NCBI RefSeq assembly: GCF_004011695.2
Contig: NC_082407.1
Location: 62,001-126,000, forward strand
Source of the DNA: Ascochyta rabiei
Lineage: Eukaryota; Ascomycota; Dothideomycetes; Pleosporales; Didymellaceae
DNA: 64,000 nucleotides
Direction of reading: 5' to 3'
Of the stretch, positions 1-64,000 are shown one piece after another. The notes beneath the pieces are model-generated. The model made no database searches. It was not told the DNA's origin and saw only the letters and a list, made by a program, of their open reading frames with translations. How positions within the stretch are numbered: the stretch's first letter is position 1; each line of letters begins with the position of its first letter. The position numbers and the translations under genes were made by a program.

Positions 1-346
1 GAAATCTCCCATGCGTGTACACCCATTACTCCCCGCACCCACCCGTGTATTAGGATTACTTGCGTGCCAATGGAGAAAATCCATGCGGCCAGCACAGCTA
101 CTGCATGATGTTAGCAGAGCTTTCAGACTGCAAATTGAACACAATCTTACTGTCTTCCATTTGGAAAAGTTTCATCAGACGAATTCTGGTGTACAGACGC
201 TGTAGTAAGAAAGCTAGCGCCAACAAGTTCTCCACTACGACGACCGTGTATACCTGGGTCTCGAGTTGACGTTGAGGGTTCTGGAAGTTGACGACATAGC
301 CAGGTGGAGGTGGCACCACGGTCAGTGTTCCGTTGATATCTGCCAT
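1..346 (-). CDS. Fungal rhodopsin-type integral membrane protein, 5' part (runs off the window)
   Basis: This is the N-terminal part of a multi-TM protein of the fungal rhodopsin-domain family (PF20684 type), which has no assigned enzymatic role. Exon 1 covers 346..151 and starts MADINGTLTVVPPPPGY; exon 2 runs from 100 to the window edge. The 50 nt intron (150..101, GTAAGA...TGCAG) closes in phase and gives MEDIAVLAAWIFSIGTQV, then a stretch ending GVMGVHAWEI. The family hallmarks seen are the short extracellular N-terminus, a first helix around VYTVVVVENLLALAFLL, the R-x-Y-x-R loop with a following ED, and G-V-H-x-W after TM2. The ATG at 346 is chosen because the codon 12 residues upstream at 382 is TTG, not ATG. 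The C-terminal five or so helices are outside the window. Confidence 0.8.
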
Positions 347-1496
347 AATTGTGGCAGAAGCTGGAGTGTAGAAGAGATGCAAGCACGGAGATACGGTATT
401 GGAAATCCAGTCGGGTCTTGCTGCTTTTCAGCACCTACTTGCGCAATGAAGCGCCAGCAGCTTCAGGTTCCTTGATCGTCGGCCCTTGCTCTGCACGAAC
501 GTCTTGTCGATGACTAGGAGATTTTTTGGAGTTGCTTGCATGTCAAGCGGCCCGTCTTCCGCGTCACGCAATGGATCTATACCGACGGGTCACGTTCCTT
601 CGCGCGACAAGATCAGGCATAGCTGCCCACCAATGTCTTCAATTGGCTAAAGCTCCTAGTTGCTTCCTTGTGCCAAGCTAGAGGATGTCAATGTTATCGT
701 AGGAAAGTACGAGATGGACCGATTGCGTGGCGCATCTTTTGGGTACTTCGATTGACGATCGTGTACGGACTCGACTCGCGATTCTCCATTGTGAAATAGA
801 GACTCAACTCAACACAAGGGAGTCCATCAATCGCATTTCTTATACCTTGCGAAACATCAACGCCTAACGATAGAATCAACGTCAGGGTACCACTTATTGG
901 GCATATTCGTATGATTGCGGACGGCGATAAAATCGCCAAAGTTATCAAAAATGTTCCAAAATATGTCTGGCCTGCCACTCGTACTTCGAGTACAAACAAC
1001 AGGGGTATATTGCCATTTATTTGTACAAACCCATCTCACTGATATGAAGCACCTGATATGGACGACCTGCAACCTCTGTTACAGGATACTGAACAATCAG
1101 CTGACGAGTGTGAAAGCCGGCCTTGTTTGCTACGAGTAAGGCCTACGCGCTAGATCCTTCGTGTGTGACAGGTTCGTGACGGGGAAGGTCTCGCGCTTGA
1201 GACGGGCCGAACCAACATGGCGCAAGCACAGGCGCTCGCTCCGCTCCACTGCTGAAAGCAGTGTCAATGCCGAGGTAATGCCTGTTTGGATTCATCGACC
1301 TTCTCGATTCGTTGTACATGTACGCTGCAGGTCCAGACTATGCTGCTTTATGCAGGCAGGGGCATCATCCTTCGGCTGTCTCTTTTTGTTTGCGCTTAGC
1401 GGAGAATAGTTCTTGGAATTGATAAGGTTTTTTCGCATTTCGCATTTCCAGAGCACCAACCCTTTGGTAACATACGATCTCGGTATTATTTGCAGC
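347..1496. other. Intergenic region, no gene recognised
   Basis: The longest open frames here are about 100 codons, on opposite strands, and show no family signature. This is probably the shared upstream region of the divergent rhodopsin-type gene and the flavin oxidase. The stretch just before the oxidase start is moderately AT-rich. No promoter element could be assigned with confidence. Confidence 0.5.
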
Positions 1497-3241
1497 ATGA
1501 AGTCCTCTCTGTCGTTTGGAGCACTCCTGGGCCCGTTTGCCTTCTTGGCAGATGCGGCTGTTATATCGAACGATACTTGCGTACGTCGATGATTGGGTGC
1601 GGAACGCTGCTCACGGCCCGGCTAACAGACCTTCTACAGTGCAAAGCGCTCGAGCGCGCGGGGTTTGCCTACGTTCTTTACCCCAGCGATGAGCAGTACC
1701 AGAACCGAACCTCATCGTATTGGTCAGTCAGTGCGCAGCTGAGTCCGAGTTGTATTGTGCAGCCAACTTCTACTGAAGAAGTCAGCAAGGTAGTCAAAAT
1801 CCTTGTAGCAGAGACTGGCTGCCAGGAAGATCAATTTGCGGTCCGTAGTGGCGGCCACACCGTGTGGGCTGGCTCAAACAACATCGACAAAGGCGTAACT
1901 GTTGACCTTGGTCTTATCAACTCCACCACTCTGGACGCTCAAACCAACATCGCATCTATACAGCCAGGCTCCCGATGGAATCAAGTCTATGCAACGCTTG
2001 ACCCAAAAGGGTTGACGGTGGCCGGTGGTCGAGCGGGCAGTGTTGGTGTGGCGGGATTTCTGACTGGAGGTGGCAATTCGTTCTACACTGCGCAGCAAGG
2101 CTTTGCATGCGACAACGTGAAGAACTTCGAGGTTGTGCTTGCCTCTGGGTACGTTCGAACGGCTATGGAAAGGAACGTTCAGTTGACGAATGCCCAGGGA
2201 TGTTATCAACGCAAACGCCAACAACAACACCGATCTGTTCCAAGTGCTCAAAGGAGGCTCTGGGTCCAACTTTGGCATCGTCACAAAATTTGACGTGCAG
2301 GCTTTCGAAGCTGGCAAGTTGTGGGGTGGTACGATGGTCTACCCGAAGTCCGTCGGACAACAACACATCGAAGCATACCAGGCGTGGACCGACAACGTCA
2401 ACAACTATCCTCAAGGATCTTCGATCATCTTCTGGAGCTACCTGCCTGACATGAATGATACTGTGATCCTCGCCGCGTATGAAGATACTGCGGGTAATGT
2501 AGCGCCACCTGCATTCGATAAGTTCCTGGCTATTCCAGATTCCATAGCTTCCACGATGAGAATTGCAAGCCACAAAGAGTTGACAGACGAGCTGGAGCAG
2601 CCCGCAGGCTATCGGTAAGTCAATTCGTCATCTGCCTTTCTGGCACCAGTCTGCTAACGACTGAACAGCGACATTTGGTACACCCTGACGTTCAAGAACG
2701 ATGTACGCATCTACCAGAAGATCGTTGAACTACATGAGCAGTTCGTGAATGAGTGGAAGGCCGAGAGTTCTGATCCAGACTTCATCACTCAATGCATGTT
2801 CCAGGCAATCCCCACCAGCTTCTCCAAGCACAGCGTGGAGAAGGGAGGAAATGTTCTGGGTCTCGACAAAGAGACAGACAACGTTGTCATGCTTCTATAT
2901 GACATTGCTGTCAAAACCCCAGAGCTCGAAGTTCTCGCAAGGGAGAAGCTCCAAGCCTCTGGACAAGCAATGAAAGACTATGCTGCCAGTCTAGACGGCT
3001 TAGTTGACTTCACCTATCTCAATTATGCCGATAGATCTCAGGTACGTAAACATGCTTTTGCACGAATGGTGTGAGTCTGACAATCGTCAAGGATCCCTTG
3101 CACGGCTACGGTGCGGAGAATGTGGCGAAGATCCGTGCCGCTGCCGCAAAGTACGACTTCGAGAGGTTTTTCCAAACCCGCGTACCAGGTGGGTTCAAGA
3201 TATCAAGGGTTGGTGCGGCTGCAAGTAAGACGGAGCTGTGA
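1497..3241 (+). CDS. Secreted FAD-linked oxidoreductase (berberine-bridge/6-hydroxynicotine-oxidase type)
   Basis: Flavin-dependent oxidase of the FAD_binding_4 (PF01565) family, probably secreted. The model has five exons: 1497-1580, 1640-2148, 2198-2614, 2669-3041 and 3092-3241. All four introns are 49-59 nt, GT...AG, and in phase, giving 510 aa, the usual length for the family. Residues 1-21 (MKSSLSFGALLGPFAFLADA) form a signal peptide. SGGH at 98-101 holds the histidine that attaches FAD covalently in this family. AGGRAGSVGVAGFLTGGG is the second FAD-contact loop; it has Ala-Gly where bicovalent members carry Cys, so FAD is probably attached through His only. The C-terminus has the Y-D-x-x-x-x-F-Q and VPGGFKIS signature. 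The substrate cannot be read from sequence; family members oxidise alkaloids, sugars and polyketide intermediates. It lies 8.5 kb from a P450/MFS pair, so a role in specialised metabolism is possible but unproven. Confidence 0.93.
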
Positions 3242-5111
3242 GTTGCAGCGTATAATGTTTAGGTCAAGAAGACGATAATGTCGCTTTAACGTTGGCGATC
3301 GAAAGTTGTAATTCAGTAACTAGAGGTAGTCAATCTGAGCAGTACGCCCTGGATGAGACCGGTCTCTTACAGAACTAGGCTCCAAGCCTATATTGATCTG
3401 GAATTCGTACATGAGCATCAAGCTACAGAGAGGATTAGTTGCTGGAGGAGCTTCCGGACTTAGGATAATTCCGGCCAACCTAGACGAGACGACGGAAATG
3501 AGAGTGACGATGGCCCTTGAAGTGACCGCGACTAAACGCTGTAGCTAGGTAGGTCGCGCATGGGTCAGTGTCAGCGATTAAAAGCTGTAGCTAGGTAAGT
3601 CGCACATGGGTCAGTGTCAGCGATATTAAAGCAGGAGCCCTAGACCCTGATCCAGAAGATATAGATACCGGCAATATTGACTAGATTGATAGCTCAGATC
3701 TTGTAAGGCACCGAGCGGAAAGAATGTCGATATTGGCGCTGCTTCTTAACTGACGGACGACAACGCAAGAGCAGCAGGCGACTCGATCCAAGGTGTCGAT
3801 ATTGATGGCACCAAATGCAAGGCACGAAACTCGATGGGCTACATGAGCGGCCAGTGGCGATGGGCCCTGGGACGAAGAGAGCGGTTGACAAATTGAGGGA
3901 TTCAGCTGGACAGAGCTGGCTGGCACGCTACACATCTCATGTAGAAGCTGACGGGTTGGAGTAACAACACTTACGATAAAGAATTACGTGTTGGAGCGTC
4001 ATTTTTGCGCCTTGGCGTGGCCCGATGGAGTCTAGCGAGGCTGTGGACCCGCGCCAATGATTGTCACGTGCACTGGTCCTTGGCAGGGCCTGTCTCGCCC
4101 TCACGTCTCTCTCCTTCCGCCGATATCGACTGCATCGGAATACACACGCATCCATCAGATCACGTGCGTACTCTTCAAGAGATCTTCGGACCACAGACCA
4201 AGGCACGGGACCAGTGACTCTTCCGCCGATGTTTCAGCCTCAGCCACATGTGCACATATGTTGAGAACGGTGCTGGCTCGTGCCATCTCATGCGTTCTGA
4301 GCCGACGCAAAAATACTTCTACGCGCTATAGGGATCGTGCACTGACCCTCGTGGAGACCGGATGTTGCAGTATCCCGTCCACCGGGCTGCACATCTGCTG
4401 ACAGTACGCTCTTCGTCCTGCTTGTCGCCGCAACCGCCGTTTGGCCGTTCGCAAAACTGCGACGCAGAGCTCCACGCCGCCTCACATACGCCGCTACTGT
4501 TACTCGCACCGCCTCAGATCCACACAACAAGGACAAGATAGTCAAGGCCATCGTCGAGTCTGATTCTTGCACGACGCTTGAAGCTTCAAGAGAGCCAACA
4601 AGGGTAGGATAATATACATTGCCAATTCCTGGCTCATTAAAACCATCGCCGCTGTCACCGTCAGCTACGGTTCCAGCTGCAAGGCTACGTCGACACTCTA
4701 TCTCGTCACGTCGAGACCCCTCGATGCCTCCGAGCACATAGAAGATGCGGATGCCAGAGCTCCAAACATGTTGCCATCTTGGATCCTTTCGCGGTAGTGG
4801 AGACCGCCAAGGCCCTGAACAACAGTGGAGAGGCAACAGACCAGAGAACGCAGAATCGAGTAGAAGCCCCAGTAAGACGCGGTTGAGGGTACCCATTAAG
4901 GACAAAGCGAGACTGACTAGAGGTTCGCTCGCCGGTCTAATTCTGGACCCAACCATACCGTGCCTGTGTCGTATACTAAGTCTTTGATACGCTTCTCCAA
5001 GCACTTATCCCCCGAGGAGTCACCAAACAAGTGGCGTAAAGCATGCACCCAGAAGAATAGTGCAGAGACAGATTCGGGTTTGGATTTTGAGGCCATGATT
5101 GGTGATCAAAC
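3242..5111. other. Intergenic region with a tandem duplication; no supported gene
   Basis: No family is recognised. A long open frame on the minus strand (5004-4288, 238 codons) has no recognisable domain and no convincing codon bias; it is treated as unproven. A two-copy tandem repeat lies at 3538-3629. Confidence 0.5.
3538..3629. repeat. Two-copy tandem repeat, about 46 bp per unit
   Basis: The first unit starts gctgtagctaggtaggtcgc at 3538; the second starts agctgtagctaggtaagtcg at 3583. They differ mainly by G-to-A changes (AGGT to AAGT, GCGCA to GCACA) plus a 2 bp insertion near the end. This is a recent local duplication with deamination-type substitutions. Confidence 0.85.
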
Positions 5112-6373
5112 CTACGCTGCAGGGGCTTCAGCGCATGCCCGATCCCAGAAGAGTTGGTTCGTGCCAGTCGTAGCGATGAACTCGCCTTGCTCCAACGTGT
5201 ATGTAAGGTAAGCGCAGTTCTGGAGGCCTGGGTTGAAGAGGTAGCTCATGCACGTAGCCTCAGCCAAGCAAAGACTGGCACATGTCGCGACGTCCGTAGT
5301 AGAAATGAGGTTGAACGAAGAAGCGTAGTACTCGGTCTTGTTGGCAAAGCCTTCCACGCCACAGATGTTGCCAGGTACTGGAGCTGCGTCGCACTCTCCG
5401 AACGCGCCCTGGCAACCCGTTCCGCAAAAGGCACTAGTGCCTCCACTACAATTTCACATCAGCCTTTGTCTCAACTACCCTAGGCATGGAGAACTTACCA
5501 GTAGCCGTATTGCGAGCAACAATCGCCAAACGTTGATCCCAAGCAAGTCAGTCCGTCGGAGCTTGCTCCGCATGCCCCATCGGTGGAAACCGCCTGTGTA
5601 GCCGATGGCACAGCGGAGGTAGTCCTGGTGGCAGTGGAGAATGAGGAGGGGGCCAAGCTCGACGACGATGCTGGAGTGGAAGAGGATGATGGTTGGATCG
5701 ACGTGCTGACGGCACCGCAGTTCCCAAAGGCATCATTACAGCCAGCACCGCAGTAGCTGCTGGTGGCTCCGCACCATCCGTATTCACTGCAACAATCGCC
5801 AAATGCCGACCCTGAACATGTGAACCCTTGGGTTCCACCGCAACTTCCATCAGTGGAAATCTTCACGTCTGGAACGGACGAAGACGATGTTGCAGGGACG
5901 GAAGACAGCAGTGTAGATGAGGAGGCTGATGTGAAGAGAGTTGAAGAAGACGGTGCGGATGATGAGGGCGATGTTGCAGGGATAGAAGATGATGTCACAG
6001 TGGACGAGGTGGTAGATGCTGTGAATGGTGCCGAATTTGCTGAAGTTGGTGCTACAGACACAACAATCACTTTCGTCGATGACGTTGTTGATTTCATCAA
6101 TGTTGAAGACGGCTTTGCTGGTGCTGCGGATGACTTTGCAGAGGTTGGAATGGACGAAGTGCAGTCACCGAAACCAACTTGGCAGCCTTTCCCGCAGTAT
6201 GCTGAGGACGAACCGCAAAACCCGCCCTTGTTACAGCAATTCCCGAATATCGAGCCCTTGCAAGTAGGTTGGTTTCTGGACTGTTGGCCGCAACGAGCGG
6301 TAAAGCTTCGTTGGAGAGCATCGGCCCCAAGGAATGGAAGGGCCGCAATGGCCAATAGAAGAGCAGAATGCAT
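5112..6373 (-). CDS. Secreted protein with three hevein-type chitin-binding domains and a C-terminal apple/PAN-like module
   Basis: Exon 1 is 6373..5499 and exon 2 is 5445..5112. The 53 nt intron (GTAAGT...TTGTAG) falls inside the third chitin-binding domain and restores the CSQYGYCGG motif. The product is 402 aa. Residues 1-19 (MHSALLLAIAALPFLGADA) form a signal peptide. Chitin-binding type 1 (PF00187) modules lie at about 28-71, 178-219 and 268-310, each with the eight-cysteine spacing and the Ser/aromatic sugar-binding residues (CCSEYGWCG in module 2). Long Ser/Thr/Ala linkers, probably O-mannosylated, join them. Residues 318-397 (NICGVEGF to WDRAC) carry six cysteines in a PAN/apple-like pattern. 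No catalytic chitinase or deacetylase domain is present, so the protein probably binds chitin in the fungal wall or shields it. Chitin binding is inferred from family. Confidence 0.92.
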
Positions 6374-7008
6374 AGCGAACGAAGATGAACAAAACGAGTG
6401 ACTGAACAGGGTTACAGGGTCGAAGCCGCTGCGCGAGATTTGAAGAAACCAGGCGATCTTTAACGATTGTCAACTGCCAATGCAATAGGGGGGAACAAGA
6501 ATGCTCTGAGTCTCAGGTCCATGTTGGGAAGCTAGCTAGACTGGTAGGGGGCAGCCGCTATGCTGTTCGCGATGTAGCCAAATTAAGGATCTGCGAGATC
6601 CCCACAAAATAAGATGCCACAGTCCAGATAAAGGTCGCTGCCGGCCACCCGGCAAATACCCGAGCGAATGACCTGCATCGTCTTCAGCCTTAAAAGAAAG
6701 CGGCTCCACCGTTTCACTGCTGCCATTGGAGCGAATGCAAAGATACGATCCCTACACTGCCTCGTCGAAGGTGTGGTTACAGTGCATTGCCACAGCAGCA
6801 GCGATGCTGCACGCCATTCTGCGCATGCCAACACTGAAATTCCATTGCGAGACGTCCACGCAGCTGAAAACACACGATGTAGGTGATTCTGACATGCGCA
6901 AGTGGCCGCCACCAATAGTCGCAAGGGTAGCGTGCGACCTAGCTCGGCTGGGGCCGCGGAGCAACGTGCGGAAGCGTGCCGTCGTTTACGAACCACGCTA
7001 AAGAACAT
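6374..7008. other. Intergenic region left of the Mutator-like element
   Basis: Before the element inserted, this was the sequence downstream of the decayed secreted-protein gene whose stop codon is at 10517. Overlapping open frames on both strands (up to 141 codons) show no recognisable product. Confidence 0.45.
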
Positions 7009-7018
7009 GTTAGGTCCA
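7009..7018. repeat. Target-site duplication (left copy), GTTAGGTCCA
   Basis: The ten bases GTTAGGTCCA directly precede the left inverted repeat and recur perfectly at 10516-10525. A 9-11 bp duplication is typical of Mutator-like elements. Confidence 0.9.
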
Positions 7019-7067
7019 GGAGTTGTTAACGTGCACCCCCATATATGGTAACGTACGCCCCCATAAG
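7019..7067 (+). repeat. Left terminal inverted repeat of the MULE
   Basis: About 49 bp, beginning GGAGTTGTTAACGTGCACCC. It matches the reverse complement of 10466-10514 with a perfect 43-base run and one mismatch after it. Confidence 0.9.
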
Positions 7068-7284
7068 CCTATATAGGCTAGATTCGGCTGCAAGGCAGCC
7101 AGGGACCCCGGCACATCTGTATTGTATGGTATTGCCACCAAGCCCAGACGCGCACGCGTCGTTGTTTACCTGCCGATCGCGATCCTAGTCATCCTTGATG
7201 CATGTTGGTGTGGGTGAGTCGATTTTTGACGCCAATTTTGATGACTATCTATCTGCCCGTTGGGTTGATTTGACAATTATCTAT

Positions 7285-9857
7285 CTACTGCCCGTTGTAT
7301 AGATTTAACTGCCCTGCCCAGCTATAGCTCCGCGCTGGCACTGCAAATCTGAAGCTATCGTCGTAGTCAACTACGTTGTTTATGGTGTTGTTGATGGTGA
7401 TAGACGTCGCTGGCGGCGGCGGCAGCGGCGGCGGCGGCGCCCAGTACTGCGTTTGATCTGCCAATTGTCGCAATAGGTGCTGAAAGTAGCTGCCCAGAGG
7501 CGCTATCTGCGCGTTGTTGTGAGGTTGTTAGGGCAGGTAGAGAGGATTGTAAGCCATTAGTGGCAGCGGTTAATGGCTTAGGTGCCCATACGACGGCGGA
7601 GGCGTTGCAAAGTGAGGCTGCTGCCACAGCAGAGGCTTTGCAAAGTGAGGTTGCTGCCGCAGCGGCTGGCGAGGCGTTGGCGATGGATGAGGTTGCTGCC
7701 GCGGCGGCTGGCGAGGCGCTGGCGATGGATTTACTGGTTGTGAGCTGATTACTATGAGATTCTTAGCAGGTATTGCTTGTACTAGGTCTATCCGGCGCGG
7801 CATCAGCGCCTGGGTTAGCGCTGAGGCACTGGGTATATTGCCATCAAGCCGCTTAAATAGCGATGGATCGCGACGATTACCTCGTCTGCCTGAGCCAGCT
7901 GTGTGGCGGCGAGCCTTGTTGCGTTTTTGACGCTCAACACGAGGCTCTAGAGGTCTTGATAGCGGCGGAATTGTTGCAGATTGTGTTGTTATAGATTGTG
8001 AGCGATCAACCCACCAGTGTAGGTCAAAATCGCTGGGTTGTAGCAAGCCCAATCGCTCTAATATTGCAGCAAGCCTGTGCTAATAAGGCATGCTAAGCAA
8101 CTGTGTATAAGTGCCTGTACAGGGCTTCGATTGGTGGTTTATAGAGTCGCGGAGTCGCAGATCGTTGCAGGCAAGAGAGTACTGTTTTGCTGTCAAAGCC
8201 AGCGCGTGGCAAGTAATCCGAGTAACAACGCCAGCAAAGATAGGGTGCTGGCAATCAGCTCGGATACCTCAATTCTGCATAGAATTAAGGTAGTTAAGGT
8301 GCTCTAATTGCTCTGTGTATAATGATTTAAGCTTATAAAACAACTAAAGTACGTTAGCAGTGCTGCCATTAAGCCATAATTTAATAACCTGGTGTGCTCC
8401 TTCAACCTTGCTCGTTGCAAGGAGGTCATAATGGAGGTTCTGGTTTACCTAGTAGTTAACAAGCTTGTCTTTGTGGTAGCCAAACCAGTATTAATCGAGG
8501 TACCCATGGGCGGCTGGGGAGAGTTTTTTAATAGCAGCAAAGTTAAGCTCATATTCCTCCTCTGTTTTTGAGTATAGAGTCTTGTAATAGAGCTCTGTAA
8601 ACGTCAGCGTACTCTCTGTATCTACCCATCTTGTCCCTTCACAACAACAGCCAAACTGAGTTGTTAAGACCTGCCTAACGTAGCTAAGGACGTCCTTGTT
8701 CATGTGCCATCTACACATAACAATCTTAGGCTAATTAAACACTGAATTAAGCGCGTTAATGGCAGCTAGGTTGTTGTCTGTGATAAACAGGCGTACATTA
8801 ATACCCTCTGCGTTAAACAGCTTGTGTAACTAGTTAAAAACCTATTAAAATGCTGGCTTATCCTTTTAACGCATAAGGACAACCCTAAGGTAGTTTATAC
8901 AATTGTTGCTGTTTAAGCCTACTAAATTAAGCATTAGTATGCCGTATTTGTTTGTCTTAAAGGTGCAGTTAAAGAGGAGGACGTCTGGTGACTTCTTAAA
9001 GTTTGTAAGGCATTTAGGGGCAATTATAAGGAGAAATTTAATGTGTTGTTGCGCGTTAACCTCTATTCTAATATATTGTTAGTTGTTTTTAGCCTATGTA
9101 GCGACTGTGCGGAGTCCGTGCAGCGACCGTGCGCGCGCAATCCAGCCAATTAGAGGCCACTGTTTCAATATTAGATCCTTAACACTATAGAAATATCGTA
9201 AGATTGCACATACCGATGCCACCACCCACACTCGTCCATCTCTAGCACTAACTGCTCCACCTTTGTTTTTATGCCTAGCTTCATCCTTAAGGCCTTCTAA
9301 TACTTGTTACGGACGTCTTACCGTATCCAACTTTGTCCTAGAAATGCTGCCTTGATCGCGCTGAGGGCGGGTGCAGCCCCTCTAGAGCTCTGGATAATAG
9401 AGACAACAGTCACCCGCTCCTTGTTGGTAAGCTCTCTTGTCTCTCTTCTGTTCCAAGCAAAGACAAACCTGTCCTTAACAGGAGGATGGTTGTGTATACA
9501 CAATTTGCGCTCTTCTATGTGTAGGACTCTCTAAACTGACGTCTCTAGGTTTCTGCCATTATCAGCAGCCAGCCAAAACGCCATTAGACAGTCAGTACGC
9601 GTGCTAGCAGCTCCGCGACGCTTAACTGCACTGTTACTATTATTAACTCTCTTTAATAGTATCTTACGTCGCCCAGCGTTGCTGCAAGCCATCTGTAGAC
9701 GGTAACGTCCTCCTCTTAACCATTTATCACGCCTATATGAGACACCGTAGTCCTTCGCCCATTGAAGCACTGCAGCTTCTGCGTCATCTAGGGTCTTGTA
9801 CAAGGCCTCTAGAGGCGGCTCATAGTCTTGGAGTTTGTACAGAGTGTTATCCCACAA
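7285..9857 (-). pseudogene. MULE transposase (FAR1-like), broken by stops and frameshifts
   Basis: Read on the minus strand, the fragments are collinear. At 9857-9531 there is a FAR1-type DNA-binding region (DDAEAAVLQWAKDYGVSYRR). At about 9503-9318 a block starts with HNHPP. At about 9000-8930 the first catalytic block reads LLFNCTFKTNKYG, where family members have an Asp before Cys. At about 8810-8760 the second block is ITDNNLAAINAL, followed by CRWHMNKDV at 8718-8690. A basic Pro-rich tail lies at 8052-7570 (RRHTAGSGRRGNRRDPSLF). In-frame TAA/TAG codons separate these parts. The first catalytic Asp appears changed to Asn (GAC to AAC), so the protein would be dead even if translated. Family membership is confident; exact ends are not. 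Confidence 0.85.
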
Positions 9858-10465
9858 CCCATCAAGGTCTACTTCAGCGACTAGTGGGTTGCGGCGTTAA
9901 CGTTTTCGAGCTCTATAGGCGCGTCGACGGACCGTGCAACCAGGTACAATATCTCCAGCGTTGTTGTAATCGCTAGGAGTCTCTGACCTGTCCTCTTCTT
10001 CACCCAACGCGTCGCTAACAGCAGTACTCTCTCCAGCAACACTAGACGCTGGTGTTGCTGGCCGTAACAGCCGCGAGACGACAGAATCCTCATCCGAAAC
10101 ACCCCAATCGCCAGGGGACGGCAATCGCGACGGCGAGTACAATTGTGCGCCCTAGGCCGCTGGCAGCGGCGACGACGACAACGACAACGGAGGCATGGCG
10201 ATAGCGTTAATAATAACAACAACAACAACAAGATGGAGATGGCAATAGAGATGGCAATAGCGTCAATAATGACAACAACAAGATGGAGATAGAGATAGAG
10301 ATGGCTGACGCGTTAATGAGGCCTCAGATGAGGCGTTAAACGTTGCGTTAAGCGTCACAAAAGTTATGTAAGACGTATCACCTTTAGTAAAACGCTCTAA
10401 CAGCTATATTTATATAGTAATTAAGCTATTTCGGGCACTCGGGCGAGGCGGCGCGTCTTGGCTGC

Positions 10466-10514
10466 CTTATAGGGGCGTACGTTACCATATATGGGGGTGC
10501 ACGTTAACAACTCC
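10466..10514 (-). repeat. Right terminal inverted repeat of the MULE
   Basis: Inverted counterpart of 7019-7067, ending AACGTTAACAACTCC-like at the outer edge. One extra C (10515) separates it from the right target duplication. Confidence 0.9.
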
Positions 10515-10515
10515 C

Positions 10516-10525
10516 GTTAGGTCCA
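10516..10525. repeat. Target-site duplication (right copy), GTTAGGTCCA
   Basis: Identical to 7009-7018. On the minus strand it reads TGGACCTAAC and contains the last two sense codons (Trp-Thr) and the TAA stop of the adjacent decayed gene. Confidence 0.9.
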
Positions 10526-11314
10526 TGATGGATGAGCGATAGCTCGCTGAGTCTGGGTCTGTGCATCGACAAATCCAAGGTACATGGGGAAGGGTTGATA
10601 CGAGTATTGGTCCTCCACAGGCTCAAATGAGATCGCAAGCAAGACTGCCTGGTGAGAAGACGCCACCAGCAGCGCCGTTGACAGCTCCAGCCATGGCCTA
10701 CCCAATACCCATCGCAACTTCGCAGAAGCTTTTGCCCCATCGTCACCAGGGTTGGTGACTGTAAACGCAGTGGCATCGGGGACTCCATCTGCGTTCCAGT
10801 CGTCTCTGTGGGTGATGCTGATGAAGGAAGGCACCTCGCAGAAGATGCCCTTCGTGGGCGTGAACCTATCATGCACCATTTGGGTTCATCAGGAAGGAAA
10901 GCGTTTCACACGGGCAGAGCAGCCAGTGCAACCTCCCACTGTCGCGCCGCTGACCTCCCTGGACTTTTCAACTTTGTTTCACTATCGATTGCCGCTTTGA
11001 GGGCATCGATGAGCCCCTTCTTGAGCTTGGCATCGTGCTGACTGTTTGGAGTCACCTTGATCTTCCGGGGAGGACCGTCGCTGCCACATTCGATGGTCCA
11101 TGATGGCCCGCAGACTCCAGCACTGTCTTTGCAGTGTGGATTCAGACTGTCAATGATCTCACTGACATGACGCGCGACAATGTTGGCCTTGCCATCCCAG
11201 AGCAGATTTACACATGCTTTCCTTTGGAGCCTGCTGTACTTCGTCTCGTCTGTGTATTGAGGCAGCATTGCCGACGGTGTTCAAGAGCAGTGCGGTCAGG
11301 ATGGTAGCGAGCAT
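10517..11314 (-). pseudogene. Decayed gene for a small secreted protein, MULE inserted at its stop codon
   Basis: The start at 11314 gives MLATILTALLLNTVGNAAS, a clear signal peptide, followed by IHRRDE, a Kex2-like dibasic site. The reading frame then shifts: coherent peptide continues in another frame (ACVNLLWDGKANIVARH, then IKVTPNSQHDAKLKKGLIDA) after what looks like one extra A near 11215. It shifts again before MVHDRFTPTKGIFCEVPSF, which runs to the TAA at 10517-10519. No GT...AG intron of normal length joins these parts, so this is most likely a pseudogene; sequencing error at two or more sites is the alternative. The family is not recognised beyond 'secreted, cysteine-containing'. Confidence 0.65.
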
Positions 11315-11769
11315 GTTGAAGCGGCTAGGGATTTCTCTAAAGCCAGGCTGGTAGTGTGGATCGGGTCAAGGACCAAAGCGATACATATGCCTTGCCTGCT
11401 TGGCTCTCAATTCATGAAGTTCATAGGTGACTTCTGTTCAGCTCTGCAAGCTATTCGGTACCCATCCTAAGCTCACCTTGATCGTCCGACTCTTACTTAA
11501 CTTCTCAATATAGCGATTTCTGGAAGTAGAACGCAAGGTCGTAGAGAAGGGAAAACAGGCAGACTTCTAGCTTATACTAGTAACATATTGGCATGTTACA
11601 CTATGAAATATCTAACACACAGTATGTGTGAGGGGTCGGCTCAGCTCAAACCCACCCCAGCTACACCGAGCAAAATGGTACCGTGCCCCGACGATTGGAG
11701 GTACCGGGATCCGAACAGTGGATGTACCCGTGACACTAACAGAAAATTATTTGTCTAACCTCGATGTCC

Positions 11770-13401
11770 CTAAGGGTTCCGAATCACTACCCTCACACCT
11801 TGACTACCAGGCCGTACACCAGGTGTAACGTAATCCGCGTGCATCTTGATGTCCTCGATCCCCGTCTTGAAGAGCTCGAGTGTAGGGCCCTTCTGGGTCT
11901 GCAGCGCGCTGTCGTAGATGCTGTACTTGCGGAATATGCCAGCCGTGAAGGTTTGTAGCTCTTGATACGCAAGATTCATGCCAAGGCACTGGCGCGTACC
12001 CCTTGAGAATGTAAAATGGCGTCTTAATAGCTTGGGGTTCTCCAGGTACCGGTCAGGGCTGAACACTTCGGGATCTTCGTACCACGCAGGATGACGATTG
12101 ACGAGTGGCGCAGTCATACCGACTATTGTTCCAGCGGGTATGCGGAGTGTTTGCCCATTGGGATACGTAAAAATGAGCTCCTCGTCTGGAGCCACGCGAT
12201 CCTGGCGATGCGAACCAGCAGGGTAAAGACGGAGCGATTCTTCAATAAGCGCGTTGAGATAAGGCAATGTGTCGAGCGCTTTTGGGTCCGGGGCTTGGTC
12301 TAGATCAGGCATAACGGACTCTAACTCGTTCCTGAGCCGCACAAAGATGGAAGGATCGCTAAGGACATGATAAGTCAGAGCAGTAAGTGTTGAGGCCGTT
12401 GTGTCTGCCCCTGCTATTGTGAGGACCATTGCTTCGTCGACGAGGCGGGGCGTGGACTTTTCTTCAGAAGATATGTCACCGCGCAAGATCTCATGAAAGA
12501 TTGTTTGGCCTGGATCATCTTTCGCAGTCTGGCGGATGCCTTCAATCTTGGTGGTGAGATCCTACAACCAGCACTTAGCTCATGGTCTGGTTGTTGAGCT
12601 CAGATACCCATTACCTCAATAAAGCGAGCGAAAGCTGATATGGATGGGTTCAAAGCGATGAGCAACCGCGGTGGGAGACTCGCCAAGAGTGTCGGAACCC
12701 AGTGGAAGTGAACGCTGACATGAGACAAGCGTTCAGTGTTCAAGATCTTGAAAAATGGTGCATTGAGATCCTCCATCTCTAAACATCTTTGACCATCTCC
12801 AAGAGCGTAGACTTGAATGATGTCTTTGGTGGCAGCTTTGTATGCCGCGTTGAGTGCAACAGGAGTCCCGTTTCGCGCCCATACCTCCATGCGATGAAGC
12901 AATCTTGCCAATGTATCGTTGATGACTGGCATTAAACGGCGAACGTTCCGTTGCGAGAAGTAGCGACTCAGTAGAGCGCGACGTTGACGATGGAGTTGAT
13001 GATCCTTTGTTGGGAGCACTGACAGGTACTCGGCAAAAAGATTCAAGAATGTCTGTGCGCGTTCACGGCGTAGGTGAGGTGACAGTGGGTACAGCTGCTC
13101 GATGAAGCTCGGGTCATTCACGTGCACGACGTCAGGTCTTATTCGAACGATTGGACCGTATCTCTGGTGCATGGCCTCAATAACCCATACGTACTGACCG
13201 CCGCGTATAATATCATGGTAGGCACAGTACCAGGAAGTCAGAGCTGTTTTGAATCTTAAGCTGAAGTTGAAACAGAGGCCAAGCCACTATACCTGCGAGT
13301 CTCGGGCCTGGAATATGGGATAGCGGACTGAACCAGAGTCGGTATGCAGCGCGGCTCAAGAACAGAACAATGAGTAAGACACCAAAATTTACTGATGACA
13401 T
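11770..13401 (-). CDS. Cytochrome P450 monooxygenase (trichodiene-oxygenase-like class)
   Basis: Exons are 13401..13293, 13243..12615 and 12561..11770. Introns of 49 and 53 nt close in phase and give 509 aa, normal for a microsomal P450. An N-terminal membrane anchor (VNFGVLLIVLFLSRAAYRLW) is followed by the hinge HIPGPRLAALTSWY. AGADTTAS at about 296-303 is the I-helix oxygen-binding motif, ESLR at about 354-357 is the K-helix ExxR, and FSRGTRQCLG at 431-440 is the heme-binding loop with Cys438. All catalytic landmarks are intact. The pattern GGQYVWVIEAMHQRYGPIVRIRP after the hinge is typical of the large fungal group often annotated as trichodiene oxygenase-like (CYP58/CYP68 neighbourhood). 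The substrate is unknown. It sits tail-to-head with the MFS gene on the same strand, 1 kb apart, which suggests shared metabolism. The ATG at 13401 is used because the codon before it is GTG. Confidence 0.93.
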
Positions 13402-14384
13402 CACGTCGCGATCACTCTCCTGAGGGCGATGTTTTACAGCGCAGTGTTGTTGGAGTCAGCTTTGAAGCGCGGCATGAATCTTCGTCAGGCATCCCGCTGT
13501 CAGCTTAACTACCAGTAATGAGGTTAGTCTGCACTCCAGCACAGCTGAGCACTCACCGCTTCCAATTCTGCCGCGCCACCTTAGATGTTCCTCTCCTGGC
13601 GCCAAACCAAGTCTGCGCTAATGTAGCGTCAGTCGCCAAAGGTTTCGCTTAATCAAACTGGACACGCTCTGAGGCTTAACACTTCAGAGTTACTCGCAAT
13701 GCCAGATCAAAATCAAGCACCGCGCCTATGATTCCGCACACTTCTGCTCCCACAATTGCCAGACTGCTACTTCGATCACCGCCAGACTGACAGCGGACAG
13801 CACAGTGCGTGAGCGCTAGTAATCACGCGTACCAGCATTTAGTAGTGAGTCCAGAGTATGCAGTCGTGCACCCTCGCGTTTCTCCGCATCACTCTTTATG
13901 CCCTGTCGACGTTATACGAACCCCGATGCTGCACCTCGCCGTCGTTCCTTACCATGACGGGCGTCATCAACTACACGGTCAAGGATAGGATCAGAGTCGC
14001 CAGCCAACAGCGATGCAGTTCTTAAATACATCTGGGTGTGAAGCTATAGGCTGAAACCTTACGCAATTCTATGCGCTAGCATCTCCTAGGACCTCATTTG
14101 CCATCATGACCAGGGACTAAGGGCGGACGGGAGCATGTGTCATGCATCAGCAATTGACTTGCTGGCTGTCTTTGAAGTGTACGGCAACGCATAGCCCTCT
14201 GATTTCAGAGCTTAAGCAACATTGACTGTTTGTTTTAGGGATTTTGAGGTTCAGAACAGAGCAGATATTGTATTTTCCTATATTTTCCTACTTCTTGTAT
14301 TTGATCATGTAATCTTTCTTAGCGCCTCGAATTCTATGGTTGACTAAGTCTAATCAGGCTAGTACAGACTAGACTGGGCTGTAA
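13402..14384. other. Intergenic region between P450 and MFS genes
   Basis: About 1 kb with no recognisable gene. It should contain the P450 promoter (minus strand) and the MFS 3' end. A short direct repeat TATTTTCCTATATTTTCCTA occurs at about 14271-14290. Confidence 0.5.
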
Positions 14385-16218
14385 CTAGGTAGACCGTAGC
14401 TCATGAGAGGAAGCAGTCTCGGTCGCGGTACCTGCGTTAACCTTGTTCTTCCAGATCGATCCGTGCATGCTTTTTGGCACTCTGATCGCGAAAACGCTGA
14501 GAAAGAGCCCAATTCCACTCAAAATTACGCAGCTGTAGTATACGCTCCTGTACCCAAGGCCACCCAGTTCACCCCGAGGAAGATGCGCGTCGCCATATGT
14601 CATCTCGACGCCTTGTGCGACCGCTGTCAGCACAGCAAGGCCCAGAACGCTGCCGCCGACCTGCAGCGCGACGTTGAAGACACCAGCAGCGGCGCCTTGG
14701 TCCGACTTTGACGCGGAAGAGACGACGACAAAATTAGCGGTGATGTAGACGGCTCCAATACCGGCAATGTACAGTATCATACCTGGGAAGGTGTAGCGCC
14801 AGTACGAAGTGTGCTCGGTGATGAAGCTGAAGAGGAGCACGCCAGGGATGGAAAGAGCCCAGCCAATAATGAACTATTAGATTAAAAAATCAGTCAGCAC
14901 GTTCATTTGGTATTGTAGGACGTACACGTAAAAGAAAATGTGGTACCTTACCATTGGCCTTGCGCCGAGAATAGGTACGAGACGACCGGAAAGAGTATTG
15001 AAGATAAGGGCGCTTATGCCAAGTGGAATGAAGAGGACTGAGGTGTGGATAGCACTAGTGCCGTAGGACTGGAGCTGAACAGTGAGGAAGTAAGTGCAAG
15101 CCTGTCGTACGGCGTAGGTGTTGACGGCAAGGATCATCGTGAGGTTGAAGGATAAATCGCGGAATAAATGGGGAGCCAGGATTGCTTGAGGTGCCGAGCG
15201 CTCATACAGGATAAATGCAACAACCAGGAGAGTGGATACCACGAGAGTAGCGATGATTTTGGGGTCGTTCCATCCTTCTGTATTTGCTGAGGTGAGTGCG
15301 TAGGTGAGGAGGAGGATACCAGGAATACCAAGAGAGATGCCTAGAGCGTCGAATCGAACCAGACGCTCACGGACCGATTGTAAGAGCTCTTTCTTTGCTG
15401 GCGCCGGCTCACTGTTGGCTTCAACCCCTCCGTCAACGGGATGCGGAGTTGCAGCGCGAGGAGAGGGGACCCGTGGAAGGACAACATAGGCCGCTGGAAT
15501 GACGACGCCTGAGATGATCAGAGACATCCAGAAGATCCACCTCCAGCCCAAGGTTGCTGTGAGAACGCCACCAAGGACGAGTCCGATGATGAAGCCCAAG
15601 GAACCTGCAGCACCCCATATTCCAAGAGCTTTGGCCTTCAATGTTGGATCGGTGAAATGTAGGGCAATATGTGCTTGCGCTGGAGGAATGGTGAACGCGG
15701 CACCTATTCCCTGAAATGCTCTGGCGATGACAAGTCCTAAGAAACTCGGAGACACAGCGCATACCAGACTGAACAACGCGAAGAAAACCATGCCAAAAAG
15801 CAGAACGCGACGATGTCTAGGCTCGATGTTAGCTAAGTCCCTGAGGAGATCAAGCTGTAGTGTAAGCCAACCCGATGATGTCTCCTCCACGGCCGCCCAG
15901 GAGAAGAAAACCGCCAAACGTTAGAGCGTAGGCGGAGATGATCCATTGGAGATCGCTAGTGTTGATGTTGAAGTCTTTCTGAATCGTCGGCAGTGCAATG
16001 GTGATTGCGCTTAAGTTTGCAAGGTCGAGAAACATAGCAGAGCAGCTACGGGTCACGTGTTAGTACAAGGCTAGAGCACGTGATATAAATACCCACACGA
16101 CCACTAGAATGTAGTAAGGACTGCTCTCTGCGATGCGATCTGGAAGAGTCTGAATTCGTTGGAAAAACATTGCGAGTGGTCGCAAACTGTCGTCTGCTCC
16201 AACGCGTGAGAGGTGCAT
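14385..16218 (-). CDS. MFS drug:H+ antiporter (14-TM, DHA2-type efflux pump)
   Basis: Exons are 16218..16097, 16045..15872, 15816..14952 and 14873..14385. Introns of 51, 55 and 78 nt are in phase; the second contains a good GCTAAC branch site. The product is 549 aa. Features seen are SAMFLDLANLSAITIALPTI in TM1, LQWIISAYALTFGGFLLLGGRGGDIIGHRRV (TM2 plus the G-x-x-D-x-x-G-x-R-x signature loop), a motif-C-like Gly/Pro-rich helix (AAGSLGFIIGLVLGGVL), a long charged central loop (PSPRAATPHPVDGG onward) and helices to about residue 515. This is the DHA2 family used for export of toxins, drugs and metabolites through the plasma membrane. The specific cargo cannot be read. Its neighbour downstream on the same strand is the P450. 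Confidence 0.92.
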
Positions 16219-17059
16219 AGCTTCAAGATTCTGAGACTGTTTTGGAGAGTGCTGGTGGGTTCAAGGGCGAACATTTACGGTCGCTACGCCCTCAGAAGCA
16301 CTGCGCCCTTCGCCCTTAATCCAAAGTGGGGCTACTGAGTTTGGACTAGCTCCGGGAATGACGTGTGGGCTGCTGTCGTACGCCATACGGTACCTTTAGA
16401 GTACAGTAGATGCAACCAATCAAAGCCAGACGGAGAGCTGCCGGAACAAGAACTGAGTGTTCCATTGAATCAATGGCCTAAAACTTCGAAATCTGTACTG
16501 TAAGCCGCCCTTATGCAGAGAAGCTCATCTAGATTAGGCCTTAGCCAGGCTATTCCTGGGAGGGCGTTGCTACATGAATAATTCTCCGGATCTTGAATTC
16601 GTTGCCGCATACATATGTATGGGCCTAAACGGAGCTAACCAAGAAGAGCTTGACTGATCAAGGCGCGAAATGACCCTGCCGCTGCGATCTTATTCCAAGA
16701 CAGCGAGGCAGGCCTCAACACCCGCAGAGGATCCACGCAGCTCCAGGATACTTGCTGTTTTCATCGTAGATGGAAGTAATTCAAAGATCTTTTCTTGTTA
16801 GGCAAGGCATTCATGAACGAACACACGTAAAAGGTATAAAATGTCAGCCGCTGTCTTGCTCCACACTGTCCAGCAGGTCTTCTAGTAGTATTCCTTGACC
16901 ATGTCGATAGAGCATCTGTCGTTCTCAAGCGATTCTGACCCCTGAGACTCAGCACCAGGCCACACGAGATGCCCGAGGATAAACGAGGTCAGTTATACCG
17001 CAGAGAGGGCTCCGAAAAGCATCCCTGGGATCCAGAATCCAGAAGAGACACGGTCGCTC
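16219..17059. other. Intergenic region upstream of the MFS gene
   Basis: No gene recognised. Short open frames on the minus strand near 16761-16955 carry no family signature. Confidence 0.45.
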
Positions 17060-17560
17060 GTGGACGACCAATATTGTGTTGCAGCAACAAGAGCAATCCT
17101 GCAAGAAGCAGAAGTGCGCCCTGATTGCGTTCTGTCGGGGAAAACACTGCGTCCGACTACCCACTCAAAACCGCTCAAGGATGGCTTGAGAAGTGCCTCA
17201 CGACAGAGCTCCATAGCACTTCTGGACCTGCATACAAGCATAGCGGAAAGATCACAAACAGTCTTCACGAAGTCCCACCCGACGATCTTGTTGAGATCCA
17301 GACCGAGCACACCACAATTTGCACAGACAGAACCGCGACGGAAGTTCGCGACTAAAGGCTCTACCCGACCAACTCCTTGCAATCGCCGACCCTGACGATA
17401 GCGAGAATTCGAATCTCCACCTGATCGAGACACACGGGGCCCGTTTACCATATGCCGCCTTGAGCTATTGCTGGGGTGAAATGGGGACTGCATGGCTGTG
17501 CACAAAAAGCGATCTAGACCCACCTGGGGCACACGGTGTCTATGGCTCTCCTGTTTGGTT
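17060..17560 (+). pseudogene. Fragment of a HET-domain (heterokaryon incompatibility) gene
   Basis: Coherent HET-type peptide is spread over plus-strand frames. WLEKCLTTELHSTSG and PPDDLVEIQTEHTTICTD lie at about 17185-17325. After a frame change, SNLHLIETHGARLPYAALSYCWGE (given here in parts: HLIETHGARLPYAALSY and CWGEMGTAWL) lies at about 17410-17500. The Y-A-A-L-S-Y-C-W-G block is the first conserved box of PF06985. The downstream boxes (DALCI-Q-D etc.) are missing: after about 17530 the sequence is no longer HET-like. This is a truncated, frame-broken relic. A 242-codon open frame on the opposite strand covers the same stretch and is a shadow. Confidence 0.7.
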
Positions 17561-20500
17561 GGGAAAAGCTCTGTCTGCCAATCTGGACGGGCGTAGAAGG
17601 CTTGTGTTCCTTGAAGAATGGCGGCTTTACTTAAACACTTTACACGACTCGAGCGCGCTGACGAATATTGCGGTAAGATAGCGCACGCTATGGTACACAT
17701 GCTTACTCTGTTAACTATCACAATCCACAGTCACTGTCTGCGACGTAGCCATTGTAAAGGCCACGACTATCAAAGCAACAGGTCGCAGACTTACTTTCCA
17801 GCGTCTGAGATGGATGACGTGCGCAGTTTTGGTCTGGTCCTGACCGCTTGTGTGGTGTTCCTCACGACCTGCATACTTGCGCGTAGTGTGCGAGGAGGGC
17901 AGTGTGTATTTTACAGGGCGGACTCGTTCGTGTGCGAGAATTCAGCGGTGTTGCGTACGTCGTCGCCATATGAGAACGTCTAGACAAAGCAGCGGAGCAG
18001 ACCAAAAGAGCAGCCTGCTTTAGGAAGGTGGTGGCCAATATATGAGGGACGATGGTGGGGAGGAGCTGAGTAATCTGCCGGTTGGGGTTCGAAGTTCTTC
18101 AAGATACCTAATTAAGAAAAAAGTGCCAGTTGTGCTGTCCACCATCTCGCCGACCGCTGATTCTACGATTCACTTGTGGGAATGCAACTCAACACTTGCA
18201 ACGTTCGTCAGTGCAGGGCTTTACACATCTTGGAATGACCGCTGCATGCAAGCCTCTAGCTTGCACGATTGAGCAAAAACCCCAGTGATGAGCACGCATA
18301 TGCAAACACATCTATGCGCTCTGCTGATCAGCATGGGTGGAAATACCTTGTCAGCGGGAGAAAGCCCTCGGCAATAAGACCGAATCTCGACCAGCAGCGG
18401 CACCCAGACAGTTATGACCCAAAGAGAGGTTTCTCGCAGAAGGAGACATGCACAGACAGAGAGACGTGGATCTCGTCGATGTCGTTGGTGGCGCACTAGG
18501 CGGTTTCGTGGTGCTGAGACGGAGGCTGACTCTGCAGCGCGTCATGGCGCGTTAGGTCGCGCTCAGGCAGCTGTCTGCACCGAACGCGATCACAACGACA
18601 GATATGTCCTTACCACACCTTGAGTCCGAGGTGCACAACGATGTGACCCGTCATAAATGTACGTAGAGTGGAGACATGATCTTTCTCAGGTCTGAACGCT
18701 ACCAGGCTCACAGTTTGTCCACCCGTGCTGCAAAAGCTGTGACCGCTTACCCGTCAAGCACTCCTCATGCACTGACGCCTCCACGGCCTTGTCGTTGGAG
18801 TCTGGCTAGCGGTTCCTCATCACACGTCCGACATGGGGACGTTGGTGTTATTTCATTCTCATCAGCTCCTCCACCCTTCCACACCCAATATAAACTCTAC
18901 AGCAAACACTAGCCCCGCGCAGAGCTGCCTCTCACATACCAACCACACCGCACAGTGACACCACCAGCACATTCCCAGCAGCTGCAGACCTGAGTCGTCA
19001 TCCGACCGATGCTGTTGCTCTCCTGATTCCTTGCTACGGATCCTTGATCTGAATGCAACTCGAGACAGCTGGTGTGCTGGATAACTTAGGTCATTTCCAC
19101 GGCCTCATACACCGTCTACCTTGTCACACACACACTAGTCACCAGGACCTTACAAACCGCGACAAGTGTGGAGTAGACACGCTTCGAATGCCCTCGCGCA
19201 ACGTCCCACTCATTATTGAAAGTAGAGTGTAAGATTGATGGTTGACAAACGTTAGAAGACGTACTACTATTAAGTAAGTACTCTCATAAAATGGTGTTCA
19301 GCATTAGTGGAAACCACCTTCCAAAACTTATTAGAGGAGCGACTGAGCGAGATCCATCACGTGTCCCAGTCAACCGCCACACTTCCTCCCTAGCCACAGG
19401 TGGCTGTAATCAGGCTGTGTGCTTGTGAACCCCCGCCTTTACATCTCGTCGCTTGCACGCTTGCACACAACAGCACCTTGTCTCCCTCGGGCAGCTGCGC
19501 GGGACTCGTCACGTGCCAACCTGCCGCCTATCGTGAATCTTGGGATCAGGCGTGATGGATGCGTGAATCTTCACAGCTACGGAGATGAATAGCATCTTGA
19601 CGCTGCAAAGAGCATAGCAGAGCGTGACGCACTCTCTGATTTGGTGTTGTTGCGCTGTTGTTGCACGCTCGCACGCCTGCGCGCTCTGCTAGCTGCAGCA
19701 GCTGTGGTGCGAATAAACCATACACACACACATACACGTGATTGGCATTATAACGTAATTCTACTTGATATAGAAAGCTGGTATGCACCTCTATTGCGCA
19801 ACTTCCCATGTCCTCATTCACGCTGAAGAGAAACCCCACACTCTGCTCCCGAGTCAACGCAAACCAACAACACTATGCAGCTCTGCAGCCGCGATGTCCA
19901 AAGACCAGGCTACGTGTTCTTTCACTCGTTGCACGATTTCGCACCTCCTCGTACCCCGAAGCGCTTGTAGAGAAGTCCGATGTCAACGGTCAATATTCGA
20001 GCTCGACGGCAGACACTGTGGAGACGTCGGTTGGGGACAGGGCCGCAGCGGGAGCAGCCTGGCGCGTGGGCGGACTGCGGGTACCGGCAGCGCGGCGCCA
20101 ATACCGGTACCGGTACAAAACAACGTGGCCGTGACAGGTGACAGACGATAGCGCACTTCCTAGCTCCAACGTAGATTCAACGACCTGCTTCTCTTTTCCT
20201 TTTAAGATGTAGAAGTTTTTGCGATAGTATCATGCTTTGTCGATTACGCGGAGACGAGGATCCGGACTGAATTGCAAACTCCACGCGCGCTGTCAAATTC
20301 CAGCTGTCCCACGGGCGACTTCAAAGCCACCTATTTGCACCTGTAGACGCGTCGCGTGATGCGACGACCTCGCCCTGGCAAGCTATTAAATCTCAACGCT
20401 GTGCTTCCAAGTCCACGCTGAGCCTGATCCTCCGCATCGCACGTCTCCATGTCGCGATACATGCGTCTGCGCGTCTAGCTTCACCGGGCATGGCGCCGCA

Positions 20501-22740
20501 ACGCGTTGGATATTGAGGTGCGTGGCGTGAGCGGTTGACGCTTGTATGGCACGCATTTCGAGCGCTGGGCTAGCGGGATATTCTGTGCACTCGGTCTTGC
20601 AGTCCTGCTGCGCCATATGCAGCACTGGATTCTCTAGCAGCTGTTCAGCCTCTTCTTTGTCTAGAACACTGTTGTCTCGACATGAAGTTTTACACAATAC
20701 TCTAATCTGAGAGGATTTGATTATATAATAATCTGAGAGGATTTGATTATATAATAATCAGATTGTGATTTCCGTCTTCAGCAATCGTTTTGGGCGTTGG
20801 CTGTATAAAGAGTGACATTCTTAAAGAGACATGGTGATGTTTTGGCAGGGCTAAAAAAAGTGTAGCGTTTTCAGCCTCGAATTGTGCCTGTGGTCTGACC
20901 CACATGAAACGTTATCGTATTCTTCCTTGGCCTCGAAAAGAGCCGATTCGGGATGTTCGTAAAAATAAAGGCCTCCCGCGGCTTACAGAGTGCCGCTCGA
21001 AGGCGCCTTCTTGGCCACAGTAATGGTTGAGCTGAGGAAAGCCCGCGATTGTCTGTACCGCCCGTTATGCGTCAAAACCTCATGTGAAGGCGAGAATACG
21101 GCTTGGCAGAGTGACGATGCATTGTGACAGAAGATGCTCCGAAAGTATAACGCGAGGGTAGATCCCACAGAGAGTCTTCGCATTACACAGCACATAGTCC
21201 TCCAACACCTCGAGCCTCAAAACCAAGCTCAGCATCTGGACAGCAAAATGCAGTTAGTTTTATTACTGCCCTCCTTTTTGCAGGTGCTTTAGAGATGCCG
21301 CCCTGCTTACCGCTTGAGAACTGGACGACACCGGCCTGAGCACGGAAATGGAAGGCTGGACGCTCACGGCCACATTCTCCTGCGAGGAAATTCAAGACCT
21401 TGACGCGTCCTAGCGTCTAGATATATCTAAGCGCGCTATTAATCTGGACCTAGACGCCACCGCGCAGCTCGTGAACGCAACCCTCGCTGCAAGGAACGAA
21501 GGCGAGCTGCTTAACGGGCGCGCAGCATCCAACACCACCACTGACATAGGCGAAGACGGCATCGACTACAGCTGCCACACCTCCGTTCGCAAGACCATCG
21601 GTGAAGCGATTCGCGCGCTCTGCAAAAACAGCGCATGCAACGACATGCGCAAGTACACTCGCCGCATCAACTAAACCAATAGCGGCGCTATCCCAAAGAA
21701 GAACATCGAGGTGCGCGCCACTGGCCCCCATGCAGGCAAGAGCACACACGATTACCTCCAGGCGGCAGCCCTGTCGACGGCCAATGACAAGACCGCTACG
21801 CCTGCCTGACAAGCGGCACCACCAAATCGGCAATCAGCGGTGGGGAGGGGGTACTGCAACATGTCCAAGTTCAAGTTCACAAACTTCATCCAGATTGACC
21901 GCCGCATAAACAGGGCTATGAAAGACCAGCTCAAGCTCAACATGGACATGTCTGACACGGATGGTGGGTATGAACTAGGACTAGACGGCAACTTGTCTTG
22001 ACAGAGCGTATTACTTACCGAGTCGCCAGGCATGTGTGTCACCTAGGAAATGTTCACGGCTGTAGCGAGGGACATGAATCCTTTTGGCGGTCCGTTGCCG
22101 TCTCTTTCATCCACTACGTACCATCACTTCGACAAAGCGTGTTCCTTCCGTTGGTTGACATCATCTCTACTGTTCTACGTTTCATTACGATAAGGCTACT
22201 GATCTCCTTAGTCTTACGGTTTATACACTCTCTTCTCTTACTATTCTAGGTATCTCCATTACTGTCATCCTACCTTTCCTTCTAGTACCTCTTTTTCTTG
22301 ATCCGCACTCCAAAGCATCTGTACGCACCGAGTAGCTGGGAAAAAAAGAAGTGAAAAACGACGGAGACCCGCGCTACAGCTGCCCAGAGATTCTGAGGTT
22401 ACAACGTTTGAATATAGCGGCTAGCGTCTCTAGTAGAACCTGAGCAATAGAGGAGACAGCAGATGTACGCTCTTCGTCCATATTCTTTGGCTTAGCCGCC
22501 CCTGCCATCGCCTCCGCTCACTAAAAGCCGAGCGGGACATACACGGGACTTTGGCAGTCAGCAGATCAGAATCTTCCTAGCTGCCACGTGATAGAGCAGC
22601 GCTAACAATAGACACAGGACAACAGCGTAGAATCCGCAGTGCACACAGGAACGCCCCCCAACAGCAACGGCCCCTCCCTCCCCAGTCCAGCACACCATCC
22701 AAAACCCCGCTGTCAAAACCCCCCAATTTCCAAATTCGCC
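17561..22740. other. Long stretch without recognised genes
   Basis: About 5 kb with only short open frames on both strands. Items seen: a 26 bp tandem duplication at 20704-20755, and GC-rich open frames at 21183-21395 (minus) and 21440-21700 (plus/minus overlap) with no identifiable product. A short plus-strand frame at 21861-22001 starts MSKFKFTNFIQIDRRINRAM and is unidentified. The composition is not strongly AT-biased, so this is not an obvious RIP-degraded transposon block. Confidence 0.4.
20704..20755. repeat. Perfect 2 x 26 bp tandem duplication
   Basis: The unit starting AATCTGAGAGGATTTGATTA occurs twice head-to-tail without a mismatch, followed by a partial third start (AATCAGATT). 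Confidence 0.9.
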
Positions 22741-23298
22741 TTAACTGTCCCTGTATAGCTTCCGATACAGATCAACAAATGCATGCACATGCTCCAATTC
22801 TTTTACCCGCCTACGCGCAACGACCAAGCACTGTTCGTACCCTGGCGCAAAACCGCCATGGCGCTGCTGATACCCAACCAGCACATCCACATCGTCATCG
22901 TACTGCAGCAGAAGCTCGAAATTCAGCCGCTCGATGGTGTTCAGCATCTCCACCACGACGGTGGCCACTAGGGCGCGGGTAACAGCCGCCTCGCTGCATG
23001 AGCGGGAGATGAGCGCTGTGGTGTCGTCGATGGCGGTTTCGAGGATGCGGTCTGTTGCTGTGCTGGTGTCTTGAGTGTACCGCGTGTGTGCGAATTGCAG
23101 GATGCAGTGCAGGGTCGGGTGTGTGCGTTTCCAGGTGCGTAGGGTGTGTTGGATTTTGGAGCGGCGCGCGGTGGTGCAGCGGGAAGCGGCTTGGGCGTAG
23201 CGTGGGAGTGGTGTGGGGTTCGTGGTGCTGCGGTTGGGAGGCTGGGTGCTTGAGGGGAGAGGTGGGAAGTCGGTGTGGTTGTTCGGGTTGTTTTTCAT
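22741..23298 (-). CDS. Hypothetical protein, 185 aa, basic Pro/Thr-rich N-terminus and helical C-terminus
   Basis: The start at 23298 is the first true ATG of a longer open frame (MKNNPNNHTDFPPLPSS); the codon opening the frame further upstream is GTG. The N-terminal 60 residues are low-complexity and rich in Asn, Pro, Thr and Arg, so probably disordered. From about residue 60 the sequence looks structured and amphipathic (ALVATVVVEMLNTIERLNFE, then VDVLVGYQQRHGGFAPGYEQ), ending ELEHVHAFVDLYRKLYRDS. No signal peptide or TM segment. No family is recognised. The compositional change between halves and the clean C-terminus argue for a real gene, but there is no independent support. Confidence 0.5.
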   Translation of the reverse strand: MKNNPNNHTDFPPLPSSTQPPNRSTTNPTPLPRYAQAASRCTTARRSKIQHTLRTWKRTHPTLHCILQFAHTRYTQDTSTATDRILETAIDDTTALISRSCSEAAVTRALVATVVVEMLNTIERLNFELLLQYDDDVDVLVGYQQRHGGFAPGYEQCLVVARRRVKELEHVHAFVDLYRKLYRDS

Positions 23299-23369
23299 GG
23301 TTGTGTTTGGTGGGTTGTTGGGGGTTGTGGAACGATGGATGGCCGTTGCAGTTTTCGCAGATGAATGTA

Positions 23370-23885
23370 TCACGGAATGGTAGTTGTTTTGGAGTCTGAT
23401 GCTGGGATAGGGACGTGTGACAAATAGTGAGTTGTTTGTCTTTCGTCCGAGCGTAATGCATTTTCCAGCTTCTTCGATGTCGGAATGAAGTCTTCTGAAA
23501 ATGTCGGACTCAAACTACTGCCGGTGTCTCCTATAATTCGCCGTGGGGGAATTCGATAGTAGTGGATCGTGATGGTAGGTGAAAGACACGCGTGAAATGT
23601 TTGAAGAACGTGCTGGTGAGCGTTTTTTTGGTCTCTCATAGTTGTTTGGCACGCATGGCCTGAAATGACAAACATAGTCCGCGTGAGGGTCTCCACCGGT
23701 GACTGCGCGGTTACTACTGGTCCGGCATCTTTCAACCTCCCATGTCGTGTCAAAGTGTGTCGAGATCTGGGGGTGCAGGTGTCTTCTGGCTGCGATTCAA
23801 TAGCAGCCACGTATTTCTGCAGCATCGTAAGTGTCGCCTTTTCAGCTCGAACATAGTCTGGTGGTGCTTGAGCTATGTTACTCAA
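23370..23885 (-). CDS. Possible gene or gene fragment, product unknown
   Basis: An open frame of about 171 codons with a coherent segment near its start (PPDYVRAEKATLTMLQKYVA, then IESQPEDTCTPRSRH). The first codon is TTG and no suitable ATG precedes this segment, so the true start may lie in an upstream exon that I could not find, or this may be a relic. No domain is recognised. It lies between the 185-aa hypothetical gene and the NLR, on the same strand. Confidence 0.3.
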   Translation of the reverse strand: MSNIAQAPPDYVRAEKATLTMLQKYVAAIESQPEDTCTPRSRHTLTRHGRLKDAGPVVTAQSPVETLTRTMFVISGHACQTTMRDQKNAHQHVLQTFHACLSPTITIHYYRIPPRRIIGDTGSSLSPTFSEDFIPTSKKLENALRSDERQTTHYLSHVPIPASDSKTTTIP

Positions 23886-24565
23886 AGTGCTATAATGCGG
23901 TGCGTAGACAACACGCCGCGGGGCTTTTGTTTGCTTGAGAAAATGACGTTGAGCAAATACTGTGCCGCACGAGATACAACACTCTATTGAAGTCCGCTGA
24001 TATGCACAAGGTGCTCGAGGATGGGCGTTCCGATGCAGTAAGCTGATAGTCTGCTATCAACTATCTGAGCGACGACGGTGCTATACCACAGGAAACAAAA
24101 GCGAGGTCAAAAACATGGCAGATGAATGAGGTGTACGCGTACGAGCTATTTTACAATTGATCACTTTGTGGCAGTGTACTCAGACGAAGCAAAGCCAAGA
24201 TGCAACACTTTTTTGAACGTAAGCAGGCGTCAACAAGCCTGTAGGGGCGTTCTCTTACATTTAGAGAAAGGATAGCATCTCCACAATTACCATGCTGAAA
24301 GTCGAAGTACAATGGCAGATTCGAAGACTCTTACTCCTCAACTGATGCTTGAGTTGGTCTTAAATCGTACTTGTTCTGGAAGGTCGTGGCGCTTGAGCTA
24401 GATCAATTTTAAGCCGCGACTCTTTGACGCCAAGCGAATCCTTCGTGTTGATAATGAAGTCAAGGATGAGAAGTACGTTGAAGAAAGAATCCTCTCGCTG
24501 CTGCCGGTCTGTCTCCAGGCTCTTCAAATGCGCCTTGCTGAACCTTCGAGGAAAGAATCCATCTA

Positions 24566-27500
24566 TCACCCACTCAACGTAAGCTGCTCCAGTCGTGCAA
24601 CAAGCTCGCTCATATCCAGCTCCTCTGAAGATATATCCTCGGTAGATGATGATAGACTTGTGTCTGCTTTGTTGTTCATTATCTTCTGCACAGATGCAAT
24701 GTCTTCGGCACAAGCTTGCGTTGTTGAATGCTCTGGTCCAAGTGTAGTCTCAAAGCCATTCAAAGCGCGTTCGTAGAAGGCCAAAGATTCCTGGTAGCGG
24801 TGCTGTTCTTCCAAGATGAAGGCAATCCAACTGATACTGTCCAGAGTGTCCAGGTGATCTTTCCCGAGAGCCTTTTCTTGTAACGCTAGCGTCTCGCGAA
24901 ACAGCTCCTCTGCCTCATCCCATCGTCCTTGTTTAGAGTACGTTGACGCCAGGTTGCCCATGCTCATCAGCGTATCTAGATGGTTGTCTCCTAGCTCTAT
25001 CCTGTGCTTCTCTAGTACTTGCAACACTAGCTCTTCTGCCTTATCCCATCGTCCTTGTTTGTAGTACGTTGACGCCAGGTTGTTCATGCTCGTTAGCGTA
25101 TCTACATGGTTGTCTCCTAGCTCTATCCTGTGCTTCTCTAGTACTTGCAACTCTAGCTCTTCTGCCTTATCCCACCGTCCTTGTTTGTAGTACGTTGACG
25201 CCAGGTTGCCCATGCTTCTCAGCGTATCTAGATGGTTGTCTCCTAGCTCTATCCTGCGCTTCTCTAGTACTTGCAACTGTAGCTCTTCTGCCTTATCCCA
25301 TCGTCCTTGTCTGTAGTACGTTGACGCCAGGTTGTTCATGCTCGTCAGCGTATCTAGGTGGTTGTCTCCTAGCTCTATCCTGCGCTTCTCTAGTACTTGC
25401 AACTCTAGCTCTTCTGCCTTATCCTATTGTCCTTGTTTAGAGTACGTTGACGCCAGGTTGCCCATGCTTATCAGCGTATCTACATAGTTGTCTCCTAGCT
25501 CTATCCTATGCTTCTCTAGTACTTGCAACTGTAGCTCTTCTGCCTTATCCCATCGTCCTTGTTTGGAGTACGTTGATGCTAGGTTGCCCATGCTTATCAG
25601 CGTATCTAGATGGTTGTCTCCTAGCTTTATCCTGCGCTTGTCTAATACCTCTTCTTCCAGCTTCTGCGCCTTGTCCCATTGCCCTATGAGTGAATGCGCA
25701 TGTGCTACCATCGCCATGGCCGACCACGTCTTCTTATGCACCTCTCCAAACAGCCTCTTCCGTATCTCCAGCGACTGCTCCGCAAGCAGCTTAGTCTCAG
25801 TTGCATTGCTTCTCCGCCATGCGTACCACGCGGCGCGATATAGCAGCGCAGCCCACTTCAACAGCAGCGGATCACCCTCTGGCTGTTGCTTTGCAGCCAC
25901 CTTGACGTGCGCAAAGAGCGGACCGCACACAGTCCAATTCTCATACTCTCCTGTTGGAAATACTGCGTCAAGATTGCAGATGAACTGCTCTCTCCAACGC
26001 TCTAGCTTCCTGTTTGCGGCCAACCAGGTGCGAGTGGCAAGTTGTACAAGCGCGTGCATCTCAAAGCCTGTTCCATCGGTATTGACGGAGATGAAGCAGA
26101 AGCTGCGCAGCGTTGTAATATCTTCCTGAAAAGCATCGTCTTCGTCGTCGTCTGCGGGATTACTGGCAAGTTTGTGTTGCGAATCACTCAAACTCTTCTC
26201 GATGTCGTCCTTGATGTCGATATCGGGGTTCGTGGTGCGGTCATTCCGGATTTCATCATTTGTGCACACAGGCTGCAACTCGTCCTTCTCTTTAGGGTAC
26301 TCTGCATTGAGGTCATCGCCATCTTGACTGATCTCATGCTCATCATGCAAGACTAGCACCCGTAGAACACTCGGGGGGATCCCCTGTCGGTCAAAAAAGC
26401 TCATGAGCGAAAGCCTCTCTGCTGCTGACGGTCGCATCTGCTGTATGTGCTCAAAAGAAATCTGCCAAGTTGTAATGATTGAGTTCTTTGCCTCTGCATC
26501 GCGCCGAAGCTGGCCTTTATCGTACTTAAGAAGGCTTGACTGCTTTCGCTCGCTTTTCTTGAATTCGGCCAGATATTGTGTTACGGAGCAAAGCGGCGCT
26601 CTCTGCGAGATGTATGCAGCAGCCTGCGCGATGGCGAGTGGCATATGCTCGAGTAATGTCACAAGTTCGGCACACTCTTTAGTATTCGCATTGTGTGCTT
26701 GCGCCCCCAGCTTCTTTCGAAGTAGCGCCAGGGATTGCGCTTCACTCATTGGCTCTACTCTCATAATGTCTTGCTGCTCTACTAGGCTCAGCGCAGCTTC
26801 TTCGTTCCGCGTCGTGACAAGGATTCTGCCTTGCTCGCAGTGGGGAAGGTAGTCCCGCAGCGGTCGGGTTGCCGTCTTGGAGCTTGCGTTCTCAGCGTCA
26901 AGCAGGAACCTGGCGTCATCTACGTTGTCCAGCACAAGCAGCCACCGCTCCTTACAGTCTGCAAGCCAGTCGTGTACTAGTTTGAAGATATTGGTTTCTG
27001 TATTCTCCCGTCCTGCGGCCTTGACGCGGTCGGCGATATCATGGAAGCTACGCTCGAGGCGGGCAGCGCTGCTGGCGTGGGCCCAAAAAACCCATGTGGT
27101 TGACGACGTTTCACGCGTGCGCCAGGCGTGCTCTATAGCCAGCTGCGACTTGCTTTGCGCTGGTCAGTGTCGTTCTTGATGTGTGATGTAGTAGCCGAGT
27201 ATGGCTTGGTAGCCGAACGAGTACTAGTGGCTGTATGTGGGGTGTGGCTGAATGTGGAGTGTGGCTGGGTTTGGCTTGTGTGCAAGCAGGCTACTCACCC
27301 TACCCCGCCCAGCCCGACGAGCGCAATCCGCGCATTTGGCAGCCCGCATCGCTCATGGATTTCGTCGAGCAACGTGCCTCGGTCGATAAACTGCTTGTCG
27401 CGGGCGAATGGTATTACAATCGACGGCTGCGGTGCATCTTCGCGTCGCTCTTCAGGTGGGCCACGGATTAGCCTTGCGCGAGATGTTGTTGCGCTGAAAT

Positions 27501-27622
27501 CGCAATACTGCCTATTTACCTGTGCCAGTGTTGGACGCGTGGGATACGTGCGTCACTGAGCCGTAGATGTTGCCAGCCTCAAAGCCTTTGTTCCCATCGC
27601 CAAAAGTCGCTGAAGAAGTCAT
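24566..27622 (-). pseudogene. NB-ARC/TPR NOD-like receptor (fungal STAND NLR) with an in-frame TAG in its TPR array
   Basis: Exons are 27622..27520, 27449..27299 and 27152..24566; introns of 70 and 146 nt close in phase. The full frame is 946 codons, interrupted once by TAG at 25426-25424 (codon 661). Residues 7-23 carry the motif FGDGNKGFEAGNIYGSV, also present at the C-terminus of the PNP gene at 29829. Then follow the classical pre-NB linker (IVIPFARDKQFIDRGTLLDE), Walker A GLGGVGKSQLAIE (about 79-91), Walker B ERWLLVLDNVDD (about 151-162), RILVTTRN (RNBS-B), MPLAIAQAAAYI (GLPL-like) and MHALVQLATR (about 450, MHD-like). From about 535 there are TPR units of 42 residues, several nearly identical (RWDKAEELQLQVLEKHRIEL). 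In the third unit CGATGG (Arg-Trp) reads CAATAG. The role expected from family is an intracellular sensor that oligomerises and triggers cell death in non-self recognition. If TAG is real, a 660-aa form keeping the whole NB-ARC but few repeats would be made. Confidence 0.88.
24790..25690 (-). repeat. Array of seven 126 bp TPR-coding repeats with high internal identity
   Basis: The units begin at the codons for (R/Q)WDKA: about 25676, 25551, 25425, 25299, 25173, 25047 and 24921, spaced 126 bp. Central units are almost identical at nucleotide level, including third codon positions, which indicates recent duplication or gene conversion. The outer units are more diverged. Confidence 0.88.
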
Positions 27623-28110
27623 GGGAGGAGTTGAGGTTGGAGGTCAGCAGCACGGCGCTCGTGCGAAGATCTTTCAACCGCAGCATCAGGCTGAGGCTTA
27701 GCCAGCGCTGAGTAAGAGCGTCATTGCCAAGCTGCATCACTTATCGCAGCTCCGCACCTATTGGTGGACTGAGCGCGGCTGTCACAGCTATAGAAAGAGG
27801 AGAGTGGCAGCACCGCTTAGATTCCGAGAACATCATTTCGGCGATGAGCGGAGCCACAGTCACCAGATTAGGTACGCAATTAAGGATGCATGTTCAAACA
27901 GATTCACTAAGTCGCTACCGGTAGTTATTACGGCGCCCTCGGCGTGCCAAAGCCAAGTCTTGACGTGGGACAAAATTGCACAAGTGAGGTCGCTAACCTC
28001 TTTGCTCATGCATAACTCACCAGAATTAGCAGCTTAGGGGCGGACAAACCCAAATCATGTAGGTGGGAGGCACGTAGCTGTGGCGCATGTTGAGGCCTGA
28101 TCCAATACAG

Positions 28111-29472
28111 ATTTGCATCAACCAAATCCTTCGTCGACACTGCACCGCAGCTCCGTGGCAGCCTTGAGAAACAGTTGAACATCCCACGATATTTCTTCGA
28201 TCGGCTGTACCTTCAGTCAAACGGCTTCGCTGGCCATCATGTTCGACTTGACTGTGATGGAAAAGTGGAGGGCTACAGTGAGAGACCAGTGTCAATCCCC
28301 CACACATGTCTAAATTGGCTGACAAGCTACAGCGCACTGGTCTCGCTTTATTGTCAAGCAGACTTACAACATACTTCTGCCAAAGCGGACATTTACACCT
28401 CATCTGTCAAACTACCAGTTAGGACACAACAGTCCCATTGACGCTGTTGCTGTTCACGGACCGCAGAGCATGCAGTTTGGATGGGAGTGGTTCGAAATGG
28501 GATTCTTCTTGTCTTGGAAGTCGTCAGGGCCATTGACGTTGATATGTTTTGACCTGCCCCCCCAGTCACAGTCAAGCATCCAGAAAGTGCTAGAATCAAG
28601 GACTGTGAATCTTACAAGTCCGCACTCTTTATTGGTGTTCGTAGCAGATGAGTTACTGCAGCTGTACGACGACTCGGTGTGGTCCATCAGGAATCACATC
28701 AGCCAGGGGGAAGCGGTGAGTCAGGTCATCTGACACTTTACAGCTCAATCTACATAGTCTAAACAGCGACAGAGAAGGGCAATGGAGACGAACTATCTGG
28801 TCTTGCACGAGATAGCAAGACACGGCGTACACGTCAACGAGACCTTGAGAGTAGCCATGAACTCTCTTGACGCCGTGCAGCAACACCACAAAGAGCTGCG
28901 TGAGCGTACCACTCCCAACAAAGGCTGGGACGAAGTAGGGAGCCGCCTGACCTTCCAGCGCCAATTCATTGAAAATCTGCTCCAGCGATCAACTGCAAAT
29001 AACGCTCGTATCCAAAATGAAATCACTCTGGTAAGACATCGTTCGCTTGCAATCCATCCGCTGGCTTACAGCAATAATCGTTCAACTCAGCAGCCCAAAG
29101 AGACAGCAAGATCCAAGTGCGCATAGGCGAGGAAGCGAAAAGGGAGGCTTCCGCGATGAAAGCGATTGCGATTGTCACAATGACCTTCCTGCCCGCCACC
29201 TTCGTATCGGTGAGTGATTGGATCCAAGGCACGAAGCACACTGACGAGCTGACACAAATATTTAGACCATCTTTGGAACAAACTTCTTCTCTTTCGAGCC
29301 TCGTGAAGGGGGACAAGGCACGTCCTTTGCTGTGTCTGGCCACTTCTGGATCTATTGGGCTGTGTCGATCCCGATGACTATGGCTACCCTTGCACTGTGG
29401 CTATGGTGGAGCCGGTCAGGAGGCCGGTTAAACGTGGCTGTGGGGAGATCCATAGCCTTGTCCGCCGTCTAG
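28111..29472 (+). CDS. CorA-like fungal membrane protein (N-terminus unresolved)
   Basis: The family is the large set of fungal CorA-like proteins with a soluble N-terminal part and two C-terminal TM helices. Likely exons: (28111)-28277, 28423-28715, 28767-29030, 29111-29209 and 29266-29472. Peptides seen are FVDTAPQLRGSLEKQLNIPR followed by FFDRLYLQSNGF, then WEWFEMGFFLSWKSSGP, ARHGVHVNETLRVAMNSLD, and EASAMKAIAIVTMTFLPATF (TM1) joined across a 56 nt intron to VSTIFGTNFFSFEP. TM2 is HFWIYWAVSIPMTMATLALW. The pore motif GMN of true CorA Mg2+ channels is not seen, so transport is not assumed. Two problems remain: no ATG was found for the first exon, and around 29031-29110 homologous peptide (AAQRDSKIQ) precedes the usable acceptor, with a TAA upstream. 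The gene may therefore be slightly damaged. It lies between the NLR and the PNP gene, divergent from the NLR. Confidence 0.7.
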
Positions 29473-29828
29473 ACATGGGCTGGGCGTTAGAAACCTCGAC
29501 CGATCGAATGAGACGTTGGCTTATAGCCTCTTTGATGCATGAAATGGCCCTCAAACTCACCACAGCCGCCATGTAGCTTCGATATCTTTGCTTGCCAATG
29601 ACGTCACGCCTGATTGCTCGTGACGGCGGATTCCTCTTCAGGACTGCGTTAGTAAGCAAGGCTGAACTCGAGCGGCAAGCTGACCATCACGTACGAAGCG
29701 TCTATACAATAGCCTTGTTGACGCTGCTGCCTGGATTTACGATTTCACGTCCTCTGAGTCTCCTTCATACACGATCGTTAGCATCCAAACACGTACGCAG
29801 CCAGTAACAACCACACATCACAGTCAAA

Positions 29829-30941
29829 ATGGCCAAGAATCAGCGTTTCACCATCGCTTGGATTTCCCCTCTCCCCCTGGAAAGAGAGGCTGCTCGACTC
29901 GTGCTAGACGAAGAGTATCCTCAAGAAGAAATTCATCATCGCGGCGTCTACTATCTGGGAGGACGCATTGGTCAACACGAGGTTGTCATTGGGCTGCAGC
30001 ACAAGATTGGGCTGAATGGGGCTGCAAACATTGCTGCGAGGATGTCCGCTGGGTTTCCCAACATCAAACACTTTGTGCTCGTTGGCATCGCTGGCGGGGT
30101 GCCTCGCTACGGCGTTGCAGGTAATGCCAGCGAGATGGTGCTGGGAGACGTTGTGGTCAGCTCTCCGCGGGGTAATTCTGGCGGGGTGGCGCAGTACGAT
30201 AAGGGCGCTTGGAAGGGCGAGCGCGAGGGGCGCCTGATATTCCGTGGATACACAAACGGCATCCCTGGAGATCTGCTGGCTGCTGTGAACAACTATCGAG
30301 CTGAGGGCTGGTCGCAGACGAATATTCCAGAGATACTGGGGCAAATGCGTGGCAAGCTTGACGAGAAGCGTCAGCACCAGTACGATGACCCTGGTCCTAT
30401 TCGCGACGTGCTATACAAAGACAACTACGAGCACCAAGGAACTGAGTATGACGATTGCAAGCAATGCTGCGACGCAGACCATTCTGACTCACGCTCCGAT
30501 CGAGGGCAAAGCGCTGTCCGAATGGTAGACGAGCCGTTCGTCCATTACGGCAACATAGCCTCCAGCAGTCAACTGCAGATATCCGCCAAAGAACGAAACC
30601 GAATCCAGCTCGAGCACGAAGTCATCTGCTTTGAGATGGAAGCAGCAGGCGTCATGGAGGAACATCCATGCCTCGTGGTCCGTGGCATCTGCGACTATGC
30701 AGATTCTCACAAGAACAAAGGCTGGCAGAATTACGCGGCTGCTACGGCAGCTGCATGCGCGAAAGGACTGCTATTGAAGATTCCGGCGGTTGAGATTGGA
30801 GGCGCCGAGGCGTCTGCGAGCCTGGCTGCAACCCCGTCTTCTGCACAGTCGTCACGTGTTTCGTTTGGGAATAATAACCAGGGCTTTCAGGCTGGGAATA
30901 TCTATGGACCGGTCAGTGGAATGACATTTGGACGGCACTAA
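29829..30941 (+). CDS. PNP/UDP-phosphorylase-domain protein with C-terminal amyloid-like motif; candidate NLR partner
   Basis: A single exon of 370 aa, beginning MAKNQRFTIAWISPLPLERE, the typical start of the PNP_UDP_1 (PF01048) domain that fungi use as an NLR N-terminal domain. FVLVGIAGGVP, HYGNIASSSQL, EMEAAG (269-274) and RGICDYADSH (285-294) are the conserved nucleoside/phosphate-site boxes, all present. In most fungal proteins of this type a NACHT or NB-ARC domain follows; here the gene stops 80 residues later. The tail (about 318-344) is Ala/Ser-rich and ends with SFGNNNQGFQAGNIYGPV (345-362), then SGMTFGRH. Nearly the same motif opens the NLR at 27622. Inferred role: a cell-death effector, or a nucleotide/nucleoside-acting effector, switched on by motif templating from the NLR. 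Enzymatic nucleoside cleavage is plausible but unproven. Confidence 0.9.
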   Translation: MAKNQRFTIAWISPLPLEREAARLVLDEEYPQEEIHHRGVYYLGGRIGQHEVVIGLQHKIGLNGAANIAARMSAGFPNIKHFVLVGIAGGVPRYGVAGNASEMVLGDVVVSSPRGNSGGVAQYDKGAWKGEREGRLIFRGYTNGIPGDLLAAVNNYRAEGWSQTNIPEILGQMRGKLDEKRQHQYDDPGPIRDVLYKDNYEHQGTEYDDCKQCCDADHSDSRSDRGQSAVRMVDEPFVHYGNIASSSQLQISAKERNRIQLEHEVICFEMEAAGVMEEHPCLVVRGICDYADSHKNKGWQNYAAATAAACAKGLLLKIPAVEIGGAEASASLAATPSSAQSSRVSFGNNNQGFQAGNIYGPVSGMTFGRH

Positions 30942-33271
30942 GTATCTGCATGTGTTACGATCCAGACTCGAGTGTTCTGGCACTCAGGGAAAGACTGGTT
31001 TTTATCTACAACAAGGACACAGAATCAGTACTTATATGTCAAGCTGTCCAGCGCCTCAGCCATCACCCACGCAAAAAGCTCCGAACCCTCCCCCTAAGAG
31101 CACAGATTTTTCTTTCGCGGTCTGCCTCTTACTGCTTACCTGTTCGATGCATCACATCAGGGACCACGACGCTACGCCCCGTACCATCCTTGCAGGTGCG
31201 TTAGATAGAAGCAAGAAAAACACTTCGCCCTACCTAAGATTGGACGAAAATCGCAACAGCCACGCAACACCTACGTCTTATTGCCTGCTTATACGCTCTG
31301 ACTAGCTTCTGCAGACTTCCGTGGCCACGAGGATCGTTAACACCCTCGTGATGACAGCGCAGACACAGGGAATTGAGGCTCTTACTGCCCGCTGCGTACG
31401 CTGCTGCCACAGCCGAAGACTTACACAGTAAGAGGCTAGATGCATCAGCACTGTACACAAAGCGCAGTCGAGCATCCATGAAGTCTGAAGAACGGCCCGA
31501 CTCCTCTATCCCTTAGCCTGAAGCAGCGAGAGTCCGCTACCAAACTTTGACGATCTGGACGCAAGGGCAGATTACTGTGCTGGCTTGGATCTAGTGGTCT
31601 TGCTGGTGATAAGGTTGGAGCTAAGATATGCAGGATAGCAGACTAGCGTACTGAGAACGTCTACGCAAGGGTAAGCTAAGATGCAGGCAGTGTGTAGATA
31701 TGGGCAAGTGTTAGATAGCAGTTTCTTAGAGTGCAGTCTTAACCAGGGTTTTGAAACTGCGATAGTTGTGTCGCCTACAAGGTTTTCCTGCTTGCTGTGC
31801 GGGTTGGGTGTTGCTCATACCATCTAACACCACTGTTACCGTGCTTGTCTCGTTCAACCTTCTGTACGAAACCGTGATGCATTTTCAAGACTGCGGCAGT
31901 TGCCTGTCCTCATAAATATTATCCAGGCAATTGGAGATGTTCTTCCAAAGATTCATGGTGGCTGTTTACACGTCGTTGGGCGTAATGACGACATCTTCTG
32001 TTGCGGTGCCAGATCAACCCTCCACCACCGCGTACCTTGGCTTCGCAAGTTGCCACGTGCGAGAATCTGCGCTGGAAGGGTGGCTGGTTCAAAAGTTGAT
32101 CGAATTGACTACTTGAGACATGATCTTTGAGACTCAAACTTCATCAACATAGAGAGCTTGATGAGCGAGCAGACTTTTGATTTATTAGATGAAGTGGAGA
32201 TCAAAGCTTGGTGTATACGAGGAAAGCAGGACAGCGCGATGACAAAGGAGTGCGCGATCTGCCACTTTCTTTTCGAGCTCAACCGCACTGAGGGTTGGTT
32301 TATTGGGTTTGCTGGGAATAATAGATGGGGCGATCTCGCTTTCGGTTGACTCGGCTAGGAGGGCCGCCTCGCCTCGGCGCTAGGTAAGCTCCACAACACC
32401 ACCCCGCTCAGGCCATCAACGATGATGCCGTTCAGGGTCAGTCCTAACGCATGGCTTTGCGCGCTACTTCGTTACTGACGCCGAGGCACTGTTGATGTCA
32501 CGACACTATCTTCGGGGCGTCGCCCCTTTTGCCATGAGAAACGTGCCCTTCTGAGATGACGTGCCGAAGAATGCGACAGCAACCACATCACCTCAGACGC
32601 AGTCGACTACACCAGTGACTGTGCAGGGAAACACAACATGTACGAAGCACGAACATGGCTAAGATCAATAGTCGCAGTTGATATTACCAGCCCGCAGGCC
32701 ATATATTTAGTTCACCCCTCGACATGACGTTGGTAAGCCTACGCTTACTCTCAAACGCTAAGCTAAGTAGTCTATCAAATTAAGATGTATATAACCCACT
32801 CGTAGCCTTATGGATCTCGCACTGGTTGTGTTGAACCTGGAACGCAGTTGTCTCGAATACAGATGAACGGCTCCAAAGCTGTCCGCGATGAACGATCTCT
32901 GTTCCCACCTGTCAGGAATGCATTGCCCTTCCATGCTGTCACTGTCTACCAACCTGCCATCACGCTGACTCGATACGATACGCCTTCAGCTGGAGTCAAG
33001 CTCGCCGTACATATGCGCCACCCTCGAACGACAACTTGAGGAAAGGCTAGGACAGAATACTACAACCAAGACAAGTAAGCACTCATCGCATCGAACCGGA
33101 TATTCACCTGCTGTGGCATGCTATCGCTGGTACGACGGAGTCAGTCTGTCGCTCAGAGATGGCGGTTGTCGCCAGCTCGAAGATCACCTCCACCCTGCCA
33201 ACTGGCACCCGCTCTGGTCTTTGTCGAGAATTTTATCAAGAAGATATCTGTCCAAATCCACATTAACTTCC
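30942..33271. other. Intergenic region, no recognised gene
   Basis: Only short open frames. A plus-strand frame at 32161-32349 (starting MSEQTFDLLDEVEIKAWC, 62 codons) has an amino-acid composition like a real protein fragment, but no family is recognised and no exon partner was found. Confidence 0.4.
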
Positions 33272-33390
33272 ACATACGACCATAGGACGTTGAAAACAAG
33301 GCTTCCCGTTCGCTCAGCCCTATTTAAGCAACGTACCGGCGGATTAGTAGTTAGGTGGGTGACCACTAGCGAATACCCGCTGTTGTATGT
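33272..33390 (+). rRNA. 5S ribosomal RNA (dispersed copy)
   Basis: The 119 bases have the fungal 5S layout. The 5' arm ACATACGACCATAGG pairs with the 3' end CTGTTGTATGT. Internal control regions of the TFIIIA type are present (AACAAGGCTTCCCGTTCGCT, then TTAAGCAACGTACCGGCGG), as is the loop E/helix IV block TAGTAGTTAGGTGGGTGACC. A run of T follows at 33391, the pol III terminator. Pezizomycotina carry 5S genes scattered singly, outside the rDNA array, which fits. Several positions are A or T where related 5S genes have G or C, so this copy may be mildly decayed, and whether it is transcribed is unknown. Confidence 0.93.
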
Positions 33391-33396
33391 TTTTTC
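33391..33396 (+). terminator. Pol III T-run terminator of the 5S gene
   Basis: TTTTTT follows the 3' end of the 5S rRNA directly, as expected for RNA polymerase III termination. Confidence 0.8.
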
Positions 33397-34798
33397 TTTT
33401 TGCTCTTATCCTTGCTTTTCACCAGCATCGCAAAGCACAGGCACGATAGATCTAAACGTGCTTCTTCAGCAAGGAGCCGTTTTGAGTGTTTGTCGAGCTG
33501 ATATCTCGCGTGCGATTCTATACTCGTTGGCAGCTGATGAGGTTTATGATGGCCTACGTCGAATTTTCTCATCACTTGCCTGCGTGCTCAAACGAGATCT
33601 CATCTGGACAGCATCATTGATTTGATGTCTTCTGTACTTTGTTACATGACATGAGGACACAGGAGAAGCGATGAATTGGGTACGTTCAGAACATGTTCGC
33701 CCGACGAATGACAGACGGGCGACAGGACAATTCAACTGAAAATAGACTTTGAATGTGCTATTCTTCATCAGACCACCACGCATCGACTCGCAAGTCTGAA
33801 GCCTGACTTAAGCGAGTCCTGCACAGGGAAATAGGCCCATCGAGCCAGAGCTTACGATTCCGAATGAACCGATCAGTGACGCACCGCGAGCATGACTCGT
33901 CAATGCAAGTATCTCTTGAAGTCGCGCGACAAGCAGCCCCACTGACGACAGCTTTCAAACCCCTCTCCAGACACGACTCGACGTTGGCAGTGCCTCCCTG
34001 GCCAAGCACGGTGGATTCCAACCGTCCAAGCGACTGCACCACTACCAAGAGCTGGCTATGCCCAAAGGACCGGGTAGCGGACCACCAAAGGTCTGAGTCT
34101 GTCAGTCCACTTTTGAGCCTCCGAGTCAGGCTTCGCTCCAGTACGTTAGTCGGTACGAGAAGGAAGCCTGCCCCTGTCTGAAGCTGGGCCTGGTAATGGA
34201 GGGGGGTGCGCAAGATACCGCGGAGTCGGTGCAGGACACTAGTCTATGATGACGCATTTCCCAACCATATCACATCGAAGTGCGGTACTGGTTCACGTGG
34301 GCCAGAAGATGTACGCCGCATCTGATATCATCCAGACTAGCACAGTTCAAAACACTCGGCGTAACCAGGCCTAGCGAGAGGTGTAGTCAAGGCAGTCCTC
34401 ACAGGGTCAGCAGAGCCAGGAGTAGAAGCGTTGTACTCTAGGACGCGGCTGGATCTCGTCTAGGAGGCGCGGTTGACATGCCGAGTCAGAATGGTCGCAC
34501 TAAACCCCATGCAGCATGTGGCTTGCAGCTCTGCTAGGGCGCCCCTAGGTCTGCATGTCCACACGTCCAGATCGCACTTTGCTCATCGCGCAAGCCGATT
34601 CGCTCAGTGGCGGTATGCGGCACTGCAGGGAAACGCATTGTGAGTATCCTTGCCCTGCACACTGCACCAACCGGCTGAACACTTCACGCGTGACAGCAGC
34701 AAGAACGACATAAAGCAGGTCCACTGCACCACCATGCACCATCTCCCCGGTTACCAACGTCGACAACGTCCTGCCACGTGCAGAACAGGCAATCAATC
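33397..34798. other. Intergenic region between the 5S gene and the GST-like gene
   Basis: Overlapping open frames on both strands at 33758-34213 have no recognised family and mutually exclusive coding. Nothing else is supported. Confidence 0.4.
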
Positions 34799-35473
34799 AT
34801 GTCTGAAGAACCACTCACCCTCATCTCCGCAACGCCCTCCGCCTTTGCGCGCATGCCGCGCATAGCGCTAGCCCTGAAAAAAATCCCCTTCACCCTCACC
34901 AACGAGATCCCCTGGCACAGCAGCACGCAAACCCCGCACCACAACCCGCTCGAGAAGCTGCCGATCCTGCTCTTCCCGGACGCGCGCGCCCCCGTCTACG
35001 AAAGCGCGCACATCCAAACCTACATTGTGGAAAAGTACGCGCAGCGCGGCCCGCGGCTGCTGCCGGGCGATCTGGACGGCGATCTCGCGGCGAAGCAGAT
35101 CGTTGCGCTGGGCGTGGGCTGCTTGGATGCGCTGGTGCTGAACGGGTGGGAGGTCAGGAGGCCCGTGGAGAGGCAGAGCGCGCTGTGGATTGCGCGGCAG
35201 GCGCGGAAGATTGATGGCGCGATGCGCGCCTTTAACCGCTACGTCGAGGACGCGCTGGCGCTGGGCAACGCTGAGTACGTGCTAGGGCCGGAGCTAACGA
35301 TTGCGGATATAGCGATTGTCTGTGCGGTCGGTGGGGTTGATTTTGTGGGGCTGCGAGATGGCTGGCGGCTGCAGTACCCGGCGTTGGGCGCTTATTTCGA
35401 CAGGCTGGATGAGGAGAGCGTCTTCAAGGAGACGAGGCCCGTCATGTTTGATCTGTCGGAAGAGGTCGTGTAG
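34799..35473 (+). CDS. Glutathione S-transferase-like protein
   Basis: A single-exon gene of 224 aa with the two-domain GST layout. The N-terminal thioredoxin-like part (about 4-85) contains the cis-Pro region LEKLPILLFPD and the glutathione gamma-Glu contact VYESAHIQTYIVEKY (E-S followed by an alpha-3 helix). The C-terminal all-helical part (about 95-205) contains ELTIADIAIVCAVGGVDFVG, the A-D-I hydrophobic staple/N-capping box of alpha-6. The expected Ser/Tyr catalytic residue near the start could be Ser9 or Ser13 (LISATPSAFARMPRI). Likely role: glutathione conjugation or isomerisation in detoxification or secondary metabolism. The ATG at 34799 is used; the open frame extends upstream only through a GTG. 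GC content is clearly higher than in the flanks, typical of a conserved expressed gene. No intron is needed. Confidence 0.88.
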   Translation: MSEEPLTLISATPSAFARMPRIALALKKIPFTLTNEIPWHSSTQTPHHNPLEKLPILLFPDARAPVYESAHIQTYIVEKYAQRGPRLLPGDLDGDLAAKQIVALGVGCLDALVLNGWEVRRPVERQSALWIARQARKIDGAMRAFNRYVEDALALGNAEYVLGPELTIADIAIVCAVGGVDFVGLRDGWRLQYPALGAYFDRLDEESVFKETRPVMFDLSEEVV

Positions 35474-37628
35474 CCTCGACTGTTGCTTGTTTCGACTGCA
35501 TGTCATCCTAATGTCCTTTGCCCACCGACAAAGACCAGAGAGCGCCTCTTTGGGATACAGGGGCCGCCTTCTCTCGTTCAGGAATTCAGAGCCTTTGCCT
35601 TTGGCGTTCTCGCGTATGGGCCTTCCTGCCATTGGGGAGAATCTCTCGAACTGTTGCATGGCGTGCTTAGCGAGGTCAATGACGTAAAAGAACGTACTCA
35701 CACAACCCCCCGCTTCAGCCTCAAGCCATGCATTTCCGCCGTGTCTACTCCACCTCTTCATCATAATCGATCTCGTATTCTAACACGTCTCCAAGAAGCT
35801 CCTTGAACCCAGCACGCTGGGCTTTGATGCGTGTCACCTTCGTCTTGGACTCTATGTACTCAGCACGGTGTGGTGAGCAAACAGAGGCTGGAGGTAAAGG
35901 CACGGTCTTTTTTCCAACTTGGAACTAAGCCAATACCAAGGCAGCAGCTGGTGGTATTGTAAGATGCGGTCGCAGTTGGTGGAGATATCTCCAACGCACC
36001 AATGACCATCAGGAAAGGCAGCGGCATTCCACTACTCCATCAGGACCGAGATGCATGTGGAACGAAACCACGAATAATTCATTTTCGGAGGTTGTATCAG
36101 CGTGGACTACTTAGATCTCTTGTACGAAGTGGTGGTTGGAGTGTACAAGCAGACAGCTCGGTCAATTCTTGTGGATCGAGGTGGATAGGAGGCATTTCAA
36201 ACATTATAAATCTGGTAGACTACACATTCATTCTTAAGGAATCCCTACAGCAAGGGCGGAGGAAGTCGTTAATTGTGTCGCTTGTCCTTACCTATTCTAA
36301 TACCTAGCTGGAGTGTCTTAGGTGCTGTTGAGTCCAGATCACTTAGACAACTATAAGCTAGTACTACATCCCTATCTAGATGATAGGTCTCGTCGCAAAA
36401 TATAAGCTACTTATTAATAAGCGTAATAATTGATGTCTTACGCCTAACAGATGCTATGGGTTGCGTCTTGTAGAGTTGCAGAGCTCTTATCGTTTCGTGC
36501 TCGCTTTCTTTCTTAATAACTTCTTAGATGGATTGCTGGATGATGGGCGGATTAGCTATACTATTGTTGATAACTACACTATATTGCTTAAGCACAGTAA
36601 GCGACAAGACGCCCTTTCATAATGCTGCTAAAGTTATCCTAAGAGTGACGCTTGTTTGATCTAGGTCTGTGTGTTACGTATATTCGCAAAGGCTCTTCTT
36701 AGAAACTCGATTCAGAAGAGGCAGTTACAGCGCAGGCTGGCTGTCTTTGCGGAGATGTTGTTAATAAGATAGAGTTAGTTCAGACTGCAAGCGTGTGCTT
36801 GAGCACAATAATACAGTACTCAGTGTGAGCTGCTGTGTTTCTAAGCTAGACAATACTAGCTGTCTCTTCTTACTGATGTTAACCTTGCTGTTGTTAAGTT
36901 GCTCGAGCTCGGCGCAGTAGACCGCAGAGTCGATCTCGACGTTGGAGGTGTTGGCTTCGAGTGTTGTTTTTTTACATGTAAAAACATTACGAGCTTCTAA
37001 GAAGTTATTACCTTAAGGGTTGTATTAGAACGTTAAATACGTAAGAAACACCACTACATTGTCTTCCATCTTATCAATCCTATTTGATATAATTCTCTTA
37101 CATTTAACAGCTTGTATCCGTAGATATCCTACTAATCTCAGCCTCCTTCCAGTCGCTCTTCTTCATGCAGCTGTTGCTAGAAGCAGTGGTTCATCGGCAC
37201 TCTCTCTGAGTAGTGCGGCGGCACAGTACGGTACCAAAAATTTCCAACATGAATCGGAACACAAAGAAGCCGCGTGGAGACTAAGTTTACAATTTGCGCG
37301 GCTACATTGAGAAAGTAGATGGATAAGATTGGCGCACAACGTACCGAGAGAGCTGAAGAGAAGGCAAAGACACCACGCGCCTGTAGAGTGTGATTACTGG
37401 CTGGTGGGTGTTGAACGGGTGTATTCGGATGTAGAACCAACGGCGAGAAATGGAATGACATTTTTTCAAAGGCTTGAAAGCTCGTATTCCACCCATTCGG
37501 TTGCAACTCACGCACTCTGCGCAATCCTCAGCTGTGATGAGAAAAAAAGAGGCTGTGTTAATCAATAGCTTGCCGGCTTTAGAGATGAGTGATAAATCAA
37601 TCAAAGTTGAAATAAGCGCGAGAGGCCT
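35474..37628. other. Intergenic, increasingly AT-rich region leading into the transposon block
   Basis: No gene recognised. From about 36200 the sequence is TA-rich with frequent stops in all frames, as in RIP-degraded repeats, but I cannot assign it to an element class. A stretch at about 36900-36960 is GC-richer on the minus strand (Ser/Thr/Pro-rich translation) and may be an old element tail. Confidence 0.4.
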
Positions 37629-37644
37629 TCTGCTTTTTATTGTT
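37629..37644. repeat. LINE target-site duplication, left copy
   Basis: TCTGCTTTTTATTGTT, 16 bp, repeated perfectly at 40624-40639 on the other side of the composite insertion. Confidence 0.85.
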
Positions 37645-38141
37645 GATTGATTGATTAATTAATAAGTTTAACGTCCTGTGTGAGTCTAAGACTATATATG
37701 ACAAGAGCAGTTAAGCTACTCTAGTAATTTAAGGAGTGTGTTTGTAAAAGGGGATAGTAAATGTGTGTTTAAAGTCCTATAGTAAGAGCCTATACTCTAA
37801 GAAGTAAACAAAGGATTTTAGGTGTCTGTTGTTTATTATAGGTACTACTTATATATACCTACTCTTATTTTTAAAATAAAAGCTAGAATAGCTAGAATTC
37901 CTTAGGTTGTGTGTAGTAGTAGTCTTATTATAAGCCTTTGTCCTTATAGGCTGTCTTAGATTATTTTCCTTATATTTCTGTATTCTCTATAGCTAAGTAG
38001 AAGGTGTTATGTTATTTATACGTAGCTGTAGATATAATTATTATTATCTACCTTCTATATATTATGTAGGTATGCTTTGTTATATCTATATCCTAGTTTT
38101 AGTTAGTAATAGGCACTAGCTATCTCTCTCTTAGTATTTTT

Positions 38142-38143
38142 TA
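38142..38143. repeat. TA target duplication of the pogo/Fot1 element, left
   Basis: TA directly outside ACGTACTCCAC; the matching TA is at 40007-40008 outside GTGGAGTACGT. Confidence 0.8.
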
Positions 38144-38206
38144 ACGTACTCCACGGGTGAGCGGATCAAACAGGTGAGCGGATCACTCTGCCAAGACCAC
38201 ACCAAA
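38144..38206 (+). repeat. Left TIR of the Fot1/pogo element
   Basis: Starts ACGTACTCCACGGGTGAGCG; it carries two direct copies of GGTGAGCGGATCA separated by AACA-type spacers. Confidence 0.9.
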
Positions 38207-38699
38207 TTTCTACCCTATTATAGCTCGCATTAGCCCACTTTAGCCTTATATACAGTAGTGCAGTACATAATATTATTTAGAAACATCTTCTACAGCCTTC
38301 TTACATGTACGCAAGTTATGTCTAACGTTGTAGCACTTTATACAGCGTCTTTAGGTTACTTCCCCTCCTTTAGCGCGCACTCGCTTCTTTACCTTCTTAC
38401 TATTACTATGCGCCCCAAACTTAGTTAGAGTAGTTAATTAAAGGCCTTCCTTAGCTGTTAGGACTCCCTTCTGCTATAATTGCTTTCTTTTATGCGATTT
38501 ACGTCGCATAGCAGCCTTATTTGCTGCTTAAAGCCTAGTAATCTCCCTTTAAGCTAACACTAGCTTATGCGCTACTATAGCTGCGCCTTTAGCAAGCTTT
38601 TTAAAGGCCTTAACTATTAAAGTTAGTAAGCTGCTTGCATGCCTTTAAATCCTCTCTTAAACTAGCGTTAATTGCGACCCTAATTGCAGGGTAGTGCTT

Positions 38700-39930
38700 A
38701 GGGTTTAGGACTGCTAGGGCTCATCTTCTACAGTAGGTAGCGGTGGGGTACGTAGGCGGACATCAAGACCTATTATGACCCGTTCTAGGTCAAGGGGGAC
38801 TATTCCAGCGCCTTAGAAGCCTCCTTAGATATTGCTAGAAGTAAATGTCTCCTTATAGGCGTCTATAAAGTATAGTAGGAACTTAGTTTTAGTAATATAA
38901 GTAATGTAGTTATGTATAAGATTCTTAGCTTAGTGCCTATATACCTTCTTTAGAGGGGCAAAACAACCTACATTTAGTAGTTGTAAGAGGTAAGATAAGT
39001 GTAGAGGCATACATAGTGTAACAATCTTTGCTTCCTTGCAGTATTGTTAGAAGTTGAGGGAGTTGTGGCTCTTGTGGCTGTTAATAAGGAGCAGCTAGTG
39101 CACTCCTTAGGTGCGCGTCTTTGTATAGGCATTAAAGTGCTTTAACCAGTCTAGACTAAGCTTGTTAGTAGTCCATCTGTTCTTAGAGACTCTAATAACC
39201 CAGTCATAGGGCAGATTGTCCTCTTTGTACCAGGCAGAGAGGTGGTTGCAGCCTTTAAAGATAATGAAGGGTGGAATAGCCTACCCTGTGCCATTGATGC
39301 CCTGTATAACTGTTGTCTACTCTTAATTGCCCTAATACACTGCCTTTAGCTGTCCTTAACGCTCTAAGCCTGTAACAACTGCTCCTGTCAATATCTGGCC
39401 TATTATAAAGCCTGTCTTATTAAAGTTGTACGTGTTATTGTCCTAGATGCTATACTTAGCTTTGACATTTGCTACAAGCCTAAACCAGCCCCTAATAATC
39501 TCTAGATCCTTACAGAGGGCTCTCTTGTAGTCGTACTTACAATTAAACCTTACTTTAAGGTTAGGGCGGCGCTTAATAAAGGTGTTAGGCTAGTTTATGC
39601 TAACATGGCCTATATTGCGCTTAGCACGCAAAGAATTAGCTATATCAGCTACAGCAGCCAGCTAAGAGGCAAATCCTTGTGCATCTAGCTTAAGGATATA
39701 CTTAGCAATCACGTCCTCCTTAGTCTGGTCTATAATCTGTTAAACTGGCGTATAATCAGCTTGTGCAGGTTGTCCTGTATATTAAGCGTGTAGTGTGCTG
39801 TAAGGCGCGTTATATATAGCTGCAGCGCGTTACACAGTAAGCATTACGTCTTATTTAATTGCCTAGAGCGCAAGCTGTATTGCAGCTTCTCTTAAGGGCG
39901 TAGATTAATGTTGTTGTTGAGGCATTGCGT
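38700..39930 (-). pseudogene. Fot1/pogo DDE_1 transposase, RIP-degraded
   Basis: Reading the minus strand, the following are recognisable: EAAIQLALQAIK (helix-turn-helix start, about 39890), TVIQGINGTG followed by AIPPFIIFKGCNHLSAWYKE (about 39320-39215), then DNLPYDWVIRVS. Downstream are peptides of the catalytic region and the S-H-x-L-Q-P-L-D-type block near 38960. There are many in-frame TAA/TAG codons, mostly where Gln and Trp are expected. No open frame longer than about 60 codons survives. The start and end are approximate. Confidence 0.8.
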
Positions 39931-39943
39931 GGTAAGGTGGAGG

Positions 39944-40006
39944 TTTGGTGTGGTCTTGGCAGAGTGATCCGCTCACCCGTTTGATCCGCTCACCTGTGGA
40001 GTACGT
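39944..40006 (-). repeat. Right TIR of the Fot1/pogo element
   Basis: Reverse complement of the left TIR, ending CACCTGTGGAGTACGT. It differs from the left one at two G/A positions within 62 bases. Confidence 0.9.
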
Positions 40007-40623
40007 TAGTAGTTTTATCTTGTTTATTAGTCCTAGCTAGTATTTTATTGCATAGGTGTCTGTTCTCTATAGAATTACTTTAGCTGTGTAGGTGTCTAGT
40101 TTATGTTCCTACTCTTCTATTATAATAGCTTTAACTTAAATTCTAGTTATAGCAATGCTTGTTAAGTTAGAGGTAGGCCTCTTTTTTATTACTTCTTTTG
40201 CTAGAAAGTCTGCTTTCTTGTTTCCTGCAATGTCTTAGTGGCCAGGGGTCTATTTAAGGCTAATTGTGGCTCCTTTATCTTTAATAGTTTTAGCTGCCTT
40301 TACACAGCGTATTTGCTAAGCCTGTCTAGGCTTATTTAAAGGAGTTTTTAGTCTTAGGATTACTGCCTAGTTATCTGCAAAGACTTAGATGTCCTGTGTT
40401 GCAGTAGCTATAGTAGCTGCAATTTTAAAGCCTCTTATTATGCCTTCTAGTTCTCTATTGTATACAATTTAGTCTTTGCTAATATTATAGTTTGTAGCGT
40501 AGATTTCCTTAGGCTGTTGTTTGTAGTCTAGGACTGTGATTCCTACTCCTATACCTAGGCCTTTCTCTACAGAGGAAGCGTCTGTGTAGATAGCTAGTAT
40601 ATTACTTCCTACTTTTTGTTGCA

Positions 40624-40639
40624 TCTGCTTTTTATTGTT
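40624..40639. repeat. LINE target-site duplication, right copy
   Basis: TCTGCTTTTTATTGTT, identical to 37629-37644. Confidence 0.85.
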
Positions 40640-40683
40640 ACTGCATACGGTGACTGGAGGGGTGAAATTCCATTTGGAAACAG

Positions 40684-40929
40684 GTGCAGGAATACGAGGA
40701 TCTGGTACAGGCGCAAATCAAGGCTCTTCCACAGGCAGAGCGTCTTCTGGTGCTGCCGGCCAACTTGATGGAGGGGGAGTGGTTTCTTCATACTTATGCT
40801 CGTCTGCTACTGTCGGCATTGCATTGTCCTAAGCTCGATCTAATGCACGATGGCAGCCCTGACGAGGGTGTTGCAATTCTGGCTGACTTGCAAAAGGTAT
40901 CGTCGCTGTTCTTGCGCTGTCGCTTTTGA
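40684..40929 (+). pseudogene. Coding-like fragment of unknown function beside the LINE insertion
   Basis: The frame reads QEYEDLVQAQIKALPQAERL, VLPANLMEGEWFLHTYARLL, then LDLMHDGSPDEGVAILADLQ, and stops at 40929. The peptide is helical, balanced in composition and protein-like, and a splice acceptor (GGAAACAG) sits just before it at about 40682. It may be the last exon of a gene whose upstream part was separated by the retrotransposon at 37629-40639, or a relic. No family is recognised and no upstream exon was found left of the insertion. Confidence 0.4.
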
Positions 40930-41036
40930 AGTCTCTAGTTCGCCCAATCTCTTTGTGTAATCATGGATGCCGTCCTTAATCTAAAGAAGAACCGTAGGCG
41001 TAGTCTTTAAGATGCCACAATTTCAAGCTGTGAACT

Positions 41037-41904
41037 CTATTTAAGAAGATGGCAGTAGTCATCAGACTCCTGAAGGAAAAAACTGGCTTTTGATTTTGCT
41101 GCGTTCCTCCGCAGACGAGTTCCTAGTAGAGTAATCCTTGTTGCGAAGAACGTTTCAACGAAACCGGAGTTTGACGTCTTTGTTCTGCGCCATTTCAACG
41201 TAGAACTTCTCGCTGTTAGAGCCATTATCTAGTGTGGCTGGCTTCGTAATCAATCTAAGCGTACGCGTCCCTTCGGGATCAATTTGGCGCGAATGATTCG
41301 CAATTGGTTGATTGTCGAAATCATTTTTGGCAAACACGACGGCGAGACAAAGCTTCAAGGACTTCTCATGTATAAGAGTACAAGAGATTCAACCGTTTCC
41401 TGTCTGCTTCCAATTGGGAGCGGCTACTTGCTTGGAGCAAGCCAGGGAGATTAACAAGGGTAGGATGTGGCTGTCTGGTCCTGACAACTCCACGCGAAGG
41501 ATGTCTGAGCTAAATGGCTTACTAGTTTCGTCGATGCCCACCTCTTCGATGCAGACTCAACGATTTCCTGAGCTGAAGTTTGTCTGCAGAAATAGAGACG
41601 TGGAAACTCAACAGCTTCTTTAAATCATCTTCTGAGCGCTCTACGTAGAAGCTGGGAACGATCCTGATCTTGATGGGTGCCACAGGGCCACGCTGAAAGA
41701 TCAACTCGGTTGCAGATCTAGTACATAGGTTGTCCTTGCCTCGAAACTTGATTCCTGAAACTGCTTCGAGAACCGAGCTCTTGCCGAAAGATTGTTCGCC
41801 GCATACCACTATCTGCGGCAGATTGATGTAGCGACTAATGCTGTGTAATTAGAGATTGTTAACAACGTCCAATAGGTTCCGCGTGTCGTTAGACTGAAGA
41901 GACA
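41037..41904 (-). pseudogene. Dynamin-like GTPase pseudogene (N-terminal GTPase part)
   Basis: The minus strand reads SLQSNDTRNLLDVVNNL, then a TAA, then SISRYINLPQIVVCGEQSFG followed by KSSVLEAVSGIKFRGKD (P-loop, G1; the S of GxxSxGKS is kept). LCTRSATELIFQ and IRIVPSFYVERSEDD follow. The frame then breaks, and at about 41350-41160 the later GTPase part follows: AVVFAKNDFDNQPIANHSRQ, then RLITKPATLDNGSNSEKFYV (TKP, G4; normally followed by D). It ends near 41037 with KIKASFFLQE-type peptide. The DLPG block, middle domain and GED are missing or unreadable. It resembles a fungal dynamin family different from the intact neighbour at 42878-45309. Confidence 0.8.
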
Positions 41905-42877
41905 TGCCGCCGTTGTGAAGACAGGTCTTTTTGAGGAAATTCTTCGAGTGAAGAAAAAGCGAGCTTGAGGTAGGACGCAAGTTATAGCAAGACAGTAAAC
42001 GTGGACAGTGAAGGGGGCTAAAAGCCTCGCGTGTCAAATTTACGTCACTCATCTGGATCGCAATCTTCGCCGCGGTCGTGATACTCAATCTGCTCCAATG
42101 AGAGAAAGTCACATTCTGCAGGCTCACTCGCCCCGCCTTCTCAACGTTCGTGTCCCAGGATTCTGGTATAGATGCACACGCCCTTAGCTCGAGATCGTCA
42201 ACTGGGTCTCTTGTCGATCAAATGTGGAGTCCGCAGCCCCAAAACTTTAGCCGCTGTAGCTTTTCCTAAATGGCGCCAATATTCCCTGGTCCACCGTTCA
42301 CACGACTACCCGCCATTTCAAATCAATGATTAACGATGCTAGGTCTTATTTCGAGGTCGGGACGGACCGATAGTCTTACCGGTGAGAGAACGATAAGCTT
42401 GTGATTGGTTGTCAGCGAAAGCGTGGTTATCGGGCCCCTTACCCATCGTTGGTGGCGCAGGGAACGGAAAAAGAAACGTCACGGTGCATGTCCTAACACT
42501 AACGTAGCCTGCTGTCACTCCTGAATTCGCTCGAACTCTACATTCAGTGAAGGGTATATTCACCCATCCGCATCATATTCATCAATTGCTGCCGGGTTGC
42601 GGCCTTCTCTATTCAACCAGTAGGTCTCGATGAACAAGGGTGAAAAGCACATTCCTACGACTCCTCTGCACTTCCGCACCAAAAGACGTTCTCTTCAGCA
42701 CGGCAATATCCACTGCCTGTACTTAGTATGAAGGATTATTTGGATTGTATTGGGCAAGCTGGAATGTCGAGGATAGGGAGCAGGGACATAGGTAAGAGAA
42801 GATGATATATTATTACATGTCACAACGACTTTATCCCTTGCACTTCCAGTGTTTAGTACCTATTGGTATGCCCGCAC

Positions 42878-45309
42878 TCAGTCCCTAAGCTCTTGAATGC
42901 TTTCTTCGAATGCGATCTTCAGCGCCTGTAAGTCGCTGCGGCGAGCATGCACGTGGTGAGACTCGGCTGCGATTTGAAAGAGCTCGTCATCGGGCAGTTC
43001 GCCAACGCGGACAGGATCAAAGGCTGTCACTAAGCCATTAATGAGATGGCGCTCGATGACCTGACGACACACATTGTCGACAAATGTTTTCATTGCCACC
43101 TGGTAAGGTCAGCCTGAAACGTTAATGAGATACACTAGTAGTATTTTTTACCTTGTAATATGCGTTTAGAGCTTCCAGGGATTCTTCGCAGGCTTGCTCG
43201 GTCATGTCCACGACGATTCTATTCTTCAAGGAAGAGCAGAGCTTGTTCATGTCAACGGTTGTATTACTGACGTGCAGCTTTCCGTTCCAATCGTTGGCAA
43301 TTGCATGGTCCATCGAAGCTTGCAGGCCCTTCTTTGCAGCGTCCGCGCGGGCGTTTTGGATATTATTGGTGTAGTAATGGTTGTACGTAATTGGGTGAGC
43401 TTTTTCGTCCGAGAGTATGTTACGCAACTCGTTGCGCGCTTTCTCAAGACTGACATCGAGAGACTTCTGAACCAAGCGCTTGACATTGCTGCGGACCTGA
43501 TCATCGACGATGATATGATCTAGCGCTGCGCGGACAAACTTATCCACCATGGAAGACACTGTCAGCAGATGGTCTCTAGAAATATCACCCCATCTGCTGC
43601 TTTGCTCATGAAACAGCTCTGACAAGACCATGTGGTTGTAGGTCCCAGGAAGCTCACGGCCGCGGCTGTTGAGATATATCTGCTGCTGTTTTAGTAAAGC
43701 AACACCCGGTCAGGCATCTACAAACCTTCTTGACCCATTTCATCAAGTTTTTTTTCGATACACTGATTTGTTGCTTTGGTGCATCACCCTCAGACTCTTC
43801 TGAGATTCCAGATTGACTTGATTCGCTGTCTTCTTGGACGCCATCCTTGAGTCGCCTCTTGGCAGCTTTCGTTCTCATGCAGGCGGCAAATTGCTCGTTG
43901 ACCATGTGGATCCTGGCTCTCAATCGAGTGTCCGGTTTGGTCGTTCTAGTGAAAAAGACAGAATCTCGACCACCATAATTTCCGTCAATGGCAGCTTTTG
44001 TAAGATTGAAGAATTCCATGCTGGTTTGGGTGAGAAACATGCGAATCTGGCTGACTGATGATCTCTCCGGTCCTATGTGAGCCAGCTCATGTTCGGTGGT
44101 CCGGAGTAGTGATTCTATCTCCTTACGGACCTTGGGTAGCTCTTGTTCGATGTGGTTATCAAGGAGTTGCTGGAGAAAGCTCCGTAGGTTGTCAATTCCG
44201 ACTCTTGTTTTGTCCAGATTCTGTTCCTTCCACGGGCTACTACTGAAGAATTGTGTTTCCTGCTGCTGCCTTTCCTCCCAAAGCAGGCCATTGCTAATCT
44301 CCAAAGGTGATGGATTCTTAAGGAGGAAGAAGCCAAGCTTCAGCTTCACACGATCCGAGTTTTTGGCTAAGCTCGCGACTCGCGATTCGGTGCCTTTGTT
44401 GATGAGATCTGGCTTTGTTATGATGCCAACTGTGCGTACCCCGTTCTTATCAAATTTTCGTGCCCTCTGGATAATGCCTTGAGTGTCGATATCATTGGAG
44501 GCTGGTACGACAGCCAAGATGATTGTTCTTGAGCTCTCCAGATAACCGTCCACCAGACACTCAACGGTGCGCATGTCTTCAATGTTTTCCGATACAGAGA
44601 TGAGACCAGGAAGGTCGACCACTGTGAGATGAAGACCTGTATCTCCAATGACCTCTAGTCGAAGTACATCGGCGGTGAACGCTGGAGAGTCTAGCTTTGG
44701 ATCTGTGCAGTCTCTGATCCCCATGAGCGCCGAGGCTTCTTTAATGACTTGAGGCAGATCGTCAAAACCTGTAAGTTGTCTTTCGAATGAAGTCATCCGA
44801 AATCTTTCTTCTTCGGACCGGGAGGCGGCGGGAAGTATCTTAGCAACAATCTCGTTCCTGTTGGGGCAATGACGAAGGATGATCTCGGTGGCAAATCTCG
44901 TACAGACTCCATCCTGTCGCGGGAACGGCACTCCAGTGATGCCCTCAAGGACCGAACTTTTACCTGCGGACTGGTCACCACACACTACCAGCTGAGGTAG
45001 CGAGATATGGTCTCCCACACCCTTTGCCCTGATCTGGTCGATCTGGTTGAGTCGCCTTGAGGAGCCATTCATTTGGAGTCGAATGAGACCAGTCGCATCC
45101 TTTTGCGTTACCGGCACCCATTCCTCTTGCGGGGAGTTCATTCTTGACCTGGAGAAGGTGGTTTCGTTTGGCGTGGTTGATATTAAACGCTGATGAACTG
45201 GGGAGTTGTGGCCATTTGTAGATCCCGTTGCCACACCAGAAGTGTTGAGAATGCTTGCAGCAGGTTCAAAGAACTGAAAGCGGGCAGCTGTTAGAGGAGC
45301 TGAACGCAT
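42878..45309 (-). CDS. Dynamin-like GTPase (fungal Mx/Vps1-type), intact
   Basis: Exons are 45309..43726, 43679..43152 and 43099..42878. Introns of 46 and 52 nt close in phase and give 777 aa. After a variable 90-residue N-terminus come G1 GDQSAGKSS (111-119), the switch region PRQDGVCTRFATEIILRHCP, G3 DLPG (233-236) and G4 TKPD (299-302). A helical stalk and a C-terminal GED-like segment (ERHLINGLVTAFDPVRVGEL to the end) follow. A charged loop (VQEDSESSQSGISEESEGD) lies where the membrane-binding loop is expected; no PH or Pro-rich domain is present. Role from family: GTP-driven oligomerisation on membranes. In fungi these expanded dynamins are often of unknown specific function. The start at 45309 is the first ATG. 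The acceptor of intron 1 lies in a CAG repeat, so one or two extra Gln residues are possible. Confidence 0.92.
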
Positions 45310-45532
45310 CAAGGAGACGTGTGTTGTTGCCAGCAGAGATACGAAAGCAGAGTACGATCATAGCTGAGTGGCGATGGAATGGGTCATCCCACTGCGTGGA
45401 ATGTTTCTGGTTGCAAATGGTGAACTCCATTCCAATGATGAAAGTGATCGGTTCACGTGTTGCAACCGTAGATTGTCCTACGTTACTGTAGCTTCACATT
45501 CGATCAGTTGTTTCCGGACAGGTATGCCAGTA
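45310..45532. other. Upstream region of the dynamin-like gene
   Basis: Short spacer, nothing specific recognised. Confidence 0.4.
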
Positions 45533-46163
45533 CTAGCTTGAGATTGGCTTCCAAACAGCCGTCGAAATGCTCAAACATGATGGCGTAGAGCCACGGAAAA
45601 GTGGCGGCGCAGAGTTTACCAAGCCAAGCCGAGCCGCCATAATAGTACGAGTGAAAGATGATAAGCCAGGGTAGTACCAGCATGAGGCCGGCGGAGCGGG
45701 GTCGATGTCACACAGGTCGGGACTGCACGCCGGCCTATCCCACACAACGGAGAGACTCGCATGTCTTTTCTGCTTCACTCTTTTGCTCTCTCGAACAACG
45801 TCTTCAATAAACCTTTCGACCGCGTTCAAGGCCTCCATATGCTGCAACAAAGCCTCGCCTGGCTTTTGCCCCTTCCATGGCCCGCAATCCGTGTCATGTC
45901 CGCACATTGAGCCCTTTAGATCGCCAAGGTACCCGTGCAAGAGCACTAACGCAGCGCAGTGCTTCGGTCATTGCGGCGGGGAAGGCGTAGGTCGACATGT
46001 AGAGGAAGACGATGCTATAAGCTGCCAGTGCACAGATCATCCACGCAGCTGGTGCGCCGGAAGAGACTCTGCTGGCTGCTTCAGTGTCGAGGACTATTTG
46101 ATGACAAGGTAGTCGTACTATCTGAAGCTCCGATGGCTTCGCTGACCGCCGTCTTAGCCTCAT
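45533..46163 (-). CDS. Possible small membrane protein gene (weak model)
   Basis: A true ATG at 46163 opens MRLRRRSAKPSELQIV, followed by a hydrophobic helix AAWMICALAAYSIVFLYMST. A GT...AG interval of only 37 nt (45950..45914) would join ALRC in phase to GSMCGHDTDCGPWKGQKPGE and then a charged helix ALNAVERFIEDVVRESKRVK. The peptide looks protein-like, but the intron is shorter than others in the window and the C-terminus is uncertain. No family is recognised. It could equally be a relic. Confidence 0.3.
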
Positions 46164-49099
46164 ACGGCTGAGTAGGAAGAAGGTGGTAGGACTCCATCAA
46201 CGATTTATAGGGACAGACAGGCTCAGATCGTACAACAGCCCTTGAAAACACAACCAGTAGTTGGAGTGCCTGTCGTAAACACAGAGACTTAGTGGTTGCA
46301 TATTGACGTATGTGTGCTGAGGATGGAGGGACTGTGACATAGAAAGAGTAGGGTAGATGATTAGCGGCACCTTTGACAAGTATGTGTCATCGCAGGATGT
46401 TGAATTCAGAGCAGCGTGTATTGAGATGCTGGAGAGGTTGGGAGCGACCAGACTGTTTGTTCTCTTTTCCAGGAATTCAAGCCTTCAGTTCAACTGATGA
46501 TTTGGATAGTCGATTCACTACTCGAGCGTCACCATACCCAGCGAATCTCTCTCGAAACTACTCGCCTTGGGTTAGGGGCGAGTAGATTGCATCGTGCAGT
46601 TTATCATGCTACGTAGAACGGACTGTATGGCAGACTAACGGGCGGTCAGGCAACGCCAGGTCTCAGAATGGGACATCTCTTGAGCGTCTCGCTTAGAGTA
46701 AAAAGACAACGAAGAATCTGACCGCTGTGTCGCTGCAATTCCGATAGATAACATGAGATGACTGGACGTGTTGACGATAAAAGGCGATGATGTCTTAGTA
46801 CGTCACTGATTAAGCGCTTCTGGGATATACGGCACCGGCAGGCGCCGCCCCTCCACGCCACATCGACCTTCCAGTCAACGAAGACCACCTCACCAGTCAC
46901 CTACGAAGAGACAGGTCGATTCCATGATTTTTGAGGGCATGGTTGACCCTCACCGGCAGGAACTGGAAATCAACTCCCCATACGATCCTTACAGCGATAT
47001 CATTTGGTACAAACTGCATCTCGAATAGTATCTCTGCTGCTCCGGCTCAGTTGTCGAAGCTGCAGTCAGCTAGTTTAAGTGAATGATGAGGCTATAGTGA
47101 TGTGCGTGACACGAGACGGCTTTTCACATTTGTGCGTCAGCTTTCGACACGACTCAGAGCCGCTTGTCTGGCGGTCACGGTACCCAACAACACTCAGGTG
47201 TCTCTCAACAGTCGCTGCAGCTGGGTGATCTCTAGATTCACTGCAATGGATGGAGCTAGGTAAGAAGGCCGACAGCAGTAGCGAGGAAATTGTTGGGCTC
47301 TGGTCTGCTTTCGCCTGAAATGTGTTTTTGCAGCTCGCTAACTTCTGTACTACAAAAGCTCTCCACTTTGCGATCGACTGTACAATCTCTAGCCAATCAC
47401 TAATGCACATCCCTTGTTGCTGCATCAAGGCTACATTTACTTCGAAAGGGCTCTTCTTGCAGATGTATCGAGCGCCACTTTATTCTGCGTTGTACAAGCA
47501 AGCGCTCATATGCGACGCAAACATGCTTTTCGGGAATCTCCCCAAAGCATCCCGGCTAGCCCTCCTACGCGAAACGATATCACTTTCTGGTAGAATGAGC
47601 GGCGTCACCTCTATTTTCATCTCATTTGCCCATCCCAGCGCGGCAGGTAGCCAGCCTTCTACCTGGCTGTGGTCACACAGCATACACTATCGGTTGGTCC
47701 TCGACTCCACGCCATGACCACTCTCCTGATCTCAGCATGATCCTTCTATCGAGCTGGTCCTACTTTGCGGCAGTCAGCATCAATACACTTTCCTTATCGG
47801 ACCTACATCACAGTATATAACGTTGAGATGCACACCATTCGAAAAAAGATTTTGTTCCATTGTAGAACATTCAACACTTCAATCCAGATCGCAAGTGTAG
47901 AAGTTCTGCAAAATGCCTGTGCGGTTCTACTACCGCCGGTTGTCACTTCCGTTGGTCAGTTTCATGCCGCCATCAGGCCGGGCCTTCTAGCCGTCCCTCT
48001 CGAGCTCCAGTCTCCCCACAGTGCACAACATACGCGCCCTGGCCTGGACCACACCAGGCTTGGCATCTGTCCTTCCTGTGGGGGTGGACTACAAACTGTC
48101 CTTCAGGTTCGTGAGTCAAGCATATCTGTTTAATGTACGTCTGGGGTCTGGGCATACTGACGTGGGATGGAGCTTTTGCGTTCAGTTGAGCGAACATTTC
48201 GTTTTCATATTTGCTATATCTAAACAAAGCCATGAGATCGTACAGCAATCAGATAAGGCGCCCCGGCCCACACGCACGGACAGATGAAACATCGCGGATA
48301 CGACACCCAGCCAATCGCGATCCTTCCTTCTTTCCCACGTCCCCGCTCGCCGATGCGCTATGCAAGATGGAAAGCAGAATTGCACATATTCTCCAGAAAA
48401 TGGACCTGCTCTCTCACACATTGAGTATATTCGTGCTCCATTATAGCAAAAACGCTGCTGCTCGATTGTAACTGCTTTGCTGCCGAGTGCAAGCTAGAAA
48501 TGCGCACTTTGTGGGCTATTGCAGAATTCATGCAGTCTGATCGACGATCCTGCGCTCCTCCGCAAAGACAACGGATTCCCGCGCGCATGTCTAACGCTAA
48601 TGCGCACTAGGTTAGCAGTGACAATTGTTCAAGCTGTTTCAACAGGCAGGTCCTGGTCTCATGGAGGTAGTGATTCAATCGCTCCGAATCGACCGTTAAT
48701 ACCTAGCGTCTAGCGTATATTCTTGCACTCGAAGACTCCAAGAAAGCGTCGGCAGGATTGGTTGCCAACGTCTCCACCTGTGACGACAAACCTTCTGGGA
48801 AGAGCCTCGGTTTTGACCGCCGGGCTGCTGTGTGCCATAATGAATGCAACCTCATGTAGGAGCATGCAGCTCTCGCAGGCAGAAGGCTATGCTTCGCCAT
48901 ATTGACGGAAGTGGATGTGCACTAAGTTCTCTGCACACAGCATAAGACCCGCAGAATTGAGCTGGGGCATCGACGTCAGTGGGTATGAGACAAATCGTCT
49001 ATTAAAAGGGATGTCCGTGTTTTTCAGTCAGCCTCTGGACAACGATCCACGAAACTCCCAGTCGATATCGAGTCGGTAAGAAGCGCATACGGTCCAAAA
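46164..49099. other. Region without recognised genes
   Basis: About 3 kb. Open frames up to about 130 codons on both strands (e.g. 47322-47717 plus, 48182-48421 minus) show no domain, no splice partners and no coherent composition. Confidence 0.4.
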
Positions 49100-50061
49100 A
49101 TGCCCAGTGCAATAGATTACCCCGTCATGAGTATCCCGCCGCAAGGGCAGGACGGCTTCATCAGATTTCTGGACTGCCTCCCAGACTTCTCCCGCCACAT
49201 CAACCGTATGTGCTATCAACGAAAAATCTCCCGGGCTCGAAAGCTAACACACGGAGTTGAGGAACTTTACTCAACGTTAGCAGCCCATTTGCCGATCGAA
49301 CAAGGTCACAAGCTCTCCAAGGAGAGCATTGAGGCACTTACTCGCATTCGAAACAAGGCTCCATCGTTGACCCCTAAGCAAGTGCAGCTGCAACTAGAAG
49401 GGCACATTCTAAATCTGTATCTCGCAATGCACTTTCTCGGCTGCGACCTCTGGTTGCCAGGCTCCTATCGCAGCGGCGAGCAGTCGGATGATAGGACGTT
49501 TTCTCTCGTCGGAAACTTTATGCCCAAGGACTCGAGTGTTCAAGCAGGCCGTAGGTATATCCCTAAAGTAATCTCTGTTTTTGCTACTAAATTTCGATAG
49601 CCAGCCTTTCTGTCCGCGAGACCGACGACGCTGAAACGAGCGAAATCGACCCAGAGCTTATGCCGCGCACCGACGGCTACTGGATAAAGGAACGTCACCT
49701 GCTCATGCTGAAATTCCTCATCCAATCTCTTGGGCAGCTGCTCACAATGTCGGCCACGCTCAAGCCCGGCAACCCCATCTATGAGCAACACCGCCGCATG
49801 ATTGTCGACATCGACCATCGAGCTGTCCGTACCCTCACCTACGTCGACTGGGTTTCGCCGTTCGAACTGCTAGTCATAGATACTCCCAAACACGCGATTT
49901 GGGATCATAACCACGGGCATCCGGACGAATACCTTTCCTCACCTGAGGTCGAGGCCTGGTTCAACGGGCTTGTGGAGGAGGAGGGTGCCTTATCACGTGT
50001 GAGCGAGGTGCTGAGAGGCTTGGTTGGCAGTAGTGCCATCGTTTATGGATTGGCATATTGA
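49100..50061 (+). CDS. Hypothetical protein, 303 aa, two exons
   Basis: Exon 1 is 49100-49550 and exon 2 is 49601-50061. The 50 nt intron (GTAGGT...CGATAG with an internal CTACTAAAT-like branch site) is in phase 1 and gives QAGPSLSVRETDD across the junction. The start is MPSAIDYPVMSIPPQGQDGF. The body is helical with well-balanced composition, for example LTPKQVQLQLEGHILNLYLA, then HRRMIVDIDHRAVRTLTYVD and PDEYLSSPEVEAWFNGLVEE. No signal peptide or TM helix is evident. I do not recognise the family. The good splice closure and low-complexity-free sequence argue for a real lineage-specific gene. Confidence 0.65.
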
Positions 50062-51628
50062 GCGCAAGGGCTTGGTGGTAAGGTATCACAGACTTTGGTG
50101 TGGCTCATGGCCTACATTGCCGTGCGGTCGTTGCATCATTGCACAAAATTTCTTCTTACACGACAGTTTTGGCAGCTGGATATCGCTTATCCTCACGGTA
50201 TCAGCCTCGGGGCATTCTCTGCAGGGCAGAAGGAACCAGCTATCGCTTGAACAAACTAATATTGCTCTTCAATCGCGTTGCCATAACAACATGCAAACAT
50301 TGCTCAACGCCACCAGATTTACAATCGTTTCAGCCAAGCCTTCTCGCACAATGCTTGCATTGAATTCCACGCAAATGGCGTGCATTCATGGAGGTGATCG
50401 CTTCAAAGGCCCTAACGAGTACGGTCCCGTTTCCACAGCCCGTGTCGCGCTCGCCATGACTGTTCCTATTATTGTACTGCCCGCCAACTAGATAGTATTA
50501 GTTGTTGATCCTAATGGCCACTTGACGTCGAAAGCTCCGCAATTCCATGTAGAATGGGATAGCCAAATCAAGGAAGGACACCAACCAAGAACAGCATCCT
50601 CGCGACCATGTTGCATTAGAGATCTGGTGATACTTCGCCGATACTCAACGTACGTACAAAAATCAGTTAACTGGCGCACAGTGCAAGATAAGAGCCTCAG
50701 TTCCCAAAAAATTCAGCATAACTTCTAGCTGTCTGCAAAATTAAAACCCTGATAACTCCACGGCACAAAAGAACAGCCAAACTCGAACATGATTCATTTT
50801 GAATCGACTGCCGAAAATCCGCCACACCATGCTGGACAGTTATGCCTGAGGGCTTTGGATTTTGTTACGGCTCAAACCAGCGCTATTTATAAGCCCTGCA
50901 ATGAACCTTGGTTCGAATTGCAGGTCTATAGCGCAGTGTGTTCTGGAGCCTTCAAGGCAGTGTTTCAACTGCTTGGATTTGGTGAGATGAGAGGGGGCTC
51001 TTGGGTGTGTATAGAGGATTTGCAGTCTCGAATTACAGGTTCCGTTTAGAGCAATTGGATTTGTAGGGATGGGAGGAGTGTGCGTAGCGGCTCGGTATTC
51101 ACTTGCTTCCACCTCTGGTGGATGCCTGGCGGTGAGGCTGCGGTCACGTATTCCAAACAGCAGGGCCAGGCGCCGCATATTCAACTCATCATTGGTACAT
51201 CAAACACTCATTCAGGCGTGTTTGATCAGGAGATTGGAGGACTGAACAGTTCCCTGGCGTGCGAGATACTGTGGCAAGCCAAAGGCTATAACATTTGAAA
51301 TTGAATCTGATACACAAGAACATACACATAGATGATTCAAGGCTATTACTAAAGGCAGTGCGAGATCGTCATGGGTGTGCCACATATTCGGAGGGGTCCA
51401 CACGAGCTCCGCAGACGGTTGTTGGAACACACGTTTGAAGTGATAGCAGCAGCCTCGATGACGCCATGAGCAAAAAGATCGATCACTGCGGCCCGATGAG
51501 TGAAAACCACTGCACTTTGTTGAACAGATCTGTGTTGTTTGCGCCCTGTCGTTTCACGGCCAGCCTGCACTTCTACTAATTCTCTATACGTTCCTTCCAC
51601 AACAACACCGCACTACCCCAACACCCTC
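50062..51628. other. Intergenic region, no recognised gene
   Basis: An 86-codon plus-strand frame at 50789-51049 (MIHFESTAENPPHHAGQLCL...) is unidentified. Nothing else is supported. Confidence 0.4.
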
Positions 51629-52198
51629 ATGGCGAACAAAAACCCACCTATTCCGCCTGAGGGTAACGAACAAAGCGTTAAACGTCACCACGGCTCTACT
51701 TTAATGGCTACCTACCCCGCCCACAAGACCATCGACCAAGCCAGCAAGATGCTGACAACTCTTCCCAGCATCAGCTCCGTCATGGGTCTGCAACTGAAGC
51801 GATCCCCAGCATCCAACGACATTGCCAAAAACACCTCACCTCAAGCCGCGCTTGAAAACGCGACAGAAGGGAGCAGCAACGCTTCTTCAAGATCGAACCA
51901 TGTACACGACAAAGCTCCCCGGCCCGCTGCCTACATGTCCAGCGCATCTGTCGTACCTCAAGTCCTTGCCACTGCCAAGCCTATCAAGACGAAAGGCGAG
52001 GCCGGCGACAAAAACTTTGCCGCGATCAGGGACGATCAGAACGGCAATGGTGGGCCTGGTCCAAAGCCTTGCGATCAGGGTCTCGAAGCCAAGAAACAAG
52101 ACCTTGAGGAACGCGCCGAGGAGGCGAGGGAGCTGTATGTTCAGAAGATGGTTGCGGCGGGTCATTGGCATGTGCAAGACCGTCCCAGCGGAGGTTGA
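51629..52198 (+). CDS. Hypothetical protein, 189 aa, disordered with C-terminal coiled coil
   Basis: A single exon starting MANKNPPIPPEGNEQSVKRH. The sequence is hydrophilic, rich in Ser, Ala, Asn and Lys, and probably disordered up to about residue 150. It ends with a strongly charged helix, LEAKKQDLEERAEEARELYV, then QKMVAAGHWHVQDRPSGG. No signal peptide or TM. The open frame continues upstream of the ATG, but the ATG at 51629 follows a CAACACC-type leader rich in C/A, common before fungal starts. No family is recognised. The gene may be conserved only among close relatives. Confidence 0.55.
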   Translation: MANKNPPIPPEGNEQSVKRHHGSTLMATYPAHKTIDQASKMLTTLPSISSVMGLQLKRSPASNDIAKNTSPQAALENATEGSSNASSRSNHVHDKAPRPAAYMSSASVVPQVLATAKPIKTKGEAGDKNFAAIRDDQNGNGGPGPKPCDQGLEAKKQDLEERAEEARELYVQKMVAAGHWHVQDRPSGG

Positions 52199-54226
52199 GC
52201 GACGACGGTGAGAATGGCGGGTCTGAAAAGCGAGGCGCGTGTAGTTCCGTGGATTCGTACAGGTATTTCAACGTGGATGTGCGAGACCTCCTGATGCGCG
52301 ATCTGAGGACGAAGATATTGGTGCCGATGTGCAGATCGCGCTTAGATCATGGGCTTCGATCTCGCGCGGCGATTGCTGGAGGCTTGCTAGGTTTAGTGAC
52401 AGGCATTGCGATACACGTACCTACCAAGCAGCAGACTAAGCTTTGTAGTAGCCTGAGTGATTTCTCCAATACACAATTTCGTAAGATCATCGACTCTTAA
52501 AAAAAAAAAAGTTCTGCCATCTTTTCTCCATTCGCTTCGTGTAGCAACGTGATGTGCTAATCTATCCAAAACCGGGTCAGCTGCTTAGTGTAGACGTGAG
52601 ATGACACGCGAAGATGGATTCTACGTCCGCCTGTCACGGTATCCGAACCAACGAAACAGATACACATTCATTGTGAAACAACGCAATATAGCCTAAGCTT
52701 GCTTAACCTCACACCAGCTATCACAGAACCGCATCTTCGTCAGTGACCATGATCCAGCTCCATGTAGCCCAGCACTAAAAGCAGCTGCAAGCCAAGACGT
52801 CATCGGCGTCATCTTCGTCATCTCGAGCATTCACAGCACCACGGATTGCATTCGGATACCAGAATCTGTCCACGAATCGATCATGAAACTCCCGTCCCCT
52901 CGGAATATTTTCTCAACTACTTGCTACCTGAATGCTTCTCGTCTGTGCTAGTCCATGCCACGCTGCGATACGCGCATCTTCCGCTCTTCGCTCGGACCTC
53001 TGCTACTCGTGCTTCTCCAGCCGAAGCTCCCAAGGCTCCGTTTCTGGATAAATGAAGGATCTGCCAATTTCGATCTTCTTACTGGCTAGAGCTGCAGGAC
53101 GGTCAGTAGGGACGCTACGTTCGAGTCTACTGTTCTGTCAAAGTTTAGTAATATCAAAGCTGATCTGTTGCGAGCGAGGAGTTGATATCAGTGGCACGAA
53201 ACGCGATCAGGGGTGCTTAGGTCGCGGATTCCTATGCTATCTTCTGCGTCTTTGCTGTGTTTTCATGGTGGAGGCTGGGGTTTCGTTACCCTTGACCAGT
53301 GCGTTGCTCAGAAGCCAAGGACTAGAATGGTTACACGCCCAGACCTTTGTTGGGAGCTGGAGGTGCTTCCTGCGAGATGCTGTGGGTTCTCTCGGAGCAG
53401 CATATTGACTTTGAATCTTGCTGCCTTGTTTTGTGTTGGGTGCACTTTTTTTTCAACCATTTCAGGCTGCGTTTTGTGGAATCTGTGCGTTAGTTGACAC
53501 GGGCGCTAGGTGTAGATCTAAGAACTGCTGTCTCTTTTCAAGCGCTAACGTCGATACTAAAGGTCGTGGTACAGGTGGAGAGAGTAGTGTCTTAGTAGCG
53601 CTGAGTCTTGCGCTTTGTTCTACAACTGATGAGCAGCTCTTCAATTTATTCCCGAGTCTCACAGTCAGAAGCATAGGTCAAGGGGTCTGACTATGGCTTA
53701 ATCTGTGTGGTTTGTTATCTTAATGCAAGAACAGCATTACGGGGTGTGAACGCCTTACACAGCACCAGCAAAGTCGCTACAGCCCTCTTGCTAGCCAAGC
53801 TTAACCTAACCTAACCTAACCCATCTACGTGTAAACTTTCAAAACACTATTAGTACATAGTATAAATCTATAGTTATAAGCCACACTGCATAGTTAGTAT
53901 CTACAAATCTACTTTTTTCTAGATAATCTATAGTAGAAAAAGACGTCTAGATACCAATAAGGGTTGTGAATAACAGCAGAAGAGGTGTAGAGTGTTGACC
54001 GCTATATTTAGCACTGGGAAAGTTACTACAGCTCTACTAGCCAGCTGAGCTCGGCTCAACCCAGCTCAGCACATCTGCACGCAGACTTGTAGGACGAGAA
54101 AGTAGTACACAGGGTAAACGATCTTACCGACGACACGTTCCGTTTTCTTGTGCGGGAGAGAGCACAAGAAGAGAGGCGTGCAGTGTATGATTTATGATGT
54201 AGACTACGTGGTCGGTATCTACACAC
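52199..54226. other. Intergenic region with CCTAA repeat and a diverged duplicated segment
   Basis: No gene is supported. A 12-A run occurs at about 52500. A short CCTAA array lies at about 53803-53821. Two related segments, about 53771-53822 and 54023-54073 (ctacagc...ctagcca.gct...ctcagc/ctaacc), look like diverged copies of one repeat in an AT-rich setting, perhaps remnants of a transposon end. Confidence 0.45.
53803..53821. repeat. Short CCTAA pentamer array
   Basis: CTTAACCTAACCTAACCTAA reads as three to four CCTAA units. It resembles but is not the CCCTAA telomere hexamer. Confidence 0.7.
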
Positions 54227-55307
54227 CTACGGCTTCCCAGACGACCCGTCCAACTCGGCGTAGGCCCGGTCCCTCTGGTGTGCAGACATCTCGTGCGCCG
54301 CCGGAGCCGCGTCAGGCGCCTCGTGTCGATAGACGGTGGAGTGTTGTGGCTGCGGCGTGAATTTCTCCGCGGCGGATTGGTCGTTGTAAGCAGCAACGTG
54401 CGAGGCCTTGCGGCGGCGGCGGATGAGAGATAGGGCGGCTAGGGCGGCAATGGCTACTGCGGCGACGGCGCCAATCGCGATGCCGGCTTTGGCGCCGGTG
54501 GATAGGCCGCCGGTGGGTGTGGATGTGGGGTCGCCGGACGCGGTACTGCTGGATTCGCTGTCCGTGGCTGTGGCGGCGGGGGAAGAGGCGGTGGGCGAAG
54601 GAGGGCCAGAAGAGCCGGCCGTCCGTGTGGCTGTGGAAGAGGCTGCGTCGGCGGCTGTCGTGGACTGCGTGGCGCTTGCTGTCGACGCTGCCAGGGCTCT
54701 CGAGTACGACGCTGAGACGGAAGCAATCGAGGCGGCGACGTCGGATTTCTTGCGCACGATGAAGGCACGCGAGACGATGGCCGTGTCTGAGTCCTCGAAG
54801 GCGGCGTTGGACGAGGTGACGGGCTTCATCAGCCGGTACGTGAAGCCTCCATTCCAGCGGTCGATCTCGGCATCCGTCAGGTCGACTTGGTACGCCCACG
54901 AGGAGTCACCTTCCGAGATCACGCTGGCTGTTTGTGGTCAGTCGCAGAGTAGCAGCTCCATGGACAAGGACGTACGGGTGAGGAGTTTGCCGAATCGGGC
55001 CCCGTTCCACGCCCAGGACGTCAGCCACAGCGACGCCCGGCCATCGGAGCCCATGACGGGCTTCCCATCGACGGAGGGTTGGTAGGTATCTACGCACGTG
55101 AGCAGTCTGTCTGTGGTCACGTGATTCGTGATTGCGATGCCTACAGTTCGCCGCCCAGGCCAATTGCACGACCTCGCCCTGCACAATCGTGAGCGACGGA
55201 TCCAGATCGTTCACATCAGGGCTCGGGATCCTGAAGCCCTCCTGCGCGTGCGCAACACGGCCGCAAAGGACAGCGCAGAGGGCCAGAAGAGCTGTAGCGG
55301 ACTTCAT
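54227..55307 (-). CDS. Single-pass cell-surface protein with Ser/Thr-rich stalk
   Basis: Exons are 55307..55145, 55089..54976 and 54927..54227. Introns of 55 and 48 nt close in phase and give 325 aa. MKSATALLALCAVLCGRVAH is a signal peptide. The ectodomain (about 22-150) includes VNDLDPSLTIVQGEVVQLAW, WLTSWAWNGARFGKLLTPSV and a WNGGFTYRLM motif. A Ser/Thr/Ala stalk (about 155-235) precedes one TM helix, AGIAIGAVAAVAIAALAAL (about 240-261), closed by RRRRK. The cytosolic tail is short and rich in Ala, His and Gln. This is the layout of fungal Mid2/WSC-like wall-sensor or surface proteins, though no WSC or CFEM cysteine pattern is present. Exact ligand and role are unknown. Confidence 0.82.
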
Positions 55308-57306
55308 GGTCGTCGAGGAGTGCGAGAGAGGCTTCTGCGCGACTGCTGGGTGGCCGAGTGGCTATATGCTGCCTGTTGATGTGCATGTCGCTCTACAGCG
55401 CTAGTCGCACTGCATGCAGAGCGGAACATCTGTGGCTGTGAAATGGCCCCCAACTCGAAGATTAATATCCCGTACCCCTGTGAGGCAGCCTTTCCTGCGT
55501 CTGGGCGGCCTGCCTTAGCGTCGTACAGTTGCCGTCCCTGGCGCATCAAGCATGTTCGAGAGATGGCACCGTCAGATGCTGTACGTCGATGCTTGAGACG
55601 TCCCCTCCACCACTCGCCGGCCTCTGCGGTGGGCTGCAGGGTAAGCGGCGCTGGCTGCCGTGGGTGTTGGAAGGGATCACGTGCGGGTCGTGTCCGTCTT
55701 GAGGTGAGGAGTGCGTGCCGAGCAAAGTGGGGAATGCCAAGACTGCCAAGCGCAGTGCAAGCAAAAGCGCATCGTCTCCACCACTCGAAGCTTGCGACAG
55801 CTCAGCGGTCAAGCGCAGTCGATGCGGGCGAACTCGATATCGACAGGCCATCCCTGCACGCCTTTTCCTTGCGCGCGCTTAGCGAGATGAGATTGGGGGC
55901 CTGTCAGCCGCGCAGCTCCTCGCAATCCACAGGCAAGCACCGCCTGCCGTCAAGGCCTCCCAGTCTGCACAGTGGCTGGAGATTTATTCGCAGCAACTCC
56001 ATATCTAGGCTTCAGCTGCAGCGCCCAGCCCTGCACGTTGGGGCCTGACAGTATGCAGGCAGCTAAGCGCCGGCCAGGGTAGGAGACGGTAGTTTCCGTC
56101 CCGTCTTCACGCATGCACTACATCAACCCTCCTTCTTTTCTTCATCTTCCTCGTAGCAACAGCGGATATGTTGAGCCAGCGCCCGTGCAAACGCTCCCTA
56201 AGGCGCAGACACACTACTCAACCCCACGTCGCAATTCCCCGTGCGCAAATGACAAACAGGTACCAACTCAGCTGCGGCTGTGGTCGTGCGATCAATCTTT
56301 GTTAACGCGGGCTGGGTTAGCCTCGTGAGGATCGGCGGCGGCGTCACGTGGTGGTGAGCCTTGCAGAGCGTATGGCAATAGGATTGGCCAAGGCCATAAC
56401 GAGCGGAGTTGGAGAGCTCGTGCTGGATACAGACCAAGGGGAGGGCAGGCTGCTGGTACCCGTCCAAGCTGCTAGCTCAGATGCTCTCTCTGAGCTCCAG
56501 TGCGAGCGTGCAGAGGGAAGAGCAGCGTGAACAAACAATAATGACCCCTCTACTTGTTTTGCTAGAGGCCGCTTTGGGTTAATCAACTACCTAGATAGGC
56601 TTAACACCAACTACACTGGGTAAGCGGCACCTCTGAAGGTGAATATCGTTTTGTTGTCTGACAACTTTGCATGCACTTTGAAACTGCACCTATGCTTTGA
56701 AGCACCCCTGCTTGCATCGTACTATACCACATCTCTCACAATAACACGCAACACAACACCCTTCGATTGTCCTTTCTAAAGCCAGCATTAAGTACAGCGC
56801 TCGGGCAAAGCGCGCCAATACATCGCACAACTGAAGGCCTCGACTCATGCCCATCTACTCGTATCTCGCTACGACCGCTAAAGCAGCTGCAGAACTGGCA
56901 CCAACAAGCAAGCAATTGCGCACTCGCGGAAGGTTGGTAAGAGCGTTAGTCGACACGGCAAGGCGGGTGCATGCAGCTCAATGCCATCGTTGTGTGCTTG
57001 CCACGGCCACACCTGAAGATGACGATGGTGCTGCTGGGGAAAGTATTCTCGGCGCTGGGAGCTGTCAGGCTTTGATCGAACTTCGGTGTCCGAAAATCTC
57101 GGCGCTGTAACCTTAGGCACCTACGGGTCGTCGGCCGAATGCTGTGCGCAGTCATCACGTGACTTCACTGCGCCTCCTGATTGCATTCGTGCTTACATGC
57201 ATATACCCCGCCCCATGCGCTGGCATCTCAGCCTTCTACCTCGCAAGATAACCATCTCGTCTTCCTACTACGTACTTCATTGCTACCAAAGTGTAGAGGC
57301 TCTGGC
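55308..57306. other. Intergenic region, GC-rich, no supported gene
   Basis: Open frames up to 200 codons (55443-56048 plus) are Arg/Ser/Ala-rich translations of GC-rich DNA without domains and are judged non-coding. Confidence 0.4.
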
Positions 57307-58889
57307 ATGCGTTTGCTCAATGTTTCCACCTTCGAGCTGCAACCCTTTTACGGAGATGACATTCCACCCTACGTGATTCTCTCGCACACTTGGCTCCAGG
57401 AAGACGAAGAGGTCACTTTTGAACAGCTACGATTCGGTCACCACTGGAGAGCACTTCGCGGTGCCCGCAAGATCGAGTACACATGCAAGCAGGCCGCTCA
57501 GGATGGCTACAAGTGGGCATAGGTTGACACATGCTGTATCGACAAGACGAACAGTTCTGAGCTGTCAGAACCAATCAATTCTATGTTCCAATGGTACCAG
57601 AAGGCTGAAGTGTGCTATGCTTATCTCATGGATATCGAGCAGCACTCCACCTTTCTCAACAGCCGGTGGTGGAGCTGGGTATGGACGTTGCAGGAACTGG
57701 TCGCACCATCCAGGCTGCAGTTTTATGACCAGCAATGGAAGACTCTTGGCTTCAAACATCAACTGGCCAATGAAATTGCTTCTCAGATCGGAATTGATGC
57801 AGAGGTCCTGTGCGACTCCAGCAAGATGCTTCTGAAGAGCGTTGCAACCCGAATGTTATGGGCTGCACATCGTCAAGCGACCAGGGCCAAGGATCCCGTG
57901 TATTGCCTGCTTGGAATCTTTAACATCAGAATCACCATGCAGTACGGTGAAGGTGAAAAGGCCTTTGTGCAACTTCAAAGAGAGATCTTGCGCACCACAA
58001 ACGATGTGTCATTATTCGCCTGGAACCTGAGAACGCATACATGGCCTTGAGTTCACTGCAACGCGGGAGCTGAGAAGACACAGGACCATGCCAAAGTTGC
58101 AAGTGACCTTGTCAACGCCTGGTTCGAATGGCCGATGCCTTCCCTCATCGTTGATGACATCGACTGGTCCAAAGTTGAGAAGAGTCACTCGTGCGGGACT
58201 GTTGATTCAGATCTCTTTGCGCCCTCTTTGGACTGTTTCGAAAACAGTGGTGGCATTAAGTTGCACAACCCTCTTGCCTACGACACATATGTCGAAGAAC
58301 AGCGGGGAATATTTGAATTATCCGCCTACACCATACCCACTGGGTCATTAACAATCGCTTGAGTAAGGTTCCCAACATGAACGAAGCTTGGCTTGCACTG
58401 CTTCCTTGCTCGATATGAGATGCGCCACATATCATGTTCCGGAAGGTTAACTGGGGCTCTGCTTACAACAGAGAAGAATGTTTTGTACAACATTCTTTTA
58501 AAGACGGCACAAGCACCGTCTTAATTTCAAGTGTGTGGCACAGAAACGCTAGGGCTGAAGATCTTAAGAGACACCCGTCTATATCTTCAGTTGAGTTGCT
58601 CAGACGCAAATCGTGCGGCAGCTCTCTTAATTCCGACCCAAGCAGTGCTCTTGCCGCAACACTTGTTTTTAAGCTTGGATTGGGAATCGAGAACTATCCG
58701 TTTGATGTCCTCCCAGGAAGCGAGTGGAAACATGACCAGACTATGCCGAACTTCTTTCGCGTGACACTAGAGGAGCCAGTCTCGCCTGCCAAAAGCATCG
58801 TCTTCTGTTTGTTTAACGGCCGCATGACGCTCTATATGAGATGGGCGCAGGGCAATAGCGTACGAATGCTATTAAGGCAAACAAACTAA
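57307..58889 (+). pseudogene. HET-domain protein pseudogene
   Basis: From ATG 57307 one frame reads MRLLNVSTFELQPFYGDDIP, then PYVILSHTWLQEDEEVTF (HET box 1) and KIEYTCKQAAQDGYKWA. A TAG at 57520 follows, then VDTCCIDKTNSSELSEPINS and MFQWYQKAEVCYAYLMDI (box 2), then RWWSWVWTLQELVAPSRLQF (box 3, R-x-W-T-L-Q-E), and DPVYCLLGIFNI. A TGA at 58048 interrupts again, and the frame ends at 58362. A further protein-like segment in another frame (58434-58889) continues to the TAA at 58889. The first stop replaces a Trp-like position (TGG to TAG), a G-to-A change. Role of the intact family: trigger of vegetative-incompatibility cell death. The copy is complete in outline but cannot make a full protein. 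Confidence 0.85.
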
Positions 58890-60907
58890 AGAGACGGAGA
58901 AGTCCTACAAGCTCTAGCAGAACTTGAAGAGTACACCGCTCTACCGCCAATCCCTGGCATGATACGCCTACGCGCTTGCTATAAAGTGTTAAGCTTCTTT
59001 AACTAAGTCGTGACCACTTTAAGAATCACACGACAGGAGTTTCTAAGCCAGGAGGAGTTTAATAGCAGTGCAACAAGTGCTTTAGGTGACACGGTGTATG
59101 TCACTCGGAGAGACTAGCAGATACGGTAGAACACAAGCCTAATGCTCAACAACCTGGTGTCGCGGCAAGCGGCTGAGTTACAGCTTTTGAGGTTGTGATT
59201 TAGTTCTGCTACAGTCCATCAGTACAGTTACGCGGACAATCCCAGAGTTCTGCTCATCTGCGAAATCAATTAACCCTTTCGTGAGAATCTGCAATAAAAC
59301 ATCAACACCATTCCGATGGGCTCTATTCAAGGCAAGCTTACGGTTTTCAGGGCAGGAGTATCAATAGAAACGGCTGCTGAACAACCTAGTAAGCCTCCAC
59401 CAATTCACAGCTTCAAATCGTAACAGTACGACCAAGCCAACAACGAACATCCCTTATTGCTAGGCTGGTAACTTTGCGCCGCGTTTGCTTAAATGTAACA
59501 GCGATTTTATACTGATCCTTGGAAGATGTTCTGTAGATACAGCACAAATATGTAAGTGTTGAAATTGAGCCGCTAGCCAAGTGCGAACTAATTCATTTCT
59601 GTCGGTATACCCCTGAGGATCCTGGAAAGTGTTTCTTTGATCCCAGAAATCTAGACGCGAACTTTCATCTTATCGCAAGCCCCTCTGAAGATCCTTTTTG
59701 TCACTTGAAGCTTCCTGAGCTCTTTTTCATGATATCAATTCCTCGCACTCGCCTTCAATGCTGGAAAGGTCCGGAGTTGAGTCTTAACCTCAACAATCTA
59801 ATCCTTGGCTACTTCCATCTTCGTTCCTGCATTAACGACTACCTCTGAAAACAGTCACACGCTACCCGCGCTCTTGTAGTGCAACAAACCTGCGCTTTTT
59901 TGTTACTAAAAAACCATACTATAGCGCGTAAGTTTGTCTCGCAGTGAGACGACGCTTTGAGCTGCAGCACCGCTCTTCTAGAATACACCTACAGGCGCTT
60001 TCGTTCTGGTAGGGGTAGAGCGTTGGTCTTGAGGGTGCTTGCAAAACTCTTTGCTTTGCCTTTGTGTCGCTGCTTTTTGTCTGTAGCCAGTGAGAGGTTG
60101 GGGTACTGTGTCTTGATTTAACGTTGCGCTACCTTGACGAGTGCATATTTGGCATCGGCAGTTCCACACGCGTAACGTCCAGCACAATATTCGGAGTGTT
60201 TGCAGGTGGAGGCAGGTAATGTTGAGTGGATGGACGTTACGATGTGGTGCGTTATTTCAAGTCATGAGTGCGTGCACTCTGTGGGTAAGTACAGGGTGCA
60301 AGACAGAGATTTTCTGGGCGCGCAAAGCTTCTAGCAACGTACAGGTGCTCTTGTAGATTGATCCCTAGTGAGTATGTAAATTGATCTTGTCAGTGGGACG
60401 TGCGTCGAAAGGGGCGGGGCAGGACTACAACACATTATGTAGCAGGGAAAGGGAAGACTGGATGTCTAAAAGCTTCTGCAGGGGTATTTGCAAGAAAAAA
60501 AGCCAACTACAGCACTAACCACACATACTTGTAGTGCACCACGAGATTAATGAGGCGTATGCCATTATGGGGACGCCAAGTGAAATGTGAGCCACTTAAG
60601 ATTGGACCTGTCACGGTGTATGTCTATTTAAAAAGACGGAGCATTCGGACGCGCAAAGTCATCAGTCATTTTGCCAAGCTGACAAAACCCTGCAATACCG
60701 GTGCCCTGCTGTTGATGATGATGAAACCTCGTAGCTGTCCCTTCATGGAACAAAGCGCCAAGATGTGAGTGTGAAGAAGCTGAAAGACCTTTGGTGAAGT
60801 ACAATGAAGGTACGACGACAACCATCACCACTCTTTCCAACAGCACCTCAGCACGGCTTGAATCAGTCCCACTGCATAACACACCTCCGCACCTCCCTCC
60901 ATCTCCT
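58890..60907. other. Region without recognised genes, partly AT-rich
   Basis: About 2 kb downstream of the HET pseudogene. Only short open frames are present; no family signature, TIRs or clear repeat were seen. Confidence 0.4.
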
Positions 60908-61468
60908 CTACCCCTGCTTCCCCACCTTCCTTCCCCTCACTGGCCCAATAACAGACTCCACAATTCTCTCCCCGCCACCCCTGACCTTCTCCAGCTCCCA
61001 CTGAATTCGCATCCTGACCAGCCTTCTTAGCCCATCGCTCCTGCGCGGCGGAGGCCTCAGCAGCGCACTGGGATCGTCTTTCTGCGCCCTGAGCACAGCC
61101 ATGGAGATGCAGACCTCGCGGTCAAAGGCGAGGGCTTTCTTTCTGCGGGTGCGCGGGAGTTTGGAGGGCGTTGATGGTGATGTAGGGAGGGTTGTGCGCG
61201 TGCGCTTTGGGGTGTAGGGTGTTAAGAGGGGATCGGTGGAAGGACGAGCGCGCTTTCGTGGCGCTAACGGTGTGGTGGGTCTTCTGGGTTTGCGCGGTGT
61301 TTGTGGCTCCGGGGTACTTGGTAGGCTGGCTGGGACTGGGGTGGTGGTTGTTGTAGATGATTTTGGACGCGGCGTAGAGGCGCTCTTAGTTGGCGTTCTC
61401 ATCAGCGCGAGAGAGGAGAGTAGAGCGGCCTCCATGGCAGCTGTCTTTGGCGATGGCAGGGCTGACAT
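60908..61468 (-). CDS. Hypothetical basic Ser/Thr/Pro-rich protein, 186 aa
   Basis: A single exon starting MSALPSPKTAAMEAALLSSL. Residues 25-115 are Thr/Pro/Ser/Arg-rich with many S/T-P sites and basic clusters that look like nuclear localisation signals (PRKRARPS, TPKRTRTT, RTRRKK). Residues 118-175 are helical and charged: AFDREVCISMAVLRAQKDDP, then RRLVRMRIQWELEKVR. No signal peptide or TM. The pattern suits a nuclear, cell-cycle-phosphorylated or chromatin-associated protein, but no family is recognised. Confidence 0.55.
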   Translation of the reverse strand: MSALPSPKTAAMEAALLSSLALMRTPTKSASTPRPKSSTTTTTPVPASLPSTPEPQTPRKPRRPTTPLAPRKRARPSTDPLLTPYTPKRTRTTLPTSPSTPSKLPRTRRKKALAFDREVCISMAVLRAQKDDPSALLRPPPRRSDGLRRLVRMRIQWELEKVRGGGERIVESVIGPVRGRKVGKQG

Positions 61469-64000
61469 ACTGGGGTGACCGGGAGAAAGTGGAGAGTCCC
61501 GGAGTTGAAATTGGGAATGGAAAGCTTGCCCATGTTCGTCTTCACTTCACTGCAAAATGAGGAGGCTGGACAAACGAAATAGTTTGTGTCGCTGCTTCAT
61601 AGTGACCCATTTTCAGCACCGTTAAAGCCTGTAGATTAAGTCGCGTCCGCCTCCCAGCATGCCCTTTTCACAGTAAAGGCTCATGGCTTCTGTACAGTAG
61701 CGGCTGGTAGGGACGCAGCGCCAAGCCCACTGACATGACTTCTTTGACCTACAGCATGAGCTGCACAGGTCAAAGAAGTCGTAGCAACTGGGATAGCCCC
61801 AGTCAACCGCACACAGTGAAAGCCAGCGCCTATGCCTACGTTGTTCTGCCATGTTTTCTGATCGATTGCAATGTTTTGGCGTTCTTCCCAATTGCTCGAG
61901 TGACCTTATGCCGTGCCTTAGAACCATATAGCCTGCGCCGGTGGGGCGCAGATCAATGAGGCGCAGAATGTGATCAAAAGGGCAGTGTGCAGGGCAGCAA
62001 TGGGTCACGTGGGTGAACCACATGCGCGAGAAGCACATGCCACGTTACAAGTGCATAAGAAGGCGCTAAAGTTGTACTGACAGTGGTGCTATATGTGGCC
62101 ATTGTTGGAGGTTTCGTTGGCGTTTGTGTTGGCGCCGTCGAGAGGAACGGGTCGAGTCTGGAAGCAGCACGCTGGCTCCAGAACGCGATGGTCTGTGCTG
62201 AATCGTGGCGTTGTACCAAAGTCTCTTTCGACGTCTATCCACGCACGCCTGACATGTCTTTGCCCCACCAAGGCGCGATTTCGTGTGGTTGCTACAATGA
62301 TACTCTTGGAAATTACAATTCCAACCTGATTTGTTTTGGAATGACGTACTAGACGCCGACCAAATTATGGCACACCTGCCTTTCGAGCGTCAATGCAATG
62401 GCAGCCTCCTTTGTGAACTGCAGCAGATTTCGACCTTGTATCAGGCATGAAGAAACTTTGCCAGCGGTCCAACAGCCACACTTCAAGAGCCTCTGTCCTA
62501 CATCGACGTTCTGGTGCAAGGATCAGCGCTATAGTACAAAAACCTCCAGCACGCAGTCTGGTCTGAGTAGGTAACACCTCTTACAACCGAGCCACAGCCA
62601 CAAGTTGGTCATCTGAAAAGAGGGAACGAGGACGAAGGTGCCTCATGGTCAGCGTTCAGGGAAATACCAGGAGGCGCTGCAGGCTCACCACAGTATACCA
62701 TCAGGAATGTCGATGGAATAGTGATGGTGTCTCTTGAGTGCGGACAACGTTACTGCCTTTAGCCTTCACGCTAGCGCATTCTTAGGTCCGGTACGGTACG
62801 ACGACAGAGCTGACGGTGCACTTCTCTCACCTGCGTCTCTCACCAAGATGTCACCCACCATGCCTTCAACTCCCTCTCTTGCTATGCAGGGAAAACGCAG
62901 ACGAGTCGACCTTGAAGTTAACCTTGACACTTGCGATTTCGTACAACAAGCGCTTCTACTGCCGCCGCCGTGTGCCCCAATCTCAAGCTTGCAAGCCCCC
63001 GCTGAGCTTGCTACTGAGGATTTTCATCTAAAAGGCGCCGCAGCGAATACCTCTACGATGACGATTCACTAGACGAGCTGGCCTGAGCACGGCATTGGAT
63101 TCGAGCGTCATTACGATTGGATTCAGAGTTTCTGCCTTTGTTAAATTGATACTCCCCTTCGATTAAATGGGCTTCAAAGCTCCTTTGCGACTTGCTTCAT
63201 ACAGAATCACAAGTGATCTTCTTAGGTCTGTTATTCTTCCACTTCAAGCGAGGCGTATTATAGTTTAGTGATATAGATACTCATTGCTTATATCATGACA
63301 AGAAGCTCCGGATCTGCTATATTCAGCGATCACCCTGATATGCACCTAGAGGGATCAAGAACAGCAGTTTCCATCTGTGATGGTTGTGATGTTGCGAATC
63401 GTCATCAGCCATGCCACTAGCACCCATCGTACCTTGACACGGATATCGCTGAAGAACTGCAGATGTTATGCCTTTTGTCTACCGCGAGTTGCTTCAAAAC
63501 CCGACTTAGTGCCCTCTACACAACAGCAGTCTGTTCTGTCTTCGGGTGATAGCACACTGGGCGTCGGAGCAACATCGTCTACATCGCCTGCAGTAGCGTT
63601 GCCTGCAAGAGGAGAGAGCTAGAATCTACCAAGACAGACATCGACTGAGAATCCTGCATTCGGAATGCCGACCTTGGTTGCAGGAGGTGATGTGTTACCA
63701 TCAACGAGACGTAAGCACTTAAGAAGCAAACCCTTACACAAAGGACAGAGGCCACAGCTGCAATCGCAGATTGCGATTTATGAGCTGGCCACTGCGCAGC
63801 CTTGCTAAGAGGCACAGGTCTGTCTATGCGCCATCTCAAACCACAGCTCGAGTCAGACGGCAGTGTCACCAGCCCTTTTCAACCAACGCCTGCGTACCTC
63901 AGAGACATCGAAAGTGCGGGTCCGTTAGCGTCAGGCGCAGAGATGGCCGCTGAGCAGTCTCTACTTCCTTGCAAAGCAGGTAAGCGCACCCTACCAGTGC
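61469..64000. other. Right end of the window, no supported gene
   Basis: A perfect 14 bp inverted repeat lies at 61737-61780. A Cys-rich minus-strand frame (62038-61622) and plus-strand frames at 62083-62352 and 62734-63072 have no recognised product or splice partners. Confidence 0.4.
61737..61780. repeat. Perfect 14 bp inverted repeat with 16 nt loop
   Basis: The left arm GACTTCTTTGACCT (61737-61750) and right arm AGGTCAAAGAAGTC (61767-61780) are exact reverse complements and can form a hairpin in DNA or RNA. Confidence 0.85.

Follow-up and report, generated by a model that had tools for sequence, protein, structure and literature searches.

In the chickpea-blight fungus Ascochyta rabiei, we find an NB-ARC-TPR receptor (NLR) with an N-terminal PP motif and, 2.2 kb away, a stand-alone PNP protein with a C-terminal PP motif. 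Both genes lie in the window, the 64,000-nucleotide stretch of DNA analysed here. Because the same prion-like tag is carried at opposite ends of the two proteins, the receptor likely switches the PNP on by amyloid templating. By analogy with known systems, we consider it probable that such a relay is encoded here and that it would likely kill the fungal cell via hydrolysis of ATP or a related adenine nucleotide. The pair thus unites a RHIM-like amyloid motif and a PNP nucleosidase, two widespread immune modules, in one small gene set that is testable in Podospora.

A PP motif shared by receptor and enzyme

The receptor is the 660-aa protein EKO05_0001790, which opens with FGDGNKGFEAGNIYGSV and is ordered PP motif, NB-ARC, TPR. 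Our splice model on the minus strand matches the public protein at 100%. Exon 1 (MTSSATFGDGNKGFEAGNIYGSV...; 27520-27622) ends at a GT donor after 27520 and holds the motif as NLR residues 7-23 (27604-27554). Exon 2 (27299-27449) encodes a linker and the P-loop start GLGGVG, and exon 3 (25424-27152) encodes the NB-ARC domain (28.8 bits) and the first TPRs (TPR_12, 93.2 bits), its end coinciding with that of the public protein. The PNP gene is a single plus-strand exon (29829-30941) encoding 370 aa, with relatives from 88% identity (A. clinopodiicola) down. Its product ends with FGNNNQGFQAGNIYGPV, in which residues 346-362 (30864-30914) form the motif; residues 324-359 have pLDDT below 50, and the motif tail is thus a low-confidence model. 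The earlier note had placed both motifs correctly. Its claim of gene proximity holds in that the genes are neighbours; they are not directly adjacent, because a plus-strand gene lies between them (28758-29440, a guessed spliced frame with a putative 5' end) with a CorA-like membrane end (PF01544, 20.7 bits, under the cut-off of 27).

Motif sharing between the two proteins is beyond chance. The motif pair is the top-scoring 17-mer match between them, with 12 of 17 positions identical and an ungapped score of 70; the highest score among 1000 shuffled pairs was 52. As the earlier note had observed, the domains of the two proteins are otherwise unrelated.

The motif is assigned from its sequence to the RHIM-like PP class and not to HET-s/HRAM. 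PF17046, which is called PP ("misnamed SesB") in the literature (excerpts of PMC12261475), has a curated cut-off of 23.2 bits. The PNP scores 20.8 bits as a whole protein, 25.4 as the tail alone and 24.7 in the genome; the NLR N-terminus stays below the cut-off both in the protein (17.9) and in the genome (19.0). Of the HRAM, sigma and PP profiles named for comparison in the earlier note, only PP matched. No HET-s family was found at E<=1 in the scanned pieces among the matches listed (for the TPR piece, the best 25 of 39), and sigma (NACHT_sigma, PF17106) matched neither terminus and nothing in the genome at E<=1. The PUASM pattern FxGxGxQxxGxGxF is missing from both NLR and PNP. The comparison with HET-S/NWD2 therefore stands for N/C polarity and neighbouring genes, and fails for motif class.

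The shared segments could instead be an ordinary short docking motif that acts without amyloid templating. A glutamate in the receptor core would be expected to disfavour a stacked ladder, and amyloid formation by this pair is itself a prediction. We nevertheless regard plain docking as highly unlikely, since experiments are reported to show prion formation by the PP segments of PNT1 and of HELLP (excerpts of PMC7885112) and the N, Q and G pattern of the motif is conserved among relatives.

Polarity, linkage and descent among relatives

Relatives of both proteins retain the N/C polarity on which the earlier reading depended. The motif core lies within the first 70 residues in 69 of 120 NLR relatives and within the last 60 residues in 43 of 120 PNP relatives, and elsewhere in none. 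Besides the window itself, there are six cases in which a PNP relative seems to lie on the same contig as an NLR relative: A. clinopodiicola (000512/000514), Boeremia (g522/g523), Dendryphion, Pyrenochaeta, Periconia and one JGI contig. This comparison took in 119 of the 120 NLR rows, and shared contigs were deduced from names and from equal length of the longest contig. Linkage does not sharpen the motif match: linked partners fit each other no better than proteins from different pairs, and the observed score is equalled or exceeded in 514 of 720 permutations.

PF17046 has at least three places at E<=10 in the 40.9-Mb genome, a lower bound because only the best candidates were scored. Two of them are the motifs of the pair, 3.2 kb apart (24.7 bits at the end of the PNP, 19.0 bits at the start of the NLR), and the other is C1:390455 (17.8 bits). 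The last was rejected as a third PP gene: it has a stop inside, and the longest frame listed within 3 kb is 72 aa.

It is conceivable that NLR and PNP are not partners and that each is partnered elsewhere in the genome. The intervening gene and the lack of motif covariation in linked pairs are consistent with this, and a more divergent PP copy could escape PF17046. However, the profile search (best candidates, E<=10) found no further gene with PF17046 in the 40.9 Mb, and apparent linkage is seen again in five further named species. We therefore find separate partnerships extremely improbable, and take the two genes as a pair.

A split-off from a fusion, as the earlier note had proposed, is not supported for the window PNP, and recent fission from a PNP-NB-ARC gene within this genome was rejected. 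It is 88% identical to a stand-alone A. clinopodiicola protein and 52-76% identical to those of the other named genera listed; with the two PNP stretches that lie ahead of NB-ARC in A. rabiei itself, identity is 42% and 32%. The motif is absent from both of these stretches. There are at least four NB-ARC places in the A. rabiei genome: two after a PNP frame, one after a HET frame and one in the tagged receptor, whose enzyme is encoded in trans. One organism thus allows fused wiring to be set beside split wiring.

Receptor truncation and the centre of the motif

The stretch cited in the earlier note starts at 24566, beyond the end of the annotated NLR. An in-frame TAG (25426-25424, minus strand) breaks the frame within the TPR array and the public model stops there, so that 25423-24566, a TPR frame scoring 251.2 bits with TPR_12, falls outside the annotated protein. 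The TPR-coding tandem array spans 24903-25648 on the same strand, with 5.9 copies of a 126-bp unit at 91% matches.

The two motifs also differ at their centre, which is GFQAG in the PNP and GFEAG in the NLR. The PP core is described in the literature as pseudopalindromic and Q-centred. Among 74 NLR relatives with a recognisable motif, the centre is Q in 70 and E in 4 (two Ascochyta and two Fusarium); the E centre is therefore, as judged from these sequences, a rare variant. It does not track the stop, because A. clinopodiicola combines E with a receptor of 1035 aa. Neither the internal stop nor the Q-to-E centre was raised in the earlier note.

Several observations count against a working relay: the TAG in the TPR array, the E at the NLR motif centre, the NLR motif score under the PF17046 cut-off, the lack of within-pair motif covariation and, for the enzyme (below), partial PADLOC matches, low TM-scores and a best sequence E of only 0.19. 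The pair might have worked in an Ascochyta ancestor and be decaying in this isolate, with a truncated receptor, an altered motif centre and a PNP left without a competent sensor. The stop, the loss of the central Q and the length of the A. clinopodiicola receptor relative compared with the 660 aa of A. rabiei all fit such decay. Yet the NLR keeps PP, NB-ARC and the first TPRs in frame, the PNP reading frame and its motif are intact, and A. clinopodiicola has the same E alongside its long receptor. Furthermore, repeat number ranges from 4 to 10 among wild Podospora pnt1 isolates (excerpts of PMC7885112). We judge decay unlikely; the relay may still work in this isolate, although its receptor lacks much of the TPR array.

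Predicted output, precedents and possible exchange of tags

The executioner is a PNP rather than a HeLo protein, in agreement with the earlier note: PF01048 scores 28.3 bits, and a HeLo-like N-terminal domain of the HELLP kind is absent. As modelled, the protein has a PNP_UDP fold with conserved Glu/Asp, a nucleosidase-like predicted fold. Every one of the best 50 solved structures listed by Foldseek is an MTA/SAH or futalosine nucleosidase (best E 1.9e-11), with TM-scores of 0.42-0.48 and rmsd of 5.6-8.0 on the whole query; a sequence search against solved structures gave no significant match. E271 and D289 are invariant in a 35-row alignment, and D289 falls on the Asp reckoned, by count, as D198 of H. 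pylori MTAN. Matches to PADLOC effector families reach 33-37 bits over part of the protein.

The enzyme might act as an MTA/SAH-type or other nucleosidase and not on ATP, in which case the output would be a metabolic or signalling change instead of energy collapse. This alternative concerns output alone and overlaps with the relay proposed here. It is in keeping with the closest folds and with a 2014 survey in which the PNP domains of fungal NLRs were predicted to act as MTA/SAH nucleosidases (excerpts of PMC4986451). However, substrate is not deducible from fold alone, and reviews present PNP_UDP proteins as enzymes that hydrolyse ATP during immune cell death (excerpts of PMC12881547 and PMC10197012). 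We consider a non-ATP substrate somewhat unlikely, and hydrolysis of ATP or a related adenine nucleotide remains our preferred output.

Because the motif is PP and not HET-s/HRAM, the closest precedent is PNT1/HELLP and not NWD2/HET-S. PNT1/HELLP is the PP-motif signalosome of Podospora anserina and Chaetomium globosum (excerpts of PMC7885112 and PMC7889193), where HELLP is activated by the prion-forming PP segment of PNT1 (PMC7885112). Following this system, a ligand would bind the NLR repeat array, NB-ARC would then oligomerise, the N-terminal PP segments would form an amyloid seed and the seed would convert the C-terminal PP of the PNP. Following immune PNP effectors of other organisms, the activated PNP would hydrolyse the base-ribose bond. 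The Ascochyta receptor has the architecture of PNT1 (N-terminal PP, NB-ARC, TPR), and its effector with C-terminal PP is likewise encoded nearby. Unlike PNT1/HELLP, the executioner has a PNP fold in place of a HeLo-like pore former or SBP lipase, E replaces Q at the centre of the receptor motif, and a gene separates the pair. NWD2/HET-S of Podospora anserina shares the single motif, its N/C polarity and the neighbouring effector, but has an HRAM beta-solenoid motif, a HeLo pore former and a NACHT-WD receptor.

Immune PNP/ATP nucleosidases are also reviewed for bacteria and other kingdoms (excerpts of PMC12881547 and PMC10197012) and are reportedly the subject of Rousset et al. 2023. The Ascochyta PNP resembles such enzymes in its PNP_UDP fold and conserved Glu/Asp; in contrast, its activation is predicted to come from an amyloid tag in trans, and its ATP cleavage is likewise a prediction.

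Amyloid-motif-driven PNP executioners are already in print as PUASM and HRAM3-type NLR/PNP_UDP pairs (Wojciechowski et al. 2022; excerpts of PMC9815663), and the Ascochyta pair therefore adds a member and not a kind. In these pairs, too, the PNP_UDP effector carries one amyloid motif at its C-terminus, and the NLR N-terminus bears the match. The Ascochyta motif is PP instead of PUASM, and PUASM receptors are NACHT or NACHT-WD40 in contrast to NB-ARC-TPR. The same excerpts associate PP with pore-forming and with enzymatic effectors.

What looks new is the variety of tags on near-identical PNP cores. Tags of four classes (PP, RHIM-like PP, sigma and an unnamed one) occur on cores that are 83-86% identical, a pattern suggestive of executioners being re-wired through tag change. 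Classes were called by regular expressions, with eight labels set by eye (P0014, P0029, P0036, P0040, P0062, P0066, P0080 and P0083). The large PNP tree holds 91 of 120 rows, with 29 left out (19 for short tails, 6 for lack of the anchor and 4 for short domains). Rows from jgi, lgn or ena make up most of the 91, and in these core and tail may be misjoined. A tree of named genomes holds 20 of 30 organism-named rows, window included, without eight that have short, missing or unclassified tails, P0082 (RHIM-like, short domain) and P0108 (a further tail type). Tentatively, and at somewhat less than an even chance, one conserved PNP nucleosidase core may move between separate NLR death pathways by replacing a 20-40-residue C-terminal amyloid tag, so that the pathway would be defined by the exchangeable prion motif and not by the enzyme that carries it. 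If so, new receptor-to-executioner pathways could arise without the evolution of a new enzyme. No NLR was found with the fourth ("VNH") tag: a tail-only search returned four proteins of five candidates, all PNPs. PF17111, which is named PigL_N in the Pfam copy and Helo_like_N in the excerpts of PMC9815663, occurs at six places in the genome.

The paired genes and their shared motif

The NLR/PNP pair is real, and is most likely a two-component unit of known kind with an executioner of known type. On the minus strand, a splice model with exons at 27622-27520, 27449-27299 and 27152-25424 yields an NLR of 660 aa, identical to the public Ascochyta rabiei protein EKO05_0001790. It starts with MTSSATFGDGNKGFEAGNIYGSV, and a Pfam scan places NB-ARC and then TPR repeats downstream. 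The single-exon PNP gene (29829-30941, plus strand) encodes 370 aa ending in FGNNNQGFQAGNIYGPVSGMTFGRH. The two genes are divergent, with 2.2 kb between their start codons. This interval holds a multi-exon plus-strand gene (28094-29440, splicing guessed) with a CorA-like membrane end (PF01544, 20.7 bits, below cut-off). One locus-tag number likewise separates the NLR and PNP genes of A. clinopodiicola.

The earlier note held that the two proteins carry one motif at opposite termini, and this is borne out. The motif pair is the top ungapped 17-mer match between them, scoring 70 against a maximum of 52 in 1000 shuffled NLR/PNP pairs, and PF17046 matches both the NLR N-terminus and the PNP C-terminus. 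Across the genome (40.9 Mb in 23 contigs; window at C3:62001-126000), PF17046 occurs at E<=10 in at least three places: the PNP end and the NLR start, 3.2 kb apart, and one without a gene-sized frame. Of these, the PNP end alone scores above the curated cut-off.

PF17046 is entered as ‘PP (misnamed SesB)’ in PMC12261475, and the Pfam scan gave no HET-s or sigma family match on either terminus. Thus, the proposed analogy with HET-S/NWD2 is right in layout but wrong in motif, and that motif class is rejected. The nearest known system is PNT1/HELLP; PNT1 (PMC7889193) and the A. rabiei NLR are both PP-NB-ARC-TPR receptors. The core of PP is NxGxQxGxN (PMC9815663), and its G-phi-Q-phi-G centre is common to the RHIM of RIP1 and RIP3 (PMC7885112). 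A first caution is that the A. rabiei receptor has E at the position of the central Q. Under a looser pattern, 74 NLR relatives have Q (70/74) or E (4/74) here; the receptors with E in this N-terminal motif (P0121, P0123, P0159 and P0240; N-terminal 25 residues) are those of the two Ascochyta species and a pair of F. oxysporum proteins, apparently from separate lineages. On the PNP side, all 43 relatives with a PP core have Q.

Elsewhere in the window are frames for a chitin-binding protein (5498-6469, minus), a cytochrome P450 (11776-13286, minus), an MFS transporter (14883-15920, minus) and a glutathione transferase (34694-35470, plus), and a Dynamin-family gene (43660-45357, minus; Dynamin_N 97.4 bits). 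G+C drops to 0.41-0.43 at 36000-42000, from about 0.5 in the surroundings; this stretch is perhaps repeat-derived.

Motif polarity, gene linkage and fused relatives

Each protein was searched against about 5.8 billion proteins, and its best 120 relatives were examined. Similarity over the whole protein decided which relatives entered the two lists, and the motif makes up 17 residues of each query. The PP-core pattern lies within the first 70 residues in 69/120 NLR relatives (90/120 begin with M and have a P-loop) and within the last 60 residues in 43/120 PNP relatives, and nowhere else in either. Shuffled proteins gave 474 matches per 30.6 million residues.

Taking equal size of the longest contig as the same contig, seven of 120 PNP rows, window PNP counted, link to one of 119 NLR rows. 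Linked pairs occur in A. clinopodiicola (tags 000512/000514), Boeremia exigua (g522/g523), Dendryphion nanum, Pyrenochaeta sp., Periconia macrospinosa and one JGI contig; where species are named, the organism agrees between the two rows. All five named partner NLRs have the PP core, at residue 4-5 in four and at residue 42 of the gene model in Boeremia; the JGI partner sequence lacks its N-terminus. By itself this is not telling, because most complete NLR rows have PP. Motif similarity within linked pairs does not exceed that of permuted pairs (514/720 permutations reach the observed sum), so there is no sign here of pair-specific motif wording. PP motifs from two species are reported to cross-seed (PMC7885112).

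NB-ARC occurs in at least four places in the A. rabiei genome (E<=0.001), one being the window receptor. At two loci, L003 (C3:318 kb) and L004 (C18:616 kb), an NB-ARC frame (40.9 and 29.5 bits) lies downstream of a PNP frame (51.8 and 39.9 bits) on the same strand; read from unspliced frames, both are putative PNP-NB-ARC fusion genes. At a third, L014 (C2:2519811), the frame upstream of NB-ARC and its TPR-like repeats is HET (61.0 bits). The earlier note would have been contradicted by a motif equally common in unrelated PNP-NB-ARC fusions; in this genome neither putative fusion has a PP core, in the PNP domain or in the 3.5-3.9 kb covered at each locus. The earlier note also had the PNP split off from such a fusion. 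This is not supported: identity of the window PNP to the PNP stretches of L003 and L004 is 42% and 32%, versus 88% to the stand-alone A. clinopodiicola protein and 52-76% to stand-alone proteins from other named sources. A recent split from either gene is therefore ruled out.

Effector enzyme and receptor repeats

The AlphaFold2 model of the PNP (35 relatives) has a mean pLDDT of 78, falling below 50 at nearly every residue from 324 onward. The 50 best solved structures listed by Foldseek are all MTA/SAH or futalosine nucleosidases, with whole-query TM-scores of 0.42-0.48 because the PNP protein is longer than they are. These enzymes hydrolyse the base-ribose bond. By sequence alone, no solved structure matched significantly (best E 0.19). 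All 35 rows of the alignment keep E271 and D289. D289 aligns with an Asp of the MTAN chain, D198 as counted off the printed alignment, and D198-mutant MTAN structures occur among the Foldseek matches listed. According to reviews, PNP_UDP effectors hydrolyse ATP during immune cell death (PMC12881547, PMC10197012), and ATP would by analogy be the substrate here; an older survey predicted MTA/SAH nucleosidase activity (PMC4986451).

A second caution is that the receptor TPR array contains an in-frame TAG at 25426-25424, after which the frame is open again down to 24569. The A. clinopodiicola receptor relative has 1035 aa. The array itself (126 bp x 5.9 copies, 91% matches) shows high internal conservation of a kind that PMC4986451 reports for some fungal NLR repeats.

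Different tags on one PNP core

Apparent tag exchange on PNP cores is a broader pattern, of more interest than the pair itself. PNP relatives have similar domains, and their last 20-40 residues sort into four tag classes: PP, a RHIM-like PP variant (such as FGNNTNGIQGRDFHGNVQVG), sigma (PF17106 at 31.1 bits, above cut-off, in Corynespora P0030) and a fourth tag (VNHVGSIQTAGGKVIQGSTFQSNGGAMSF and kin). On a tail-less tree of 91 cores, mostly from metagenomic rows and of modest support (14/88 inner branches starred), these classes take 12 changes. A tree of 20 of the 30 organism-named rows (PP 12, RHIM-like 5, fourth 2, sigma 1; 4/17 inner branches starred) takes four, where the minimum for four classes is three. 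Core identity across tags reaches 86% for PP/RHIM-like, 84% for PP/sigma and 83% for PP/fourth. The step from PP to its RHIM-like variant may be ordinary divergence; where PP gives way to sigma or to the fourth tag, the change looks like replacement. Two differently tagged PNPs occur in Ophiobolus, and likewise two in Melanomma (one label corrected by eye).

Matching receptors for sigma- or fourth-tag PNPs are unproved, because the fourth-tag search found no NLR carrying that tag and no NLR was linked to a PNP with either. PMC9815663 describes PNP_UDP effectors whose PUASM or HRAM motif has a counterpart on an NLR, and PP and sigma accompanying both pore-forming and enzymatic effectors; the passages covered do not name PP paired with PNP. 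Judged by title and abstract start, none of the papers listed by a literature search has PNP tag exchange as its topic, which is not proof of absence.

A candidate amyloid tag, for which the search gave no receptor, is the conserved tail with GSI, GGKV and QG steps in the C-terminal 40 residues of the PNP relatives P0053, P0055, P0056, P0058, P0066 and P0071.
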